Shown here: positions 1 through 64,000 of the stretch, one piece after another
How positions within the stretch are numbered: the stretch's first letter is position 1
How the letters are laid out: each line of letters starts with the position of its first letter
Source: Fluviicola sp.
GTDB taxonomy: Bacteria > Bacteroidota > Bacteroidia > Flavobacteriales_D > Crocinitomicaceae
Assembly: GCA_002734065.2 (NCBI GenBank)
Contig: NVXU02000020.1
Coordinates: 1-64,000, forward strand
Reading direction: 5' to 3'
DNA length: 64,000 nt
The notes under the pieces: generated by a model
The model's input: only the letters and a program-made list of their open reading frames with translations
Told to the model about the DNA's origin: nothing
Databases searched by the model: none
Program-made: the position numbers and the translations under genes

Positions 1-886
1 ATTCTGCCACCTCTTCCGCATTCTTCGCTTGCTGATCCATTCTGACTTTGAGCGTCTCTAAACTTCTCATCAACAACCAGCCCGTCCAAGGTCCTGTCAT
101 ATTTCCGAAGAAAGTTCGAAGTCCTTTTACTCTGCCCATTAATTCTTTGCTTCCTAAACAAGCGCCGGCGATTACATCAGAATGACCGCCAATGTATTTG
201 GTCGCAGAATACAGAACTAAATCAGCTCCGTGTTTCAAAGGATGCTGCCATAACGGTCCCATGTAAGTATTGTCAACAGATAGAACAATTGATTTTTCCT
301 CTGATTCAAAATGCGCTTTGATTTCTGCACACATTTCAATATCAATCAAAGCATTTGTCGGATTGGCAGGCGTTTCAATATGTATCATTGCCAGCTTATC
401 AGCACGACCGGATGCCTCAACACGTTTGATGATTTCTTCTTTCGATTCGTTCGCTAAAAAACCAACGCTTTTGATGTTTAATTTCTTCAGAAAATGATGA
501 ATAAAATGGTCAGTTCCTCCATAAACAGGGCGACTGTATAAAAGCAAATCACCAGGTTCCATAAATTCCAACATCGCCGTTGTGATGGCAGACATTCCGC
601 TTTCAAAAACAGCGCAATCTTCGGCTTTATCCCACAAACACAATCGGTTTTCTAAAATTTCCAAATCGGGATTGTTCAAACGAGAATAAATCAATCCCAT
701 TTCCTCATCTTTCTCTTGTTCTCTTAAACCGTACGCAACTTCAAAAAAGCGTTTCCCTTCCATGGCATTGTTGAACACAAAGGTGGAGGTTTGAAAAATT
801 GGGCATTTTATTGCGCCTTCTGACAGCGATGGTTTGTAACCGTGACTCATCATTAAGCTTTCGGGTTGTAGTTTTTTATAATCCAT
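1..886 (-). CDS. Cys/Met metabolism PLP-dependent enzyme (cystathionine gamma-synthase/lyase family), 3' end outside window
   Basis: Reading back from an ATG at 886 gives an open frame of 295 codons that runs off the left edge, so the C-terminus is missing. The PLP lysine is in SATKYIGGHSD (about K230) and the substrate-loop YGGTDHF is near residue 131. The family catalyses gamma-elimination or gamma-replacement on homoserine esters, cystathionine or methionine. The glycine in YGGT, where classical methionine gamma-lyases have cysteine (YGCT), argues mildly for a cystathionine-type enzyme, but the substrate cannot be fixed. It is divergent from an Lrp/AsnC regulator with two palindromic boxes between them, which suggests amino-acid-responsive control. 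Confidence 0.88.
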   Translation of the reverse strand, partial: MDYKKLQPESLMMSHGYKPSLSEGAIKCPIFQTSTFVFNNAMEGKRFFEVAYGLREQEKDEEMGLIYSRLNNPDLEILENRLCLWDKAEDCAVFESGMSAITTAMLEFMEPGDLLLYSRPVYGGTDHFIHHFLKKLNIKSVGFLANESKEEIIKRVEASGRADKLAMIHIETPANPTNALIDIEMCAEIKAHFESEEKSIVLSVDNTYMGPLWQHPLKHGADLVLYSATKYIGGHSDVIAGACLGSKELMGRVKGLRTFFGNMTGPWTGWLLMRSLETLKVRMDQQAKNAEEVAE

Positions 887-936
887 ATTCTAGCATTTTT
901 ATAAATTTACAGAAAAACTACATTTGACTGAAATTG

Positions 937-982
937 TAGAATATAAATCTATAAAACGGGTGTTTTGTAGATTATTAATCTA
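937..982. promoter_or_regulatory. Two near-identical palindromic boxes, putative Lrp/AsnC operators
   Basis: TAGAATATAAATCTA (937-951) and TAGATTATTAATCTA (968-982) are both dyads; the second is a perfect 6-3-6 inverted repeat. With one extra base on each side they match at 15 of 17 positions. They lie 31 bp apart, about three helical turns, in the 137-bp gap between the PLP enzyme and the regulator gene. A possible -7 box for the regulator (TACTTTAG, 991-998) lies just downstream. Binding by the adjacent regulator is inferred. Confidence 0.6.
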
Positions 983-1023
983 TTTTTAACTACTTTAGAA
1001 GTGTATTATTAGAAAAATATTCT

Positions 1024-1467
1024 ATGGACGAAAAATTAGACGAGATTGATTTTGCTATTTTAGAGTTGCTAAAAGAGGATGCAAAACAGGGTAATAAAGT
1101 CATCGCCGAGCAGGTTGGCTTGTCGGTTACCCCAACTTACGAGAGAATAAAAACCATGGAGAGGGTGGGTGTAATTGAAGGTTACACCGTTCGTTTAGAC
1201 AGGTCAAAAATAGGGAAGAACCTGCAAGTTTTTTGTCAAGTTTCTTTGAAAGAACACAACCTTGAATTGCTCGAAGTTTTTGAAAAAGAAGTCGTTGCCT
1301 TAGAAGAAGTTGCATCGTGCTATCACATCGCAGGAAATTATGATTACACGCTGTTGATAGAAGTTTTAGATATGGAAGAGTACGAAAATTTTCTCCGATA
1401 CAAATTGGCGTGCATACCTTATATAGGAAATGTACAAAGTTCGTTTGTGATGAGCGCGATTAAGTAA
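1024..1467 (+). CDS. Lrp/AsnC family transcriptional regulator
   Basis: 147 residues, the normal family length. The N-terminal winged HTH is clear (DEIDFAILELLKEDAK, then IAEQVGLSVTPTYERIKTM), followed by the RAM/AsnC ligand-binding domain with the NYDYTLLIEVLDMEEYENF strand-helix pattern. The protein should act as a dimer or octamer and sense an amino acid. The divergent PLP enzyme of sulfur amino acid metabolism and the two dyads between the genes point to local control of that enzyme and of itself. The start is the ATG at 1024. Its TAA stop is the first three bases of a 66-bp palindrome. Confidence 0.93.
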   Translation: MDEKLDEIDFAILELLKEDAKQGNKVIAEQVGLSVTPTYERIKTMERVGVIEGYTVRLDRSKIGKNLQVFCQVSLKEHNLELLEVFEKEVVALEEVASCYHIAGNYDYTLLIEVLDMEEYENFLRYKLACIPYIGNVQSSFVMSAIK

Positions 1468-1530
1468 TTTTAAAAAGAATAATGTACGGGTCGGTCGCGA
1501 CCGACCCGTACATTATTCTTTTTAAAATTA
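1465..1530. terminator. Perfect 66-bp palindrome spanning two convergent stop codons, bidirectional terminator
   Basis: The 33 bases 1465-1497 are the exact reverse complement of 1498-1530, with no loop bases. The centre is TCGCGA, the inner arms are GC-rich (GTACGGGTCGGTCG) and the outer arms are A/T-rich, so either strand gives a GC hairpin followed by a T tract. The palindrome begins at the TAA of the Lrp gene and ends at the TAA of the opposing acyl-CoA dehydrogenase gene. The next outer pair (1464/1531) does not match. Confidence 0.85.
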
Positions 1531-2724
1531 TTTATTAGGCATTTCTCTTGTAAAAGCAGGAATTCCAGTCACATCCATACCTGTAATCAACAAATGAATA
1601 TCATGTGTTCCTTCATAAGTCAGAACGGATTCTAAATTTGCCATGTGGCGCATGATAGAATACTCACTCGTAATTCCCATTGCTCCGTGAATTTGTCGAG
1701 CTTCTCTTGCTATATCCAAGGCTATTTCAACGTTGTTTCTTTTCGCCATTGAAATTTGTGCAGACGTTGCCTTGCCTTCATTTCTTAGTTGACCTAAACG
1801 GAAAGTTAAGAGTTGTGCTTTGGTGATTTCTGTAATCATTTCTGCCAATTTCTTCTGAATTAACTGAAAACCTCCGATTGGAACACCAAATTGCGTTCTT
1901 TCTTTAGAATATCTCAAAGCTTGGTCGTAGCAGTCCATTGCAGCACCAAGGGCACCCCATGCAATTCCAAAACGTGCTGAATCTAAACAACCTAAAGGCG
2001 CTCCTAATCCAGATTTTTCGGGTAGAATGTTCGCTTTTGGCACTTTTACATCAACGAAAATCAATTCTCCCGTTGTGGATGCTCTCAAAGAGAGTTTTCC
2101 GTGCATTTCTGGCGTAGAAAAACCTTCCATTCCTCTTTCGACAATTAATCCATGAATTCTTCCACTTTCATCTTTTGCCCAAACGACAGCGATGTCTGCA
2201 AAAGGTGCGTTAGAAATCCACATTTTAGCTCCGTTCAAAATAACGTGGTCTCCAGCATCTTTGAAATTCGACAACATTCCGCTAGGATTTGAACCATGAT
2301 CAGGTTCTGTTAACCCAAAGCAACCAATCATTTCGCCGGTTCCTAATTTCGGCAAATATTTTTGTTTTTGTTCTTCAGAACCGTATTTCCATATTGGATA
2401 CATCACTAAAGAACTTTGAACAGACGCTGTAGAACGCAGTCCAGAATCGCAACGCTCTAATTCTTGCATAATCAATCCGTAAGAAATCTGATCCAAGCCA
2501 GGACCTCCGTATTCTGTTGGAATATAAGGACCAAAAGCACCAATTTCTCCTAATCCAGGTAGAATATGATGAGGAAAAGTAGCGTTTTCATAGTGCTCGT
2601 CGATAATTGGCGAAACTTCTTTTTTTACCCATGCTCTGGCAGCATCTCTGACCATTTTATGTTCTTCAGAAAGCAAATCATCCATGTTGTAATAATCAGG
2701 ATGCGCGTATAAGTCTGTTCTCAT
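1528..2724 (-). CDS. gcdH: Glutaryl-CoA dehydrogenase-type acyl-CoA dehydrogenase
   Basis: 398 residues, full length for a mitochondrial-type acyl-CoA dehydrogenase. The segment LRSTASVQSSLVMYPI is the hallmark of glutaryl-CoA dehydrogenases, including the arginine that holds the substrate's distal carboxylate. CFGLTEPDHGSNPSGM is the flavin/substrate signature and TYEGTHDIH carries the catalytic glutamate. The reaction is oxidative decarboxylation of glutaryl-CoA to crotonyl-CoA in lysine and tryptophan breakdown. It is monocistronic as far as can be seen, with a consensus -7 box 20 bases upstream of the ATG. Another short-chain acyl-CoA substrate is possible but less likely. Confidence 0.92.
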   Translation of the reverse strand: MRTDLYAHPDYYNMDDLLSEEHKMVRDAARAWVKKEVSPIIDEHYENATFPHHILPGLGEIGAFGPYIPTEYGGPGLDQISYGLIMQELERCDSGLRSTASVQSSLVMYPIWKYGSEEQKQKYLPKLGTGEMIGCFGLTEPDHGSNPSGMLSNFKDAGDHVILNGAKMWISNAPFADIAVVWAKDESGRIHGLIVERGMEGFSTPEMHGKLSLRASTTGELIFVDVKVPKANILPEKSGLGAPLGCLDSARFGIAWGALGAAMDCYDQALRYSKERTQFGVPIGGFQLIQKKLAEMITEITKAQLLTFRLGQLRNEGKATSAQISMAKRNNVEIALDIAREARQIHGAMGITSEYSIMRHMANLESVLTYEGTHDIHLLITGMDVTGIPAFTREMPNK

Positions 2725-2743
2725 TTTCGTTTATTTTGAAACA

Positions 2744-2751
2744 CAAATTTA
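2744..2751 (-). promoter_or_regulatory. Bacteroidota -7 box for gcdH
   Basis: On the minus strand this reads TAAATTTG, matching TAnnTTTG. A TTTG element (plus-strand CAAA at 2768-2771) lies 16 bases further upstream, slightly closer than the usual spacing of about 19. The ATG of gcdH is 20 bases downstream, giving a very short leader. Confidence 0.6.
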
Positions 2752-2832
2752 AGGATATTTTCGGACGCAAATCCATTTTTTAGTTAATTTCAAGCATATC
2801 TTTATTATCTTCGATGTCTTGATGAGAAAAGA

Positions 2833-3528
2833 ATGAGTTTACAAGCTATTTTATTCCCTTTTTTGAATGCTGTACCCAATGAGTTAACATTGCGTGGCGA
2901 TTCATCTATGAAAATTATTGGAATAGGACTTTTTATTTCTTTCAGCATTATTGCAGTGACGAAATTAATCAAGTCTGATGTCTTTGTTAATCTCGGCGTT
3001 GCCTTTTTTAAGCAAAGAAATTTAGAACAGTATTTAAAAGATTCATACTCCTTGTTTGAGATACACTCCGTGACTCAGATTCTTAATTATTGGCTTTCCT
3101 TTAGCTTATTACTGTATGTTTTTTTTGGCTTTCCGGGCCCGGGCGAAATGCAAAAATTAGCGCTCGTAATCACTATTCCAGTTCTTCTGTTTGCCATTAC
3201 AGTCGGAGGAGTTTTGTTTGTGGCAATTCTCACTGGAGAATCGAAAGTGCTTTACAGTTTACTGTACTTCAAGATTTTAGGAGCCCAATTCTTAGGACTC
3301 ACTTTTTTTATCATTGGAAGTATTTGGCTTTTAACTCCGATAAACCAAAGCACTTTGGTACTAATGACTGTTATTTTACTATCAATAGAGCTTATTTTTC
3401 GACTAACGAAAAGTTTATTGAGAGTTTTAGACCTTAAAGTTTCGTGGTATTATATTATTTTGTACTTTTGCACCCTCGAAATTCTTCCGATGTTGATGGG
3501 ATATTACCTGTACATTAGGGAATTTTGA
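2833..3528 (+). CDS. DUF4271 membrane protein
   Basis: 231 residues with about six hydrophobic helices (for example ILFPFLNAV at the start, then YWLSFSLLLYVFFGFPGPG, LLFAITVGGVLFVAIL, FLGLTFFIIGSIWLL, and two near the C-terminus ending in YYLYIREF). The size, topology and position directly upstream of hemD match the DUF4271 family of Bacteroidota; that assignment rests on family knowledge, as no catalytic motif is visible. The gap to hemD is 34 bases, so co-transcription is likely. Function is unknown. Confidence 0.75.
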   Translation: MSLQAILFPFLNAVPNELTLRGDSSMKIIGIGLFISFSIIAVTKLIKSDVFVNLGVAFFKQRNLEQYLKDSYSLFEIHSVTQILNYWLSFSLLLYVFFGFPGPGEMQKLALVITIPVLLFAITVGGVLFVAILTGESKVLYSLLYFKILGAQFLGLTFFIIGSIWLLTPINQSTLVLMTVILLSIELIFRLTKSLLRVLDLKVSWYYIILYFCTLEILPMLMGYYLYIREF

Positions 3529-3562
3529 GCGAAGTTAAGTTTTTTAATTTAAAAAAGGAAAC

Positions 3563-4321
3563 ATGGGTATCAAAACAATATTGGTTTCACAGCCAAAACC
3601 TTCTGGGGCTAAATCACCTTATTTCGATTTAGCAAATAAGTACAACATTAAGATTGATTTCAGAAGTTTTATTCATGTAGAAGGCATTGATGCGCAAGAA
3701 TTTAGAACACAAAAGGTTGACCTCGCTTCTCACTCTGCTGTTATTTTGACGTCAAAAACGGCAGCAGATCATTATTTTAGAATTGCAGAAGAAATGCGAT
3801 TTGAAGTTCCTGATACCATGAAGTATTTTTGTATTTCTGAGGCAATCGCCTATTACTTGCAAAAATATGTGCCTTATAGAAAAAGAAAGATGTTTTTCGG
3901 ACGTCAAACAATCGTGGATTTAATTGACACTCTGAAAAAGCACAAAAAAGAGAAGTTTTTACTCCCTTGCACAGACATTTTAAGAGATAAAATTCCAGTA
4001 ACCTTAGAAGCAAATGGAATTAATTATTCCAAAGCAATTTTATATCGAACAGTTGCTTCTGACTTGTCAGACTTGGAGAATGTAAGCTACGACATGCTTG
4101 TCTTTTACAGTCCTGGAGGAATTGAGTCTTTGTTGAAAAACTTCCCTGATTTTAAACAAAAAGAGACCGTAATTGCAGCGTTTGGACCGACAACCGCCAA
4201 CGCAATAGTCAAAAACAAATTGAGATTGGACTTGCACGCGCCTCAACCAAATGCTCCTTCAATGACAGGAGCAATTGAAAACTTTGTTAAAAGCGCAAGC
4301 TCAAAAAAGAAAGTGAGCTAA
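3563..4321 (+). CDS. hemD: Uroporphyrinogen-III synthase
   Basis: 252 residues. HemD enzymes are poorly conserved, but the family pattern is visible: an N-terminal lobe (KTILVSQPKP, with VILTSKTAADHYF as the conserved mid-strand), a linker with the YRKRKMFFGRQTIVDLI region, and a second lobe with VFYSPGGIESLLKNFP and the FGPTTANAI motif. It cyclises hydroxymethylbilane to uroporphyrinogen III in heme biosynthesis. It follows the DUF4271 gene, a recurrent pairing in this phylum, and ends at a hairpin terminator. Confidence 0.88.
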   Translation: MGIKTILVSQPKPSGAKSPYFDLANKYNIKIDFRSFIHVEGIDAQEFRTQKVDLASHSAVILTSKTAADHYFRIAEEMRFEVPDTMKYFCISEAIAYYLQKYVPYRKRKMFFGRQTIVDLIDTLKKHKKEKFLLPCTDILRDKIPVTLEANGINYSKAILYRTVASDLSDLENVSYDMLVFYSPGGIESLLKNFPDFKQKETVIAAFGPTTANAIVKNKLRLDLHAPQPNAPSMTGAIENFVKSASSKKKVS

Positions 4322-4340
4322 GACTAAAATAAACAATTAA

Positions 4341-4376
4341 AAAAAGCTGGGTTGAATTAAACTTAGCTTTTTCGTT
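4341..4376 (+). terminator. Rho-independent terminator after hemD
   Basis: AAAAAGCTGGGTT pairs with AACTTAGCTTTTT (13 pairs including two G-U) around a short GAATTA loop, and the 3' arm runs into a T-rich tail. It sits 20 bases after the hemD stop. Confidence 0.65.
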
Positions 4377-4436
4377 TTAACAAACTCAATAGTCTCTTGA
4401 ATTTAGTACCTTTATCGGCTTGAAAACTCCTTAAAT

Positions 4437-6701
4437 ATGGCAAAAATTAGAAAACAAGACGCATTGGATTATCATTCTTCTGGAAGACCCGGAAAGATTG
4501 AGGTTGTTCCAACAAAACCCTATGCTTCTCAAAGAGATTTATCGTTGGCATATTCTCCAGGCGTTGCAGAACCGTGCTTAGAAATTGCAGAAGACCCTAA
4601 CAATGCGTATAAATATACGAGCAAAGGAAATTTGGTTGCGGTAATCACTAACGGAACAGCTGTTTTAGGTCTTGGCAACATAGGACCAGAAGCTTCTAAA
4701 CCTGTCATGGAAGGAAAGGGATTGCTTTTTAAAATTTTTGCGGACATTGATGTTTTTGATATCGAAGTAGATGCAACAGACCCCGAATTATTCATTCAAA
4801 CAGTGAAAGCGATTGCTCCAACTTTTGGAGGAATCAATTTAGAAGATATTAAAGCACCAGAAGCTTTTGAAATAGAGAGAAGATTGAAAGAAGAGTTGAA
4901 TATCCCTGTGATGCATGATGATCAGCACGGAACAGCAATTATTTCTTCTGCGGGGCTATTAAATGCCCTTGAATTGGCAAAAAAGAAGATTGATAAGGTT
5001 AAAATTGTCATTTCTGGTGCTGGAGCAGCGGCGCAATCCTGTGCAAAATTATATTGCTCTCTAGGGGCAAAAGTGAAGAACATCTTTATGTATGATTCTA
5101 AAGGTCTGCTTCACGCTGGAAGAGAAGGCTTAGATGAAGGCAAAAAACTCTTTGCAACACACAAAAAAGATGTTTCTTTTGGAGATTCTTTCAAAAAAGC
5201 AGACGTTTTTATAGGTCTTTCAAAAGGCGGAATTGTTTCAAAAGAGATGATTCTAAAAATGGCAAAAGACCCAATCGTTTTTGCTTTGGCAAATCCAGAA
5301 CCTGAAATTTCTTACAAAGATGCAATGAGTACTCGCGAAGACATCCTCATGGCTACAGGTCGTTCTGATCATCCAAATCAGGTCAACAATGTGATTGGCT
5401 TCCCTTTTATTTTTAGAGGTGCAATGGATGTGCGCGCCACAACAATCAATGAAGAAATGAAATTGGCAGCGGTGAAAGCAATATCTTCGTTGGCCAAAGA
5501 ATCAATACCTGAAGAAGTGATTGAAGCGTATGGGGAAAAGAATATTTCTTTCGGGAAAGAGCAATTTATTCCCAAGCCTATTGACCCACGACTAATTTAT
5601 TACGTTGCTCCCGCAGTGGCAAAAGCAGCAATGGATTCTGGAGTTGCTCAAGAGCCTATTGAAGATTGGGACGCGTATGAAATGGTATTAAAGAACCGTT
5701 TGGGACTCGACAATAAACTCATTAGAAATATTACTGAAAAAGGACAAAACTCTCCTAAAAGAGTCGTTTTTGCCGAGGCAGATAACCTAAACATCTTGAA
5801 AGCAGCCCAAACTTCATTTGAAGAAGGAGTTGCCTTTCCAATTTTGTTAGGGAAGAAAGAAAAAATAGTAAAGTTGATAGAAGAATTTAGCCTAGAGCTA
5901 GAAGATGCTGTAATCATTGATCCGAAATGTGAAGAAGAAAGAGAGCGGAGAGAACAATACGGTGAAATTTTCTTTGAAAAAAGAAAGAGAAAAGGAGTAA
6001 CTAAGTTTCAGGCAATTCAGGTGATGCGCGAAAGAAATCACTTCGGTTCTATGATGGTGGAAACGGGAGATGCTGATGCAATGGTGTCTGGAATTACCAG
6101 AAATTATAGAGATGTCGTTCGTCCTGCTTTGCAAATTGTTGGTCTCCAAAAGGACATGACAAGGATTGCTGGCATGTACATCCTCAACACGAAAAGAGGG
6201 CCTTTATTCTTGGCTGACACAACTATTAACTTAAATCCAACAGCGGAAGACCTAGCAGAAATAACTTCAAATGTGGCAAAGATGATTCGAAAGTTTAAGG
6301 TTATTCCTAGGGTAGCGCTGTTGAGTTATTCTAATTTCGGGTCATCCATCGGAGAAGACTCAAAAAAAATGTCAAAAGCTGTTCGGTTAATTAAAGAAAA
6401 CGACCCAAATTTAATTGTCGACGGGGAGGTGCAAGCAAATTTTGCGTTGAACAATGATTTGATGAACGAGCAGTTTTCATTCTCTGATTTAGCCAACAAA
6501 AAAGTAAACACATTGATTTTCCCCAACCTTTCTTCGGGAAATATAGCCTATAAATTATTGCAAGAGATGACGGAAGGCGATGCCATCGGGCCGGTTATTG
6601 TTGGTCTAAAGAAATCAATTCATGTCTTGCAACTAGGTTCTTCTGTAAGAGAAATAATCAACATGGTGAAAATTGCCGTGGTTGATGCACAAAACAAATA
6701 A
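4437..6701 (+). CDS. maeB: NADP-dependent malic enzyme with phosphotransacetylase-like C-terminal domain
   Basis: 754 residues, the length of MaeB-type enzymes. Residues 1 to about 425 form the malic enzyme part: SLAYSPGVAEPC, the GNIGPEASKPVMEGKG loop, DIEVDAT, MHDDQHGTAI, and the Rossmann motif ISGAGAAAQSCAKL. The remainder resembles phosphate acetyltransferase (MVSGITRNYRDVVRPAL, NLSSGNIAYKLLQ) and is regulatory in this class. It decarboxylates malate to pyruvate, generating NADPH. A possible -7 box, TACCTTTA at 4407-4414, precedes it. Its stop is two bases from the ruvA start, implying co-transcription with unrelated genes. Confidence 0.95.
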   Translation: MAKIRKQDALDYHSSGRPGKIEVVPTKPYASQRDLSLAYSPGVAEPCLEIAEDPNNAYKYTSKGNLVAVITNGTAVLGLGNIGPEASKPVMEGKGLLFKIFADIDVFDIEVDATDPELFIQTVKAIAPTFGGINLEDIKAPEAFEIERRLKEELNIPVMHDDQHGTAIISSAGLLNALELAKKKIDKVKIVISGAGAAAQSCAKLYCSLGAKVKNIFMYDSKGLLHAGREGLDEGKKLFATHKKDVSFGDSFKKADVFIGLSKGGIVSKEMILKMAKDPIVFALANPEPEISYKDAMSTREDILMATGRSDHPNQVNNVIGFPFIFRGAMDVRATTINEEMKLAAVKAISSLAKESIPEEVIEAYGEKNISFGKEQFIPKPIDPRLIYYVAPAVAKAAMDSGVAQEPIEDWDAYEMVLKNRLGLDNKLIRNITEKGQNSPKRVVFAEADNLNILKAAQTSFEEGVAFPILLGKKEKIVKLIEEFSLELEDAVIIDPKCEEERERREQYGEIFFEKRKRKGVTKFQAIQVMRERNHFGSMMVETGDADAMVSGITRNYRDVVRPALQIVGLQKDMTRIAGMYILNTKRGPLFLADTTINLNPTAEDLAEITSNVAKMIRKFKVIPRVALLSYSNFGSSIGEDSKKMSKAVRLIKENDPNLIVDGEVQANFALNNDLMNEQFSFSDLANKKVNTLIFPNLSSGNIAYKLLQEMTEGDAIGPVIVGLKKSIHVLQLGSSVREIINMVKIAVVDAQNK

Positions 6702-6703
6702 AT

Positions 6704-7279
6704 ATGATTGCTCAGCTAAAAGGTAAACTCGTTGAAAAAAACCCAACCGATTTTGTGGTTGATTGCAACGGTGTCGGTTATGAAGTCAAAGTTTCTTTGA
6801 ATACATTTAGTTCTATTGGTTCTTCGGAAAATGTTACCGTATTTACCAAACTGATTGTCAGAGAAGACGCCCAAATTCTATATGGATTCACGGATAAAAT
6901 AGAGCGTGAGATGTTCGTCCATTTAATCTCCGTTTCTGGCATAGGTCCCAGTACTGCAATGATAATGCTGTCCTCTATGGTGCCTGGGGAAATTGCCAAT
7001 GCAATCACAAGCGAAGATGCGAAAACCATTCAAAGTATCAAAGGAATTGGTGCGAAAACGGCACAACGGGTCATCATTGATTTGAAGGACAAAATGTTAA
7101 AAATGGCCTTTTCGAGTGAAAATATGTTCAATTCGGACAATACGAATCAATTTGATGCGTTAACTGCATTGACTTCTTTAGGTTTTGATAAGAAATCTGC
7201 TGAAAAAGCAATTGATAAAATTTCTACAGGTGAAGAGTCTGTGGAAGAATTAATTAAAGGAGCGCTGAAAATTTTATAG
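6704..7279 (+). CDS. ruvA: Holliday junction branch migration protein RuvA
   Basis: 191 residues, typical. Domain I is an OB fold (MIAQLKGKLVEKNPTDFVVDCNGVGYEV), domain II has two helix-hairpin-helix motifs (VSGIGPSTAMIML and IKGIGAKTAQRVIIDLKDKM), and domain III at the C-terminus (ALTSLGFDKKSAEKAI) contacts RuvB. The RuvA tetramer binds four-way junctions and loads RuvB. ruvB is also in this window but 51 kb away, so the ruvAB operon of many bacteria is split here. The gene sits between maeB and sprA with almost no spacers. Confidence 0.96.
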   Translation: MIAQLKGKLVEKNPTDFVVDCNGVGYEVKVSLNTFSSIGSSENVTVFTKLIVREDAQILYGFTDKIEREMFVHLISVSGIGPSTAMIMLSSMVPGEIANAITSEDAKTIQSIKGIGAKTAQRVIIDLKDKMLKMAFSSENMFNSDNTNQFDALTALTSLGFDKKSAEKAIDKISTGEESVEELIKGALKIL

Positions 7280-7304
7280 TTTGAAAAGAATCGTTTTGCT
7301 ACAT

Positions 7305-10300
7305 ATGAAACTAACAGTTATCCTACTGTTTTTATCTATTGGATGGTCTTCTGCACAGGGAGACACGTTGCAATTTCCTATAAACAATAATGTAGATCCA
7401 ACGCAATCGGGCAACCAAAGTTTTGACCTTGGAGACCCTTCTTCTCTGAACCAAACCATCGTTTATGACCCAATCACTGGGACTTACGTTTTTAAAGAAA
7501 CCATAGGTAGCAGAGAATTGTATTTTAGAAACCCTTCCATGATGACGCTGGAAGAATACCTCGATTATGAGCGTAAAAAATCAATGCGAGAGAATTGGAA
7601 AGATAAAATTGACCAGCAAACAGCAGCAAGTCAACCTATGGAATTTCCAATTAAGATACCGAGCAAATTATTCGAGAATTTCTTTGGTTCGGACCAAATT
7701 ACCATCCGTCCGCAAGGAAGTGTAGAGTTATCATTTGGTGTAAATTCTTCGCGATACGATAATCCTCTTATTCCAGAAAGGCAGCGAAAAATCACTCGTT
7801 TTGACTTTGACCAGCAAATTAATTTGAATTTAGTAGGGCAAATCGGTACAAAATTAAAATTAGGAGTCAGTTACAACACGCAAGCGGCTTTTGACTTCGA
7901 CAATGTTTCAAAATTAGAATACACTGGAAATGAAGATCAAATAATGCAGAAAATTGGCTTAGGAAACGTCTCGTTTGACATTCCAACCTCATTGATTCAA
8001 GGTTCGCAAACTTTATTTGGTATCACAACACAGATGAAATTTGGGAATACAACCGTTGATTTAATTGCGGCATCTTCCAAAGGGAAACGAAAAGAAATAA
8101 ACATCGAAGGGAAAGCACAGGTTCAGCGGTTTGAGCTAAGCGCAGACAATTACGAAGCGAACCGTCACTATTTCATCAACCTTTATCACCACGATAATTA
8201 TGACAAGGGAATGTCAACCTTACCGATTGTTAATTCGACCATTAATATTACAAGAATGGAGGTTTGGTTGACAAACAGAACCAACAACACACAAAACACT
8301 CGAAATATTATTGCTTTTACCGATTTAGGAGAGGCAACCGCAGCCAATTGTCAAGGAAACCCAGGCAATTTTGCACCCACTGACATTCCTGACAATTCTG
8401 CCAATGGTTTATATGCTTGGGCATCAACACAACCTCTGGTTAGGTCTTTTAACAATGCGGTTTCTGCCTTGAGTTCTCAAGTAGTTGCTCCAGGTCCTTT
8501 TGAGCAAGCAGTAGAATACGAGAAAGTAGAGAATGCAAGAAAATTAACTGAGCAAGAATATTCATATAATGCTCAATTAGGCTTTATTTCCTTGAACTTG
8601 CCTCTAAATACAGATGAAGTTCTTGGTGTAGCTTATGAATATACTTACAGAGGCCAAACTTATCAAGTTGGAGAATTCTCAACAGATGGTGTCTCAGGAC
8701 AGGATGCGTTAATCATGAAATTGTTGAAACCGACAATTACCAATCCCAATAATAAACTGTGGGGGTTAATGATGAAGAATGTTTATTCTATTGGTGCTTA
8801 CCAAGTAGACCAACTAGGGTTTCGATTGGATTTATTGTATAATAATCCAGCAACGTCAGTTAAAGTTCCATTTTTTCCAGCGGATAACTTAGGAGCAACA
8901 ACTTTAGGAGGTCCTATTCTTGGGATAGATGATGAACAGTTGGTTACGCTTCTCGAAATGGATAAAATCAATGTCAATAATCAACCTTTTTCGGATGGTG
9001 TTTTTGATTTTGTGCCGATTCAATTTCAAGGAAATAGAGCAGAGAATGGAGGAACGATAAACACCAGAAATGGTCGTGTCTATTTTTCAACCGTTGAGCC
9101 TTTTGGTCAAACATTGGCAGATAAATTAAGCGCTGCTGGCGTTGCACAAACAGTCATTAATCAAGTAGCTTATACAGAACTGTATGATTCTACAAAAACG
9201 GCAGCGCAACAAATTCCGAGCAAGAATAGGTTCAGTTTGAAAGGAGAATACCAATCCTCAGTTAGTTCTGACATCCCTCTTAATGCATTGAACGTTCCAG
9301 AAGGAGCAGTAACTGTAACGGCAGGTGGAATTAAGATGATTGAAGGAACTGATTACACAGTTGATTATAATTTAGGAAGAGTAAAAATATTAAACACCGG
9401 TGTTTTAGAGTCGAACACACCAATAAAGATTTCCATTGAGAGTAACTCTGTCTTTGGGTTTCAATCAAAATCATTGCTCGGCGCAAGAGTTGCCCATCGA
9501 TTTAATGATAAGTTAAACATTGGTGCAACGTGGATGAGAATGATGGAGCGACCTGTAACTCAGAAAGTAGATATTGGAAGTGAACCATTTAAGAACAATG
9601 TTTTAGGATTGGATGTTGCCTACCGAACAGATGTGCCGTTTTTAACGAAATTGGTTGATTTCTTGCCTGTTATTTCTACCAAAGAAAGGTCAACTTTCTC
9701 TTTTACGGGAGAATTTGCCCATTTAATTCCAGGTCAACCAAGAGCCATTAACAAAGAAGGGACATCTTATGTTGATGATTTTGAAGGCTCTCAAAGCACA
9801 ATTGATTTACGTTCTTTTCAAGCGTGGCATTTAGCATCTATTCCTGAAGGGCAACCTGATTTGTTTCCAGAGGCGACTAATACCGACTTATCAGCAGGAT
9901 TTAAAAGAGCCAAACTTTCTTGGTATGTGATTGACCCATTATTCTATCAAAGTAATAACCTTACTCCGCAACACATCGTAGATAATCCAGCTCAATTGGC
10001 TGACAGTAGAATGCGAACGGTAAATCAAACGGATATTTGGCCAAATTATGACCCTCAGTATGGTTCTATTCTGAACGTATCAATTTTTGATTTGGCTTAT
10101 TACCCATTAGAAAGAGGGATGTACAATTACGACACCACAAACACGGTGAATGCTGACGGAACATTTGTCAACCCAGAAAGTCGGTGGGGTGGAATCATGA
10201 GAGCTTTGACCACGACAGATTTTGAACAAACAAACATCGAATATATCCAGTTTTGGATGTTAGACCCCTTTAACGTTGATGCAGAAGCAGTGAATCCTAA

Positions 10301-13300
10301 TTCAACGCATAACGGAGGAGATTTATACATTAATTTAGGGAATATTTCTGAGGATATCCTGCCAGATTCTCGAAAAAGCTTTGAAAATGGATTGCCACCA
10401 ACAGGATCGTCTATTTCTGGAGATACAGACACGACAATTTGGTCTCGTGTATCGACGCAACAAGTAGTAGTTAATGCGTTTGACAATGACCCAGACGCCA
10501 GGGTTAACCAAGATATCGGCTTAGATGGGTGGGACGATGCCCAAGAGAATGTAGAGTTTGGAAATTACGTAAGCTGGGTCAACGCAAATGCAACCTTAGA
10601 TGCAGTAACAAAAGCAAAAATGTTAGCGGATCCTTCTAACGATAATTATAGGTATTTTAGGGATGACAGGTCCGATGCGGATAAATTAAGCATCCTTGAG
10701 CGTTACAAATTGTACAATGGAATGGAGGGAAACTCTCCGACAACGGAAATGTCCAATTCTTTCAATGCAGACGGTTATCCAACAATTAGTACCAACACAC
10801 CAGATATAGAAGATATTAACCAAGACAATAATCTATCAGAATCTGAAAGTTACTTCCAGTACAAATTGGATATTCGACCGGGAAACATGATCGTTGGAAA
10901 AAATTTCATAACCAGCGTTCAGATATATGATAAAGGAAACGGCGACAAAGAAAGATGGTGTCAATTTAAGATTCCAGTGGCGCAATACGAGCGAAAAATA
11001 GGTGGTATTTCTGATTTTAGATCTATTCGTTTTATGCGTCTGTTCTTAAAAGATTTTGATGAAGAAGTAGTTCTCCGTTTTGCAAGAATGGAGTTTATAC
11101 GTGGAGAATGGAGAAGATACCTTCTTAGTTTGGAAGATGACGTCGAAGGAATTGTTATTGACCCTAACTTAACGACTTTTGATATTGGTGCTGTTAATAT
11201 TCAAGAGAACAACAACAGACAGCCTGTCAATTATGTTGTTCCTCCAGGAATTGTGCAAGAGGTTGATCCTTCGCAAACCTTCCAACGACTACTAAATGAA
11301 CAGTCACTGAGTTTAGAAGTGTGTGATTTACAAGATGGAGATGCACGTGCGGCTTACAGAAATGTACAGTTTGATGTTCGTAATTACAAGAAGTTAAAAA
11401 TGTTTGTTCACGCAGAAGAAGTGGACCCTTCAAAACCTCTAGACGATGATGAACTTTCTCTGTTTATACGATTAGGGACAGACTTTATAGACAATTACTA
11501 CGAGTACGAAATACCATTAAAAACAACTACCTGGGGTTCTAACTTAGACACGGACGTTTGGCCAGAAGAGAATTTTGTTGAAATTGTTTTTGAAGATCTA
11601 CTCAACATTAAAAAGCAAAGAAATCAGTTAATTACAGATGGAAATACTTCCATTTCTTATATCGTAGAGTACGCAAAAGTTGACCCGGCAAATAAAGAGA
11701 GAATCATTCGTGTGAAAGGAAGTCCAAACTTGCAGGACATGAAAACCATTATGATTGGTATTCGAAATCCTCATACAAATTCTCACGACCTTGACACTTG
11801 GTCAGAGGATGGACAGCCAAAATGCGCAGCTGTTTGGGTCAATGAGTTGCGATTGACAGACTTTCTTAGTAAAGGAGGGTCAGCAGCAGTTGCTCAAATG
11901 CAAGTTCAATTTGCTGATTTTGCCAACTTAAATATGTCTGGGAATTACTCTGGAATTAATTGGGGTTCTGTTGAAAGCAGAGTGCAAGAAAGACAGAGAG
12001 ACGAAAGAATTGGTTTTGACTTGAATTCTAACATTCAATTAGGGCAATTCTTCGGTAAAAGAGCAAAAGTTTCTTTGCCATTCTTCTATGGCTATTCTTT
12101 AGGGATTGTTAACCCTGAATATGATCCGTTTAACCCCGACATTAGACTAAAAGATTATGATGATATCGCCGAGAGAAGAAAACGAGCGAAGTTAGGGCAA
12201 GATTTTACGGAGAGAAAGTCGTACAACTTTACCAACGTGCGTAAAGAAATGAAGGCGGGAGCAAAACCAAGAATGTGGAGGATATCCAATTGGGCTGCAA
12301 ACTATTCTTACTCAGAAAGCTTAAGCCGTGACTTTAATACGAATTACGACAGAACAAAAACGTGGAGTGGAGGGTTAACGTATAACTATTCTTTTGCATC
12401 AAAGCCAATAATGCCCTTCAAGAAGTCTAAATTCTTAAAGAAATCGAAATGGTTTGCCTTAATAAGGGATGTAAATTTCTATTTAAAACCAAAAAACATC
12501 TCTTTTTCTTCGGATGCTTTGAGAAGTTATAATGAACGTCAAGTTAGAAATAACATTGTTCCCGACTATGAATTTAGACCCGTTTATGTGAAGCAGTTTG
12601 GATGGAATAGAAAATATAGTTTGGCACATGATATTACAAAAAAACTCAAATTCAAATTTGATGCAACAAACAGGTCAATCTTTGAAGAAGGAGACGGACG
12701 AGTAGATAGAAAATTAGACCCAAATGGATACCGTGCGTTTAAAGACTCTATCGGTTCACAATTAGGGACTTTCGGCAGAACCATGGACTATGCACACAAT
12801 TATAGCTTAAGTTATACGCTTCCGTTGGATAAAATTCCGGCATTGAATTGGATAAGTGCCAACACAAAATATTCTTCTTCGTATAACTGGCAACGCGCAC
12901 CATTGGCGCAACCTGAATTTGGCAACACCATTCAGAACAGCAGAAACATTAACATGACTACGCAGCTGAATTTCACAAATCTGTACAATAAAGTTCCATT
13001 CTTTAAGAAAGTAAATCAAGCTGGGAGAAGAAATACAAGAGGTTCAGCGATAAGTAACAGAAAGCCAGTAGCTGGAGGAGCAAAACCTAAGCCTGTAGTC
13101 AATGAGAAGCCTGAGGACGAAATGACCAAGAAAGAATTGCGTGAAAAACGTCGTAGAGAACGAAAAGAGAAACGGGAAGAAAAAAGAAAAGAGCGCAAGG
13201 AAAAGAAAGTAAATCCAGTTGCCGGCTTCTTGGCACGTATGGTTATGAGTGTGAGAAATGTATCGGGAACTTATACAATTACTGATGGTACATTGTTGCC

Positions 13301-14609
13301 AGGTTATAACCAGGAAACAAGTGTTTTAGGATTTAACCCAAGCTTTAATTCTGGAATGGGAGGCTTTATCTTTGGACAACAGCGCTATGATATTTGGGGC
13401 AGAGAAACAGGTTACAATGTTGCAGAAACAGCCAGAGATAACGGTTGGTTGGTTCAGAATGAGAACTTGAACAAACAATTTGTTACTTCCAGCACTAATA
13501 ACTTAAACTTGAGGGCAACATTGGAGCCAATCAAAGATGTTTCGATAGAATTGTCTTTGAACAGAACGTTTAGCAACAATTCGAGTGAATTTTACAGATG
13601 GAATTCTTTAACGTCACAGTTCGAAGGTCAAAGTAGGGTAGAATTATCAACCGTTACTTATTCTAACGTTTCTATTAGTTCTGCCTTTACCAAACTGGGG
13701 AAAGAGTATCAATCTTCTGTTTTTGAGCAGTTATTGGAGAATAGAAAAGACGTATCTCAATTACTTGGTGCAGCAAACTCGAACGCGACACAAACCGCTT
13801 CGGGTTATTACAACGGTTATAGCGGTTCACAACAAGAGGTTGTTTTGGGTGCTTTCTTAACTTCTTACACCAACAGAAATGTGAGTGAGAAGAATGTTAA
13901 CCCTATAAGAAACATGCCGTTGCCAAATTGGTCGATTAATTACAACGGCTTGAAGAAGTTTAAATTCATGAAGAAAGTGCTTCGTAATTTTGTGTTGCGA
14001 CATGCTTACAGTTCTACAGTTGCCGTTTCTGGAATGCAAACAAACCTAAATGCCGCATTTGATGGCAACGGGAATGCAACAGCAAGAGATTTAAACAATA
14101 ATTTTATTGCTGGAATGCAGATTCAAAATGTTGTAGTTACGGAACGTTTTTCTCCACTGATTGGATTTGATGCCACATGGATTGTAAAAGGACAAGGATT
14201 GATAACGAAGTTTGAATACAAGAAAGACAAGAGTTCAACGCTTTCATTAAATAACAATCAAGTAACAGAGGTGTTGGGAACTGAATTTGTCATCGGTTTA
14301 GGGTATAAATTCAAGAAGATTAAAATTTCTCCGAAAATCGACCCAAGTCCTGTTAATATTCGTTTTGACTTCTCTTTTAGAGATAATTTAACCGTGATTA
14401 GAAAGGTTGTTGAACAAACAGATCAAGCAACAGCAGGACAGAAAGTAATTTCAATTAAAGCGTCTGCGGATTACAACTTATCGAAATTCTTAACGATACA
14501 ATTGTACTACGACCAGACCTTGAATACACCAAAAATTGCCACTTCGTACAACACAGGAAACATGAGTGCAGGTTTACGTTTGAGGTTTAACCTTGCGGGA
14601 GTTCAATGA
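7305..14609 (+). CDS. sprA: Cell surface protein SprA, outer-membrane translocon of the type IX secretion system
   Basis: About 2,434 residues, the huge size diagnostic of SprA, which forms the 36-strand outer-membrane pore of the T9SS. A signal peptide (MKLTVILLFLSIGWSSAQ) is followed by beta-rich sequence throughout; conserved-looking segments include FLPVISTKERSTFSFTGEFAHLIPG, YVDDFEGSQSTIDLR and GLDGWDDAQENVEFG, and the end is SAGLRLRFNLAGVQ. A TTG at 7281 would add eight residues; I prefer the ATG at 7305 because it gives a standard signal peptide. A strongly basic stretch (about residues 1940-1970, KKELREKRRRERKEKREEKR) interrupts the barrel. It follows ruvA closely and overlaps the next gene by 4 bases. 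Confidence 0.95.
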   Translation: MKLTVILLFLSIGWSSAQGDTLQFPINNNVDPTQSGNQSFDLGDPSSLNQTIVYDPITGTYVFKETIGSRELYFRNPSMMTLEEYLDYERKKSMRENWKDKIDQQTAASQPMEFPIKIPSKLFENFFGSDQITIRPQGSVELSFGVNSSRYDNPLIPERQRKITRFDFDQQINLNLVGQIGTKLKLGVSYNTQAAFDFDNVSKLEYTGNEDQIMQKIGLGNVSFDIPTSLIQGSQTLFGITTQMKFGNTTVDLIAASSKGKRKEINIEGKAQVQRFELSADNYEANRHYFINLYHHDNYDKGMSTLPIVNSTINITRMEVWLTNRTNNTQNTRNIIAFTDLGEATAANCQGNPGNFAPTDIPDNSANGLYAWASTQPLVRSFNNAVSALSSQVVAPGPFEQAVEYEKVENARKLTEQEYSYNAQLGFISLNLPLNTDEVLGVAYEYTYRGQTYQVGEFSTDGVSGQDALIMKLLKPTITNPNNKLWGLMMKNVYSIGAYQVDQLGFRLDLLYNNPATSVKVPFFPADNLGATTLGGPILGIDDEQLVTLLEMDKINVNNQPFSDGVFDFVPIQFQGNRAENGGTINTRNGRVYFSTVEPFGQTLADKLSAAGVAQTVINQVAYTELYDSTKTAAQQIPSKNRFSLKGEYQSSVSSDIPLNALNVPEGAVTVTAGGIKMIEGTDYTVDYNLGRVKILNTGVLESNTPIKISIESNSVFGFQSKSLLGARVAHRFNDKLNIGATWMRMMERPVTQKVDIGSEPFKNNVLGLDVAYRTDVPFLTKLVDFLPVISTKERSTFSFTGEFAHLIPGQPRAINKEGTSYVDDFEGSQSTIDLRSFQAWHLASIPEGQPDLFPEATNTDLSAGFKRAKLSWYVIDPLFYQSNNLTPQHIVDNPAQLADSRMRTVNQTDIWPNYDPQYGSILNVSIFDLAYYPLERGMYNYDTTNTVNADGTFVNPESRWGGIMRALTTTDFEQTNIEYIQFWMLDPFNVDAEAVNPNSTHNGGDLYINLGNISEDILPDSRKSFENGLPPTGSSISGDTDTTIWSRVSTQQVVVNAFDNDPDARVNQDIGLDGWDDAQENVEFGNYVSWVNANATLDAVTKAKMLADPSNDNYRYFRDDRSDADKLSILERYKLYNGMEGNSPTTEMSNSFNADGYPTISTNTPDIEDINQDNNLSESESYFQYKLDIRPGNMIVGKNFITSVQIYDKGNGDKERWCQFKIPVAQYERKIGGISDFRSIRFMRLFLKDFDEEVVLRFARMEFIRGEWRRYLLSLEDDVEGIVIDPNLTTFDIGAVNIQENNNRQPVNYVVPPGIVQEVDPSQTFQRLLNEQSLSLEVCDLQDGDARAAYRNVQFDVRNYKKLKMFVHAEEVDPSKPLDDDELSLFIRLGTDFIDNYYEYEIPLKTTTWGSNLDTDVWPEENFVEIVFEDLLNIKKQRNQLITDGNTSISYIVEYAKVDPANKERIIRVKGSPNLQDMKTIMIGIRNPHTNSHDLDTWSEDGQPKCAAVWVNELRLTDFLSKGGSAAVAQMQVQFADFANLNMSGNYSGINWGSVESRVQERQRDERIGFDLNSNIQLGQFFGKRAKVSLPFFYGYSLGIVNPEYDPFNPDIRLKDYDDIAERRKRAKLGQDFTERKSYNFTNVRKEMKAGAKPRMWRISNWAANYSYSESLSRDFNTNYDRTKTWSGGLTYNYSFASKPIMPFKKSKFLKKSKWFALIRDVNFYLKPKNISFSSDALRSYNERQVRNNIVPDYEFRPVYVKQFGWNRKYSLAHDITKKLKFKFDATNRSIFEEGDGRVDRKLDPNGYRAFKDSIGSQLGTFGRTMDYAHNYSLSYTLPLDKIPALNWISANTKYSSSYNWQRAPLAQPEFGNTIQNSRNINMTTQLNFTNLYNKVPFFKKVNQAGRRNTRGSAISNRKPVAGGAKPKPVVNEKPEDEMTKKELREKRRRERKEKREEKRKERKEKKVNPVAGFLARMVMSVRNVSGTYTITDGTLLPGYNQETSVLGFNPSFNSGMGGFIFGQQRYDIWGRETGYNVAETARDNGWLVQNENLNKQFVTSSTNNLNLRATLEPIKDVSIELSLNRTFSNNSSEFYRWNSLTSQFEGQSRVELSTVTYSNVSISSAFTKLGKEYQSSVFEQLLENRKDVSQLLGAANSNATQTASGYYNGYSGSQQEVVLGAFLTSYTNRNVSEKNVNPIRNMPLPNWSINYNGLKKFKFMKKVLRNFVLRHAYSSTVAVSGMQTNLNAAFDGNGNATARDLNNNFIAGMQIQNVVVTERFSPLIGFDATWIVKGQGLITKFEYKKDKSSTLSLNNNQVTEVLGTEFVIGLGYKFKKIKISPKIDPSPVNIRFDFSFRDNLTVIRKVVEQTDQATAGQKVISIKASADYNLSKFLTIQLYYDQTLNTPKIATSYNTGNMSAGLRLRFNLAGVQ

Positions 14610-15046
14610 TGATAAGACCAGCAGAACCCAAAGATGTATCTTCCATTCTCGTGCTTATAAAAGGCTTGGCAGAATACGAGAAGGATTTAGCCGCTGTTAT
14701 CAATACAGAAGAGAAATTACACAATGATTTATTTGTTTGCAAACTCTGCGAAGCCTTTGTAGCAGTGGAAGACAGCGGGGTCATTGGTTTTGCTTTATTC
14801 TTCACCGCCTACTCAACATGGAAAGGACCTGTGATTTATTTAGAAGACTTATTCGTACTCCCAGAACATAGAAATACAGGCGCAGGATCTCAGTTATTTG
14901 ATGCCGTTGTGCAAGTTGCAAAAGACAGAAAAGTAGCCAGAATGGATTGGCAAATCTTAGAATGGAACCAACCAGCGATAGATTTTTACAAAAGAAAAGG
15001 AGCAACAATTGACCCAGAGTGGTTGAATGGAAGGCTTTTCTTTTAG
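14606..15046 (+). CDS. GNAT acetyltransferase, diamine N-acetyltransferase-like
   Basis: 146 residues. The GNAT core is complete: FALFFTAYSTWKGPVIYLEDLFV, then the acetyl-CoA loop VLPEHRNTGAGSQLFDAV (R/Q-x-x-G-x-G/A), and LEWNQPAIDFYKRKGA. The STWKG...YLEDLFV and WNQPAIDFY segments closely follow spermidine/spermine N1-acetyltransferases, so a polyamine or small diamine acceptor is likely but not proven. The ATG overlaps the sprA TGA (ATGA), implying translational coupling. A second in-frame ATG at 14609 is an equally good start. Confidence 0.88.
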   Translation: MMIRPAEPKDVSSILVLIKGLAEYEKDLAAVINTEEKLHNDLFVCKLCEAFVAVEDSGVIGFALFFTAYSTWKGPVIYLEDLFVLPEHRNTGAGSQLFDAVVQVAKDRKVARMDWQILEWNQPAIDFYKRKGATIDPEWLNGRLFF

Positions 15047-15126
15047 ACCGCTGCGCTTATTCGACCGCTATCGCTTTTCGATGCGCTCGTTCCTCGCTGT
15101 TTGACTATTCGACTAAGTTTTCTTAA

Positions 15127-15180
15127 ACACTCCACACTCCACACTCCACACTCCACACTCCACACTCCACACTCCACACT
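15127..15180. repeat. Heptanucleotide tandem repeat (ACACTCC) x 7.7
   Basis: Seven perfect copies of ACACTCC plus five bases of an eighth. It lies in the 247-bp gap between the acetyltransferase and the phoH gene (convergent). The same gap begins with a segment alternating CGACCGCT and CGATGCGCTCG words and contains CACTGAGCTTGTCGAAGTG (15260-15278), an imperfect dyad of a kind often dispersed in Flavobacteriales genomes. No gene is visible here. Confidence 0.95.
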
Positions 15181-15293
15181 TCTTTTCTTGCGCAGATAAA
15201 CGCGAATGAATGCATAAATAATATAGACTTACGTTTTAACTCATCACTCATCACTTTTACACTGAGCTTGTCGAAGTGCTAACAAAAGTCCAC

Positions 15294-16619
15294 TTAAAGC
15301 AGTTCATTCGCTAAATTGGCCAATTCAGAGCGCTCCCCTTTTTCCAATTTTACGCTTGCAAATAAATTTTGCCCTTTTAGTTTGTCGATGAGGTAAGCGA
15401 GTCCATTACTGTGTTCATCCAAGTAAGGCGTGTCAATTTGGTTGATGTCACCTGTGAAAATGATTTTGGTATTCTCCCCAGCTCTAGTAATGATTGTTTT
15501 CACTTCGTGTGGCGTTAAATTTTGTGCTTCATCCACGATGAAAATCATGTTGGACAAGCTTCGACCTCTGATAAATGCTAACGGTGAAATCACGATTTTG
15601 CCACTTTCTTGCAATTCTGTAATCGCTTTGTGCTTGCGTTCATTCTCACCAAATTGCGACTTGATAAACTTTAAATTATCCCACAAAGGCTCCATGTAAG
15701 GACCAATTTTATCATTGGCATCCCCAGGGAGAAATCCAATTTCTTTGTTAGAAAGCGGAACAACGGGTCTTGCCAATAAAATTTGCTGGTATTTCTTATT
15801 CTGTTCCAAAGCAGACGCTAAGGCAAGCAATGTTTTACCTGTTCCGGCGACACCTTGCAAAGCCACTAATTTTATTTCATCGTTAAGCAAAGCATTCAAC
15901 GCAAAAGCCTGTTCTGCATTTTTGGGCTTTATACCATAAACAAATTCCTTTTCAATTCGCTCTAATTGGTTCAAATGAGGATTGTAAACGGCCAAAGAGG
16001 ATGATTTTCCATTCTTCAAAATGTAATAACCATTGGCAACTTTTTGTTCACCAAGAATGCCATCTTCATCTATTCTACCTTTGGTGAAAATTTGTCTAAT
16101 TTGCTCAGAATCGAGGTTCTCAATGACACAAACTCCCGATTTTTTGGAAATATCATCGCTTACCCTGCCTGTTTTGTAATCTTCGGCGTTGATGCCAAGT
16201 GCTTTTGCTTTAATGCGTAAGTTAATGTCTTTTGTAACAAGAATGACCTCTTTTTTAGGCTCTTTTTCTTTCAGATACAATGCAGCATTGATGATTTTAT
16301 GATCGTTTTTTCCCTTTGCATAAATACTTTCTGCATTCAATCCTTTTGGGTCTGTGGCGAGTACAATTTTAAAATTGCCCTTGTCTTTTCCGAGTGAAAT
16401 CCATTCTTGCAAACTAGAGTTTACAGAAAGTTTATCAATAAAACGGATGACCTCTCTTGCCGAAAAATTCTTGGTATCATTTCCTATTTTAAAATTGTCC
16501 AATTCTTCCAAAACAGTAATTGGAATGGCAACATCGTGGTTTTTAAAAGTGGTAATCGCTTGGTGATCGTGCAACAAAACGGAAGTGTCCAATACGGCAA
16601 TCTTTTTCTTTTTAGTCAT
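15294..16619 (-). CDS. PIN domain-PhoH family ATPase
   Basis: 441 residues. The N-terminal PIN nuclease domain begins AVLDTSVLLHD with further acidic positions (EELDNF, ATDPKG, VTKDINLRIKA). The C-terminal PhoH domain has Walker A GVAGTGKTLLALA, Walker B FIVDEAQNLTP and FTGDINQID. PIN-PhoH proteins of this type act as ATP-driven RNA helicase/ribonucleases in the cytoplasm. The start is the ATG at 16619. It stands alone, convergent with the acetyltransferase gene. Confidence 0.92.
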   Translation of the reverse strand: MTKKKKIAVLDTSVLLHDHQAITTFKNHDVAIPITVLEELDNFKIGNDTKNFSAREVIRFIDKLSVNSSLQEWISLGKDKGNFKIVLATDPKGLNAESIYAKGKNDHKIINAALYLKEKEPKKEVILVTKDINLRIKAKALGINAEDYKTGRVSDDISKKSGVCVIENLDSEQIRQIFTKGRIDEDGILGEQKVANGYYILKNGKSSSLAVYNPHLNQLERIEKEFVYGIKPKNAEQAFALNALLNDEIKLVALQGVAGTGKTLLALASALEQNKKYQQILLARPVVPLSNKEIGFLPGDANDKIGPYMEPLWDNLKFIKSQFGENERKHKAITELQESGKIVISPLAFIRGRSLSNMIFIVDEAQNLTPHEVKTIITRAGENTKIIFTGDINQIDTPYLDEHSNGLAYLIDKLKGQNLFASVKLEKGERSELANLANELL

Positions 16620-16703
16620 AGGTTGAATTTGACTATTAAATTAATCTGATTTAGGAGCTGTTTGACAAAAAGTGTGCAGAGTTATTGACAGAAGAGTGTT
16701 AAT

Positions 16704-16713
16704 GGGGGGGGGG
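16704..16713. repeat. G10 homopolymer in intergenic region
   Basis: Ten consecutive G residues in an otherwise AT-rich 180-bp spacer between phoH and a TetR gene. It is followed by GGAGCTTTAGAG words also seen at 32820-32870, then by AGGGTGTTTTGGGG (about 16773-16786) and GCGTTTTTTAAG (about 16793-16804), which match the right arm and flank of the palindrome at 19903-19962. Confidence 0.95.
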
Positions 16714-16799
16714 AGCTTGGAGCTTTAGAGTTTTAGATTGTTAGAGAATTCACTTTTTTCGAAATTCAAATTAGGGTGTTTTGGGGAAGAATGCGTTTT

Positions 16800-17432
16800 T
16801 TAAGTAAAGAAAAATTCAGGCAATAAATTTTTAAATTCTTTTTTACCTTTAGGACCAAGAAATGGATATAACATACTCAAAAGTGTATTTACTTGGTTGT
16901 CTATTATTTTTCCCCCAAAACTATTTGAATAGAGTCCAGTTGAATATAGCCAAGTATTCCCATAATTAATCATCCTTTCTGCCAAAAAATCATATTCAAA
17001 TTTAAAAAAAGAACCTGTCATTAAATTTTGAGTTTTCATTTTTTCAAACAAAACCAAACAACCATCTATCCTGTTTTTATAAACCTCTTGAAAATGATTT
17101 TTTACAATATCACTAACAGTTAAAAGATTATATAAATCTGTCCAGAAATATTTATAATCAATCATTCTTCTCATACTCTGCTCAATATCACTTCTAATTT
17201 GAGTTATTGACACGTCAATACTGGGTAAATCTTTTATTCTTTCATCAAATTCTGACACCATTTCAAAATACAACGTCTCAAATATATCCTCTCGCTTTTT
17301 AAAATGATAATTTAAATTGCCGGAACTCATATTTAGTTTTAAAGCAATCATCCTTATAGTAACTTGGTGATAACCTTTTTCGTTAAATAATACTCTGGCT
17401 GCTTCTAATATTAATTTCTTTTTATTATTCAT
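16800..17432 (-). CDS. TetR/AcrR family transcriptional regulator
   Basis: 210 residues. The N-terminal HTH is typical (KLILEAARVLFNEKGYHQVTIRMIALKLNMSSGNLNYHFKKREDIFETLY), with a long variable ligand domain behind it. It is divergent from an alpha/beta hydrolase gene, with 55 bp between them holding two copies of a 15-bp element, so it probably represses that hydrolase and itself. The gene is noticeably more AT-rich than the housekeeping genes to its right. The inducer is unknown. Confidence 0.88.
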   Translation of the reverse strand: MNNKKKLILEAARVLFNEKGYHQVTIRMIALKLNMSSGNLNYHFKKREDIFETLYFEMVSEFDERIKDLPSIDVSITQIRSDIEQSMRRMIDYKYFWTDLYNLLTVSDIVKNHFQEVYKNRIDGCLVLFEKMKTQNLMTGSFFKFEYDFLAERMINYGNTWLYSTGLYSNSFGGKIIDNQVNTLLSMLYPFLGPKGKKEFKNLLPEFFFT

Positions 17433-17434
17433 TG

Positions 17435-17478
17435 GTAAACTTGTCCTAATTAATTATTTTTTAGTAAACTTGTCCTAA
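17435..17478. promoter_or_regulatory. Duplicated 15-bp operator-like element between TetR gene and hydrolase
   Basis: GTAAACTTGTCCTAA occurs exactly twice, at 17435-17449 and 17464-17478, 29 bp start to start. The first copy abuts the TetR start codon and the second lies 10 bases before the hydrolase ATG, so both genes could be shut by occupancy of the pair. Confidence 0.65.
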
Positions 17479-17487
17479 AATTACAAA

Positions 17488-18345
17488 ATGAAATCATTAT
17501 ACAAGTCGGAATTTGGAAAAAAAGAAATATTTAGTCTTTATAATCAAAAATTAAAAGAATTAGAAATAGAGTATAAATCTAGAGTTATTGAAACTGGATA
17601 TGGAAAAACCAACATTATTATAGTTGGAGACTCAACAAAGCCACCATTAATAATAATTCACGGATCAAATGGCTGTGCTCCGATTGCTTTAGAAACGTAC
17701 CCTAGTCTTTCTAGAAAATTTCAAGTATATGCAATAGATGTTTTAGCTCAACCAAATAAAAGTGAAGAAACCAGATTGAGTATGAAAGACAATAGCTATG
17801 GTTTATGGATGAATGACCTAATAAATAAACTAGAATTAAAGAATGTTACTATGGCTGGTTTCTCATTCGGCGGATTAATAATTCTTAAAACATTGCTTCA
17901 AAATGAAAGTAATATCAAAGAGGTGTTTTTATCAGCTCCTGCATTTATAGTTAATGGAAACCCATTAATTGCATTGTTTAAAATATTCATTCCTATGAAA
18001 CGATATATGAGGACTCAAAAAACTAAATACCTTGAAAAATTCTTAAAAACACTCTTTTCCGAAAAAGATGAATTTGCACGTAATTACCTATCAATGGTGT
18101 TTTTATATTTTAATATGGACTTCAACCCTATTCCTATTATTAAAAAGGAAGAAGCACTATCTATTAAAACTCCAATCACATTGATAGCTGCAAAAAAAGA
18201 TATTTTATTTCCAGGAGTAAAAATGATGAAGCGAGCAAACAAAATCTTCCCTTCATTAAAAAACACCCTTTTACTTGAAGATTCAAAACACGTTCAAAAC
18301 AGAAGAGATAATATAAAAATTGAAAAATTGATGTTGCAAGAATAG
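17488..18345 (+). CDS. Alpha/beta hydrolase
   Basis: 285 residues. IIIHGSNGCAP is the oxyanion-hole region, MAGFSFGGLIIL holds the nucleophile (S126), ITLIAAKKDILFPG carries the likely acid (D in KKDIL), and LLLEDSKHVQNRRD carries the catalytic histidine near the end. No signal peptide, so cytoplasmic. The substrate is not evident. It is under apparent control of the divergent TetR gene. Confidence 0.85.
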   Translation: MKSLYKSEFGKKEIFSLYNQKLKELEIEYKSRVIETGYGKTNIIIVGDSTKPPLIIIHGSNGCAPIALETYPSLSRKFQVYAIDVLAQPNKSEETRLSMKDNSYGLWMNDLINKLELKNVTMAGFSFGGLIILKTLLQNESNIKEVFLSAPAFIVNGNPLIALFKIFIPMKRYMRTQKTKYLEKFLKTLFSEKDEFARNYLSMVFLYFNMDFNPIPIIKKEEALSIKTPITLIAAKKDILFPGVKMMKRANKIFPSLKNTLLLEDSKHVQNRRDNIKIEKLMLQE

Positions 18346-18453
18346 CGTGTTAGAATAATGGCTATAATTAATACGAATTTTGGCACTTAATCCAAAGTTT
18401 AATGGATATATTATAGTTAGCGACAAGTAGAAAAAATGAAATAAATTAAAAAT

Positions 18454-19128
18454 ATGAATAATAGAAAGACAGCAATAATAACAGGATGGTCATTAATTAT
18501 GATGGCAATAATTGCAGGATTTTCGATTGGATATGCATTTTCTGCATTCTATCAACCTGAACAGATTAATTCATTAAAAGATAAGATAACAAATAATCAG
18601 GGACTATACCAAAATATGTTGATTGGAATATGCATAATATTAATATTAGATTTATTAATCTCCTACACCTTGTTTGCATATTTTAGAAAAGTGAATAAAA
18701 CAATATCATTAGTGGCAGGTATTCTAAGAATTGTTTACACTTTAGTATTTGGATTGGCAACTTATTATCTTGCTAACAATTTAAATACAAACGAACTCAA
18801 TAATGAAATGATAAGTAGAAATTTCCAATTATTTCAATCAATTTGGAGTGGAGGATTGGTGATTTTTGGATTTCATATCATACTAATTGGGGTTCTAATG
18901 AAAATACATAGAAGAGTTCCAAAAACCCTATGGTATTTGACATTAATTGCAGGAGTTTCATATATAACTGTTCATTTACTTAAATTGACAAATCCTGACT
19001 CTGAATTTGTAAGTACTTTGGAAATGATTTTGGTATTACCAATAGCAATTGGAGAACTTGGGCTCGCAATATGGCTAATTGTAAAAGGAGGAAAAGAAAA
19101 AACGAATGTGACAAAAACCAGGTGCTAA
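18454..19128 (+). CDS. DUF4386 family membrane protein
   Basis: 224 residues with six or seven hydrophobic helices: IITGWSLIMMAIIAGFSIGYAF, MLIGICIILILDLLISYTLFAYF, LVAGILRIVYTLVFGLATYYLA, SGGLVIFGFHIILIGVLM, LWYLTLIAGVSYITVHLL and a last one near IAIGELGLAIWLIVKG. The order and the R-x-x-Y after helix 2 resemble DUF4386. The role is unknown; members often sit next to regulators of the TetR or MarR type, as here. GTTAGCGA (18416-18423) precedes the start. Confidence 0.75.
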   Translation: MNNRKTAIITGWSLIMMAIIAGFSIGYAFSAFYQPEQINSLKDKITNNQGLYQNMLIGICIILILDLLISYTLFAYFRKVNKTISLVAGILRIVYTLVFGLATYYLANNLNTNELNNEMISRNFQLFQSIWSGGLVIFGFHIILIGVLMKIHRRVPKTLWYLTLIAGVSYITVHLLKLTNPDSEFVSTLEMILVLPIAIGELGLAIWLIVKGGKEKTNVTKTRC

Positions 19129-19287
19129 TCAATATATTTATTCAAAGTTTGTGCTAAGACAAATAATACAGTTATTTACCAGGGAATTGAGAAGTAAAGT
19201 ATCGATGTCAAGTCATTTAAAGTTCTCGAAGGGAAGTTTGCAAAAGATAAAGACCATATGTATGAGAGCGGATTTGTCATAAAATAA
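19129..19287 (+). pseudogene. Decayed remnant of a DKNYYY-type repeat protein
   Basis: Directly after the DUF4386 stop, the same frame reads KTNNTVIYQGIEK, then a TAA at 19195-19197, then VKSFKVLEGKFAKDKDHMYE, ending at TAA 19285. The pieces look like the repeats of DKNYYY family proteins (FEVL..YAKDKNHVYY). There is no start codon and one in-frame stop, so it is a 3' relic. The assignment rests on a short stretch. Confidence 0.4.
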
Positions 19288-19334
19288 GCGTTTTTGGGTG
19301 GAAATGGGTTGTGGAGGGAGAAGGCAGAATTTGT

Positions 19335-19342
19335 TATATTTA
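19335..19342 (+). promoter_or_regulatory. -7-like box before YcxB-like gene
   Basis: TATATTTA lies 12 bases upstream of the ATG at 19354. Its position inside the longer possible reading frame (from 19294) favours the downstream ATG as the true start. The same TATATTTAC occurs before the gene at 20086. Confidence 0.45.
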
Positions 19343-19353
19343 CAAATACAACT

Positions 19354-19851
19354 ATGCAAGAAGAAGTGCTAAATATAGAATATACAATAGAGAAGAAAGA
19401 GTATCTTTTATTTTATATGCTCGGGTCGTATAAAACTGCTTCTGTAAAAATTTCAGTTCTGATAGGTTTAATACTCTTAAGTTTATCATTCTATCACATT
19501 CCCGAATTAAAGCTTGGAGAATACTTCCCAGTGAGTATAACAATGTCTTTTGGTTTTGTCGCGGTATTTGCTTTGCCTTTCATTTTGTTATGGTTTGGAA
19601 CGAAAAAATATAGTGTTCATTCTGAAATATATGAGAAGAGACAACTTACAATTGACGAGGACAATATAACAATGGTTGGACAAACATTCACCTATGTCAT
19701 TCCTACAAATTCAATTTATAAGCTTACAATGGATCATAATATTTATTACTTTTTTGGATCAGAGAAGGACCTGTTAGTTCCGAGCAGGTGTTTAACGGAC
19801 TTGAATCGCGAAAAAATTAATACTCATTTCAGAAACATGATTGTAAATTGA
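19354..19851 (+). CDS. YcxB-like membrane protein
   Basis: About 165 residues from the ATG at 19354 (upstream codons back to 19294 overlap a promoter-like box). Two adjacent membrane helices (VKISVLIGLILLSLSFYHI and MSFGFVAVFALPFILLWFG) are followed by a cytoplasmic domain with YEKRQLTIDEDNITMVGQ and YYFFGSEKDLLVPSRCL, the layout of YcxB proteins. Function unknown. The coding sequence belongs to the AT-rich accessory block. Confidence 0.7.
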   Translation: MQEEVLNIEYTIEKKEYLLFYMLGSYKTASVKISVLIGLILLSLSFYHIPELKLGEYFPVSITMSFGFVAVFALPFILLWFGTKKYSVHSEIYEKRQLTIDEDNITMVGQTFTYVIPTNSIYKLTMDHNIYYFFGSEKDLLVPSRCLTDLNREKINTHFRNMIVN

Positions 19852-19902
19852 ATCCCCCTAGCTCGTGCGCAATTCCAAAACGCTCAAAGTCTAAAAAAAT
19901 CC

Positions 19903-19962
19903 CCAAAACACCCTCTTTTTCGCAAAATTCAATTGAATTTTGCGAAAAAGAGGGTGTTTTGG
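19903..19962. repeat. Perfect 60-bp palindrome (interspersed palindromic repeat, copy 1)
   Basis: Arms of 30 bp with no loop; centre CAATTG. The inner 34 bp (TTTTTCGCAAAATTC and its complement) is identical to the palindrome at 22494-22529, and the outer arm CCAAAACACCCT/AGGGTGTTTTGG recurs in part at 16773. It follows the YcxB-like gene by 51 bp and can act as a terminator. Confidence 0.95.
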
Positions 19963-20018
19963 AAGGAAAAGCGTTTTTTAAGGAAGTGAGAGGATTTCGA
20001 AAACCTGAGGGGTTTTGC

Positions 20019-20026
20019 TATATTTA
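20019..20026 (+). promoter_or_regulatory. -7-like box before small membrane protein gene
   Basis: TATATTTA preceded by TTTTGC, 59 bases upstream of the ATG at 20086. Similar in setting to the box at 19335: both follow a GCGTTTTT run by about 50 bases. Confidence 0.4.
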
Positions 20027-20085
20027 CATGTTGGATCTGTGTACCGGTGCACATATCTGATTGTTGGCAAATTAAAAATAAGTTA

Positions 20086-20379
20086 ATGAAAATCATAAAA
20101 CCTAACGGGCTATTTTTTGTACTACTTTTCTTTTTCGTTAATCCTTGCTATGCAGAAGGACAGTCCGGAATGGCTGAGTTTTATATGACATTGTACTGTT
20201 TAACCTTTGGATTTTATACATTTACAATTGGCGGTTTAATCCTCTTACTTCGGAAAATATTAGGATTAAAAAATTCTAAAACAGTTCGGTGGATAGCTTT
20301 TGGAATTGGTTTTTCGTTATCCATAGTATTCTACCTAATTGACGATTTTTATTTCCTTCCAATATTTTGGGGTGATTAA
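20086..20379 (+). CDS. Small membrane protein of unknown function
   Basis: 97 residues from the ATG at 20086. A signal-peptide-like first segment (MKIIKPNGLFFVLLFFFVNP, cleavage possible after CYA) is followed by two helices (YCLTFGFYTFTIGGLILLL and WIAFGIGFSLSIVFYLI). I recognise no family. It lies between the 60-bp palindrome and the DUF1016 gene, 38 bp from the latter, in the AT-rich block. Confidence 0.55.
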   Translation: MKIIKPNGLFFVLLFFFVNPCYAEGQSGMAEFYMTLYCLTFGFYTFTIGGLILLLRKILGLKNSKTVRWIAFGIGFSLSIVFYLIDDFYFLPIFWGD

Positions 20380-20417
20380 TTAATCTAAAATTTCAGCGAT
20401 TTAAGTACTTTTGATTT

Positions 20418-21467
20418 ATGAATTTACAAAATACAGAGAACTCAGAATATACCAATTGGATTGCAGAATTGAAATCTAAAATTCAGTCTGCACAATTAAA
20501 AGCTGCTGTGTCTGTTAACAAAGAACTTTTGTTCCTCTATTGGGAAATAGGAGAATCTATCTCTTTTAAAATCACTAAATCTAACTGGGGAAATTCAATT
20601 GTTGAAAAACTTTCAAAAGATTTAAAATCTGAATTCCCAGACCAAAAAGGGTTTTCAAGATCAAATCTTTTTTCAATGAAAAAATGGTTTGATTTTTATT
20701 CTACTTCAAATATTGATATTAAAAAAATCCAACAGCTTGTTGGACAAATTCCTTGGGGACATAATGTTGCAATTATCACAAAATCTAAGTCAGTTGAGGA
20801 AGCTATATTTTACTGCAATAAAACAATAGAAAACAATTGGTCTCGGGCAGTTTTAATTAATCAAATCTCTTCTGACTTTTACCATCGAAAAGGGAAGGCA
20901 ATTACGAACTTCAACAATACTCTAACTAACCCTCATTCCGAACTTGCTGTAGAGACATTAAAGGACCCGTATAAACTCGACTTTCTTGACCTACAAGAAA
21001 AAATACTAGAAAAAGATATAGAAGCACAACTTGTAAAACATATCACTTCGTTTTTACTTGAGCTCGGTGCTGGATTCTCATTTGTAGGTCAGCAAGTACC
21101 TGTGAAAATTGACAATCAAGATTTTTACATAGATTTGCTCTTTTATCATATCAAACTTAAATGCTACGTTGTTATAGAATTGAAAGCAATTGAATTTAAG
21201 GCTGAATTTGCAGGAAAGATGAACCTTTATTTATCCGCAGTTGATGACTCCATGAAAACCAAATCTGACAATCCAACTATTGGACTTTTATTATGCCAAT
21301 CCAAATCAGAAATTGTTGCAGAATATGCTTTAAGAGGAATGACACAGCCAATTGGAATCGCTGAATATGAGCTAAATAAAGCAATACCAAAAGACTTAAA
21401 ATCGGACCTTCCAACAATAGAAAAAATAGAAAAAGAACTTGCTACAACACTCGCTAAAAAATCATAG
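20418..21467 (+). CDS. PDDEXK nuclease domain protein (DUF1016/YhcG family)
   Basis: 349 residues. The N-terminal half is the DUF1016 helical domain (LLFLYWEIGESISFKI, FPDQKGFSRSNLFSMKKWF, QIPWGHNVAIITK). The C-terminal half is a PDDEXK nuclease-like domain, with DFYIDLLFYH and YVVIELKAIEFKAEFAGKMN giving the D...E-x-K metal site. These proteins are widespread in accessory regions, often near restriction loci, and their role is not settled. No restriction partner is seen here. Confidence 0.9.
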   Translation: MNLQNTENSEYTNWIAELKSKIQSAQLKAAVSVNKELLFLYWEIGESISFKITKSNWGNSIVEKLSKDLKSEFPDQKGFSRSNLFSMKKWFDFYSTSNIDIKKIQQLVGQIPWGHNVAIITKSKSVEEAIFYCNKTIENNWSRAVLINQISSDFYHRKGKAITNFNNTLTNPHSELAVETLKDPYKLDFLDLQEKILEKDIEAQLVKHITSFLLELGAGFSFVGQQVPVKIDNQDFYIDLLFYHIKLKCYVVIELKAIEFKAEFAGKMNLYLSAVDDSMKTKSDNPTIGLLLCQSKSEIVAEYALRGMTQPIGIAEYELNKAIPKDLKSDLPTIEKIEKELATTLAKKS

Positions 21468-21510
21468 CCCCCCTTCGGGATGGCAACGCTTTTTAGCGTA
21501 ACCGTTGGCA
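21459..21510. repeat. 52-bp imperfect direct repeat, copy 1
   Basis: Matches 22401-22452 at 42 of 52 positions, sharing AAATCATAGC and GCAACGCTTTTTAGC. It starts inside the last codons of the DUF1016 gene and ends 11 bases before the next gene's ATG. The two copies bracket that gene. Confidence 0.8.
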
Positions 21511-21521
21511 AAAACTATCAA

Positions 21522-22382
21522 ATGAAACATATTCTTTACGTCATATCAATTTTAATTCTTAAAACATCGTTTTGTCAAGTTCGGCAGGTCAATATTGACT
21601 CGCTTGAAAATCATATTAATACCAACTTCACAAAGGTTCAAGATCAAAAACACCTAATGGAATCATTTTCTGTTTTTGAAAGTAAAGACAAATCAGAAGC
21701 TGTTCATATTTATATGGGTTCATTAAATAACCCAAGTGAATATATAGGATTATGTGTCATTTATTATAAATTCGACTCTTTACATAGAGTGACTTCAATT
21801 GAAGGATGGAATAGTAAAGGAGAACCTTCATATTGGGACTTTGCTCCTCTTTCTACCTTTCAATACGTAGACTATTCAAATTCAAATTTGATTAAAAAAT
21901 TGCAACAAATTATCCCAGACTTTAATTCATCATTTGCAACATTTACTATAATTATTGAACAAGAAATTCATAATGATTCTAACAGTATGTATAATCAAAC
22001 GAATTATAGAATAAGCTCCTCAGGTAATAAGTGGAAATTGAGATATTACTCTAATCCAACAAAAGGCATTCGAACTGTTTGTGATAGTACATGGTTTGTT
22101 TTAAAACATATGGATTCAACTAATCACATTGACTCAGAATATTTTATTGGATTAGACACCTTACTAATAGATGGAAATCATACGTGCAGTTCATTTTATT
22201 CAGAATTCGCTTTAAGTTTTAATGATGAAGAATTACCTCCTAAATATTGTATTGCAAAAAAGTATACAGAAGGAATGAAACGTGAAATTAAATATTTTGA
22301 CAAAAAAAATAAATTAGTTTATACTAAAACCATTTCTTCAGGACCTATACCCATTTTCGGTAGGAGTCATGAAAGTGAATAA
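21522..22382 (+). CDS. Secreted protein of unknown function
   Basis: 286 residues from the ATG at 21522, where MKHILYVISILILKTSFCQ gives a clean signal peptide; the longer reading from 21480 would translate the repeat. The body is mixed alpha/beta with no motif I recognise (SLHRVTSIEGWNSKGEPSYW, ISSSGNKWKLRYY, YFIGLDTLLIDGNHTCSSF). Probably periplasmic; no type IX sorting tail is apparent. It is bracketed by a 52-bp repeat pair, giving it a cassette-like look. Confidence 0.65.
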   Translation: MKHILYVISILILKTSFCQVRQVNIDSLENHINTNFTKVQDQKHLMESFSVFESKDKSEAVHIYMGSLNNPSEYIGLCVIYYKFDSLHRVTSIEGWNSKGEPSYWDFAPLSTFQYVDYSNSNLIKKLQQIIPDFNSSFATFTIIIEQEIHNDSNSMYNQTNYRISSSGNKWKLRYYSNPTKGIRTVCDSTWFVLKHMDSTNHIDSEYFIGLDTLLIDGNHTCSSFYSEFALSFNDEELPPKYCIAKKYTEGMKREIKYFDKKNKLVYTKTISSGPIPIFGRSHESE

Positions 22383-22400
22383 TTTTGCTAAGAAGGTATG

Positions 22401-22452
22401 AAATCATAGCTACCCTTCGAGACAGCAACGCTTTTTAGCTAAAACGTTAACA
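22401..22452. repeat. 52-bp imperfect direct repeat, copy 2
   Basis: Aligned without gaps to 21459-21510, with ten mismatches. It begins 18 bases after the stop of the secreted-protein gene and ends in GTTAACA where copy 1 ends in GTTGGCA. Confidence 0.8.
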
Positions 22453-22493
22453 CGATCCCTTCCTCAAATCTCAAAAAAACATCAAAATCACCT

Positions 22494-22529
22494 ATTTTTC
22501 GCAAAATTCAATTGAATTTTGCGAAAAAT
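22494..22529. repeat. Perfect 36-bp palindrome (interspersed palindromic repeat, copy 2)
   Basis: Arms of 18 bp, no loop, centre CAATTG; the inner 34 bp is identical to the core of 19903-19962. It is preceded by CAAAATCACC, which also occurs at 23769-23778 next to the intact gene copy, where the palindrome is absent. Confidence 0.95.
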
Positions 22530-22538
22530 CGACAATTT

Positions 22539-22673
22539 CTACTCTTCTAAGTCCCTAACAATCTTCTTCAGCGGCACTCTAATTCTTCCATAAATAACCT
22601 TCGTTGAGGTAGAATCAATGTAAAATTCTACAGGTGTATAATCAAAACTCCAGGTGGCTTTGCTCTCAAAAGA
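22539..22673 (-). pseudogene. Duplicated 3' end of the adjacent DUF-unknown gene
   Basis: Minus-strand 44 codons plus stop, matching the last 135 bp of the gene at 23783-25120: 117 bp (22557-22673 against 23801-23917) are identical, and the final codons differ (ending VRDLEE instead of VRDAVE) without any length change. It has no 5' part. The two copies flank the leucine-rich protein gene. Confidence 0.85.
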
Positions 22674-22771
22674 TGGGGTGGGTTTTACATTGTTTTCACA
22701 CATTTAATTCGAGATTGATGCAACCAAGAAAGAGTAAGAGTCGTCTTTTAATTATACAAAAAGATAATGAC

Positions 22772-23737
22772 ATGAAAAACCTTTTAATTATTGCAATGTT
22801 CCCATTTGGGTTCATGAACGCCCAGATGACAGCTATACCAGATGTGAATTTTGAGTATGAATTAATTCAACAAGGATATGATACAGGAGTTCCGGATGGA
22901 TTCGTCCCGACTATAAATATAGCTACAATTACAACTCTAAACGTAAATGGATCTAACATTTCTGACTTAACTGGAATTCAAGATTTTTCTGCTTTAACCA
23001 CTTTAGAATGCGCAATTAACCAATTGACTAGCTTGAATTTAAGTCAGAATACTTTTCTGACTTATTTAGAATGTTCAGTAAATCAATTGACGAATATAAA
23101 TTTGACTCAGAATACTGCTCTAACTTTTATAAGCTGTTATTTGAACGCTTTGACTAGTATAGATATTAGTCAAAATGTAGAATTGATTGAACTTAGTTGT
23201 GGCACGAACCAATTGGTCAGCTTGGATGTTTCTCAAAACATTAATCTAGAGAACTTAAATTGTTTTGATAACCAAATAAGTAACCTTAATCTTTCTCAAA
23301 ATAGTGTTCTAACAGATCTATGGTGTTCAGATAATAATTTAACGGAATTGGATGTTTCGTCTAATTCTAATCTAAGTTATTTAAGGTGTGACACTAACCA
23401 ACTTTTTTGCTTGAATGTAGCGAATGGTAATAATTTAAATTTCAGCAGGTTTTCAGCAGTTTTAAATCCTAATCTCTCATGTATTGAAGTAGATGATATA
23501 AATTGGTCATCTAGTAATTGGACTGTAACTCTTGGAATGATTGACGTCACAGCTTCATTTAGTCTAAATTGCACAGGTGCGTGCGCTTTAGGTGTTGAGG
23601 AACTCAAGACTAAACCAAGAGAGCTATTGAAAATTTGTGACTTAATGGGTAGGGAGATGGTACCAGAAAAAAACAAAGTGCTTCTTTACGTTTATTCAGA
23701 TGGTACAGTGGAGAGAGTATTTAATTTAGAGAAGTGA
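22772..23737 (+). CDS. Secreted leucine-rich repeat protein with type IX sorting tail
   Basis: 321 residues from the ATG at 22772 (the frame is open back to 22634, but only this ATG gives the signal peptide MKNLLIIAMFPFGFMNAQ). Residues of roughly 70-250 are seven or eight repeats of about 21 residues of the form L..L.C..NQLT.LDLSQN. The tail (LLKICDLMGREMVPEKN, then LLYVYSDGTVERVFNLEK) resembles type A C-terminal sorting domains, so the protein should be exported by the T9SS whose pore, SprA, is encoded upstream, and attached to the surface. Ligand unknown. It is convergent with the next gene. Confidence 0.8.
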   Translation: MKNLLIIAMFPFGFMNAQMTAIPDVNFEYELIQQGYDTGVPDGFVPTINIATITTLNVNGSNISDLTGIQDFSALTTLECAINQLTSLNLSQNTFLTYLECSVNQLTNINLTQNTALTFISCYLNALTSIDISQNVELIELSCGTNQLVSLDVSQNINLENLNCFDNQISNLNLSQNSVLTDLWCSDNNLTELDVSSNSNLSYLRCDTNQLFCLNVANGNNLNFSRFSAVLNPNLSCIEVDDINWSSSNWTVTLGMIDVTASFSLNCTGACALGVEELKTKPRELLKICDLMGREMVPEKNKVLLYVYSDGTVERVFNLEK

Positions 23738-23782
23738 AATGGCATTTAATCAAAGAGTTTTTATTACCCAAAATCACCATTC

Positions 23783-25120
23783 CTACTCAACCGCATCCCG
23801 AACAATCTTCTTCAGCGGCACTCTAATTCTTCCATAAATAACCTTCGTTGAGGTAGAATCAATGTAAAATTCTACAGGTGTATAATCAAAACTCCAGGTG
23901 GCTTTGCTCTCAAAAGAGGGGAGAAGCTTTGGTTGGTATTTGCTCGTGTAAAACGTGAGGGTTGAGTCTGTTTTTTTCAATTTAAACGGGGGAGAATACA
24001 AGAAGCGGTACTTGTCTCGGTCTTTGGATAAAATTCCTTTTTTGGAGAGTGTTTTTACGAAGTCTCTCGCGTTTTTAGTGGTAGAAAGTTGCAAAGCAAA
24101 GCCTGTTATTTGAAGATCTCTCATTTTCTCAACCTCTGTAACGTTGAAATCTTCGTCTAATTCTGAAACAATTATTTTCTCCTGAATTGTTTGAATTCCT
24201 CCTCTTCTAAACGCTAAATCTCCCTTCCAAACAGCGAGGAACTCATCCGTTGGGAAGCTTATTTTTGCGCCGAATTGCTCCAGCATTTTCCGATAAGGGT
24301 GTTCCGTATTCTTCCGCAATTGTTCTATGTCGAAATGAGCGTTTAGGAGTTGTTTTGTGAAATCTTTCGCCTCAAAAGAAGGACCGTGCGGCATCAATTG
24401 AAACGGAAGCGCGTCAAAATGAATCAACTCGGTGTTAAAAATGAAGCTTGTAGAATCATTAGACATGGAAAGAACCGCAGCTTTCACTCCAAAATCTGCC
24501 AGTTGCTCTGACTTAATTTCTGCAATTAAATCGTCTTTAAAAAGGTCACTTGAAGCAATAAATGATGCCCATCTTGGGTGAACATCTCCCGCCTTGGGGT
24601 AGCAAACTCGCCTGACAATTACGCCAATGTCGGAGCCGTGATACGCCAAAAACCAATCTTTGCTATAACTTAAAAACACGTTGAATTCGGGAGAATAATA
24701 GAGGTGTTGTTCTGCGATGAGGGTGTCAGAAAGATGGTAATACTTTTTTAGTTGCGAGATACCCAGCGCTGCCTTGCTACTATCTTGCACAGATGTTATT
24801 AATCCCCATTCTTGCATGTCAAGAAGGTTATTGTTGGCAAAAAAGAAGACGGGAGCCTGCACGTCGAGGCCGAATTTTTTGGCTTGACTTAGAATAATAG
24901 TGGGCGAAATAACATCACGAAAAGGGAGCTCATAATAGAACATCGTTTTCGATAAATCATTGGAAAGATTGAGCAAATTAGACTGTCCAATAATTGAAGC
25001 TATTGGCAATCGGTCAGCAAGTGTTACGGGACGCGTTTCTTTATTTTTCCACGGTTTATAGTAGAGTAAAGCAGCAAAAATGCCGGCAAGAAGAATGATG
25101 AGGAGAAGTTTTCTCAGCAT
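23783..25120 (-). CDS. Membrane-anchored protein of unknown function
   Basis: 445 residues from the ATG at 25120; the frame extends to 25144, but that would overlap the preceding gene by 17 bases. One N-terminal membrane anchor (MLRKLLLIILLAGIFAALLY) precedes a large soluble domain facing the periplasm, with no motif I recognise. It starts 8 bases after the DUF4836-like gene and is clearly in its operon. The overall architecture (about 450 residues, weak similarity in style to the neighbour's FTKQL and YSPEFNVFLSYSKDW segments) suggests a related role. Its 3' end is duplicated at 22539-22673. Confidence 0.8.
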   Translation of the reverse strand: MLRKLLLIILLAGIFAALLYYKPWKNKETRPVTLADRLPIASIIGQSNLLNLSNDLSKTMFYYELPFRDVISPTIILSQAKKFGLDVQAPVFFFANNNLLDMQEWGLITSVQDSSKAALGISQLKKYYHLSDTLIAEQHLYYSPEFNVFLSYSKDWFLAYHGSDIGVIVRRVCYPKAGDVHPRWASFIASSDLFKDDLIAEIKSEQLADFGVKAAVLSMSNDSTSFIFNTELIHFDALPFQLMPHGPSFEAKDFTKQLLNAHFDIEQLRKNTEHPYRKMLEQFGAKISFPTDEFLAVWKGDLAFRRGGIQTIQEKIIVSELDEDFNVTEVEKMRDLQITGFALQLSTTKNARDFVKTLSKKGILSKDRDKYRFLYSPPFKLKKTDSTLTFYTSKYQPKLLPSFESKATWSFDYTPVEFYIDSTSTKVIYGRIRVPLKKIVRDAVE

Positions 25121-25127
25121 CGAAGTT

Positions 25128-27005
25128 CTATTTTGAATTAACATACAAACTGTTAATCAAGTCCAGGACATAAGTGGCAACGTCTTCGTTTTCTCCGTCA
25201 AAAGTATAAGACATTTTAAACGATGCTTTGTCGGTGTCAATTCCAGTAGAAGATAATTCTACTTGACCAGATTTTCCTTTAATAGCATCCAATATTTCGT
25301 TGTCACGGGAACTGAAAAGATCTCTGGGTAATTCTTCAATTGCCTTCCCTAAATCACTGTAACCGTAAAGAAATTTGCTCTTTTTTGCTTTTTTGGAGAG
25401 TGTTTTTCCCAATGATTCTTTGCCGTAGCCTTCAGAATGATTCATTGCCAAGTCTTCGTCGTTGGTGATGATAAATAAGTCGTTTTTGAGAATGTAATAC
25501 AAGTCAGAAGAATTCATTGCGCCTCTTTCAACCACCCAAATACCATTTTTTGCATAGATTTCTTTGCGAGACAAACGCTCTATTCTTTTCAGAATTTTTT
25601 CTGAAAAAGCATTGTTTTTTGTAGAAAACCCGAACGTGAAAATAGGCATGTCCTCTTCGGATTCTACCTCTTTTCGGGTGCTTTCAAAATTTTCTTCATC
25701 ATAGTCGTACGTTATTTTGGTTGTTTTCACCTTTTTTATTCCGTTAAAAGTTCCAAACATACTTCCTTTATAGGTTTTGAAAATGGCATCTTTATTCGCG
25801 AATTCATCAAAAAGATCCATCAAAATCAACCATTCCATTGCTTTATGACCTTCTGTTTCTTCCAAAATAGGCATGACAATTTCAACCGTTTTTTCATAGG
25901 CTTTTTTGACATCAATATTGTAGGTAAAAAAACCTTGATTGTCTTTGTGAATGTATTTGAGGACATTTTTATCGAATTTTGCATCAGATAATTCTTCGTA
26001 AATAGCACCTAACTTGTTGTTGTAATTTGCATCAACATTCAAGTCAATAGAGCCGTCATTTATTTGAATATCTCCGACAATTGTGTTTTCTTCGTACAAT
26101 TCATCAACGAAAGCATAAATATTCGTGTAAAACGGTCGCCGATAACTATAAGAACCGTGACGATTGTACTTAGAATTGTCAAAATAAAAGACACCGTCAG
26201 CTTCTCGCATCAATTGTTTGGCAAGAATGGGGGTGGTTTTTTTACGGTTGTTTTTTGCAATCAGAAGGTCATCCAACACCTCTTTTAGAAAGACAGAATT
26301 AAAAACCATTTCGACAGAATCGCGCAATTCAAAGTAGGTTTTCTGTGATGGATCTTCTTCTGCGACTGGTAATTCTTCGTTTTGTGCGGGTGAAGAGGTG
26401 TTTTCCTCTGTTTCAACCTCCATTTCTTCAGTAAATTCAACTACTTCTTCTTCAATATAATCAAAACCCTCGTTATAATACCAGTCGTTATAATAAGAAG
26501 ACTTATTCCCTCGTGTCACCCAAATAGAATCAGCAAAATCTCGAACGATTCGGTAATTTGCAGATACGCGAATCATTATTCCGACCTTGTCTTTTATGAT
26601 GAGGTGGTTGAAGTAAGAATTGTACCATTCCGTTCCTTCATAGTCGCTTTTTTGTTGTTCAAAGTCGTCAAAAACCTCAAAAAGTTGATCTTCACTGCTT
26701 ATTCCAAAGGTAAATCCAGAAATCTCATATTTCTCTCCCTTTCCGAAGAAAATGTTGAATTTTTGATCAAAATTAATTCCAGATTCTTTCAATGTTTTTC
26801 CAGAAGTTGAGCCGTCAAATAATTCTTGCTGAACATCCTCCATGAAGTCGTATTTCACGAGGTCGTCTAATGATATTTTCTGAAGAACTTGACCACTATT
26901 GATGGTAAAAACAGAAATTGCGCTGTTGGGAATGAAGTCTTCTGGCTGTTGCGAGTAACTTAAAAAGCTCACAAAAAGAAGCATGATAGTAGTGAATAAT
27001 CTCAT
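25128..27005 (-). CDS. DUF4836-like secreted protein
   Basis: 625 residues with signal peptide MRLFTTIMLLFVSFLSYSQ. The start of the mature part (FIPNSAISVFTINSGQVLQKISLDDL) and the blocks NKDAIFKTYKGSMFGTFNG and LYGYSDLGKAIEELP resemble DUF4836 proteins, which are common in Bacteroidota and uncharacterised. A low-complexity acidic stretch (EEVVEFTEEMEVETEENTSS) sits near residue 190. It leads a two-gene operon with the membrane-anchored protein and has a consensus -7 box 17 bases before the ATG. Confidence 0.75.
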   Translation of the reverse strand: MRLFTTIMLLFVSFLSYSQQPEDFIPNSAISVFTINSGQVLQKISLDDLVKYDFMEDVQQELFDGSTSGKTLKESGINFDQKFNIFFGKGEKYEISGFTFGISSEDQLFEVFDDFEQQKSDYEGTEWYNSYFNHLIIKDKVGIMIRVSANYRIVRDFADSIWVTRGNKSSYYNDWYYNEGFDYIEEEVVEFTEEMEVETEENTSSPAQNEELPVAEEDPSQKTYFELRDSVEMVFNSVFLKEVLDDLLIAKNNRKKTTPILAKQLMREADGVFYFDNSKYNRHGSYSYRRPFYTNIYAFVDELYEENTIVGDIQINDGSIDLNVDANYNNKLGAIYEELSDAKFDKNVLKYIHKDNQGFFTYNIDVKKAYEKTVEIVMPILEETEGHKAMEWLILMDLFDEFANKDAIFKTYKGSMFGTFNGIKKVKTTKITYDYDEENFESTRKEVESEEDMPIFTFGFSTKNNAFSEKILKRIERLSRKEIYAKNGIWVVERGAMNSSDLYYILKNDLFIITNDEDLAMNHSEGYGKESLGKTLSKKAKKSKFLYGYSDLGKAIEELPRDLFSSRDNEILDAIKGKSGQVELSSTGIDTDKASFKMSYTFDGENEDVATYVLDLINSLYVNSK

Positions 27006-27022
27006 ATCGTCGATTTATGAAT

Positions 27023-27030
27023 CAAATATA
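27023..27030 (-). promoter_or_regulatory. Bacteroidota -7 box for the DUF4836-like operon
   Basis: Minus strand reads TATATTTG, a full match to TAnnTTTG, 17 bases upstream of the ATG at 27005. No good -33 TTTG is seen at the usual distance. Confidence 0.6.
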
Positions 27031-27194
27031 CGAATAACCGTAAAGTTTAATGCAGAATTTCAGTTTAAACTTGTGACAAACGCTTAATAGGACAATTTTA
27101 GTCTTTGGCTGTTAGTTCGGGCTTTGATAAGCGATAGAAATTTGACTTTTTTGATTCAAAACTAAGCCAAAAGCCAACGGCTAAGGGCTTGAGT

Positions 27195-27869
27195 TTATTC
27201 TTCTTCCAAGTAAATAACATTATCCACCAATTGCGGATTCTGAATGAGCAAATAGGGGTTTGTTCTGACCATTACTGCTTTTCTATTCTTAGATAATTTT
27301 GCAGAATTGTTGCTAAATGTATCTACTACTTTTTGAAATCGAGTAATAGAGGTATAACTCCCTTCTTTTAGCAATTCAGCGTCTCTTTTATTGATTTTTT
27401 TCGCTTTAATAAGCGTTATTTTTGGCACTGACCGGACCAATGAATCATTTTCAAAGGTTAACCACTCTTTTTTCAATTCTGGAATAGCAACTCCTTTATT
27501 TTCTTTAATAGCGAGCTCTTCGACTGCATTTTGAAGAAGAGAAAGGGAGGTGAAATCACATTTTATTTTAAAAATGAAATTATCATAATCGGCATGAAAG
27601 TCAACATTTGAAATTCCCTCTTTTGTTCTTAAAGAGTTAGATAATTCATGAAGTTTTTCCTGTATTTCGCTCAAAGAAGGCACTTTTTTACCATCCAAAC
27701 TGTCCAAAGCGAGAATAGAATTGATTTTCACTTTACTTGAGCTTAAATTCACCGTATATTTAAATGTCCCGGAGCCATCATCATTGATAGTAATATCATC
27801 AATGATTTCTATACAAGCCGAGAAGGCAAAGATTAGAAAGGGGAAGATGGTGTATGTGAAAAATTTCAT
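27195..27869 (-). CDS. Lipoprotein of unknown function
   Basis: 224 residues. The N-terminus (MKFFTYTIFPFLIFAFSAC) is a lipoprotein signal with the lipobox cysteine at 19. The mature part starts with DDITINDDGSGTFKYTVNLS, a pattern shared with LppM-like and other envelope lipoproteins, then alternating beta and helical sequence without recognisable catalytic residues. It lies upstream of the DUF4836-like operon on the same strand, 189 bp away, and may be functionally linked. A near-consensus -7 box (TATCTTTA on the minus strand, 27874-27881) precedes it. Confidence 0.75.
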   Translation of the reverse strand: MKFFTYTIFPFLIFAFSACIEIIDDITINDDGSGTFKYTVNLSSSKVKINSILALDSLDGKKVPSLSEIQEKLHELSNSLRTKEGISNVDFHADYDNFIFKIKCDFTSLSLLQNAVEELAIKENKGVAIPELKKEWLTFENDSLVRSVPKITLIKAKKINKRDAELLKEGSYTSITRFQKVVDTFSNNSAKLSKNRKAVMVRTNPYLLIQNPQLVDNVIYLEEE

Positions 27870-27928
27870 AGCTTAAAGATAAGAGTAAATTATGAATCTT
27901 CCAATTATGAATTATGCCGTTGATGCCT

Positions 27929-28018
27929 GTTAGATTATGAATTATTTCACAAAACCGTTCTTCAACCTTCTGCTTCTAACACTCGCCAGCTTCCACAATT
28001 CATAATTCATAATCTAAC
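27929..28018. repeat. 17-bp perfect inverted repeat with 56-bp spacer
   Basis: GTTAGATTATGAATTAT (27929-27945) and its exact complement (28002-28018) lie in the 254-bp divergent gap between the lipoprotein gene and ridA. Additional AATTATGAATTATG and CTTAATTCTTAATT words surround it. It may form a long hairpin or be a relic of a small inverted-repeat element. Confidence 0.8.
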
Positions 28019-28100
28019 AACTGCCAACTTCATTAAATAATAATTCTAGTAGGAGTCCACTTCAATTCTTAATTATGCAATCTTAATTCTTAATTACTCT

Positions 28101-28108
28101 TATATTTG
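28101..28108 (+). promoter_or_regulatory. Bacteroidota -7 box for ridA operon
   Basis: TATATTTG, a full match to TAnnTTTG, 15 bases before the ATG at 28124. No clear -33 TTTG is visible upstream. Confidence 0.65.
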
Positions 28109-28123
28109 CACTAAATTATAGAC

Positions 28124-28555
28124 ATGTCTGATAATTCAAGAATTTCTACAAGCAAAGCACCCAAGCCCGTTGGTTTATATCCACATGCGCGAAAAGTGGG
28201 AAACTTGTTATTTCTTTCTGGCGTAGGTCCCAGAACTGCCGGTTCTGATGATACAGATTCTGCTGTGCCTGGTTTAAAACTGGATAAGAATGGAAATTTT
28301 CTGGAATTTGATTTTGAAAAGCAATGTCGCAGTGTTTTTGACAATGTGAAAGTTATTTTGGAGGAATCAGGTTCTTCTTGGGATCAATTGGTCGATGTAA
28401 CGGTCTTTTTGGTCAACATGAAACGTGATTTTCAGACATACAATAAAATTTATGCGGAGTATTTTAAAGAAAATCTTCCGTGCAGAACAACAGTAGAAAT
28501 AAATTCTTTGCCAACACCAATTGCCATTGAATTGAAATGTATAGCAACAATTTAA
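28124..28555 (+). CDS. RidA/YjgF family protein, 2-aminomuconate deaminase-like
   Basis: 143 residues. GNLLFLSGVGPRTAG, the FDNVKVILEESGSSWDQLVDVTVFL helix-strand, and LPCRTTVEI with the conserved substrate arginine define the Rid family, which hydrolyses reactive enamine/imine intermediates. The SGVGPR motif and MKRDFQTYNKIYAEYF segment resemble 2-aminomuconate deaminases, suggesting a role in a tryptophan or aminophenol route, but no other such gene is adjacent. It is the first gene of an apparent operon with the TPR and methyltransferase genes. Confidence 0.88.
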   Translation: MSDNSRISTSKAPKPVGLYPHARKVGNLLFLSGVGPRTAGSDDTDSAVPGLKLDKNGNFLEFDFEKQCRSVFDNVKVILEESGSSWDQLVDVTVFLVNMKRDFQTYNKIYAEYFKENLPCRTTVEINSLPTPIAIELKCIATI

Positions 28556-28558
28556 GTT

Positions 28559-29140
28559 ATGATTAGATTTATTATTCGCTGCGCAATAGCAGCAGCATCT
28601 TTATTTTTTACAGTCGCGTTATTCTACAAAGGATTTTGGGGCTGGGGAATTGTGATGATTCTTTGGATGGTCATTATTGGTTTCACATTCTTCAGAGATG
28701 AAAGAATGATACTTGCTTTGAACGCAATGAGAACGGGTGACACTGACAAAGCAAAGGACAAAATAAACAAAATTACGCATCCTCAATTCTTGCCAAAGAA
28801 GCAACATGCTTACGTTTTGTTTTTGCAAGCCGTTTTGGGTACGCAAGATTTGGGATTTGCTAAAAGTGAAGAATTACTCCGTAAATCCATGGGAATGGGA
28901 TTGAGAACAGGACAAGATAACGCCGTTGCAAGAATGCACTTAGCTGGAATTTGTGCGCAAACAGGGCGTAAGAAAGAAGCATTGACATTATTGGCAGAAG
29001 CCAAAAAACTGGATGATTCTGGGGCAATGAAAGAGCAAATTGTTCAGATGCAAGGTCAATTGAAGGTTGCTCCATCCAAAAATCAAATGCGTATGGCGCA
29101 AATGATGAAAGGTCGTCAAAAGTCGCCTCGTAGAAGATAG
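28559..29140 (+). CDS. Membrane protein with TPR-like helices
   Basis: 193 residues. Two N-terminal membrane helices (FIIRCAIAAASLFFTVALFYKG and GIVMILWMVIIGFTFF) are followed by helical pairs (MILALNAMRTGDTDKAKDKI, HAYVLFLQAVLGTQDLGFAKSEELL, AVARMHLAGICAQTGRKKEALTLLAEA) spaced like TPR units, and a basic Gln/Met-rich tail. Probably an inner-membrane scaffold; function unknown. It starts 3 bases after ridA. Confidence 0.75.
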   Translation: MIRFIIRCAIAAASLFFTVALFYKGFWGWGIVMILWMVIIGFTFFRDERMILALNAMRTGDTDKAKDKINKITHPQFLPKKQHAYVLFLQAVLGTQDLGFAKSEELLRKSMGMGLRTGQDNAVARMHLAGICAQTGRKKEALTLLAEAKKLDDSGAMKEQIVQMQGQLKVAPSKNQMRMAQMMKGRQKSPRRR

Positions 29141-29141
29141 A

Positions 29142-29990
29142 ATGTCTGCCCAAAAACTTTTCACGACTGGCTGGGACGATTACGAATTAATCGATGCTGG
29201 CGGGGGTAAAAAGTTAGAACGTTGGGGTAAAATTATTACCATTCGTCCAGAAGTACAAGCTTATTTTAAGTCGGGTAAAACTTTTGATGATTGGTACAAA
29301 ATGGCTCATTGGGAATTCATTTCCAAAAGTGGTCAGACCGGAAATTGGAAAGCATTGAAAAAGGATGCTCCCGACGAATGGCAAATTTCTTACAAGCAAC
29401 TCACCTTTCAATTAGGACTCACCAAATTTAAGCACACAGGTCTTTTTCCAGAACAAAGAACGAATTGGGACTTTATTTCGGAGAATTTAGACTACGAAGA
29501 TCGCTTTTTGAACCTTTTTGCATATACGGGTGCGGCATCTGTTGTTGCAAAAAAGCAAGATGCAATTACTTTTCACGTGGATTCTGTCAAGCAACTCATC
29601 TCTTGGGCAAAAGAGAACATGGAATTGTCTAATTTGGAGAACATCAAATGGGTGCATGAAGATGCGTTGAAATTTGCGCAACGAGAATTGAAAAGAGGAA
29701 ATAAGTACAAAGGAATTATTATGGATCCTCCAGCTTATGGCATTGGCGCCAAGAAAGAACGCTGGAAACTCGAAAATAAACTCGATGAATTGATGGAAAG
29801 TGCTTCAAAAATTCTTACAAAGGACGGTTTTTTGATTTTAAACACATATTCTCCGAAAATTGACCTTAAAATGCTGGAAAGAAAGGCGAATTATTACTTT
29901 GCAAATCGACATTTTGAAGTAAAGGAATTGTGGATGAAGACAAGTACGGGGAAGGAGTTGTATTATGGGAATTTGTTGAGAGTGGGGTGA
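29142..29990 (+). CDS. Class I SAM-dependent rRNA methyltransferase (RlmI-like)
   Basis: 282 residues. The Rossmann fold motif I is FLNLFAYTGAASVVAKKQDA, motif II HVDSVKQLISWAKENMELS, and motif IV IIMDPPAYGIGAKKERWKL; this order is that of RlmI-type 23S rRNA cytosine-C5 methyltransferases. The PUA domain of canonical RlmI is absent; the N-terminus instead has GWDDYELIDAGGGKKLERWG, a group also described as S-adenosylmethionine-dependent methyltransferases of unknown target. It starts 1 base after the TPR gene's stop. Confidence 0.85.
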   Translation: MSAQKLFTTGWDDYELIDAGGGKKLERWGKIITIRPEVQAYFKSGKTFDDWYKMAHWEFISKSGQTGNWKALKKDAPDEWQISYKQLTFQLGLTKFKHTGLFPEQRTNWDFISENLDYEDRFLNLFAYTGAASVVAKKQDAITFHVDSVKQLISWAKENMELSNLENIKWVHEDALKFAQRELKRGNKYKGIIMDPPAYGIGAKKERWKLENKLDELMESASKILTKDGFLILNTYSPKIDLKMLERKANYYFANRHFEVKELWMKTSTGKELYYGNLLRVG

Positions 29991-30008
29991 TTTCTTGCTA
30001 TAAGAACT

Positions 30009-30395
30009 TCAAAAAACCTTCACCTCATTCCTTATCAAGTAAACCTCCACAATTATTCTAGAAACCAATTCTAAATCAATTTCATTGGGTGAAATCAATA
30101 AATGGTAAATTGCCTTTTTCTGACTGTTTGCTTTTCGTTCGACGATGCCCAACTTCAAAAGGACTATCCTTCCCAATTGCTTGCCTCCGTAACAATATTT
30201 GAAGGAATTATTGTTGATTTCTCCTTTTAGAACAGATAATCGGAGGAGTAATTTATAGGTTTTGTTGAAATATTTTTTGAGCTGACGAATTCTGACTTTA
30301 GTGAGTTCATCGCCGTGAAGAACCTCGCCGGTATAAGCAGTAATTTCATTCAATTCAGCTAAATAAGCCTTGCGTTCTTCAACTGTTTGCTCCAT
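30009..30395 (-). CDS. Hypothetical protein coupled to the AAA_14 ATPase gene
   Basis: 128 residues, mainly helical, rich in Lys/Arg (ELTKVRIRQLKKYFNKTYKLLLRL) with a possible winged-helix C-terminal part (AIYHLLISPNEIDLELVSRII). I recognise no family. Its ATG at 30395 overlaps the 3' end of the ATPase gene by 17 bases, so the two are likely translated together. It ends before the convergent methyltransferase gene. It could be a DNA-binding or regulatory partner of the ATPase. Confidence 0.6.
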   Translation of the reverse strand: MEQTVEERKAYLAELNEITAYTGEVLHGDELTKVRIRQLKKYFNKTYKLLLRLSVLKGEINNNSFKYCYGGKQLGRIVLLKLGIVERKANSQKKAIYHLLISPNEIDLELVSRIIVEVYLIRNEVKVF

Positions 30396-31761
30396 GATTA
30401 TTTTTTTCTGAATATTCTTTGCAAAACCATCCTAAATACGCGTCTATTTTTGTTCCTAAATAATAAGGTAAGTTCATCAAAAAATACTTTTTACCACTCT
30501 GCGTTATATGTTCTTCTATCGAAAATTCGCCGCCATACATTCTAACAGCATAAGGATGGTCAGACTTCTCTATAAATTGATGCAAAGATTTTAATTTTCC
30601 AACTTTTCCTGACTTAATTTCAACTGGAATAACCATCCCTTCATGTTGAAGAACTAAATCAACCTCTGCTGAAGATTGCTTTTTCTCTCGAACCCAAAAG
30701 TTAGGCTTCCTATATTTTGTTGCGTTGAGAGAAATTAACTCTTGTGTGATAATATGTGGAATGATAGCGCCTTTATACGCTTCGCTTAGGTCTGAAAATG
30801 ACAGCAACTCGGCCTGGATGTCCAATTCATTATTGACTAAACCTGTGTCTAAAAATTGCAGACGGGGAGACTTTTTTAAGTCGGATTTAACAGGAGGGGA
30901 GGTATTAGTTGTAGGGTAAATCAATTGAATAATTCTGGCATCGTCTAAATTCCGCATTGCTTCACCAACCTCTCTCGATTTATAGTTAGAATTGCCAAAA
31001 TTTTGAAACTTTATTCTCTCGTCGAGGTATAAATGCGCAGTTGACATAATGTGCTTTATGACACGAGCATCTGTTTTACTAGAAGCGTACTTTTCGACGT
31101 CATCTTTGTAAGTTGACCAGATACTTTCGTAGGTAGTTGTTAATGCGGAAATAGAACTTGATTCGACGTACCTTTTAACAACCTCAGGCATACCCCCGAT
31201 GATTGTGTAGGAGTTGAACAAATCGAGCAATGTTCTATGCGCAACTTTTTTTACAGGAATGGAATTGAGTTGCTCAAGAACGATTTTGTTGTCTGTTGCG
31301 CCTAAGAATTCTGAGAAATTAAGAGGATATAGGTGCAAATTTTGAATTCTACCAACAGGAAAGTTTTTAATTTTCCGAATAGAATGCTCCAGCAACGATC
31401 CGGCAGCAATTACATTTAATTTTGGGGAATCCTCATAGAAATAGCGCAGTAAAGCGATCGCCTTTGGAGATTCTTGAATTTCATCAATAAAAAGGAGTGT
31501 TTCGTGTATTTGTGATGGTTGAATGTTGTTTTCAATGAAAAGCGCATCGATTATTGTTGTAACATCGGAAAATTCTTCAAAAAAACGGATGTCTTTTTCT
31601 CGTTCTAAGTTTAGAAGAATGAAATTTTTATACGATTTTGAGAATTGCTTAACCAATGTTGTTTTACCCACCTGTCTAGCCCCTCTTAAAATAAGTGGTT
31701 TTCGATTACTTGACTTTTTCCATTCGATTAAAAATGGTGTGATGTGTCTTTTAAAATGCAC
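30379..31761 (-). CDS. AAA_14 ATPase with DUF4143 nuclease-like domain
   Basis: 460 residues. Walker A is RGARQVGKTTLVKQF, Walker B is LLFIDEIQESPKAI, followed by a winged-helix region, then the DUF4143 domain with QFLDTGLVN and SSAEVDLVLQHEGMVIPVEIKSG, where D and E-x-K form a PDDEXK-like site. Such genes are multicopy and mobile in Bacteroidota and archaea, and their biological role is not known. Upstream are three 33-bp-phased copies of a 20-bp repeat that may be its operator. The overlapping small gene completes the unit. Confidence 0.9.
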   Translation of the reverse strand: MHFKRHITPFLIEWKKSSNRKPLILRGARQVGKTTLVKQFSKSYKNFILLNLEREKDIRFFEEFSDVTTIIDALFIENNIQPSQIHETLLFIDEIQESPKAIALLRYFYEDSPKLNVIAAGSLLEHSIRKIKNFPVGRIQNLHLYPLNFSEFLGATDNKIVLEQLNSIPVKKVAHRTLLDLFNSYTIIGGMPEVVKRYVESSSISALTTTYESIWSTYKDDVEKYASSKTDARVIKHIMSTAHLYLDERIKFQNFGNSNYKSREVGEAMRNLDDARIIQLIYPTTNTSPPVKSDLKKSPRLQFLDTGLVNNELDIQAELLSFSDLSEAYKGAIIPHIITQELISLNATKYRKPNFWVREKKQSSAEVDLVLQHEGMVIPVEIKSGKVGKLKSLHQFIEKSDHPYAVRMYGGEFSIEEHITQSGKKYFLMNLPYYLGTKIDAYLGWFCKEYSEKNNHGANS

Positions 31762-31787
31762 TCTTTTTCTCGATTAATCTTTGCTGT

Positions 31788-31873
31788 GTTACAAAGTAAG
31801 GGTAAATATAGTAAAAACTTGTAACAAAGTAAGGGTTAAATATTAAATTTCTAGTTACAAAGTAAGGGTAAAT
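31788..31873. repeat. Three phased copies of a 20-bp repeat upstream of the ATPase gene
   Basis: GTTACAAAGTAAGGGTAAAT at 31788-31807 and 31854-31873 (identical), with a variant at 31821-31841 (GTAAC..., one extra T). The shared core ACAAAGTAAGGGT starts at 31791, 31824 and 31857, exactly 33 bp apart. They fill the 118-bp gap between the hydroxyacid dehydrogenase stop and the ATPase start. Each has a small TTAC...GTAA dyad. Confidence 0.85.
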
Positions 31874-31879
31874 TACTTT

Positions 31880-32815
31880 TTACTTCAAAATCTTATCCGC
31901 CAAAACATTACTCAACTTAAAATAACTTTCTACCGTCCAACCGCCGACATGCGGAGAAAGCATTACTTTTTCAGAATTCAATAAATAGTCAAAATCAGGG
32001 TGAATTTCTTCTTTGCCATCAAAAAAGGACTCAAAACTTGATTTTTCGTACTCTAAAACGTCTAAACAAGCGCCAAGAATTTTACCATTCTTCAGAGAAT
32101 CAACCAACGAGGATGTTTTTACAACCTTCCCTCTCGATAGGTTGATGAGGTAGATGTTTTTTATGAAAGAAGTAAAGAATTCATCATTGGCAAAGTAAAT
32201 CGTTTCTTCGTTTTGCGGAATATGAAAGCTCACGACATCACAATTCTGATACAATTCTTCGAGGGTTGATTCTTTGACAAACTCATTACCAAATCCTGAC
32301 TTGTATTTGTCGTAAGCGAGAATTTGAACGTCAAAACCACGCAATTTTTTGGCAAAAGCGGCACCGTTGTTTCCAAAACCGATGATGCCGACTGTTTTGC
32401 CATCGAGTTCAATGCCACGGTTGCCTTCTCTTTCCCATTTGCCATCTTTAACCTCTCTGTCTGCCAAGTGCAAACGGTTAAAAAGTGACAGTAACATTCC
32501 GAGTGCGTGTTCTCCTACAGCATTGCGATTTCCCTCTGGGGCGTTGTACAAAGTGATGTTGTTTTTCTTGCAATATGCAAGGTCAATATTCTCCATGCCA
32601 GCACCAGAACGAGCAATAAATTTTAGGTCTTTTGCGTGAGAAAGAAAACTTGCATTCATCTGCAAGCGAGATCTGACAACGACTCCAGAGACGTTAGTGA
32701 TTATCGTTTCACATTCTTCACGAGATAGTTTTGTGCCATCAATACAGGTATATCCGGCCTTTGTTAAACGTTCTTCAAGAACAGGATGGACGATATCTAT
32801 AAAGAGAATTTTCAT
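31880..32815 (-). CDS. D-2-hydroxyacid dehydrogenase (phosphoglycerate dehydrogenase-like)
   Basis: 311 residues, the short form without an ACT domain. RSGAGMENID (substrate loop), the NAD fold GIIGFGNNGAAFAKKL, the LINLSRGKVVKTSSL arginine and SPHVGGWTVES histidine mark a D-isomer-specific dehydrogenase. Similarity in length and layout to bacterial SerA-like enzymes makes 3-phosphoglycerate a likely substrate for serine synthesis, but other 2-hydroxyacids are possible. Start ATG at 32815. Confidence 0.85.
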   Translation of the reverse strand: MKILFIDIVHPVLEERLTKAGYTCIDGTKLSREECETIITNVSGVVVRSRLQMNASFLSHAKDLKFIARSGAGMENIDLAYCKKNNITLYNAPEGNRNAVGEHALGMLLSLFNRLHLADREVKDGKWEREGNRGIELDGKTVGIIGFGNNGAAFAKKLRGFDVQILAYDKYKSGFGNEFVKESTLEELYQNCDVVSFHIPQNEETIYFANDEFFTSFIKNIYLINLSRGKVVKTSSLVDSLKNGKILGACLDVLEYEKSSFESFFDGKEEIHPDFDYLLNSEKVMLSPHVGGWTVESYFKLSNVLADKILK

Positions 32816-32837
32816 TTGTTAGAGTATTGGAGCTTTG

Positions 32838-32865
32838 GAGCATTAGAGCATTAGAGCATTAGAGC
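32838..32865. repeat. Short tandem repeat (GAGCATTA) x 3
   Basis: Three perfect copies of GAGCATTA followed by GAGC, flanked on both sides by GGAGCTTTGG or GAGCTTTGG. The following bases hold the complementary words CCAATGCTCGAAAGCTCC, allowing a hairpin. It fills the gap between the hydroxyacid dehydrogenase gene and mgtE. Related words occur at 16714 and 42208. Confidence 0.8.
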
Positions 32866-32920
32866 TTTGGAACGTAACTTTTTCCAATGCTCGAAAGCTC
32901 CAATAATCGAACACTCCAAT

Positions 32921-34273
32921 TTATATCCCATACATCAATATACCTATCGTTAAATAAATAAACAAGCCAACGACATCATTCAATGTGGTGATAAAAGGAC
33001 CGGTTGCCAACGCCGGATCAATTTTATATTTATCGAGCAACAGGGGAATCAATGTCCCAAAGATACCTGCAATAATAATTACTGTAAATAAAGATAAACT
33101 AACGACCAAACCAAGCGTTGAACTATCAAAAACATAAGCAATTCCGTAAATAATTACCGAGAGAATCAATCCGTTGAGTAAAGCGACCAAGGTTTCTTTG
33201 GTAATTTTTTTGAAGATAGAACCGAACTGATCTGTCCCTCTGGCGAGTGATTGCACCACGATTGCCGAAGATTGCACCCCGACATTTCCGCCCATAGCGG
33301 TAATTAATGGAATAAAGAAAGCCAGTGCTGGAACTTCTGCAATACCTCCTTCAAAACCAGCGATAACCTGTGCGCCAAAAACTCCTCCCATCAATCCGAT
33401 GAGTAACCAGGGCATTCTTGCTCGAGAAATTTTCCAGACAGAATCATCCGACTCAATATTTTCAGAGATACCTGACGCCATTTGGAAATCTTTTTCTGCC
33501 TCGTCTTTGATGACATCAACCACATCATCAATGGTAATTCTGCCGACCAATTTATTATTCAAATCAACTACAGGAATAGACACTAAGTCGTATTTTTCCA
33601 TGATTCTTGCCACTTCTTCACTTTCTACATCCGTTTTTACGGCAATAACGTTCTTGTCTTGGTATAAATCGGCAATTTTAGTTGTCGGTTGAGCAAAAAG
33701 TAACCTTTTAAGAGAAAGGAAACCCAATAATTTCTCATGCTCATTCACTACGTAAATCGTATAGACTTTCTCCACTTCTTCGGCTTGTTTTCGAAGATCC
33801 AACACCGTACGATTTACAGGCCAATCAATGGATGCTTTCATGAATTCCTTCTGCATTAATCCACCGGCAGTATCTGGGTCGTAGTTCAATAAATCAACGA
33901 TGTCCTCGGCGGTTTCATCATCCTCAATCTGAGAAATAACCTCTTCCACCTGCTCTTTCGGCAGTTCCCCCATTAAGTCGGCGGCATCATCAGAATCTAA
34001 TAGTTCTACTTGCTCTGCAATCTCTTTGGTAGAGAATGATTTCAGAATGGACTCACGAAGATCCTCATCGAGTTCCATAAGAATATCTCCTTGGACTTCT
34101 TCGTCGAGAAGATTATAGACACAAAGCGCGTCTTCTTCCTCAAGTTCATCGATGATGGTGGTAATATCAGCATCATGCAATTGACAGACGTTTTCTTGAA
34201 TCCACGTGAAATTCTGACGCTTAATTGCATCGTTGAGGTTTTCAAGAAAGTCTTTGGTTAATTCAAAACGCAT
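32921..34273 (-). CDS. mgtE: Magnesium transporter MgtE
   Basis: About 450 residues from the ATG at 34273, which follows a consensus -7 box; the frame is open to 34339 but that would include the promoter. The N domain (superhelical, DSDDAADLMGELPKEQ, DDETAEDIVDLLNYDP), two CBS domains (YVVNEHEKLLGFLSLKRLL and VSIPVVDLNNKLVGRITIDDV) and five C-terminal helices (LIGLMGGVFGAQVIAGFE, GGNVGVQSSAIVVQSLARG) are all present. It conducts Mg2+ and is gated by cytoplasmic Mg2+ through the CBS/N domains. Confidence 0.95.
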   Translation of the reverse strand: MRFELTKDFLENLNDAIKRQNFTWIQENVCQLHDADITTIIDELEEEDALCVYNLLDEEVQGDILMELDEDLRESILKSFSTKEIAEQVELLDSDDAADLMGELPKEQVEEVISQIEDDETAEDIVDLLNYDPDTAGGLMQKEFMKASIDWPVNRTVLDLRKQAEEVEKVYTIYVVNEHEKLLGFLSLKRLLFAQPTTKIADLYQDKNVIAVKTDVESEEVARIMEKYDLVSIPVVDLNNKLVGRITIDDVVDVIKDEAEKDFQMASGISENIESDDSVWKISRARMPWLLIGLMGGVFGAQVIAGFEGGIAEVPALAFFIPLITAMGGNVGVQSSAIVVQSLARGTDQFGSIFKKITKETLVALLNGLILSVIIYGIAYVFDSSTLGLVVSLSLFTVIIIAGIFGTLIPLLLDKYKIDPALATGPFITTLNDVVGLFIYLTIGILMYGI

Positions 34274-34288
34274 GACCTTTATTTTGGG

Positions 34289-34296
34289 CAAAGATA
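34289..34296 (-). promoter_or_regulatory. Bacteroidota -7 box for mgtE
   Basis: Minus strand TATCTTTG, a full TAnnTTTG match, 15 bases before the ATG at 34273. It lies inside the longer open frame and so decides the start. No -33 TTTG is seen at the ideal distance. Confidence 0.6.
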
Positions 34297-34431
34297 GTAC
34301 TTTTTGAGTAGTTGCTGTCAGGTCAGAATTTAAATCCAAGGAGAGTTAAGTAACCTATGTTTCATAAGAGAAAGAATATTTTGCATATTATTGTATCATA
34401 ATAACTGATTTAACCCTTGAAAGACTGTTCG

Positions 34432-35019
34432 ATGACTGAGCAAAAGTTTTATTTAAAGAATATGGTTTCAAAAAGCTGTATTAAACTTATTGAGCTCTAT
34501 TTCCAATCAATTGAGGGGGTTATCATCAAAAGTGTCTTTTTGGGAAATGTTGTTCTATCCTATGATAAAAGCATTGTTAGTATAGAAAAACTGACAAATT
34601 CATTCAAAGAAATTGGGTTTGAAGTGATTGAAGATGACGATGCTATTTTAACAGAAAAAATAAAAGTGGCATCCATAGAATTGATTATTTTTTCAAGCAA
34701 CAATAACTCTATTATTCGTAATTCCGACTACATCAGTGATCGAGTCCAAGAGCCTTACGATAAGATAAGCAAAGTGTTTTCAAGAATGACAGGAACTACG
34801 CTAGAAAAATTCATCATTGCTTTAAAAATTGAAAAAGTAAAAGATTTAGTTTTAGAGGATAAATTAACGTTGAGTGAGATTTCTTACCAACTCGACTACA
34901 GCAGTGTTCAGTACCTGAGCAAACAATTTAAACAAACCACAGGTTATACTTTTTCAGAGTTTAGAAACTTAGAAAACCCTCCAAGAATTCACGTTGACGA
35001 AATTCTGCGCGCACAGTAA
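34432..35019 (+). CDS. AraC-type regulator with HMA-like N-terminal domain
   Basis: 195 residues from the ATG at 34432 (a TTG at 34417 would add five). Residues 1-70 have the beta-alpha-beta-beta-alpha-beta pattern of heavy-metal-associated domains (FYLKNMVSKSCIKLIELYF, GVVIKS-type strand, LTNSFKEIGFEVI), but the CxxC metal site is reduced to a single cysteine in SKSC. The C-terminal half is an AraC HTH (KVKDLVLEDKLTLSEISYQL, then SVQYLSKQFKQTTGYTFSEF). It is divergent from mgtE and immediately precedes the pqqD/ATP-grasp cluster, where a phased repeat pair is its likely target. Confidence 0.82.
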   Translation: MTEQKFYLKNMVSKSCIKLIELYFQSIEGVIIKSVFLGNVVLSYDKSIVSIEKLTNSFKEIGFEVIEDDDAILTEKIKVASIELIIFSSNNNSIIRNSDYISDRVQEPYDKISKVFSRMTGTTLEKFIIALKIEKVKDLVLEDKLTLSEISYQLDYSSVQYLSKQFKQTTGYTFSEFRNLENPPRIHVDEILRAQ

Positions 35020-35056
35020 AAAACGTTGATTTTATTGATGTAAAGGCGATTTAACC

Positions 35057-35086
35057 CTAAATAGTACACATCGTTTTCTAAATAGT
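35057..35086 (+). promoter_or_regulatory. Direct repeat pair with AraC-operator geometry
   Basis: CTAAATAGT at 35057-35065 and again at 35078-35086, 21 bp apart (two helical turns), followed 26 bases later by a consensus -7 box. AraC-family proteins commonly bind such tandem half-sites next to the promoter. The AraC-type gene ends 38 bases upstream. Confidence 0.6.
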
Positions 35087-35112
35087 GTAAAAGTATTTGT
35101 CTTCTTGTGTAT

Positions 35113-35120
35113 TATCTTTG
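35113..35120 (+). promoter_or_regulatory. Bacteroidota -7 box for the pqqD/ATP-grasp cluster
   Basis: TATCTTTG, a full match to TAnnTTTG, 63 bases before the ATG at 35183. A TTTG at 35096-35099 is 13 bases upstream, closer than the usual -33 position, which fits a promoter that depends on an activator. Confidence 0.6.
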
Positions 35121-35182
35121 GTGCGTTAGCCGTCGATAAGAATAAAGAAACTGCCAATCTATAAACAAGTAAAAATTGAATT

Positions 35183-35422
35183 ATGAAAATAAGAAAAAAT
35201 GTAGCTGTAAGTGACTCGGGATTTTTGTTTAATCCTTTAACAGGAGATTCTTTTTCTGTTAACCCAATTGGACAAACAATCATTAGTTCTTTTAAAGAGA
35301 ACAAACCTGAGTCAGAAATTCTTGAGAACATATTAGAGGAGTATCGTGTTGATAAAAATACAGCAGAAAAAGACCTCAACGATTTTAAAAGAATGTTGGA
35401 AAATTACAAACTAATTGACTAG
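35183..35422 (+). CDS. PqqD-like peptide/protein chaperone
   Basis: 79 residues. The fold of PqqD/RRE proteins is visible: strands around VAVSDSGFLFNPLTGDSFSVNPIGQTII with the characteristic N-x-x-G/A-x-x-I/L helix start, then helices SEILENILEEYRVDKNTAEKDLNDFKRML. PqqD-type domains hold a substrate peptide for modifying enzymes. No obvious precursor peptide is seen next to it, so it may instead carry another substrate. It lies 3 bases before the ATP-grasp gene. Confidence 0.85.
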   Translation: MKIRKNVAVSDSGFLFNPLTGDSFSVNPIGQTIISSFKENKPESEILENILEEYRVDKNTAEKDLNDFKRMLENYKLID

Positions 35423-35425
35423 AAG

Positions 35426-36475
35426 ATGAGTAAGCCAAAATATACAATTGCCGTTACAGGCCTAAATGCTATAGATAGTCCCGGACCGGGGTTAGCTGTT
35501 ATTCGAGCCTTAAAAGATTCAAAAAGCTTTGATGTTAGAATAATAGGTCTATCCTATGAGGCTTTAGAACCCGGAATCTACATGCATGATTATGTTGATA
35601 AAACGTATCAGGTTCCGTACCCGAGTGCAGGACAGGAGGTTCTAGTTGAGAGATATAAGTACATTAATGCAATTGAAAACATTGATTTTCTATTTCCTAA
35701 TTTTGATGCAGAATTATTCAATTACATTGCATTGAAAGAAAGGTTGTTGAATGACTTAGGGATAAAAATGTCACTGCCAACTCAAGAACAGTTTGAAGCA
35801 AGACATAAGGTTAATTTATATGAATATGGAAAGACTCATGAAATTAAAGTTCCTTTTTCTCAAATGATTTTTAGTACGGCCGAGATACCTGGGGTTGCTG
35901 CCAATATTGGTTATCCATTGGTCATAAAAGGGAAATTTTATGATGCAAAAATAGCTCATACCGCTGAGCAAGCTCAGTCGCACTTTAACAAAATTAGCGC
36001 AGAATGGGGTTTGCCTGTTATCGTGCAAGAGTTTGTTCACGGCTCTGAGGTAAATGTTTGTGGAATAGGCGACGGAGAGGGAGTTACTCTTGGTGCAGTT
36101 CCAATGCGAAAACTATACATTACTGATAAAGGAAAAGCATGGGCGGGAATCACTCTGGATGATGAAAAGCTAATGGAAATAACTACTGATCTTGTCAAAA
36201 ACACAATGTGGAATGGACCATTTGAATTGGAGTTCATGAAGACGGATAAAGATGAGTATTATTTAATCGAGATAAACCCGCGTTTCCCAGCATGGTGCTA
36301 CTTAACGGTTGGTGCCGGACAAAACCAAGTTGAAGCACTTGTAAATCATGAAATGGGGATGAAGGTAGAACCTTTTGAAAATTATGAAGTAGGAAAAATG
36401 TTTATCCGTTATTCACACGACATGATTGTTGACATAAAAGAGTTTGAACAGATATCTACCGTAGGAGAATTATAA
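35426..36475 (+). CDS. ATP-grasp ligase (CPSase large-subunit-like)
   Basis: 349 residues. An N-terminal Rossmann-like domain (KYTIAVTGLNAIDSPGPGLAVIRAL) precedes the ATP-grasp core: YPLVIKGKFYDAKIA (ATP lysine), VIVQEFVHGSEVNVCG, and FELEFMKTDKDEYYLIEINPRFPAW, where E and N bind Mg2+. It should activate a carboxylate as acyl phosphate and join it to an amine; the layout is close to PylC and carbamoyl-phosphate-synthase-like amide ligases. The partner genes (PqqD-like, decarboxylase) suggest an amino acid or peptide substrate. Confidence 0.88.
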   Translation: MSKPKYTIAVTGLNAIDSPGPGLAVIRALKDSKSFDVRIIGLSYEALEPGIYMHDYVDKTYQVPYPSAGQEVLVERYKYINAIENIDFLFPNFDAELFNYIALKERLLNDLGIKMSLPTQEQFEARHKVNLYEYGKTHEIKVPFSQMIFSTAEIPGVAANIGYPLVIKGKFYDAKIAHTAEQAQSHFNKISAEWGLPVIVQEFVHGSEVNVCGIGDGEGVTLGAVPMRKLYITDKGKAWAGITLDDEKLMEITTDLVKNTMWNGPFELEFMKTDKDEYYLIEINPRFPAWCYLTVGAGQNQVEALVNHEMGMKVEPFENYEVGKMFIRYSHDMIVDIKEFEQISTVGEL

Positions 36476-36504
36476 ATAAGAAACAAATTGTAAAAAAATA
36501 TATT

Positions 36505-37863
36505 ATGGAAAAGAAAACATATGAAAGACCAATTATTAAACCACTAAACTCAGGTTTGATGAATAAATTCGGAACAAGAACAGAATATACACCTAAGACA
36601 CACATTGATGGTGTAAAGGTGAAAGATTTACTAGCTGAATTCGGTTCCCCGTTGTTCGTTATGTCTGAAGATAAAATTAGACAGAATATACAAAGTGCAC
36701 AGCGTATTTTTGAGACGAGGTATCCCAAGGTTCAATTTGCATGGTCTTATAAAACAAATTATTTGAATGCAGTTTGTAATGTTTTTCATCAAGAAGGGTC
36801 TTGGGGAGAAGTTGTATCGATGTTTGAATATAACAAAGCCTTGAAAAATGGAGTTCCAGCAGACAAGATTTTATTTAACGGTCCGGATAAAACAGACGAT
36901 GATTTAAAAACAGCTGTAAAAAATGATTCACCGATTCACATAGATCATTTGGATGAACTATATCGTTTGATAGAAATTTCAGATGAAATGCACATAAAAC
37001 CAAGAGTCGCTATTCGTGTCAATATGGATACGGGCATATACCCAATGTGGGATCGTTTTGGATTCAACTATGAAAACGGTGAAGCATGGGATGCTATCAA
37101 TAAGATAATGGCAACGGATAAGTTAAACTTGATTGGTTTACACTGTCACATAGGAACATTTATGCTAACGCCAAGTGCCTATGGAGTTGCCGCTAGCAAG
37201 CTTTCTGCTTTAGCTCTAAACATAAAAAAGAGATACGATAAAGTAATCACTTACATTGACATGGGTGGTGGATTTGCATCTAAGAATACTTTGAAAGGGT
37301 CTTATCAGTTGGGGACTGATGCTGTTCCAGATATAGAAGAGTACGCAGAACAAATTACAAGTTCTATTCTAAATGCAGGTTTCGAAACAGATGAATTGCC
37401 TTACCTCTACTTAGAAACAGGGAGAGCGCTTGTTGATGACGCAGGTTTTTTACTGGGATCTGTGATTTCAAATAAGCGTCTTTCTGATGGTAGAAGATCA
37501 ACTATTTTAGACTTTGGTGTCAACATTCTTTTTACGGCTTTCTGGTATGATCATAAAATATCACCAGCACAAGAGTTTAGTCAATATACAGAGGATACAG
37601 TCCTTTATGGACCATTGTGTATGAATATTGATGTTGTGCGTGAAAATGTTTCAATGCCCCCTTTGAATGCTGGAGACAATGTTGTTGTCCATTATGTTGG
37701 AGCTTATAACATTACCCAATCTATGCAATTTATCTCTCTGCGACCTGCTGTCGTGATGATTGACACAAAAGGGAAGCCTCACAAAATTAAATCGAGTGAA
37801 ACTCTTGAAGATGTTGAAAAAAATGAGCTATTACCGACTCATTTGAATAAATTTGAACTTTAA
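36505..37863 (+). CDS. Fold-type III PLP-dependent decarboxylase (diaminopimelate decarboxylase-like)
   Basis: 452 residues. The PLP lysine is in FAWSYKTNYL (K83), the stacking histidine in LHCHIGTF, the phosphate loop is YIDMGGGFAS, and YLETGRALVDDAGFL carries the next PLP contact. The cross-subunit catalytic cysteine is kept in YGPLCMNIDVV. Unlike LysA, the residues around that cysteine (CMNIDVV) and the final loop (VGAYNITQSMQF) differ, so the substrate is probably not meso-diaminopimelate itself. It follows the ATP-grasp gene by 29 bp. Confidence 0.87.
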   Translation: MEKKTYERPIIKPLNSGLMNKFGTRTEYTPKTHIDGVKVKDLLAEFGSPLFVMSEDKIRQNIQSAQRIFETRYPKVQFAWSYKTNYLNAVCNVFHQEGSWGEVVSMFEYNKALKNGVPADKILFNGPDKTDDDLKTAVKNDSPIHIDHLDELYRLIEISDEMHIKPRVAIRVNMDTGIYPMWDRFGFNYENGEAWDAINKIMATDKLNLIGLHCHIGTFMLTPSAYGVAASKLSALALNIKKRYDKVITYIDMGGGFASKNTLKGSYQLGTDAVPDIEEYAEQITSSILNAGFETDELPYLYLETGRALVDDAGFLLGSVISNKRLSDGRRSTILDFGVNILFTAFWYDHKISPAQEFSQYTEDTVLYGPLCMNIDVVRENVSMPPLNAGDNVVVHYVGAYNITQSMQFISLRPAVVMIDTKGKPHKIKSSETLEDVEKNELLPTHLNKFEL

Positions 37864-37881
37864 AATCAAACAAAGGTAAAA

Positions 37882-40065
37882 TTGGGAGCTAAATATTATA
37901 TAAAACTAATTTGGGAAGGGCTTATTAATAGCTATTCCCAAGTTTTTTTCTCCAACAGTAAGGTCCTTGCTTATTTCTTGCTGTTCATTAGTTTTTTTGA
38001 TATTGGTGCAGGACTTAGCGGAATAATTGCGATTGCAATTGGCCAAGTTACTGCATTGCTCTTCAATTTTAATCATGAACTAATAAGAAATGGCACCTAT
38101 ACCTACAATGCTCTTATGGTTGGTATGGCAATAGGTATATTCTATGACTTTAACCTTTCTTTTTTCATCTTACTTGTTGTTGCATCTATTCTCACTTTCT
38201 TTATCACGATTTGGTTCTTAACGAATTTAGGGAAAAGAGGCTTGCCATTTTTAAGCATTCCCTTCTTACTCACGGTATGGATTATTATATTGGGAGCAGA
38301 TAATTTTACTGCTTTAGAGCTTCACCAAAAAGAAACACTGTCTCTTGCGAGGTATTATCCAGAATTATTTTCAGGTACGACGGACTTTATTGCACAATTA
38401 CCCTTTTCAAATGGGATCTACCTTTACTTAAGGTCTTTAGGGGCAATCTTTTTTCAATTCAATGACCTGGTAGGAATATTTATTGCAATCGGGATTTTAA
38501 TTTATTCTCGAATTGGGTTCGTACTGTCAATTTATGGCTTTCTAATAGGTTATTTATTCTACTACTACCTAGAAGGAGACTTCTCTCAGCTCATATACAG
38601 TTATATAGGATTTAATTTTATCTTAACGGCGATAGCATTGGGAGGGTTTTTCATCATTCCGTCAAGAAAATCATTCTTGATTTTATTACTTACGATTCCA
38701 ATTATTGCACTATTAATTAGTGCTTTACATACCCTATTTTCTCAATTTGGTCTTCCCTTGTATTCGCTGCCATTCAATATTGTTGTGCTTTTATTCCTTT
38801 CTGCAATGGCTTTGAGGCATAAATCGTCAGGATTACAATTAGTGACCTTACAACAATTTTCTCCAGAAAAAAACCACTATAAATACTACAATTCGATAGA
38901 CAGATTTAGTTCAGACACCTATTTTCATATCTCCTTACCAATAACAGGAGACTGGCGAATATCGCAAGGATATGATGGGAAATTGACCCACAAAGGCGAG
39001 TGGGCTCAAGCTCTTGATTTTGATGTTGTTAATAGTAAGGGTGAGACCTTTAAATCACCAGGACACCAACTAAAGGACTATTACTGTTATGATTTGCCAG
39101 TAAACGCACCTGCAAATGGCTGGATAGCGGAAATTCTCGATGGAGTTGAGGACAACGAAATTGGAGATGTTGACCTAGAGCAAAATTGGGGGAATACGAT
39201 TATAATTAAGCACGGAGAATACCTTTTCAGTAAGTTATCTCACTTAAAAAAAGACACAATTCAGTTCAAAGTAGGGGATTATGTTACTAAAGACGATATT
39301 ATTGCCTATTGTGGAAGTTCCGGTCGTTCGCCTGAGCCACATTTGCATTTTCAGTTGCAATCAACACCATTTATTGGTTCAGCAACTTTACAATATCCAA
39401 TGAGTTATTATCTAACGAAAGAAAATGACGGTTATGATTTCCATTCTTTTGACATACCAAAAGAAAATGATATTGTTAGCAATGTAAAAGTGACTAAGCT
39501 GCTAAAAGATGCTCTGCACTTAATACCTGGACAGAAGTTGAAATTTGAAGTAACGGAAGGAAATCGACCATCCTATGAAACAAATTGGGAAGTATTCACA
39601 ACAGCCGCGAATAGTACTTATATATATTGCCACAAGACAAAATCAACGGCTTATTTTGTGAATAATGGGACTTTATTTTATTTCACAGACTTCTATGGAA
39701 GTAAAAGTTCATTTTTACATCGCTTTTACATTTCTTCTCACAAAATACTACTGGGATACTACAAGAATGTTGTTGTTAAAGATAAACTGTTAATTGATAC
39801 TTTCTTTCCAAAATTCTTGAAGTATTTGCATGATTTTACAGCGCCATTTTTTCATTACTTTACGGCAGATTATGAGATGAAATTTGGAGAGGTAGAGAAT
39901 GAACACCTGCCATCAAAGATTATCTGCAAGACAGTTGCTAAAGGTGTTTACTTTGGTAAATCAACTGGTCCAGTTACGTCAAGTATTTTATTTGAAAATA
40001 ACCGTATCGAAGAAATTGAATTGAATTATAATAACGAAACAACTAGAGCGAAGTGCATCGATTAA
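37882..40065 (+). CDS. Urea transporter domain fused to M23 metallopeptidase
   Basis: 727 residues. Residues 1 to about 310 are a urea-transporter domain with about ten helices (VFFSNSKVLAYFLLF, NALMVGMAIGIFYDF as the urea-pore signature, LPFNIVVLLFLSAMALRH). The rest is soluble: GDWRISQGYDGKLTHKGEW, then ALDFDVV, IIIKHGEYLFSKLSHLKK and PEPHLHFQL are the zinc ligands and fold marks of an M23 (LytM) peptidase, so it appears active. The start is TTG; the next ATG is some 70 codons in, too late for the first helix. The last 13 bases overlap the next gene. Confidence 0.87.
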   Translation: MGAKYYIKLIWEGLINSYSQVFFSNSKVLAYFLLFISFFDIGAGLSGIIAIAIGQVTALLFNFNHELIRNGTYTYNALMVGMAIGIFYDFNLSFFILLVVASILTFFITIWFLTNLGKRGLPFLSIPFLLTVWIIILGADNFTALELHQKETLSLARYYPELFSGTTDFIAQLPFSNGIYLYLRSLGAIFFQFNDLVGIFIAIGILIYSRIGFVLSIYGFLIGYLFYYYLEGDFSQLIYSYIGFNFILTAIALGGFFIIPSRKSFLILLLTIPIIALLISALHTLFSQFGLPLYSLPFNIVVLLFLSAMALRHKSSGLQLVTLQQFSPEKNHYKYYNSIDRFSSDTYFHISLPITGDWRISQGYDGKLTHKGEWAQALDFDVVNSKGETFKSPGHQLKDYYCYDLPVNAPANGWIAEILDGVEDNEIGDVDLEQNWGNTIIIKHGEYLFSKLSHLKKDTIQFKVGDYVTKDDIIAYCGSSGRSPEPHLHFQLQSTPFIGSATLQYPMSYYLTKENDGYDFHSFDIPKENDIVSNVKVTKLLKDALHLIPGQKLKFEVTEGNRPSYETNWEVFTTAANSTYIYCHKTKSTAYFVNNGTLFYFTDFYGSKSSFLHRFYISSHKILLGYYKNVVVKDKLLIDTFFPKFLKYLHDFTAPFFHYFTADYEMKFGEVENEHLPSKIICKTVAKGVYFGKSTGPVTSSILFENNRIEEIELNYNNETTRAKCID

Positions 40066-41420
40066 AGAACATCTTGGCGCTTGTAATTTCCATTGGTTTT
40101 TCTACGATGGTCTATTCTCAAATGGATTATATAGAGGTAGAAAAAACAAGCTACGAATTGTATTTATCTCAAGATTGGGAAGAATTAGTTGCTTTTGGCA
40201 AACAGGCAGAAGAAGCTGGCATTACATATTTTTATTTCAATCTACGAATGGGAATCGCCTTTTTTAAGCTAAAAGAGTATAAGAAAAGTAAAGACTATCT
40301 TACAAAAGCGAATCAAGAGAACTCTTTCAATAAAGTAGTGATAGAATATCTTTTTTGGGATAATTATTACCTTTTAAAAGAAAAAGAAAGCGCCTTATGG
40401 TATGCGAAGTTGGATGATACAATTCAACAACGCATAAATTACATTCCTCCGAAGACACTAGAAAGTATTTTTATTGAAGGAGGACAAAAAATCTCGACAG
40501 ACAGAAACGTTGCGGACAAAATAGACTATTTTAATTTTGGAATTACGTTAAACCTGGGAGCGAGATTGAAGATAGACCAAGGCTACACGTTTTTACAGCA
40601 AAACCTGAATTGGGGGAATTTAAAACAACATCAATATTACATCAATCCAAAAATCAGATTTAAAAAATCAATGGAGTTTAATTTAGGGTTTCATTTTGCT
40701 AACTTTAAATCATCAATTGATTATTATATTGAAGGAGTTTATCAATCATCTACTCCACAAGGAGGTTTCCCATTTGGTAATGTTATTGACTCTACTGTTT
40801 CAAGTAAATATCAGATTGAAGGCACCTATGGTCAGAATGATTTTTTATTTCAACCCAGGTTTACTAAAACGTGGAAAGCAATTAAGGTTTCTCCTTATTT
40901 GAGTTATGTCAGCTCTATTCAAGGTGCGGATTATTTTGAAAGATACACGGACACAACAACGATTACAGAAAGGACAGGATCTACTATAATAAACCAATCT
41001 GTGGAGTATAGTGATAGTATTATCCTTCCAGAAAATCAGACCATTAGCCAATTTGGAGTAGGCGCAAACCTTTTTTACATCTTTAAATTTATTACCGTTG
41101 GAGGTCAATTAGAGTACATTAATCGAGATAACAATTCTTTTTTCTTTGTTTCGCCTTATTTGAAGCTCGACTTGGGTAAAAAAACTCACCTTTCTGCGTA
41201 CTATTTTAGTAAGAAAAACTATACCGTTGGATTATTTGAAGCCTCCCAATTAATTAATTCGAGTGATTCTGTGGATAAGCTAAGTTTTACCGCACAGTAT
41301 GATGCTTTTAAAAAACTCAGCCTGTTTTTAACCTATCAATACGAAACCATTGAAAGTATTATGGGTACCGGAGACTATCGACTTAACTCCGTTTATTTAA
41401 GTCTAAAATTTAAATTTTAA
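40053..41420 (+). CDS. TPR plus outer-membrane beta-barrel protein
   Basis: 455 residues from a GTG that overlaps the preceding gene; signal peptide NILALVISIGFSTMVYSQ. Residues of about 25-120 are TPR helices (YFYFNLRMGIAFFKLKEYKKSKDYLTKA). The rest alternates in barrel style with aromatic girdles (NFGITLNLGARLKIDQGYTF, YYINPKIRFKKSMEFNLGFHF) and ends in a hydrophobic strand closing on phenylalanine (YLSLKFKF), the outer-membrane insertion signal. Similar in layout to YaiO-type barrels. It probably provides the outer-membrane partner of this cluster. Confidence 0.75.
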   Translation: MHRLKNILALVISIGFSTMVYSQMDYIEVEKTSYELYLSQDWEELVAFGKQAEEAGITYFYFNLRMGIAFFKLKEYKKSKDYLTKANQENSFNKVVIEYLFWDNYYLLKEKESALWYAKLDDTIQQRINYIPPKTLESIFIEGGQKISTDRNVADKIDYFNFGITLNLGARLKIDQGYTFLQQNLNWGNLKQHQYYINPKIRFKKSMEFNLGFHFANFKSSIDYYIEGVYQSSTPQGGFPFGNVIDSTVSSKYQIEGTYGQNDFLFQPRFTKTWKAIKVSPYLSYVSSIQGADYFERYTDTTTITERTGSTIINQSVEYSDSIILPENQTISQFGVGANLFYIFKFITVGGQLEYINRDNNSFFFVSPYLKLDLGKKTHLSAYYFSKKNYTVGLFEASQLINSSDSVDKLSFTAQYDAFKKLSLFLTYQYETIESIMGTGDYRLNSVYLSLKFKF

Positions 41421-41425
41421 ATATC

Positions 41426-42022
41426 ATGAAAAATCTATTTCTTTTAATTATTACTTGCATTACTTTAACTGTAAATGCACAGTCCAATCTTGACGCTTTT
41501 AGTAAAAGTTACACCTTTGAAGCAAACAAAGAATATGCAAAAGCTATTCAAGTTCTTGAACCTCTTGTTTCAGAAACTTCTTACAGTGTTCAATTAAGAT
41601 TAGGGTGGTTGAATTATCTAAGGGCAGATTACCTTCAATCAAAATCTCATTACCAGAAAGCAATCAACATAAAGAACAATAGTATAGAAGCAAAACTTGG
41701 GTTAATTTATCCATTACAGGCACTTTCAAGTTGGGACGAGGTGATTAAAGTTTACCACAAAATCCTGACAATTGATCCGAATCATTCTTCCACACACTAT
41801 CAGTTAGCATACATTTATTTCGTTCGTAAGAAATATTCTCAAGCAGAATCACATCTTAAGTCGGTGTTGAAATTATACCCTTTCGATTACAGTTCTAATG
41901 CATTGTTAGGCAGTGTGTATGTCAAACTGGGTAAAATTAAAGAGGCAAAAGAGTATTATACCTTAGCGTTAGAATATGACCCAAGATCTACGGAAATAAA
42001 AAAAATCATAGAAGGTTTGTAG
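41426..42022 (+). CDS. Secreted TPR protein
   Basis: 198 residues with signal peptide MKNLFLLIITCITLTVNAQ. Four or five TPR units follow (YTFEANKEYAKAIQVLEPLV, RLGWLNYLRADYLQSKSHYQKAI, IYPLQALSSWDEVIKVYHKIL, QLAYIYFVRKKYSQAESHLKSVL, LLGSVYVKLGKIKEAKEYYTLAL). It is the last gene of the seven-gene cluster, 5 bases after the barrel gene. Probably a periplasmic adaptor. Confidence 0.78.
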   Translation: MKNLFLLIITCITLTVNAQSNLDAFSKSYTFEANKEYAKAIQVLEPLVSETSYSVQLRLGWLNYLRADYLQSKSHYQKAINIKNNSIEAKLGLIYPLQALSSWDEVIKVYHKILTIDPNHSSTHYQLAYIYFVRKKYSQAESHLKSVLKLYPFDYSSNALLGSVYVKLGKIKEAKEYYTLALEYDPRSTEIKKIIEGL

Positions 42023-42068
42023 GGTGCAGGGAACTTGAAAAGTAATGTTCCAAAAAAGAACGTTGATT

Positions 42069-42204
42069 TACGCTGATAGGTGAAGTTGACAGCACTATGA
42101 TTTCCTTAGTAGTCCAATGTTCTAAAATAGAACGCTGATAACACTGATTTTTATGATCTACGCTGATAGGTGAAGTTGACAGTACTATGATTTTCCTTAG
42201 TAGT
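42069..42204. repeat. 45-bp direct repeat pair, 90 bp apart
   Basis: 42069-42113 and 42159-42204 share ACGCTGATAGGTGAAGTTGA and then CAG(C/T)ACTATGATT(T)TCCTTAGTAGT, differing by one substitution and one inserted T. They lie in the convergent gap between the TPR gene and the O-antigen ligase gene. Shorter AACGCTGAT and AACGTTGATTTACGCTGAT words occur between. No gene is visible. Confidence 0.85.
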
Positions 42205-42235
42205 ACCAAAACTCCAACGCTCGAAAGCTCCAACG

Positions 42236-43765
42236 CTACTTCTCGTATCTATAACTAAACAAGCCATAAAACAGGGCGAAAAATGTCACGCCTGTTTGCG
42301 TTTCAATCGTGTCTTCAATTAAGAAAGAAACAAGAATAATAACGATGAATGAAGTGGCCAGTATTTCATTGCTCCGAATGTTTGCGAACGCGTACAATCC
42401 AATGGTGTAAAGGAAATACAGGAGGCCTGTGATTCCGAAGGTTATCAGAATAGTAAGAAAATAATTGTGTGCTCTTCTGCGTTTATCTTCTCTTAAGAGC
42501 GAATTATTTTCTTCGTATTTAGCATTAAACGCATCTTGAACGTCTCCTGTTCCAACTCCAATAAACAGGTTGTTGGACGCAATTTGAAAACCCGTTTTCC
42601 AATATTCTAAACGCTCTAACAAGGAATGGCCGTTTGGGTTTTTTACATTGGTTAGCTGGTATTTTATTCCGTAAAGTCGCCCTAAAAGTCCTTTGTGGTT
42701 GGCGCTTGTAATTCCATTTTCAATTTCTGAGATGTCTTTTTTAGACAGCAAAGCTAATCCTTCGGCATCTTTGCGAAGACCTTTGGAAGACATATAACGA
42801 ATAATCGTCCCTGAAATTCTCTGTCCTTTTACATCAGTGCTGTCGAATGCAATAGAAGAATATTTAGACCAATCTCGTTCTAATTCTTCTACACAAATAT
42901 AGATGTAAATCGGCTCATTTGTTTCGGCAGAAATTAGGTCAGAAAGGTGTCCGTAATTGTTTCCTTCGGCTGTTTTAACATCGTAATCAATGTCTTTTTC
43001 GAAGTTGAATTCTGAAGGAGTGAAAAGCCAAAAAGCGAGAACAATGAATGAAGCAATTCCTGCAACTAAAGGTGCTAAAGCAACTATTTTTGACTTTTTC
43101 CAGAGAATACAAATCCAATAAGTAGCAAACACAGCCATCATTGTTATCAAGCCAGAAATGACTTGACTGTAGAGGGTGTAAAAGATTAACCAAAGAAGGG
43201 CTATCAATAGGACCGCTTTTATTTTCACGGAGACTCTTTGCCAGAAATAGAATAAAACAGCAATGCCCATAGAGACAATGATGGCGAAACGAACGTGCGA
43301 AGTAAAGTAAGAAAGCCCACGGATGTCATCATAAACCACATTGCCAATCCAATGCTGATAAAGCGAAAAATTAAGGAGAGTCACTAAAATAACAGCGAAG
43401 GTGAAGACCTTTAGAATGATCTCAAGATGCTTTCTTTCTGCCAAAGGTTTTGCCGCAAGAATTGTTGGGATAACGAGTAAAGGCAACTTGGCGTTTAAGT
43501 CGTGAAAGGCGTATTGCATATTGGACGACCACAAAAGTGCGACTACGTGTAGGAGAAAAAACCCTAGAATGAACAGGTACAGTTTATTTGCTTTTAAATT
43601 CTTCCAATAGGTCTTAAAATGAGCTTCTAAAAGAAGGTTGAGTACCAAAAACATCATGGAAATAGACATGGCAACCTTACTCAACGGAAGACCAACAGCA
43701 ACCCCGCTGAGACCAAGTAGGTGCAAAAACAAGTGTGTATTTTTTCCGAAAATACGGTTCAACAT
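42236..43765 (-). CDS. O-antigen ligase family protein
   Basis: 509 residues with about ten membrane helices (LLGLSGVAVGLPLSKVAMSISMMFLVLNLLL, LYLFILGFFLLHVVALLW, LLIALLWLIFYTLYSQVISGLITMMAVFATYW). The large periplasmic loop ends in LFIGVGTGDVQDAFNAKY and NYFLTILITFGITGLLYFLYTIGL, the region of the conserved GxGxG..H..F motif of WaaL-type ligases (RAHNYFL keeps the catalytic-site histidine). It should transfer a polymer from undecaprenyl diphosphate to lipid A-core or a related acceptor. Confidence 0.83.
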   Translation of the reverse strand: MLNRIFGKNTHLFLHLLGLSGVAVGLPLSKVAMSISMMFLVLNLLLEAHFKTYWKNLKANKLYLFILGFFLLHVVALLWSSNMQYAFHDLNAKLPLLVIPTILAAKPLAERKHLEIILKVFTFAVILVTLLNFSLYQHWIGNVVYDDIRGLSYFTSHVRFAIIVSMGIAVLFYFWQRVSVKIKAVLLIALLWLIFYTLYSQVISGLITMMAVFATYWICILWKKSKIVALAPLVAGIASFIVLAFWLFTPSEFNFEKDIDYDVKTAEGNNYGHLSDLISAETNEPIYIYICVEELERDWSKYSSIAFDSTDVKGQRISGTIIRYMSSKGLRKDAEGLALLSKKDISEIENGITSANHKGLLGRLYGIKYQLTNVKNPNGHSLLERLEYWKTGFQIASNNLFIGVGTGDVQDAFNAKYEENNSLLREDKRRRAHNYFLTILITFGITGLLYFLYTIGLYAFANIRSNEILATSFIVIILVSFLIEDTIETQTGVTFFALFYGLFSYRYEK

Positions 43766-43819
43766 AGTGTTTTCTTAAGTGTCATAAGTATGACAAAGTA
43801 ATCGTTTAACGACTAACGA

Positions 43820-45457
43820 TTAATTTCCTAAAATAGTATTGTAAGTTGATTTATTTCGGAGAATTTCCAAGGCTTTTTCTATAAACAGGTTGTTTTTAAA
43901 AGACTGAACAGCTCTTCCTTTTTGGTAATAGTACCTAGAAACAATTTCATTGGCTAAAATTGCTTTTATTTGCTTCTCAAACTTCTCAAGGTCTCTTTCT
44001 TTTGAAGGAGTTACATCGGTCATCAAAGCGTCGTATTTATCTTTAATATCCTCGTAAAAACCTTCTTTTTCTGCTGTTTTTTTCATCTTCTTCAGCATTT
44101 CTTCGGAAGCCGTCGAGTAGGTGAATTCTTCTTTTAGAATATAAGCCTTAAAATCAGCGTATTCTTCATCCGTCAACGAGAACTCTTCTGCTTTAGCAAT
44201 GGTAGAATGAGAATAATAGTAACGGGTTGCATAATCAAAGAAATGATTGTTGCGAAGCATCGTAACTGTAAGCCTGCTGAAGTCTTTTTGATTTACAAGT
44301 GAATCAGGCTCAACCCCACGACCATCAATAACATCTCTTCCGTTTTTCGTTTTGAAGATGGTTATAAGAGAATCAGGCACTTCTTCAGCGGCATCTTTGT
44401 CTAATTTATCATAGTATTCCAAGCGCTGAACGCACCTTCCGGAAGGAGTGTAATATTTGGCGATGGTTAACTTCATTTTAGAACCGTAATCCAAATCATA
44501 CGTTCTTTGCACCAGGCCTTTCCCAAAAGATTGCGTTCCAACAATCACTGCTCTGTCTAAATCTTGCAAACTTCCAGCGACAATTTCACTTGCAGAAGCA
44601 GAACCTTCGTTGACCAAGACAACCACAGGAATGTTTAGGTCAATCGGCGCATATTCTGTCTTGTAAACACGGTTTTCTTCTAAAACACGCCCTTTTGTGG
44701 TGACAATAACTTGCCCTTTCGGCACAAACAGATTGACAATTTTTATTGCTTCAATGAGCAATCCCCCACCGTTGCCTCGTAAATCGAAGACAAGACTTTC
44801 CATGCCTTCTTCTTTGAGTTGAAGCAGTGATTTCTTCACTTCGGAGGATGCTGTTCGTGTAAAACTTCTTAGACGAATGTATCCAATTTTGTCGTCTATC
44901 ATTCCAGAATAAGGGACATCAAGAAGCTTAATTTCATCGCGTTCGACATTAATTGTTTGCCTTTCTGTACCATTTCGCTCAATTTCAATGGATATTTCAG
45001 TTCCTTTAGGTCCTTTTAAGGCTGTTGAAACATCAGAAGATTTTTTCTTCTCCATTGATTTTCCGTCAATGGCAATTATTTTATCTCCAGCCTTTAAACC
45101 ACTTTTCGCAGCAGGTTTGCCCTCATAAGGTTCAGAAATATAGGTAAAATCGCCTTTTGTGCGAATCAATGCTCCAATTCCACCGTATTGACCGGTCGTC
45201 ATTAGTTGATAATCCTCAATGTTTGATTCATGGTAATAAACCGTATAAGGGTCCAGCTTTTTTAGCATGGCATCAATGGCTGTTTTAGAAAGAGCCCCCG
45301 TTTGGATGTCGTCCACGTAGTATTTTTCAAGATGCTCATAAATTTGGTCCATCAATTCTAAACTTCGAATAACTTCAAAACCGTTGGATTGCGAAAAACT
45401 ATTGAAAGAAAGAAATAGGACGACTGCAAAGGCCGTTTTTTTGATTGTATTAATCAT
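43820..45457 (-). CDS. S41 family C-terminal processing peptidase
   Basis: 545 residues. A signal peptide (NTIKKTAFAVVLFLSFNSFSQ) is followed by a PDZ domain (LIRTKGDFTYISEPYEGKPAAKSGLKAGDKI) and the tail-specific protease core. The catalytic serine is in VNEGSASASEIVAGSLQD and the lysine in VGTQSFGKGLVQ. It lies in the periplasm and trims C-termini of envelope proteins. Its ATG overlaps the end of rnpA by 8 bases, an arrangement seen in other Bacteroidota. Confidence 0.93.
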   Translation of the reverse strand: MINTIKKTAFAVVLFLSFNSFSQSNGFEVIRSLELMDQIYEHLEKYYVDDIQTGALSKTAIDAMLKKLDPYTVYYHESNIEDYQLMTTGQYGGIGALIRTKGDFTYISEPYEGKPAAKSGLKAGDKIIAIDGKSMEKKKSSDVSTALKGPKGTEISIEIERNGTERQTINVERDEIKLLDVPYSGMIDDKIGYIRLRSFTRTASSEVKKSLLQLKEEGMESLVFDLRGNGGGLLIEAIKIVNLFVPKGQVIVTTKGRVLEENRVYKTEYAPIDLNIPVVVLVNEGSASASEIVAGSLQDLDRAVIVGTQSFGKGLVQRTYDLDYGSKMKLTIAKYYTPSGRCVQRLEYYDKLDKDAAEEVPDSLITIFKTKNGRDVIDGRGVEPDSLVNQKDFSRLTVTMLRNNHFFDYATRYYYSHSTIAKAEEFSLTDEEYADFKAYILKEEFTYSTASEEMLKKMKKTAEKEGFYEDIKDKYDALMTDVTPSKERDLEKFEKQIKAILANEIVSRYYYQKGRAVQSFKNNLFIEKALEILRNKSTYNTILGN

Positions 45458-45848
45458 CGAGTTGTTGTATTAATTTGTCAAATAACTTGACGGTTTTTTT
45501 CTGTAAAATATCAAAATCAAGTTGCTCTTTGGTCGAGTAAATTAAGAAAAAAGCAAGCTGTTTGTTCTTTTTTCTGAGAATTGCCTCCAAAGGATGCTTG
45601 TTTAAGCGAACGGACTCTCGCATTAATCGCTTCATTTTATTTCGCTGGTAAGCAAAACGGAATGTTTTCTTTGGCGCAGAAAAAACAAGCTTAAAAGGAA
45701 CGTTTTCTTGATATTCAACCTCTTTATAAAACAAAACGTATGGAAAAGAAGAAATGCGCTTGCCCGATTCAAAAAGCGCGTCAATAGTGATCTTACTTTT
45801 TAACGAATAGATTCTCCCTAACTTGTTATTGCTTGTTTCAACCTCCAA
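45450..45848 (-). CDS. rnpA: Ribonuclease P protein component
   Basis: 132 residues. The RNR motif region FAYQRNKMKRLMRESVRLNK and the upstream FPYVLFYKEV/KLVFSAPKKTFRFA strands identify RnpA, which supports the catalytic RNA in 5' maturation of tRNA. The start is TTG at 45848; no ATG or GTG is available before the conserved core. The gene is not followed by rpmH here; it is 13 bases after the SPOR-domain gene and overlaps the S41 protease gene, in one transcription unit. Confidence 0.92.
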   Translation of the reverse strand: MEVETSNNKLGRIYSLKSKITIDALFESGKRISSFPYVLFYKEVEYQENVPFKLVFSAPKKTFRFAYQRNKMKRLMRESVRLNKHPLEAILRKKNKQLAFFLIYSTKEQLDFDILQKKTVKLFDKLIQQLDD

Positions 45849-45860
45849 TAGAATGGTAAA

Positions 45861-46271
45861 TTACTTGTCAGTGTCTTTGTTAAGGCGAGGCAAATTTATT
45901 TTCTCCTTTACAATAAAACTAGTAGGGAATTCTGCTTCAACTTCTGCTTTAATTTTCTCTGCCTCCAAACGCGTTCTAAAATCGCCCACCTTGAGAAAAA
46001 AATTAGGTGCGTTATACGACGTATAAGTATCAATTTTAGGAAACTGAGCGATGAAAGCTCCTCGACTTGCGTTCAGTTTAGACTTGTCAGAATCAAAAAA
46101 CAACTGAATTCGATAACCGTCAATTTGAGGTTGAACAGCAGGTGGTTTTACCTCGCTCTGTTTTTCAATCAGGGCATTAATTCTGTTGTCCTTTATTATT
46201 TGCACATCTCCTTTTTGGGCAAAAAGAGAAAAACTTAAAATAAAGAAGAGGGTAAACACGAAAAATTTCAT
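45861..46271 (-). CDS. Secreted SPOR-domain protein
   Basis: 136 residues from the ATG at 46271 (signal peptide MKFFVFTLFFILSFSLFAQ; the longer reading from 46310 is less likely). IDGYRIQLFFDSDKSKLNASRGAFIAQFP and FFLKVGDFRTRLEAEKIKAEVEAEFP are the two halves of a SPOR peptidoglycan-binding domain. It probably binds glycan strands denuded of stem peptides. It is the first gene of the operon with rnpA and the S41 protease. Confidence 0.82.
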   Translation of the reverse strand: MKFFVFTLFFILSFSLFAQKGDVQIIKDNRINALIEKQSEVKPPAVQPQIDGYRIQLFFDSDKSKLNASRGAFIAQFPKIDTYTSYNAPNFFLKVGDFRTRLEAEKIKAEVEAEFPTSFIVKEKINLPRLNKDTDK

Positions 46272-46475
46272 AGTTCGATTTATTTTAATCAAAATTACAA
46301 AATACTTCAATCAATCATCGTGCCGATTGAATTTTAATGCAAAATAATTGACTTTATGATGCTTACAAAAAACTTCTTCCCAATTTTTCTTAAAAAGCTT
46401 ATTTAGAATCATTTTAAATTAGCGATTTACCCCTCGAAATTGTCACAAAACTGTCATGAAATAATGCAATTCTGC

Positions 46476-46483
46476 TAAATTTG
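46476..46483 (+). promoter_or_regulatory. Bacteroidota -7 box for the ACIII/cytochrome oxidase operon
   Basis: TAAATTTG, a full TAnnTTTG match. The stretch before it (TTGTCACAAAACTGTCATGA, 46440-46459) contains two TGTCA words that may bind a regulator. Transcription would begin near 46490, leaving the ATG at 46530 as the first good start. Confidence 0.65.
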
Positions 46484-46529
46484 CTTCCGTCAAGAAGTGG
46501 TTTTTGACCTTAGACTAACAGTTTTTTAT

Positions 46530-47879
46530 ATGGAAATATCTAGTAGTCAGATGTTTAGAAATTTTAGAAAGTGGAGCTTGAGCGCAATTACATTGTTGTT
46601 TTTGGCAAGTTCTTTTAATTCTCTCGCACAAGAAGGAGAAAACCTGTTCAAGGTGAAATGTGCAACCTGTCACCAAGTCTTTAAAGACGGAACAGGTCCC
46701 AAGTTGTTTGAAGTCCGCCAGAAATGGGAGGACGGAGGTGCTTTAGATGGTTCAATTATCCAATGGGTAAATAATTATGAAGCAGCGATGGCAGCAGACC
46801 CTTATGCGGTGACTGTGAGCTCATACGCAGGTTCAAACATGAACAAGTTTCCTGATTTATCGAAAGAGCAAATCAACTCTATTTTTGATTGGGTAGATAC
46901 GCAAGAGCAGAAGGTAGCAGGTGTTGGAGATACTACTTCAGGAGGAGGCGGTAACGTAGAAGAACAAGAATCATCTACAGGATGGATTTGGTTGATTCTT
47001 GGCGTTATTTTTGCAACATTAATCATTGCGATCAGTGGTGTTAGAAGACAACTAAAATCTGCTACAGCTGAGATGGACGGTGAAGAATACAATTCGGATG
47101 CAAGTTTCTCAGATGAAATTAAACAATGGGGATGGAGACATAGAAAGAAAGTAGTTGTTGGAGCGGTTGTATTTACAATGGCATTGGTCGTTGCACTTTT
47201 CTTAAGTCTATATACTATTGGAATCGTTGAAAACTATCAACCATCACAGCCAATTGCATTTCCTCACTCAGTTCACGCAGGAACAAACGGTATTGATTGC
47301 AAATATTGCCACAATTCGGTTGAACATTCAAAAACAGCTGGCTTGCCAACGGTTAATGTATGTATGAACTGTCACAAGCAAGTTACAGGAACAACACCGG
47401 AGCAACAAGAAAAAATTCTTGCGATTTACGCAGCAGCAGGATTCTCGCCAGAAGGTGGAGGTTCTTACAACGGAGAAACAAAACCAATCATTTGGAACAA
47501 AGTACACGTTCTTCCAGATCACGTTTATTTTAATCACTCTCAACACGTAGTTGTTGGTGGAATTGATTGTAAACAATGCCACGGAGATATGGCGGCAATG
47601 ACGGAGACGGCAAAAGTTCATTCAATTGAAGAGTTGAATAAAGTCGAAGGAAATGTCCAATTAACACGACCAACATTAACAATGGGTTGGTGTATTGAAT
47701 GTCACCAAGAGAAAGAAATTTCTATGGGTACATTGGACTCTAAAAAAGACGGTTATTACGATGAAATTCACAAACGTTTAGTAAATAACGATAAAGCTTT
47801 GTACAGCGAATACCTAGAAGATGGTAAAGTAACTGTGAAAGAATTAGGTGGATGGGAATGCGCGAAATGTCATTACTAA
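46530..47879 (+). CDS. actA: Alternative complex III subunit ActA, multiheme cytochrome c
   Basis: About 449 residues from the ATG at 46530 (ATG 46551 is also possible; GTG 46497 lies too near the promoter). A signal peptide is followed by a monoheme cytochrome domain (VKCATCHQVF, with GPKLFEV), a membrane helix (GWIWLILGVIFATLIIAI), a second helix and then a multiheme domain with CKYCH, CMNCH, CKQCH, CIECH and CAKCH. That is six CxxCH heme sites. It carries electrons on the periplasmic side of alternative complex III. Confidence 0.92.
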   Translation: MEISSSQMFRNFRKWSLSAITLLFLASSFNSLAQEGENLFKVKCATCHQVFKDGTGPKLFEVRQKWEDGGALDGSIIQWVNNYEAAMAADPYAVTVSSYAGSNMNKFPDLSKEQINSIFDWVDTQEQKVAGVGDTTSGGGGNVEEQESSTGWIWLILGVIFATLIIAISGVRRQLKSATAEMDGEEYNSDASFSDEIKQWGWRHRKKVVVGAVVFTMALVVALFLSLYTIGIVENYQPSQPIAFPHSVHAGTNGIDCKYCHNSVEHSKTAGLPTVNVCMNCHKQVTGTTPEQQEKILAIYAAAGFSPEGGGSYNGETKPIIWNKVHVLPDHVYFNHSQHVVVGGIDCKQCHGDMAAMTETAKVHSIEELNKVEGNVQLTRPTLTMGWCIECHQEKEISMGTLDSKKDGYYDEIHKRLVNNDKALYSEYLEDGKVTVKELGGWECAKCHY

Positions 47880-47909
47880 TAGATTACAAGAAGAATTCGA
47901 AATAAGGAT

Positions 47910-50900
47910 ATGGGATCGACAAGAAAATATTGGAAAGCAATTGATGAGTTACAAGAAACTCCTCAATTCTTAGAATCCAGAGATCAAGAGTTTCCAACTC
48001 AAACTTCTGTAGAAGAATTTTTGAGTGATGAGAACTTGAAAGAAACATCGACAGCTCGTCGTGACTTCTTAAAGTTTTTAGGATTTAGTGTTGCGGCAGC
48101 AACGGTTGCAGCATGTGAAGCACCCGTTACTAAGGCAATACCTTATGTGAACAAACCAGAGAATGTTACTCCGGGAATGGCTACATGGTATGCTTCAACT
48201 TATTATGATGGAAGTTCTTACGCGAGCATCTTGGTTAAAACAAGAGAAGGTCGTCCAATTTTCATCAAAGGAAATAAAGATTTTGGAATCACTGCTGGTG
48301 GAACAAATCCACAAATCATTGCATCCGTTTTAGGATTGTATGACAGTGAAAGATTAGCAGAACCAACAATCAATGGCAAAGATGCAGACATCGAAGCGAT
48401 TGACGAAAAAATAATGGGAGCACTTAAATCTGCGGGAAAAGTTGTTTTACTTTCTAACACAGTAATAAGTCCTTCAACACTTGGAGCAATCGGAGAATTA
48501 GGAGCATTTGTGAATGGTGGCGAAGAAGGAGATAAATTCGAGCACATTCAATACGATGCTATCTCTTACGCAGGAATGCGGGCAGCGAACAAGGCAAGTT
48601 TTGGCTTGACAGTTTCAGAAGATCCAGAATCAAACGGAATTATTCCTAATTATGACTTCTCTAAAGCAAAAACAATTGTTTCAGTTGGAGCAGACTTCTT
48701 AAATTCTTGGTTATTGCCAACGCAATTTACACCGCAATATGCTTTGACAAGAAATCCGGATGCAGAATGGATGTCAAGACACTTCCAGTTTGAATCAATA
48801 ATGTCTGTTACTGGTTCTAATGCTGATTACAGAGGAATGATTAAACCTTCTGAAGAAGGAAAAGTTTTGGCTTACATCTTGAAAAAATTTGGAGCTGATA
48901 CCGGCGGAGTTGCTACTGATTTAAATGCTAGAGCAAAGAAAGTCGCTGACCAAGCACACAAAGCATTGAAAGCATCGAAAGGAGAGGCAATTGTTATTGC
49001 AAGTTCTAACAACGAGGCAGTTCAATTACTTGCAAATAAATTAAACGACGTTGTTGGGTCTTATGGTTCAACGATTGACTTAAACAATCCTATCAACTTA
49101 TACATGTCTGACGATGCTAAAATGGCAAAGTTTGTAAAAGACGTTGAAAATGGAAAAGGACCAGATGCTGTCATTATTTACGGTGCAAATCCTGCTTATT
49201 CTCTTCCAAACGGAGCGAAATTTGCAGAAGGTCTTAAAAAAATTAAAACAACTGTCTCATTAGCATCACATGCAGATGAAACAGCAACAAATTGCACCTA
49301 TGTTGTTCCAGATCACCATCCATTAGAGGCTTGGTCTGATATGCAAGCAACAAAAATGCACTATGCTTTAGCGCAACCAACAATTCGTCCTTTGCACAAT
49401 ACACATTCTGCATTGGAATCATTCTTAGTTTGGGCAGACAAAGCAGTGCGTGAAGGAAAAGATTCTAAAGTTGCTTACGAATACATCAAGCAAAACTGGG
49501 TTGAATACGGTTTCCCAATGCAATCTGAATATGCAGATTCTGAGACTTATTGGAACATGATGGTTCATAACAGCTGTGGTAATGCAACCACTTCTGATGA
49601 GGTAGAATTGCCAACAGAAGAAGCACCAGAAGTGACACCTTCAACAGCAACTTTCAACGACGCTGTACTTTCAGGCTTAGGCTCGAAAATGCCAAAAGCA
49701 GGAGAGAAAGAGGTTGTTTTCTATCAAAAAGCAGGAATTGGAAACGGAACGCATGCCAACAATCCTTGGTTGCAAGAGTTGCCAGATCCAATGACAAAAG
49801 TAACGTGGGACAACTACATTACGATGAATCCTACTGAAATGAATGGCACATACGCTACGATTTTCGATCAAGAAACAGGGTTGAACCAAGCAACAGTTAA
49901 AGTTGGGTCTAAAGAAATTACATTGCCTGTTTTTCCATTACCGGGGCAAACACCAGGAACAATTGGTGTTGCATTAGGTTATGGTAGAGGTGCAAATGGA
50001 GAAAAAATAGGAAAAGCAGCATATCAAACAGAACAATATGGAGGATATGTAGAAGGAGAAAATGGCAACCGCGCTTCAATTGGTCAAAATGCTTTCGCAT
50101 TGACGTCTTTTGTTAACGGAACAGTTGCTTATTCTGCCGCTTGTACAGTTACAAAGATTGATGGTTTGTACCCAATTGCATCCACACAGATTCACCAAAC
50201 GGTAATGGGTCGTCACTCTATTGTTCGAGAGACTACATTAGATATTTACAACAAGAAAGACAAAGAAGCATACAACCCTGCACACATGTTGCAAAAGTTG
50301 GATGAGCACGGAAATCACGTTCCTACTCCAGTGAGTGAGTTTGATTTGTGGGAAGAGCATCCAGTAGAGCACATCGGTCACAGATGGGGTATGTCAATTG
50401 ACCTTTCTTCTTGTATCGGTTGTTCTTCTTGTTTGATTGCTTGTCAGGCAGAGAATAACGTACCAGTTGTTGGTAAAGATGAAGTTCGTAGAGGACGTGA
50501 AATGCACTGGATTAGAATTGACAGATATTTTGCTTCAGATGAAGAGGAAGTTGTTGGTTTAAGAAAAGATGCAGATACATTCTCATTCAGCAAGGCAGAA
50601 TTAGCAGCAGAGAATCCTAAAGTGGTTCACATGCCAATGATGTGTCAGCATTGTAATCACGCAGGTTGTGAAACAGTTTGTCCTGTTGCTGCAACGAATC
50701 ACAGTAATGAAGGCTTAAACCAAATGGCTTACAACAGATGTATTGGTACAAGATATTGTGCGAATAACTGTGCATACAAAGTAAGACGTTTCAATTGGTT
50801 TAACTATCCTTCGTACAAAGCACAGAGAGAAATTAATCCTTCACAGGATGATTTAGGTAGAATGGTATTGAATCCTGATGTTACGGTAAGAACTCGTGGT

Positions 50901-51275
50901 GTCATGGAGAAGTGTTCTATGTGTGTCCAGAGAATTCAAGAAGGCAAGTTAGTTGCGAAGAAAGAAGGAAGACCAGTTGTTGACGGAGACGTTACAACGG
51001 CTTGTTCAGATTCTTGTCCAACAAATGCTATTCAAATTGGCGATTGGAATGATATTGAATCATTTGTTCGCAAAAGTTCGGAAGACAAACGTGCTTATCA
51101 AGCTTTAGAAGAAGTTGGTCAAAAACCAAACGTTTGGTACAAAGTGAAAGTAAGAAACGAAGACAATAAAGAATTAGATGCAATGCAAGTTGCTAAAGAA
51201 TCTCACGCTGCTCCGGCAGGACATGGTGAACATTCTGAGGAGCATGGAGCGCATGAAGAAAATAATCACCATTAA
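47910..51275 (+). CDS. actB: Alternative complex III subunit ActB, molybdopterin-like and iron-sulfur protein
   Basis: 1121 residues. The N-terminus has a Tat-type signal (ARRDFLKFLGFSVAAATVAAC) whose cysteine may also be lipidated. Residues up to about 770 resemble a molybdopterin oxidoreductase domain that in this complex lacks the cofactor. The C-terminal part binds iron-sulfur clusters: CIGCSSCLIAC, CQHCNHAGCETVCP, CIGTRYCANNCAY and CSMCVQ...CSDSCP. It oxidises quinol together with ActC. The end is a His/Glu-rich tail. It starts 30 bases after actA. Confidence 0.94.
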   Translation: MGSTRKYWKAIDELQETPQFLESRDQEFPTQTSVEEFLSDENLKETSTARRDFLKFLGFSVAAATVAACEAPVTKAIPYVNKPENVTPGMATWYASTYYDGSSYASILVKTREGRPIFIKGNKDFGITAGGTNPQIIASVLGLYDSERLAEPTINGKDADIEAIDEKIMGALKSAGKVVLLSNTVISPSTLGAIGELGAFVNGGEEGDKFEHIQYDAISYAGMRAANKASFGLTVSEDPESNGIIPNYDFSKAKTIVSVGADFLNSWLLPTQFTPQYALTRNPDAEWMSRHFQFESIMSVTGSNADYRGMIKPSEEGKVLAYILKKFGADTGGVATDLNARAKKVADQAHKALKASKGEAIVIASSNNEAVQLLANKLNDVVGSYGSTIDLNNPINLYMSDDAKMAKFVKDVENGKGPDAVIIYGANPAYSLPNGAKFAEGLKKIKTTVSLASHADETATNCTYVVPDHHPLEAWSDMQATKMHYALAQPTIRPLHNTHSALESFLVWADKAVREGKDSKVAYEYIKQNWVEYGFPMQSEYADSETYWNMMVHNSCGNATTSDEVELPTEEAPEVTPSTATFNDAVLSGLGSKMPKAGEKEVVFYQKAGIGNGTHANNPWLQELPDPMTKVTWDNYITMNPTEMNGTYATIFDQETGLNQATVKVGSKEITLPVFPLPGQTPGTIGVALGYGRGANGEKIGKAAYQTEQYGGYVEGENGNRASIGQNAFALTSFVNGTVAYSAACTVTKIDGLYPIASTQIHQTVMGRHSIVRETTLDIYNKKDKEAYNPAHMLQKLDEHGNHVPTPVSEFDLWEEHPVEHIGHRWGMSIDLSSCIGCSSCLIACQAENNVPVVGKDEVRRGREMHWIRIDRYFASDEEEVVGLRKDADTFSFSKAELAAENPKVVHMPMMCQHCNHAGCETVCPVAATNHSNEGLNQMAYNRCIGTRYCANNCAYKVRRFNWFNYPSYKAQREINPSQDDLGRMVLNPDVTVRTRGVMEKCSMCVQRIQEGKLVAKKEGRPVVDGDVTTACSDSCPTNAIQIGDWNDIESFVRKSSEDKRAYQALEEVGQKPNVWYKVKVRNEDNKELDAMQVAKESHAAPAGHGEHSEEHGAHEENNHH

Positions 51276-51285
51276 TTTATTGTAA

Positions 51286-53034
51286 ATGCATAAGGAAGCA
51301 GCAATTAGAGAACCCCTCATCTTAGGTCACAAGACTTATCACGACATAACGGAAGATGTTTGTCGTCCGATTGAGGACAAAGCACCAAGAATGTGGTACA
51401 TTCTTTTCGTATCAGCGCTTATTATTGGCTTATACGGAGTTGGTTGTATTCTGTACTTACTCGGTACTGGAGTTGGAGTTTGGGGATTGAACAAGACCAT
51501 TGGTTGGGCTTGGGATATTACGAACTTCGTTTGGTGGGTTGGTATTGGTCACGCAGGAACCTTAATTTCTGCAGTACTTTTACTTTTCCGTCAGAAATGG
51601 AGAATGGCGATTAACCGTTCTGCCGAAGCAATGACCATTTTTGCCGTATTTATGGCTGGAATGTTCCCGTTAATTCACATGGGACGTTTATGGTTAGGTT
51701 ATTGGGTGCTTCCTTTACCAAATCACTTCGGTTCTTTGTGGGTTAACTTTAACTCACCACTACTCTGGGATGTATTTGCCATTTCCACCTATCTTTCTGT
51801 AGGATTGGTCTTCTGGTACATCGGTTTAATACCTGATTTTGCAACCATTAGAGATAGAGCAAAGAAACCAGTTTCAAAAAGAATGTATTCTATTCTTGCC
51901 TTTGGATGGTCAGGTAGAGCAAAGCACTGGAATCGTTTTGAGGTAATCTCATTAGTTTTGGCAGGTTTGGCAACGCCACTTGTATTCTCTGTACACTCTA
52001 TTGTATCTTTCGATTTCGCCACCTCGGTCATACCTGGTTGGCACACCACCATTTTCCCACCCTATTTTGTTGCTGGTGCGGTATTCTCAGGATTTGCCAT
52101 GGTGCAAACCTTGATGTTGGTGATGCGGAAAGCCATGGGACTAGAAGCCTATATCCACACAAAACACGTGGAGTACATGAACATTGTAATCATGGTTACA
52201 GGTTCTATAGTTGGTACGGCATACATTACTGAGCTGTTTATTTCTTGGTATTCTGGTGTAGAATATGAAGCCTATGCCTTTTTGAATAGAGCAACTGGAC
52301 CTTATTGGTGGGCGTATGCTGCCATGATGACCTGTAATGTTGTTTCTCCGCAGTTAATGTGGTTTAGAAAATTAAGAAGAAGTTTGATTTTTACTTTCGT
52401 TATTTCCATTGTGGTAAATATCGGTATGTGGTTTGAGCGTTATGTGATTATCGTAACCTCTATTCACAGAGATTACCTACCTTCTTCTTGGAGCATGCAC
52501 TACCCAAGTCATATTGATATCGGTGTATATCTTGGAACAATTGGATTGTTCTTCGTCTTCTTCTTGTTATTCGCAAGGTACTTCCCTGTGTTGGCATTGA
52601 ATGAATTGAAAACAATTTTGAAGTCTTCTGGAGAATCTTATAAGAATGGAGATGCAGAAACGCATCCTAAACCGAAGCCAATGGCTGGAGGTTCAAATAA
52701 GTTAGTTGAAGAGGCAACTTCAGTTGCTGAAGTTGTTGAAAAAGCAAGGAAAACGACTTCGAGTGACACTTCACAGCAAGCAATGGAATTAATGGCAGCT
52801 TTAGGAGCAGGTTCTGCAGATAACAAGGATGACTTGAAAGCAATCTCTGGAGTTGGGCCAAAATTCGAAGACACATTGAATGAAATTGGAATTTTCTCTT
52901 ACGAGCAAGTAAGTAAAATGACCAAGAAAGAATACGACATTTTGGACGGTATTACAGGTAAATTCCCTGGGAGAGCAGAACGAGATGATTGGGCAGGACA
53001 AGCAAAGGAATTAATGAACACTAATAATCAATAA
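51286..53034 (+). CDS. actC: Alternative complex III subunit ActC (NrfD-like) with C-terminal helix-hairpin-helix domain
   Basis: 582 residues. Residues 1 to about 450 are an NrfD/PsrC-like quinol-binding membrane protein with about ten helices (NFVWWVGIGHAGTLISAVLLLF, MAGMFPLIHMGRLWLGYW, MWFERYVIIVTSIHRDYLPSSW). After a low-complexity linker (MAGGSNKLVEEATSVAEVVE) the last 70 residues form a helix-hairpin-helix-like domain (LKAISGVGPKFEDTLNEIGI). That extension is not part of the basic NrfD fold. Its role is unknown. Confidence 0.93.
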   Translation: MHKEAAIREPLILGHKTYHDITEDVCRPIEDKAPRMWYILFVSALIIGLYGVGCILYLLGTGVGVWGLNKTIGWAWDITNFVWWVGIGHAGTLISAVLLLFRQKWRMAINRSAEAMTIFAVFMAGMFPLIHMGRLWLGYWVLPLPNHFGSLWVNFNSPLLWDVFAISTYLSVGLVFWYIGLIPDFATIRDRAKKPVSKRMYSILAFGWSGRAKHWNRFEVISLVLAGLATPLVFSVHSIVSFDFATSVIPGWHTTIFPPYFVAGAVFSGFAMVQTLMLVMRKAMGLEAYIHTKHVEYMNIVIMVTGSIVGTAYITELFISWYSGVEYEAYAFLNRATGPYWWAYAAMMTCNVVSPQLMWFRKLRRSLIFTFVISIVVNIGMWFERYVIIVTSIHRDYLPSSWSMHYPSHIDIGVYLGTIGLFFVFFLLFARYFPVLALNELKTILKSSGESYKNGDAETHPKPKPMAGGSNKLVEEATSVAEVVEKARKTTSSDTSQQAMELMAALGAGSADNKDDLKAISGVGPKFEDTLNEIGIFSYEQVSKMTKKEYDILDGITGKFPGRAERDDWAGQAKELMNTNNQ

Positions 53035-53037
53035 GAC

Positions 53038-53571
53038 ATGGCAGACAGAGTAATATATGCAATGTATGACGATGAGGAAATCCTTAAGGATGGCGCAAAG
53101 GAGTTAGTTGCAAAAGGAGTGAAAGTGGAAGAGGTGTTTTCGCCGTTTCCAATTCACGGAATTGATCCAATTATTGGTGTGGAGGAAACAAGATTAGGAA
53201 TCTTCGCATTTATTTATGGCTTGATTGGTTTAACTTTAGCAACATACGGAATGTGGTTCTTTATGATATCAGATTGGCCAATGAACATTGGTGGTAAGCC
53301 AAGTGGTTCATACTTAGATAATATGTTGGCATTTATTCCAATTACGTTTGAGTTCACCGTTTTATGTGCAGCACACGGAATGGCAATTACTTATTTAATT
53401 GCGAACAGAACCTTACCTGGGATGAAAGCATCGAACCCTGATCCAAGAACTACAGATGATAAGTTTGTAATGGAATTGAGAACCTCTCAAAACACGCAGT
53501 TCTCTGAAGATGAGTTGGAAGCAATGGTGAAGTCAACAGGGATTATAGAATTGGAACAAAAAGACATTTAA
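53038..53571 (+). CDS. actD: Alternative complex III subunit ActD (DUF3341)
   Basis: 177 residues. The soluble N-terminal part (VIYAMYDDEEILKDGAKELVAKGVKVEEVFSPFPIHGIDPII) and the following two helices (LGIFAFIYGLIGLTLATYGMWFF and PITFEFTVLCAAHGMAITYLI) define DUF3341/ActD. It stabilises the membrane arm of the complex next to ActC. The gap to actC is 3 bases. Confidence 0.93.
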   Translation: MADRVIYAMYDDEEILKDGAKELVAKGVKVEEVFSPFPIHGIDPIIGVEETRLGIFAFIYGLIGLTLATYGMWFFMISDWPMNIGGKPSGSYLDNMLAFIPITFEFTVLCAAHGMAITYLIANRTLPGMKASNPDPRTTDDKFVMELRTSQNTQFSEDELEAMVKSTGIIELEQKDI

Positions 53572-53591
53572 TAATTTTTCATAGAAGACAA

Positions 53592-54329
53592 ATGAAAATG
53601 AATTTTAGAATTATATCAAGTATTGCAATTGCAGCTGTTACAACATTGTTGTTCGGCTCTTGTAGTGCAGATCCGGATAGCGCAGGATTTGAGTACATGC
53701 CAGATATGTACCGTTCTCCTGCTATTGAACCGTATGTAGATTATGGTGAATTAAGAGGAAGAGAGAATAAGGAAGTAAAGCTCGTGCAATCGGCAATGAC
53801 TCCTCCTGCAAATACGATTCCTTATTATGGAACGAATCAAGAAGAGGTAAGCTTGATGCTTCCTTACAAAAGAAAAGCAACGGAAGCATTTGAGAAAACT
53901 CACGGCATGTTTGGAGCTGAATTTTCTGATGAAGATGAGTATGCTTTAGCGGCTGCTGATGCAAACGCATTGAAATTGACAGAAGAAAACAGTGAAAGCA
54001 TCCTTAAGAATGGTAAACGTTTGTTTAATTCTAAATGTGCACACTGTCACGGAGAAAAAGGCGACGGAAACGGGCCAATGGTTGAAAGTGGAGTATATGC
54101 AGGAGTTCCTGATTATGCAAATCTTAAAGAACTAAGCGATGGACAAATGTTCTATTCTATTTACTACGGTAAAGGAGCAATGGGAGCACACAGCTCTATC
54201 ATTAATAAAAAAGAAATTTGGACAATCGTTCATTACATCCGTCAAATTCAGGATGAGAATTATGGAACGGCTGATGCAGAGATTATGTCGGATACGGAGG
54301 TGTCAGACTCAACAACAATTGAACAATAA
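53592..54329 (+). CDS. actE: Alternative complex III subunit ActE, monoheme cytochrome c lipoprotein
   Basis: 245 residues. The signal peptide ends in a lipobox (LLFGSCSAD). The PDMYRSPAIEPY motif near residue 40 is typical of ActE. One heme site, KCAHCHGEKGDGNGP, with a possible axial methionine in GQMFYSIYYGKGAMG. It passes electrons from the complex to the oxidase or to a soluble cytochrome. The tail is acidic and Thr/Ser-rich. Confidence 0.93.
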   Translation: MKMNFRIISSIAIAAVTTLLFGSCSADPDSAGFEYMPDMYRSPAIEPYVDYGELRGRENKEVKLVQSAMTPPANTIPYYGTNQEEVSLMLPYKRKATEAFEKTHGMFGAEFSDEDEYALAAADANALKLTEENSESILKNGKRLFNSKCAHCHGEKGDGNGPMVESGVYAGVPDYANLKELSDGQMFYSIYYGKGAMGAHSSIINKKEIWTIVHYIRQIQDENYGTADAEIMSDTEVSDSTTIEQ

Positions 54330-54354
54330 TTAATTTCGTCAATTAAGATAAGAT

Positions 54355-55557
54355 ATGGAATTTAAAGTATCAAAAAAAGAAAACAGATTTACACTTACAT
54401 TGATTGTAATTGGTGTACTGTTTACAGCAATCGGAATTATGACCACGTATAGCGGGGACCATTTTTTGACTCGTTTATTAACAAACGGGTTAATAAACAG
54501 TTTCTTTTTCTTTGCAATAGCTATTGGAGCATTGTTTTTCTTAGCACTTCAGTATGCAACAGAAACAGGTTGGTATGCAGCAGTTAAAAGAGTAATTGAG
54601 GCAATTATGGGCTATTTACCTTACGGTATTGGTTTTATGGTATTGATCTTTTTTGTGATTACAATTAAAGACGGTGCACATATTTACGGGTGGATGGAAC
54701 CTGAAGTTCTTGACCCAAAAAGCCCTCATTTTGATGAAATGATTCACATGAAGTCAACCTACTTGAATAAACCTTTCTTTTGGATAAGAACAGTCGTTTA
54801 CTTGGGTATCTATTTATTATTCTGGAGAGGTTTTAGAAATCGTTCTTTGGAAGAAGACAAAATTGGCGGAACAGAGATTCACTTTAAAAACTACCGTAAA
54901 GGAGCTGTTTTCTTAGTGTTTTTTGCTGTATTTAGTTCAACTTCTTCTTGGGATTGGATTATGTCAATTGATGTTCACTGGTTCTCAACATTATTTGGAT
55001 GGTACACTTTCGCAGGTATCTGGTGTTCTTCTATGACAGTCTTGGTAATTTTGACATTGTACCTTAAAAAACGCGGATATTTGCCAAAAGTAAATGATTC
55101 ACACATTCATGATATTGGAAAATGGGTCTTTGCGACCTCTTTCTTGTGGTCGTACTTATGGTTCTCACAATACATGCTTATTTGGTATGCGAATATTGGA
55201 GAAGAAGTTATTTACTTTATGATGAGAATAGAACATTACCCATTCCTTTATTTCGGAATGTTTATGGTCAACTTCATTTTCCCGATGCTTTTGTTAATGT
55301 CGAGAGATGCAAAACGTCATGCAGGCACTTTAACGGTAATAGGTATTATTATACTCTTAGGTCACTGGATGGATGTTTACGTGATGGTTTCAGGAGGTTC
55401 TTTAGGAGCAAACGCACACATTGGCTTCTTAGAAATAGGAATGTTGATTTTAATGGCGGGTATTTTTATTCGAGTGATATTACACAATTTAACAAAATCA
55501 CCAATGACCCCTGTGAATCATCCGTTCTTGGACGAGAGTATTCACCACGAAATATAA
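54355..55557 (+). CDS. actF: Alternative complex III subunit ActF (NrfD-like)
   Basis: 400 residues with about ten helices, the second NrfD-like subunit of the complex (LTLIVIGVLFTAIGIMTTYSGDHFLTRLL, YLPYGIGFMVLIFFVI, SSWDWIMSIDVHWFSTLFGWY, LLGHWMDVYVMVSGGS). It lies between actE and coxB, as in Flavobacterium-type ACIII-oxidase operons. Confidence 0.92.
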   Translation: MEFKVSKKENRFTLTLIVIGVLFTAIGIMTTYSGDHFLTRLLTNGLINSFFFFAIAIGALFFLALQYATETGWYAAVKRVIEAIMGYLPYGIGFMVLIFFVITIKDGAHIYGWMEPEVLDPKSPHFDEMIHMKSTYLNKPFFWIRTVVYLGIYLLFWRGFRNRSLEEDKIGGTEIHFKNYRKGAVFLVFFAVFSSTSSWDWIMSIDVHWFSTLFGWYTFAGIWCSSMTVLVILTLYLKKRGYLPKVNDSHIHDIGKWVFATSFLWSYLWFSQYMLIWYANIGEEVIYFMMRIEHYPFLYFGMFMVNFIFPMLLLMSRDAKRHAGTLTVIGIIILLGHWMDVYVMVSGGSLGANAHIGFLEIGMLILMAGIFIRVILHNLTKSPMTPVNHPFLDESIHHEI

Positions 55558-55590
55558 ACGAATAGTTATTACAGATAATTTTTAAATAGA

Positions 55591-56775
55591 ATGGTAAGTA
55601 AATTAATCATATTAGCAGTAATCGTTTTAGGCGTTATTACCGTTATTCAATTGATGAAAGTCTATGAACTTTCGTCGAAATTAAGTAACAAAAATGAAGC
55701 CGAGATAAGCAATAAGCACAATCAGTTGAATGCAAAAATGATGATTGCATTTGGAATTGCGTTGTTCATCGGGTTTGTTTGGTTGATGATGGAATACGGT
55801 TGGACAGGAAGAGGAATGGCAGCATCCGTTCATGGACATGAAGTTGATTGGTTACTGAACCTTAACTTTGTAATTATTCTTTTTGTATTCTTTGTAACGC
55901 ATATTTTCTTGCTCTTTTTTGCTTATAAATATGTTAAAAAACCAGGAGTAAAAGCAACATTTTTTGCCCACAGTAGTAAGTTGGAAATGATTTGGACGGT
56001 TGTTCCAGCAATTGTTTTGGCAATTGTCATCATCTTCGGTTTAAGAACATGGAATACAATTACAGATATTGCAGCTCCAGAATCAATTCGAGTTGAATTA
56101 TTCTCTAAGCAGTTCGATTGGACCGCAAGATATTCGGGAGAAGATAATGCTTTAGGGAAGTATGACTATAAACTGACTACTGATGACAATGAGTTGGCAT
56201 TAATGACTACGAATACAATTGATTCTGCAATTCACAACATGGAAAATGGAATGAATGGAATCACAGCATTGGAAGAAAAGTTAAATGATCCAAACCTTGC
56301 ACTTTCTGTTCAGGATAGGAGTGATTTAATCACAGATTTAGACAGAAAAGGGAGATTAATTCGACTGTTGCATCAAATGAAAGCTCGTCATGATTCTAAA
56401 GTTGATGCATTGGCTTGGGATGATATTATCCAAAAAGATACTTTATACTTGTGTGTGAATAAGGAGTATGAATTGAATTTTAGATCAAAAGATGTAATTC
56501 ATTCAGCCTACTTTCCTAATTTCAGAGTACAAATGAACACGGTACCTGGATTCCCTACACGCTTTAAGTTTACTCCAGACATAACAACGGAAGATTTCAG
56601 AAAGACGAAAAATAATCCAGACTTTCACTTTGCTTTGATGTGCAACAAGATTTGTGGTGGAGCTCATTACAAAATGAAGATGACAGTTGTTGTATTGGAA
56701 GAAGATGATTACAACAATTGGATAGAATCAAAATCATTTGAGACATTTAGAGATAAGTATTTTGCAGGAATGTAA
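55591..56775 (+). CDS. coxB: Cytochrome c oxidase subunit II
   Basis: 394 residues. Two to three membrane helices (including NFVIILFVFFVTHIFLLFFAYKY and KLEMIWTVVPAIVLAIVIIFG) precede the cupredoxin domain. The CuA site is IHSAYFPNF plus MCNKICGGAHYKMKM (C-x3-C-x3-H-x2-M). A charged insert of about 80 residues (around EEKLNDPNLALSVQDRSDLI) lies within the domain. It receives electrons from cytochrome c or ActE. Confidence 0.94.
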   Translation: MVSKLIILAVIVLGVITVIQLMKVYELSSKLSNKNEAEISNKHNQLNAKMMIAFGIALFIGFVWLMMEYGWTGRGMAASVHGHEVDWLLNLNFVIILFVFFVTHIFLLFFAYKYVKKPGVKATFFAHSSKLEMIWTVVPAIVLAIVIIFGLRTWNTITDIAAPESIRVELFSKQFDWTARYSGEDNALGKYDYKLTTDDNELALMTTNTIDSAIHNMENGMNGITALEEKLNDPNLALSVQDRSDLITDLDRKGRLIRLLHQMKARHDSKVDALAWDDIIQKDTLYLCVNKEYELNFRSKDVIHSAYFPNFRVQMNTVPGFPTRFKFTPDITTEDFRKTKNNPDFHFALMCNKICGGAHYKMKMTVVVLEEDDYNNWIESKSFETFRDKYFAGM

Positions 56776-56814
56776 ACTTTAGAGATTAATAACAACATTA
56801 AAAAATAGACAACA

Positions 56815-58620
56815 ATGGCGGCAATTGCAACCGAAGTACACGGACATCACGATTCTCATGAACATCATAAGGAGAGTTTTGTATCGAAATATATTTTTAG
56901 CCAAGATCATAAAATGATTGGTAAGCAATTCTTAATGACTGCGGTCTTTATGGGAATTGTTGCGATGCTTTTATCTTTGCTTTTTAGAATTCAATTGGCT
57001 TGGCCAGGGGAAGGTTCTGACTTCGTTTCATTCTTTTTGGGTGACACATGGGCTCCAGGAGGAGTAATGAAGGAAGACATGTACCTTGGTTTGGTGACCA
57101 TTCACGGTACAATCATGGTTTTCTTCCTGTTAACAGGTGGATTATCAGGAACGTTTTCTAACATACTTATCCCTTTTCAAATTGGAGCAAGAGATATGGC
57201 GTCAGGTTTTCTAAACATGCTGTCTTATTGGTTCTTCTTTATCTCATCTATATTGATGCTGTCGTCAATGTTTGTAGAATCAGGCCCTGCAATGGCGGGA
57301 TGGACGGTTTACCCTCCATTGTCTGCACTCCCACAAGCCATTAGTGGTTCTGGAATGGGGATGACTCTTTGGTTATTCTCAATGGCTATCTTTATTGCAT
57401 CTTCTTTAATCGGTTCATTGAACTACATCGTAACGGTATTGAACCTTCGTACAAAAGGAATGTCAATGACGCGTTTGCCATTAACAATTTGGGCATTCTT
57501 TATCACAGCAATCATCGGTGTTTTATCATTCCCAGTTCTTTTATCAGCAGCTTTACTGCTTATCATGGATAGAATGGCAGGGACGAGTTTCTACCTTTCT
57601 GATATCATTGTGAGTGGAGAAATGCTCACAAATCATGGAGGTTCTCCGATATTGTTCCAGCATTTATTCTGGTTCTTAGGTCACCCTGAGGTTTACATTG
57701 TATTGATTCCAGCATTGGGTCTTTCCTCCGAAATTATCTCGACGAATTCACGAAAACCTATTTTTGGATACCGTGCAATGATTGGGTCTATCCTCGCAAT
57801 CGCATTCTTATCGTTTATTGTATGGGCTCACCATATGTTTATTACAGGAATGAGTCCATTCTTGGGAAGTGTATTCGTTTTTACAACCTTATTGATTGCA
57901 ATTCCTTCCGCAGTGAAAGTGTTTAACTACATTACTACTTTATGGAAAGGGTCTATCATTTTTACACCAGCGATGTTGTTCGTTATTGGTTTAGTATCGG
58001 CATTTATTTCTGGTGGTGTAACAGGAATCATCTTAGCAGATGCTGCTTTAGATATTATGGTGCATGATACTTACTTTGTCGTCGCCCACTTCCATGTTGT
58101 AATGGGACTCTCTGCGGTCTTTGGCATGTATGCCGGGGTGTATCATTGGTTCCCGAGAATGTTTGGGAGAATGATGAATACCAGTCTTGGCTATGTCCAC
58201 TTCTGGATGACAATCATCGGAGCTTATGGGGTGTTCTTCCCAATGCACTTTGTAGGACTGGCAGGTGCGCCAAGAAGATACTATGACTATTCAGTTTATG
58301 GCGACTTTGATGTTGATGCTCTGAATATGATAATGGATTTGAATGTAATAATTACCATTTTCTCAATCTTCGCGGCAATTGGACAATTAGTATTCTTGTT
58401 TAACTTCTTTTACAGTATTTTTAAAGGACCGAAGTCAGTTCAGAATCCTTGGAAATCAAATACACTTGAATGGACAGCACCGGTGGAACACATGCATGGT
58501 AACTGGCCAGGAGAATTGCCAACGGTTCACAGATGGCCGTATGATTACTCTAAACCAGGGTCAGAGGTTGATTTCATACCTCAAACAGTACCCCTTGCAG
58601 AAGGCGAAGAAGAACATTAA
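56815..58620 (+). CDS. coxA: Cytochrome c oxidase subunit I
   Basis: 601 residues with twelve membrane helices. Heme a ligand TIHGTIMVF, CuB ligands GHPEVYI and WAHHMF, and the HFHVVMG pair for the two hemes are all present; the glutamate in GHPEV marks an A1-type proton pathway. It reduces O2 to water and pumps protons. Subunit III is not in the window. The stop is followed by a strong terminator, closing the eight-gene operon. Confidence 0.96.
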   Translation: MAAIATEVHGHHDSHEHHKESFVSKYIFSQDHKMIGKQFLMTAVFMGIVAMLLSLLFRIQLAWPGEGSDFVSFFLGDTWAPGGVMKEDMYLGLVTIHGTIMVFFLLTGGLSGTFSNILIPFQIGARDMASGFLNMLSYWFFFISSILMLSSMFVESGPAMAGWTVYPPLSALPQAISGSGMGMTLWLFSMAIFIASSLIGSLNYIVTVLNLRTKGMSMTRLPLTIWAFFITAIIGVLSFPVLLSAALLLIMDRMAGTSFYLSDIIVSGEMLTNHGGSPILFQHLFWFLGHPEVYIVLIPALGLSSEIISTNSRKPIFGYRAMIGSILAIAFLSFIVWAHHMFITGMSPFLGSVFVFTTLLIAIPSAVKVFNYITTLWKGSIIFTPAMLFVIGLVSAFISGGVTGIILADAALDIMVHDTYFVVAHFHVVMGLSAVFGMYAGVYHWFPRMFGRMMNTSLGYVHFWMTIIGAYGVFFPMHFVGLAGAPRRYYDYSVYGDFDVDALNMIMDLNVIITIFSIFAAIGQLVFLFNFFYSIFKGPKSVQNPWKSNTLEWTAPVEHMHGNWPGELPTVHRWPYDYSKPGSEVDFIPQTVPLAEGEEEH

Positions 58621-58643
58621 CAATTTTATATTATAAATAATAG

Positions 58644-58677
58644 AAGCCCTTTGTCGATGACAAGGGGCTTTTTTCTA
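58644..58677 (+). terminator. Rho-independent terminator after coxA
   Basis: AAGCCCTTTGTC pairs with GACAAGGGGCTT (12 pairs, one G-U) around a GAT loop and runs into TTTTTT. It lies 23 bases after coxA and 20 bases before ruvB. Confidence 0.88.
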
Positions 58678-58697
58678 TTTTTACCTAAACTATTTTT

Positions 58698-59720
58698 TTG
58701 GAAGACACATTTGACTATAACGAAGAAGCTGATTCTAGAGGAGATCAAGATTATGACAAAGTTTTGCGCCCAAAAAAATTGGAAGACTTTACGGGGCAAC
58801 CTAAAATAGTCGATAACCTTGAGATATTTGTCAAGGCGGCTATTTTGAGAAATGAACCACTGGATCATGTGCTTCTTCATGGACCTCCTGGTTTGGGAAA
58901 AACAACCTTAGCAAACATTATAGCTAGAGAATTAAGTGTTAGTTGCAAAGTAACATCAGGTCCTGTTTTAGATAAACCAGGCGACCTTGCAGGTTTATTG
59001 ACTAACCTCGATTCTGGCGACGTTCTTTTTATAGATGAAATTCACAGGCTCAGTCCAATCATTGAAGAATACCTGTATTCTGCAATGGAAGATTACAGCA
59101 TAGACATTCTTATTGACAGTGGACCCAACGCTCGAACGGTGCAAATTGCATTGAACCCGTTCACATTGATTGGAGCAACGACTCGGTCTGGTCTGTTAAC
59201 CTCTCCTTTGCGTGCGCGTTTTGGCATTAATCTACGACTGGAGTATTACGATGCTAAAACCTTAACCTCTATCGTTGAGAGATCAGCAGGTTTATTGGGC
59301 ATTCCAATTAGTGAAGTTGCGGCCTATCAAATTGCAAGTCGAAGTAGAGGAACACCGAGAATTGCCAACTCATTGCTCAGAAGAGTAAGAGATTTTGCGC
59401 AAATTAAAGGAGACGGAAACATTGACATTGACATCACCAATCACGCATTGGCCGCACTCAACGTTGACCAAAACGGACTAGACGATATGGACAACCGTAT
59501 TTTATTGGCAATCATTGATAAATTCAATGGAGGACCGGTTGGTTTAGGAACAATTGCAACAGCAATCGGGGAGAATGCTGGAACTTTGGAAGAAGTTTAC
59601 GAGCCATTTCTTATTCAAGAAGGGTTTTTGATGCGCACCACGAGAGGGCGAAAAGTGACCCAAAAAGCTTATGATCATTTAGGCAAAAAACCGGGGTTTT
59701 CGCAAGGAGGATTGTTCTAA
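58698..59720 (+). CDS. ruvB: Holliday junction branch migration ATPase RuvB
   Basis: 340 residues. Walker [16 protein letters not shown], Walker [11 protein letters not shown], sensor [10 protein letters not shown], arginine finger region [13 protein letters not shown], and the C-terminal winged helix ([17 protein letters not shown]) are intact. The start must be TTG at 58698: an in-frame stop lies just upstream and the next ATG is far inside the protein. It forms a hexamer that drives RuvA-bound junctions. It is followed by queG after 12 bases. Confidence 0.96.
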
Positions 59721-59732
59721 AACTCTCCAAAA

Positions 59733-60665
59733 ATGAATTCTAAAGAAAGAAATACACAGCTGATTAAGCAAAAAGCAAAAGACTTAGGTTTTTTCTTTTG
59801 TGGCATCTCTAAAGCGGACTTTCTAAAAGAAGATGCGGTACATTTAGATGCCTTTCTGAAGAACAATTACCAAGGCAAAATGTCCTATTTAGAAAATCAT
59901 TATGACAAACGTTTAGATCCTCGCTTACTTGTTGATGATGCAAAGTCTGTCGTTTCGCTCTTGATGAATTACTTCCCAGAGAATGAGCAAGAAGATCCAT
60001 CTGCGCCTAAAATTTCTAAGTATGCGTATGGCAAAGACTACCATTTCTTAATCAAAGACAGGTTGAAAGAATTCTTTGCCTATATTCAAGACGAAATAGG
60101 AGAAGTAGGAGGACGTGTTTTTGTCGATTCGGCTCCTGTTTTAGACAAAGCTTGGGCAAAAAAAAGCGGACTGGGTTGGGTAGGAAAAAATGCCAACCTC
60201 ATTCATCCAAAACACGGATCATTCTTTTTTATCGCAGAATTAATTCTTGATTTAGAACTCACAGAAGACGGCCCTATGAAAGATTATTGTGGCACGTGTA
60301 CAAAATGCATAGATGCCTGTCCAACAGGTGCGATTGTGAAACCGTATGTCGTTGATGGTTCAAAGTGTATTTCTTACCTAACTATAGAATTGAAAGACGA
60401 GCTGCTTCCTTCTGAGTTTAAAGGCAAAATGGACAACTGGATGTTTGGCTGTGATATTTGCCAAGATGTTTGTCCTTGGAATCGATTTTCCAAGCCAACA
60501 AAGGAGTCGCATTTTGATCCACATGAGAACTTATTAAAGATGTCAAAAGTGGATTGGGAAGACCTAACAGAGGAAATTTTTCAAGAATTATTTAGAAAAA
60601 GTGCCGTTAAAAGAACCAAGTTTAAGGGTTTGAATCGCAATATTCAGTTTAATTCTACAGAATAA
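59733..60665 (+). CDS. queG: Epoxyqueuosine reductase
   Basis: 310 residues. The N-terminal cobalamin-binding part has [18 protein letters not shown] and [29 protein letters not shown]. The two 4Fe-4S sites are [16 protein letters not shown] and [13 protein letters not shown]. It carries out the last step of queuosine synthesis in tRNA. It overlaps no other gene and ends before a hairpin. Confidence 0.95.
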
Positions 60666-60687
60666 GGCAAAATTTATACAAAAAAAG

Positions 60688-60718
60688 AAGGAGATGAAAT
60701 TCACCTCCTTACTTTTGT
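60688..60718. terminator. Probable bidirectional terminator between queG and the DUF4412-like gene
   Basis: AAGGAG and CTCCTT (60688-60693 and 60705-60710), with TGAA/TTCA further in, give an interrupted hairpin. An A-run lies before it (60681-60686) and TTTTG after it, suiting both convergent genes. Confidence 0.5.
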
Positions 60719-60734
60719 TTAAAAGTGTCTGGGA

Positions 60735-61403
60735 TTACATTCCCATCGTCTTGAAATCTTCGTAAGACATCTCTGTAAAGCCTTCAGGAACGGTTAAATC
60801 AAAAATAGAATCATCCTTAATTTCTTCTTTTACTTCAGTAGCCGTATAACTCATTTTCAGACCGTTTTCGTTTTCCAATTCAAAAGCCAACGCAATTCCT
60901 GGAATTCTACCGTTTGCATTCCCTTCTGTTTTGCCCTCCACTATAAACTTTTCGGTGTACCAGTAGATGATTTCAGTATCATCGTCACCCGAAATAATTG
61001 CTTTTTTACATTTATAGCCAGCAACCATTTTTGTTTCCTTTTCTAGGGTAATTTCAACGTCTGATTTTTCGTCAATTTTTTCAATTTCTCCTTCCATTTC
61101 TTCTAAAGAAGATTTAATCGCTTTCTTGCCCATCATTCCCTCGATCAGCAATAGGACTTTGCCGTCTTCGTCAGTAACTGTTTTCATGGTCATTATCACG
61201 CCCATGTTCATCATCACGAATGATTTCTTTCCGCTAAACGCAACTTCCATTTTGGCACCGTTCATCATAGAAACAGCCATTGCCATATCTGGATTATCCG
61301 AAGAAACATCGATGTCATACTTGATATGACCTTCCGAAGATTGTGCGTTTGTAAAATTGAGACTGAAGCAAACAACAGCCAATGTAAATAGTAAATTTTT
61401 CAT
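60735..61403 (-). CDS. Secreted DUF4412-like protein
   Basis: 222 residues from the ATG at 61403 (signal peptide MKNLLFTLAVVCFSLNFTNA; the frame opens at 61427). SSEGHIKYDIDVSSDNPDMAM, a methionine-rich first half (MMNGAKMEVAF, MMNMGVIMTMK), GYKCKKAIISGDDDTEIIYWYTEKF and the DLTVPEGFTEMSYEDF ending resemble DUF4412/GLPGLI-type envelope proteins, which have no known activity. It stands alone between queG and rseP. Confidence 0.75.
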   Translation of the reverse strand: MKNLLFTLAVVCFSLNFTNAQSSEGHIKYDIDVSSDNPDMAMAVSMMNGAKMEVAFSGKKSFVMMNMGVIMTMKTVTDEDGKVLLLIEGMMGKKAIKSSLEEMEGEIEKIDEKSDVEITLEKETKMVAGYKCKKAIISGDDDTEIIYWYTEKFIVEGKTEGNANGRIPGIALAFELENENGLKMSYTATEVKEEIKDDSIFDLTVPEGFTEMSYEDFKTMGM

Positions 61404-61472
61404 GTTTTTATTTTTAAAAATATTCATATTCGTTTATTTTTCTTCTATTTAGCAATTAACGTTCCATTTTTG

Positions 61473-62996
61473 TCAACCAGCGAGCCAACGGTAAATATCA
61501 TTGCCATTTGCATATAGTAATAGGGACATCAGTATAAAGAATCCTGCAATTTGTGCGTATTCTAAAACTTTCTGTGGAGCTTCTTTTCCGGTTATCATTT
61601 CGTAGAGTAAGAACACCACATGACCGCCATCCAAGGCAGGTATTGGTAGAATATTCATAAAAGCCAAAACGATGGAGATAAAAGCGGTATTTAGCCAGAA
61701 AATACGCCAATCCCAAGTAGAAGGGAACAAATTACCAATAGCGCCGAAGCCGCCGATAGAACTAGCTCCTTTCTTTGTGAAAATGAATTTAAGTTGCCCG
61801 ACATAATCACTCAATGTTTGCACCCCACGCTCAAATCCTCGACCGATGCTCTGCCCAAAGCTATAATCAATGTGTTGGAAGGCATCTTTGTCAAATACTT
61901 CTACACTATTTGTAATATAGCCAATAGTTCCATTCTTTGTCACCTTTACTTTTACTGTTTTCTCTTCATTATTTCTAAGAACAGTAACGGCAACAGTTTT
62001 TTTCTTGTTAACATATAGTTCATCGTTAATGTCATCAAAAAACAATACATCGACATTGTTAATTTTTATGATTTTATCTCCTTTCTGTAAACCAGCAGCA
62101 AGAGCAGGGCTAGACCATGAAATAAACTTCACTAAGTTTTTAGCAACAGGTAAATCAACCGTATCAGCTTCTCGTATAACAGTTAAGTTCAAAAAATCTT
62201 TTGTTGATTCCTTAGCTTTTTCCAAAGTAAACTCTCCAAAGACAGCTCCTTCCATTTTGAAAAACTTATCACCTGCCTTTACCCCAATCGTATCTGAGTT
62301 TTTTGTTGCTGCAAGTAAGCTAATGCTCGTCGATTGATGCCTCAGTCCAACTGTTGGAAAGATTCCTTCTTCAAACAATTCATAATCCGTTCCTTCGGGT
62401 AAGGTTATGATTTCTGTCCTTCCGTCTGCGTGTTCTACTTTTAATTTTCGTTGTTTTCTAATGAGCAGCCCCGCGTTAATGTCTGTATAATTAACCACTT
62501 TTTCGTCATTAATTTCAAGAATGTTATCTCCTGATTCTAATCCGAATTTTTGCATGTATGGGTGAATACTCAACCCCGCTTTTAGGTCAGAGGTATGAAT
62601 TTGCTCCTCGCCATAACCAAACACTACGAAAATGTAGATTAAAACGCCAACAATGAGGTTAACGACCACTCCACCAATCATTACAATCAAACGTTGCCAA
62701 GCTGGTTTTGCTCTAAACTCCCAAGGTTGAACAGGTTGTTCCATCTGCTCTTTGTCCATGGATTCGTCAACCATTCCAGAGATTTTCACGTAACCTCCCA
62801 ATGGTAACCAACCGATGCCCCATTCTGTTTCTCCAATTTTCTTCTTAAAAAGAGAAAACCAAGGATTGAAGAATAAGTAAAATTTTTCTACCCGAATTTT
62901 GAAATAACGAGCGGTTAAATAATGACCAAACTCGTGTAAAACAACAAGGATAGATAAAGACAGTAATAACTGTGCGGCTTTGATAAGAAAATCCAT
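61473..62996 (-). CDS. rseP: Site-2 protease RseP
   Basis: 507 residues. The zinc motif LHEFGHYLTARYF is near the start and IPALDGGHVVFLLYEM supplies the third ligand. Two PDZ domains lie between (VEHADGRTEII region, with GDNILEINDEKVV; and SSPALAAGLQKGDKIIKINNVDVL). Four membrane helices. It cuts anti-sigma factors and signal peptides within the inner membrane. The start ATG is at 62996. Confidence 0.94.
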   Translation of the reverse strand: MDFLIKAAQLLLSLSILVVLHEFGHYLTARYFKIRVEKFYLFFNPWFSLFKKKIGETEWGIGWLPLGGYVKISGMVDESMDKEQMEQPVQPWEFRAKPAWQRLIVMIGGVVVNLIVGVLIYIFVVFGYGEEQIHTSDLKAGLSIHPYMQKFGLESGDNILEINDEKVVNYTDINAGLLIRKQRKLKVEHADGRTEIITLPEGTDYELFEEGIFPTVGLRHQSTSISLLAATKNSDTIGVKAGDKFFKMEGAVFGEFTLEKAKESTKDFLNLTVIREADTVDLPVAKNLVKFISWSSPALAAGLQKGDKIIKINNVDVLFFDDINDELYVNKKKTVAVTVLRNNEEKTVKVKVTKNGTIGYITNSVEVFDKDAFQHIDYSFGQSIGRGFERGVQTLSDYVGQLKFIFTKKGASSIGGFGAIGNLFPSTWDWRIFWLNTAFISIVLAFMNILPIPALDGGHVVFLLYEMITGKEAPQKVLEYAQIAGFFILMSLLLYANGNDIYRWLAG

Positions 62997-63029
62997 TCAA
63001 TAAAATTTATGCATGCAAATATACGCTAA

Positions 63030-63392
63030 TTAAGCGTTAACGGATGTTAAATCAACATAATCGTTCTGCACAAAATAATCAATGATGGCTTCTTTGATAA
63101 GATGTTGCTGCTCTCTGTCATTGATGGGGGGCAATTGTTTTATCAAGTCAAAGTGCGGCCAATTTTCTTCATCTCTATGCGTGTATTTGTAGTAACCGTG
63201 AGGTTCTAGTAAGGTGCAAATCGCAATGTGCAACACGTCGGTTTTCTCACTTTTAGAGAAATCTTTGTAGCCAATACCGAGTTCATTAACTCCAATTAAG
63301 AATAAAATAATTTGCACATCCATTCCTTCACCAAAATTGGTCTCTAACTCCTTCACGAGCTTTTGAAAACGTAATTCTATATCATGATCCAT
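63030..63392 (-). CDS. Conserved hypothetical protein upstream of rseP
   Basis: 120 residues, no signal peptide or membrane helix. FLIGVNELGIGYKDFSKSEKTDVLHIAICTLLEPHGYYKY is the most distinctive part, and the overall style is of a small cytosolic protein. It lies 33 bp upstream of rseP on the same strand. I recognise no named family. Confidence 0.75.
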   Translation of the reverse strand: MDHDIELRFQKLVKELETNFGEGMDVQIILFLIGVNELGIGYKDFSKSEKTDVLHIAICTLLEPHGYYKYTHRDEENWPHFDLIKQLPPINDREQQHLIKEAIIDYFVQNDYVDLTSVNA

Positions 63393-63469
63393 TACGCCAA
63401 AGTTAAGATTATTGGAGTGAAAACTGTTAATTTAATTTTCATTGCTTAACTTGGACAAAAATTACGACG

Positions 63470-64000
63470 ATGAAAAAAACTATTTATTTATTCGCAAGCT
63501 TATTTCTTGCCGCAACAATTACATCATGCGGTTCTTCTGAATCAAATCATGATGACCATGAAGAAGAACACGCTGAACCGATTTGTACTTATTCTTACAA
63601 TGAAGAATCGACAGAATTTGAATGGACAGCGTATAAAACTTCTGAAAAGAAAGGCGTACCAGGTACTTTTAATGAAATTGAAGTAACAAGCGAGAGTTCA
63701 AGCGACCCGCTAGAAGTGTTGAAATCTATCTCATTTACCATGAACACTGCTTCTGTTGAAACGCAGAATGAGGATAGAAATGGAAAGGTTGCAAAGCATT
63801 TTTTCGAGACCATTAACACCGAAAAAATAGAAGGTTCTATTAAATCATTAAGTGAAGATGGAAAAGCAATGATTGAGATTACAATGAACGGAATTTCTGT
63901 CGAAATCGATGGAGAATACGTTCTCAACGGAAGCGCTTTTTCTTTTGAAAGTGTTATCGATGTTTCAGCTTGGAATGCTTTAGCAGGAATTGAAGCGCTG
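63470..64000 (+). CDS. YceI-like lipoprotein, 3' end outside window
   Basis: 177 codons are open to the right edge from an ATG at 63470. The signal peptide ends in a lipobox (FLAATITSCGSS). A metal-ligand-rich segment NHDDHEEEHAE follows. The mature part has STEFEWTAYKTSEKKGVPGTF, SISFTMNTASVETQNEDRNGKVAKHFF and the KIEGSIK strand, the order of YceI proteins, which bind isoprenoid-type lipids in a beta barrel. The C-terminus is not seen. It is divergent from the hypothetical gene. Confidence 0.85.
   Translation, partial: MKKTIYLFASLFLAATITSCGSSESNHDDHEEEHAEPICTYSYNEESTEFEWTAYKTSEKKGVPGTFNEIEVTSESSSDPLEVLKSISFTMNTASVETQNEDRNGKVAKHFFETINTEKIEGSIKSLSEDGKAMIEITMNGISVEIDGEYVLNGSAFSFESVIDVSAWNALAGIEAL

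Follow-up and report, generated by a model that had tools for sequence, protein, structure and literature searches.

In a 64,000-nucleotide stretch of Fluviicola sp. contig NVXU02000020.1 (the window), we identified a seven-gene block in which a PqqD-like RRE seems to hold on to the conserved N-terminus of a decarboxylase from the same block, and not to a separate precursor. In the reading that we prefer, to which we give a probability of about one half, the block encodes an RRE-guided pathway that has no precursor peptide. The PqqD-like RRE would bind the YERPxI tail of the decarboxylase and so bring this enzyme to an ATP-grasp ligase, which would form an amide bond between an amino acid and a partner. 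The decarboxylase would then take the alpha-carboxylate off the conjugated amino acid, a cytoplasmic M23 peptidase would hydrolyze an amide bond in the conjugate, and a putative small product would exit by way of the urea-type channel fused to the peptidase and then cross the outer membrane through a barrel and its TPR partners, presumably in this order.

Table 1. Features of the block in the window, with the matches or evidence behind each assignment
Feature	Coordinates	Strand	Basis
Regulator	34432-35019 (alternative start TTG 34417)	+	HTH_18
PqqD-like	35183-35422	+	PF05402
ATP-grasp ligase	35426-36475	+	ATP-grasp_3, ATPgrasp_Ter
Fold-III PLP decarboxylase	36505-37863	+	Orn_Arg_deC_N, Orn_DAP_Arg_deC
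Leader-like N-terminal tail of decarboxylase (putative)	36505-36576	+	motif, AF2 disorder
UT-M23 fusion	37882-40065	+	UT + Peptidase_M23
Urea-transporter domain	37924-38805	+	PF03253
M23 zinc peptidase domain	38989-39360	+	PF01551
Secreted TPR protein with probable outer-membrane beta-barrel	40053-41420	+	weak below-cut-off matches
Secreted TPR protein	41426-42022	+	TPR_2
Extra block relative to empty site in genus-mate L211	34313-42251	.	flank similarity

The seven genes form a unit that is inherited patchily

The coordinates confirm seven genes on one strand, with 163 bp between the regulator and pqqD and, from pqqD onward, gaps of 3, 29, 18, -13, and 5 bp. Among 395 Bacteroidota genomes, the ligase, the decarboxylase, and the full UT-M23 fusion were found in the identical 34, each of which carries all three; the UT-M23 query matched eight further genomes in its M23 part only. 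The genes for PqqD, ligase, decarboxylase, and UT-M23 lie on one strand in the identical order in all 38 loci of the first set fetched. In one of these loci (L097) PqqD is 1.9 kb off, and in another (L074) UT and M23 are two ORFs. The PqqD-ligase-decarboxylase order is kept in 77 of the 80 loci of a second set, the exceptions being two loci truncated by contig ends (L102 and L138) and L140, which has no decarboxylase in the next 3.3 kb. Because the same 34 of 395 genomes carry these genes in one order, we regard the seven genes as a real unit, as the original prediction had it, plausibly one that makes or modifies an amino-acid-derived compound and includes an envelope export or import part. 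Homologs scattered in unrelated contexts, which would have spoken against a unit, were looked for, and co-occurrence and order hold.

Similarity to the flanks of genus-mate L211 ends at 34312 and restarts at 42252, with 34 bp intervening in L211. The block is absent from all 25 genus-mates that have both flanking genes on one contig, where the flanks lie at most 1.3 kb apart. The best reading of this patchy, block-wise inheritance is that of a horizontally moving Bacteroidota pathway. The first gene encodes a regulator with an HMA-like N-terminal domain, in which the CxxC motif is degenerate (SxxC), and an AraC-type HTH (Pfam HTH_18 at 1e-12, above cut-off). NCBIfam HMA/CopZ matches to its residues 4-65 are weak and far under cut-off, and a homolog lies upstream in 36 of the 80 loci of the second set.

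The set had been said to match no characterized pathway, and likewise no title or abstract in a literature search aimed at it describes it. PADLOC gave no match at E 0.001 for the four proteins compared, and an anti-phage defense system was dropped on this basis.

The PqqD-like RRE and the tail of the decarboxylase

As judged from its profile match and alignment, the PqqD-like protein is a discrete RRE with its leader-binding residues intact. It matches PF05402 at 39.5 bits (cut-off 23.4), and the closest solved chains are the lasso/LPP RREs TbiB1, TfuB1, and PbaB1, with LppB weaker (E 0.016). Its N27 (35261-35263), D64 (35372-35374), and F68 (35384-35386) align without gaps with N33, D70, and F74 of LppB, the residues with which that protein holds a leader of this type, and are conserved in 114, 105, and 108 of 114 homologs, respectively. 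In LppB, mutation of D70 and N33 showed their importance for gripping a YxxP leader, according to a passage of PMC13381572.

A sequence of this kind is found at the N-terminus of the decarboxylase, in a tail of about 24 residues with the pattern Y6-E7-R8-P9-x-I11 ... N20-K21-F22-G23. All 116 decarboxylase N-termini (115 distinct proteins) carry [Y/F]xxPx[I/L/V] and a lysine 15 residues past the Tyr/Phe, and E7, R8, P9, K21, and G23 are invariant across 61 aligned decarboxylases. This count leaves aside L138 and L140, which have no decarboxylase, and L116, whose decarboxylase is split into two overlapping ORFs; the first of these ORFs bears the tail. The loose motif is not specific, since it also occurs in folded parts as WGLPVIV in 39 of 39 ligases and FGSPLFV in 37 of 39 decarboxylases, in the first 45 residues of 9 of 14 other decarboxylases (10 of 24 controls having been dropped for want of a readable ORF), and in the first 30 residues of 20 of 324 unrelated ORFs. 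In contrast, the strict form [YF]E[RK]Px[ILV] is present in 113 of the 116 tails and in none of the 324 unrelated ORFs over the same 30 residues. In the AF2 model of the monomer, pLDDT falls below 50 at 22 of the 24 N-terminal residues, so that the tail is predicted to be disordered. The tail thus fits the target sequence of lasso-type RREs, and from the motif, the disorder, and the RRE pocket together we infer that it is leader-like.

No separate precursor emerged among 2006 small ORFs near 117 clusters (20-130 aa, same strand, no overlap with cluster genes, within 1.5 kb). The loose motif occurs in 118 of them, and the largest related group comprises five, for which reason a separate conserved precursor near the clusters was rejected. 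The earlier statement that no precursor peptide is visible therefore stands as far as a separate conserved ORF nearby is concerned, but not for the N-terminus of the decarboxylase, where a leader-like sequence probably lies.

Where the tail has Phe in place of Tyr, the RRE also lacks Asp64, which is present in 0 of 6 such cases versus 105 of 108 others (Fisher 3e-8). The six Phe-tail cases fall in one part of the tree, with two changes each, and because the covariation is confined to that part it gives no independent support and was not used as proof. Two loci of the same part (L157 and L163) carry a Tyr tail with Asn64. The tree was made without L032, taken as the same genome as L100; L032 was kept in the tail count.

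Two observations count against docking of the tail by the RRE: the conservation of N20-K21-F22-G23 exceeds what docking needs, and at L140 PqqD and the ligase occur but the decarboxylase is missing. It is possible, if doubtful, that the tail itself is the carrier. The ligase, guided by PqqD, would acylate Lys21, the putative tethering site, with a dicarboxylic amino acid joined through its side-chain carboxylate; the same enzyme would decarboxylate it, and M23 would cut the isopeptide-type bond, releasing the product and renewing the tail. The lysine at fixed spacing in every N-terminus and every aligned row is consistent with this, as is tail conservation that extends beyond the RRE motif up to G23. 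M23 DD-endopeptidases cleave amides on side-chain amines, which also favors such a release. Pearlins are built on a carrier peptide and released by a membrane-bound metalloprotease, but their PEARL ligase is missing here. BtrK offers a precedent for decarboxylation on a carrier (a passage of PMC7857480).

We consider it unlikely that the tail instead plays a structural part in the decarboxylase dimer, as an arm that might, for instance, cover the neighbor's active site, with PqqD serving a distant precursor. Because AF2 was run on a monomer, an arm reaching across the dimer would look disordered, and the precursor search covered 1.5 kb around the clusters. However, the tail fits the RRE consensus and PqqD retains the matching pocket; moreover, pqqD adjoins the ligase gene with a gap of at most 60 bp in 114 of 116 loci and is the single PF05402 match genome-wide.

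The ligase and the decarboxylase

In addition to the Pfam matches above cut-off given in Table 1, the ligase has a carbamoyl-phosphate-synthase-like or PylC-RizA-like fold. Its AF2 model (pLDDT 89.2) superposes on 2pn1 (Z 28.1, rmsd 2.7, 288 aligned) and on PylC 4ffr (Z 25.5), and RizA ranks first by Foldseek E-value. With regard to graspetides, the best NCBIfam matches are to PRK12767 (CPSase-like), all below cut-off, and the small ORFs around the clusters yielded no precursor.

The decarboxylase is an alanine-racemase-fold protein of 452 residues that matches both of its Pfam families above cut-off. The closest solved structure is the N-citrylornithine decarboxylase 7kh2 (298.8 bits versus 228.9 for the next), which also takes Foldseek ranks 1-4. 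The pocket is FigC/FslC-like (K83, H215, GGG254-256, E304, R307, and C372-M373), and residue 344, at the position of the diaminopimelate-binding Arg of 1twi, is Thr in 57 of 61 sequences and Asn in the other 4. Scores remain under cut-off both for NF041039 (FslC/FigC; 237.8 bits, cut-off 500) and for TIGR01048 (diaminopimelate decarboxylase; 218.5 bits, cut-off 297.9). With the FigC/FslC clade, which also holds SbnH, AcsE, BtrK, and MccE, the enzyme shares a Met beside the catalytic Cys and the lack of the Asp/Arg used for free basic substrates or diaminopimelate. In contrast to FigC/FslC, to which it is 30% identical, it has Trp347 where FigC has Thr330 and bears the leader-like tail, and the block has no citrate-type (NIS) synthetase.

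Free lysine, ornithine, arginine, and diaminopimelate had been put forward as candidate substrates. The enzyme has other residues at the positions that would bind them, so all four are unlikely, and we rejected them. According to a passage of PMC7857480, the FigC clade includes enzymes acting on conjugated substrates, such as BtrK (carrier protein) and MccE (microcin C intermediate), and also diaminopimelate and D-ornithine decarboxylases. In our reading, the substrate here would likewise be a conjugated amino acid.

The UT-M23 fusion and the envelope proteins

The urea-transporter domain matches PF03253 at 195.3 bits (cut-off 25), aligns to dvUT 3k3f across residues 16-313, and has ten hydrophobic segments as read from averaged hydropathy; its score against TIGR03441 (Yut) is 125.7 bits, under the cut-off of 274.6. 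The M23 domain matches PF01551 at 49.3 bits (cut-off 28.7). Its zinc ligands are retained (H370, D379, H487, and H489 are conserved), and these four residues and H454 are kept in at least 92% of 37 homologs (39 sequences minus L074 and L097, which have fewer than 600 residues). The density of K+R in the UT loops is 0.152 on the presumed inside and 0.040 outside, and is higher inside in 37 of 37 homologs. By the positive-inside rule, M23 is thus predicted on the cytoplasmic side, a placement based mostly on counting charges within loop boundaries drawn by hand; for the side of urea-transporter termini, the literature consulted provided a sentence on UT-A only. This predicted topology speaks against the original prediction of a peptidoglycan-type peptidase acting at the envelope. 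Export seems to us a better reading than import. A point against it is that amines or amino acids would not be expected to leave through a channel of the urea type.

For the sixth gene, the outer-membrane barrel is assigned solely from weak BBP2_2, YfaZ, and EpsL matches below cut-off. The last gene (TPR_2 at 1.1e-18, above cut-off) has a homolog in 35 of 38 loci. Near UT-M23/TPR, other lineages have a secreted protein of another kind, about 270-300 residues long, one type in 16 loci (no Pfam match for one example) and another in 3 (weak OmpG-porin match).

M23 and TPR-barrel proteins usually function at the envelope. A cassette for envelope upkeep, in which peptidoglycan remodeling or urea uptake would fall to UT-M23 and the barrel and TPR proteins while the enzymes made a polyamine-like wall amine, would agree with the secreted TPR or barrel-type genes that follow UT-M23 in most loci, but is very unlikely given the predicted cytoplasmic M23, a decarboxylase pocket unlike those of polyamine enzymes, and the patchy inheritance of the block as one piece.

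Comparison with known systems

The proposed docking of the decarboxylase tail by PqqD is closest to RRE-guided RiPPs with YxxP leaders (lasso, PQQ, and LPP), with which the block shares a discrete PqqD-like RRE, an Asn/Asp/Phe pocket, and a YxxPx[hydrophobic] target predicted to be disordered. Unlike in these systems, the target is the N-terminus of a large enzyme, and the neighborhood of the clusters yielded no separate conserved precursor. Among the Pfam/NCBIfam assignments of the block there is no leader protease, no lasso cyclase, and none of PqqA/B/C/E, and membership in the PQQ and lasso families was rejected for these missing parts. Pearlin membership was rejected because neither a PEARL (LanB-like) ligase nor a gene for a C-terminal carrier peptide is among the same assignments. 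The logic of pearlins (3-thiaglutamate and 3-thiahomoleucine) is nevertheless shared: an amide-tethered amino acid, an RRE protein, a membrane-bound metalloprotease, and a transporter, with an ATP-grasp enzyme here in place of PEARL and the carrier, if any, at an enzyme N-terminus. In the butirosin system BtrJ-BtrI-BtrK, an ATP-grasp ligase (BtrJ) and a fold-III decarboxylase (BtrK) likewise work on a tethered amino acid; the carrier protein BtrI has no counterpart here, and PqqD and the tail stand in its place. Borosins give a precedent for an enzyme bearing its own substrate peptide, although theirs is a C-terminal peptide on a methyltransferase, whereas here the tail is N-terminal, the enzyme is a decarboxylase, and an RRE is present.

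The block thus represents an apparently uncharacterized pathway across a whole phylum, with a hypothesis ready for the majority of its genes. Should the RRE bind the tail of an enzyme, RRE-guided chemistry would reach past precursor peptides, and genome mining for short precursors would overlook such pathways. If M23 is cytoplasmic, both families would be put to unusual use in its fusion to a urea channel. Finally, if the decarboxylase is its own carrier, the block would amount to an assembly line that works on a carrier yet has neither a carrier protein nor a precursor peptide.

A conserved gene unit

The original prediction had described seven genes on one strand, and all seven were confirmed in the window, with gaps of 3, 29, 18, -13 and 5 bp from pqqD onward. 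The AraC-type HTH, PqqD, ATP-grasp, fold-III decarboxylase, urea transporter (UT), M23 and TPR families all scored over the Pfam cut-off, and the outer-membrane barrel of the TPR/barrel gene found weak support.

Positions of the block and of related features in the window and in loci (L) from relatives
Feature	Sequence	Positions	Strand	Remark
Seven-gene block	window	34432-42022	+	
Extra DNA versus one empty site	window	~34313 to 42251		from flank comparison
Regulator	window	34432-35019	+	heavy-metal-associated-like domain (degenerate metal motif) and AraC HTH
PqqD-like protein (RRE)	window	35183-35422	+	
Decarboxylase tail	window	36505-36576	+	first ~24 residues
UT-M23 fusion	window	37882-40065	+	
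TPR/barrel gene	window	40053-41420	+	
Direct repeat, 40 nt	window	42064-42103 and 42154-42193		95% alike; right end of inserted block
Single open reading frame	window	7281-14609		2442 residues
UT and M23 as two ORFs	L074 (genome G064)	9944-12198		slightly overlapping
PqqD and ligase	L140	8733-10047		no decarboxylase across next 3.3 kb, up to contig end
IF-2B/ribose-1,5-bisphosphate-isomerase-like gene	L144	11432-12346		between decarboxylase and UT-M23
Same	L147	11514-12458		between decarboxylase and UT-M23
Same	L165	7538-8365		between decarboxylase and UT-M23
Protein of ~280 residues	L085	6111-6947		type IX secretion tail

Across 395 genomes drawn evenly from the window's phylum, orthologues of the ATP-grasp ligase (E up to 1e-30), of the decarboxylase (E up to 1e-60) and of UT-M23 (matched across both parts) were each found in 34/395. 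When co-occurrence was checked, as had been suggested, the same 34 genomes held all three; the M23 part alone was matched in 8 further genomes of the draw. PqqD, ligase, decarboxylase and UT-M23 lie in the same order on a single strand in all 33 loci from the other members of this set and in 5/5 loci from nearer relatives. Among named records, the PqqD-ligase-decarboxylase order is kept in 77 of the best 80 loci from at least 567 relatives, the exceptions being two loci at contig ends and one (L140) without the decarboxylase. The genes of the block form one unit. Record titles of the 80 are mostly Bacteroidetes or one of its orders, and the few titled with other groups are probably mislabelled bins.

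The IF-2B/isomerase-like gene of three loci, which ORFs in L151 and L176 resemble by eye, may hint at a sugar-phosphate part in the chemistry. Several outer lineages (L085 and its relatives) carry the ~280-residue protein directly upstream of pqqD; the one member tested gave an FG-GAP match under the cut-off.

Mobility and insertion site

A close orthologue was found in 5/59 relatives (identity 66-93%), and G040, a genome of another family (81%), is as close as the genus-mate G009 (80%). The flanking genes, assigned by eye as mgtE-like and O-antigen-ligase-like, share one contig in 25/33 other genus genomes, with matches 25 to 1262 bp apart in 25/25, which leaves too little room for the block. 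Two of these 25 genomes (G007 and G029) hold the block on other contigs. The genes of the unit thus move as a block. The 23-base core of the direct repeat had no further copy in the genome with up to 2 mismatches.

A candidate recognition peptide

Alignments of the decarboxylase to solved family members start at residue 21 or later, and AlphaFold2 gives pLDDT <50 at 22 of its first 24 residues, although it models the enzyme well (mean 84.8). The consensus of this tail is K-x-x-[Y/F]-E-[R/K]-P-x-[I/L/V]-x5-G-x2-N-K-F-G. All 116 decarboxylases have [Y/F]xxPx[I/L/V] and a Lys 15 residues past the Tyr/Phe; the strict [YF]E[RK]Px[ILV] occurs in 113/116 tails, Asn preceding the Lys in 102/116 and K-[F/Y]-G in 113/116, and E7, R8, P9, K21 and G23 do not vary in 61 rows from nearer relatives. 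Being conserved yet predicted to be disordered, the tail may be a recognition peptide; passages of PMC13381572 give [Y/W]xxPx[L/V/I/A/F/Y] as the target of most discrete lasso RREs. In the first 30 residues of unrelated ORFs, the strict motif occurs in 0/324 and the loose motif in 20/324. As the loose motif is also common elsewhere, inside folded parts of the ligase (39/39) and decarboxylase (37/39) and in 9/14 other decarboxylases, position and disorder outweigh the pattern itself.

The solved chains closest to the window's PqqD, the sole PqqD match in the genome, are the lasso/LPP RREs TbiB1, TfuB1 and PbaB1, then LppB (E 0.016). In the LppB passages of PMC13381572, the leader Tyr forms a bond with Asp70 and the kink at Pro is held in place by Asn33; Phe74 packs against this Pro and lines the second pocket. 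D70A weakens complex formation and N33A nearly abolishes it. PqqD D64, N27 and F68 align with these residues (Asp70, Asn33 and Phe74) without gaps and are kept in 105/114, 114/114 and 108/114 homologues, respectively. D64 is missing in 6/6 cases where the tail has Phe versus 3/108 where it has Tyr; as these Phe-tail cases fall essentially in one part of the family tree, the pattern fits RRE-tail pairing without proving it. A small-ORF comparison near the clusters found no separate conserved precursor.

Enzymes and proposed pathway

With the profile of the block's decarboxylase, N-citrylornithine decarboxylase gave the top score (298.8 bits versus 228.9 for the next), and Foldseek likewise places it first. 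According to passages of PMC7857480, FigC has Met355 in place of the Asp beside its catalytic Cys, and the Asp or Arg by which free basic substrates or diaminopimelate are held is exchanged there for Thr327, Thr330 and Tyr331; the aligned residues here are Met373 (61/61), Thr344 (57/61), Trp347, and Tyr348 (61/61). By the same source, members of this clade include BtrK, acting on carrier-bound Glu, and MccE, whose substrate is an intermediate of microcin C; diaminopimelate and D-ornithine decarboxylases belong to it too. From the FigC-like pocket and the substrates of clade members, we infer that a conjugated amino acid is the likely substrate. The ATP-grasp model (pLDDT 89.2) is similar to PylC and RizA, which are amino-acid ligases, as well as to biotin carboxylases and a CPSase-like protein, and such a modelled fold alone is insufficient to assign the ligase substrate.

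UT residues 16-313 align across dvUT. With loop bounds drawn by hand, Lys+Arg density is 0.152 in presumed inside loops versus 0.040 in presumed outside loops, and is higher inside in 37/37 homologues, so the C-terminal M23 domain is predicted to be cytoplasmic; one review passage gives the UT-A termini as intracellular. M23 retains H370, D379, H454, H487 and H489. The division into two ORFs in L074 is either a natural split or a frameshift.

The gene set was undescribed in titles and abstract starts found by literature search, a coverage that omits most subscription journals and leaves absence unproven; passages of an RRE-discovery paper and of mining work on Bacteroidales RiPPs and on graspetides returned nothing on it under the terms tried. 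As the most economical reading, we propose that the RRE would guide ligase and decarboxylase into an assembly, where amide conjugation would be followed by decarboxylation of the conjugate, then M23 hydrolysis and passage via the channel. A bolder alternative would make Lys21 of the tail the charging site. Similar logic appears in passages on pearlins, whose pathway combines a carrier peptide and an RRE protein with a transporter and a metalloprotease bound to the membrane (PMC9303977).
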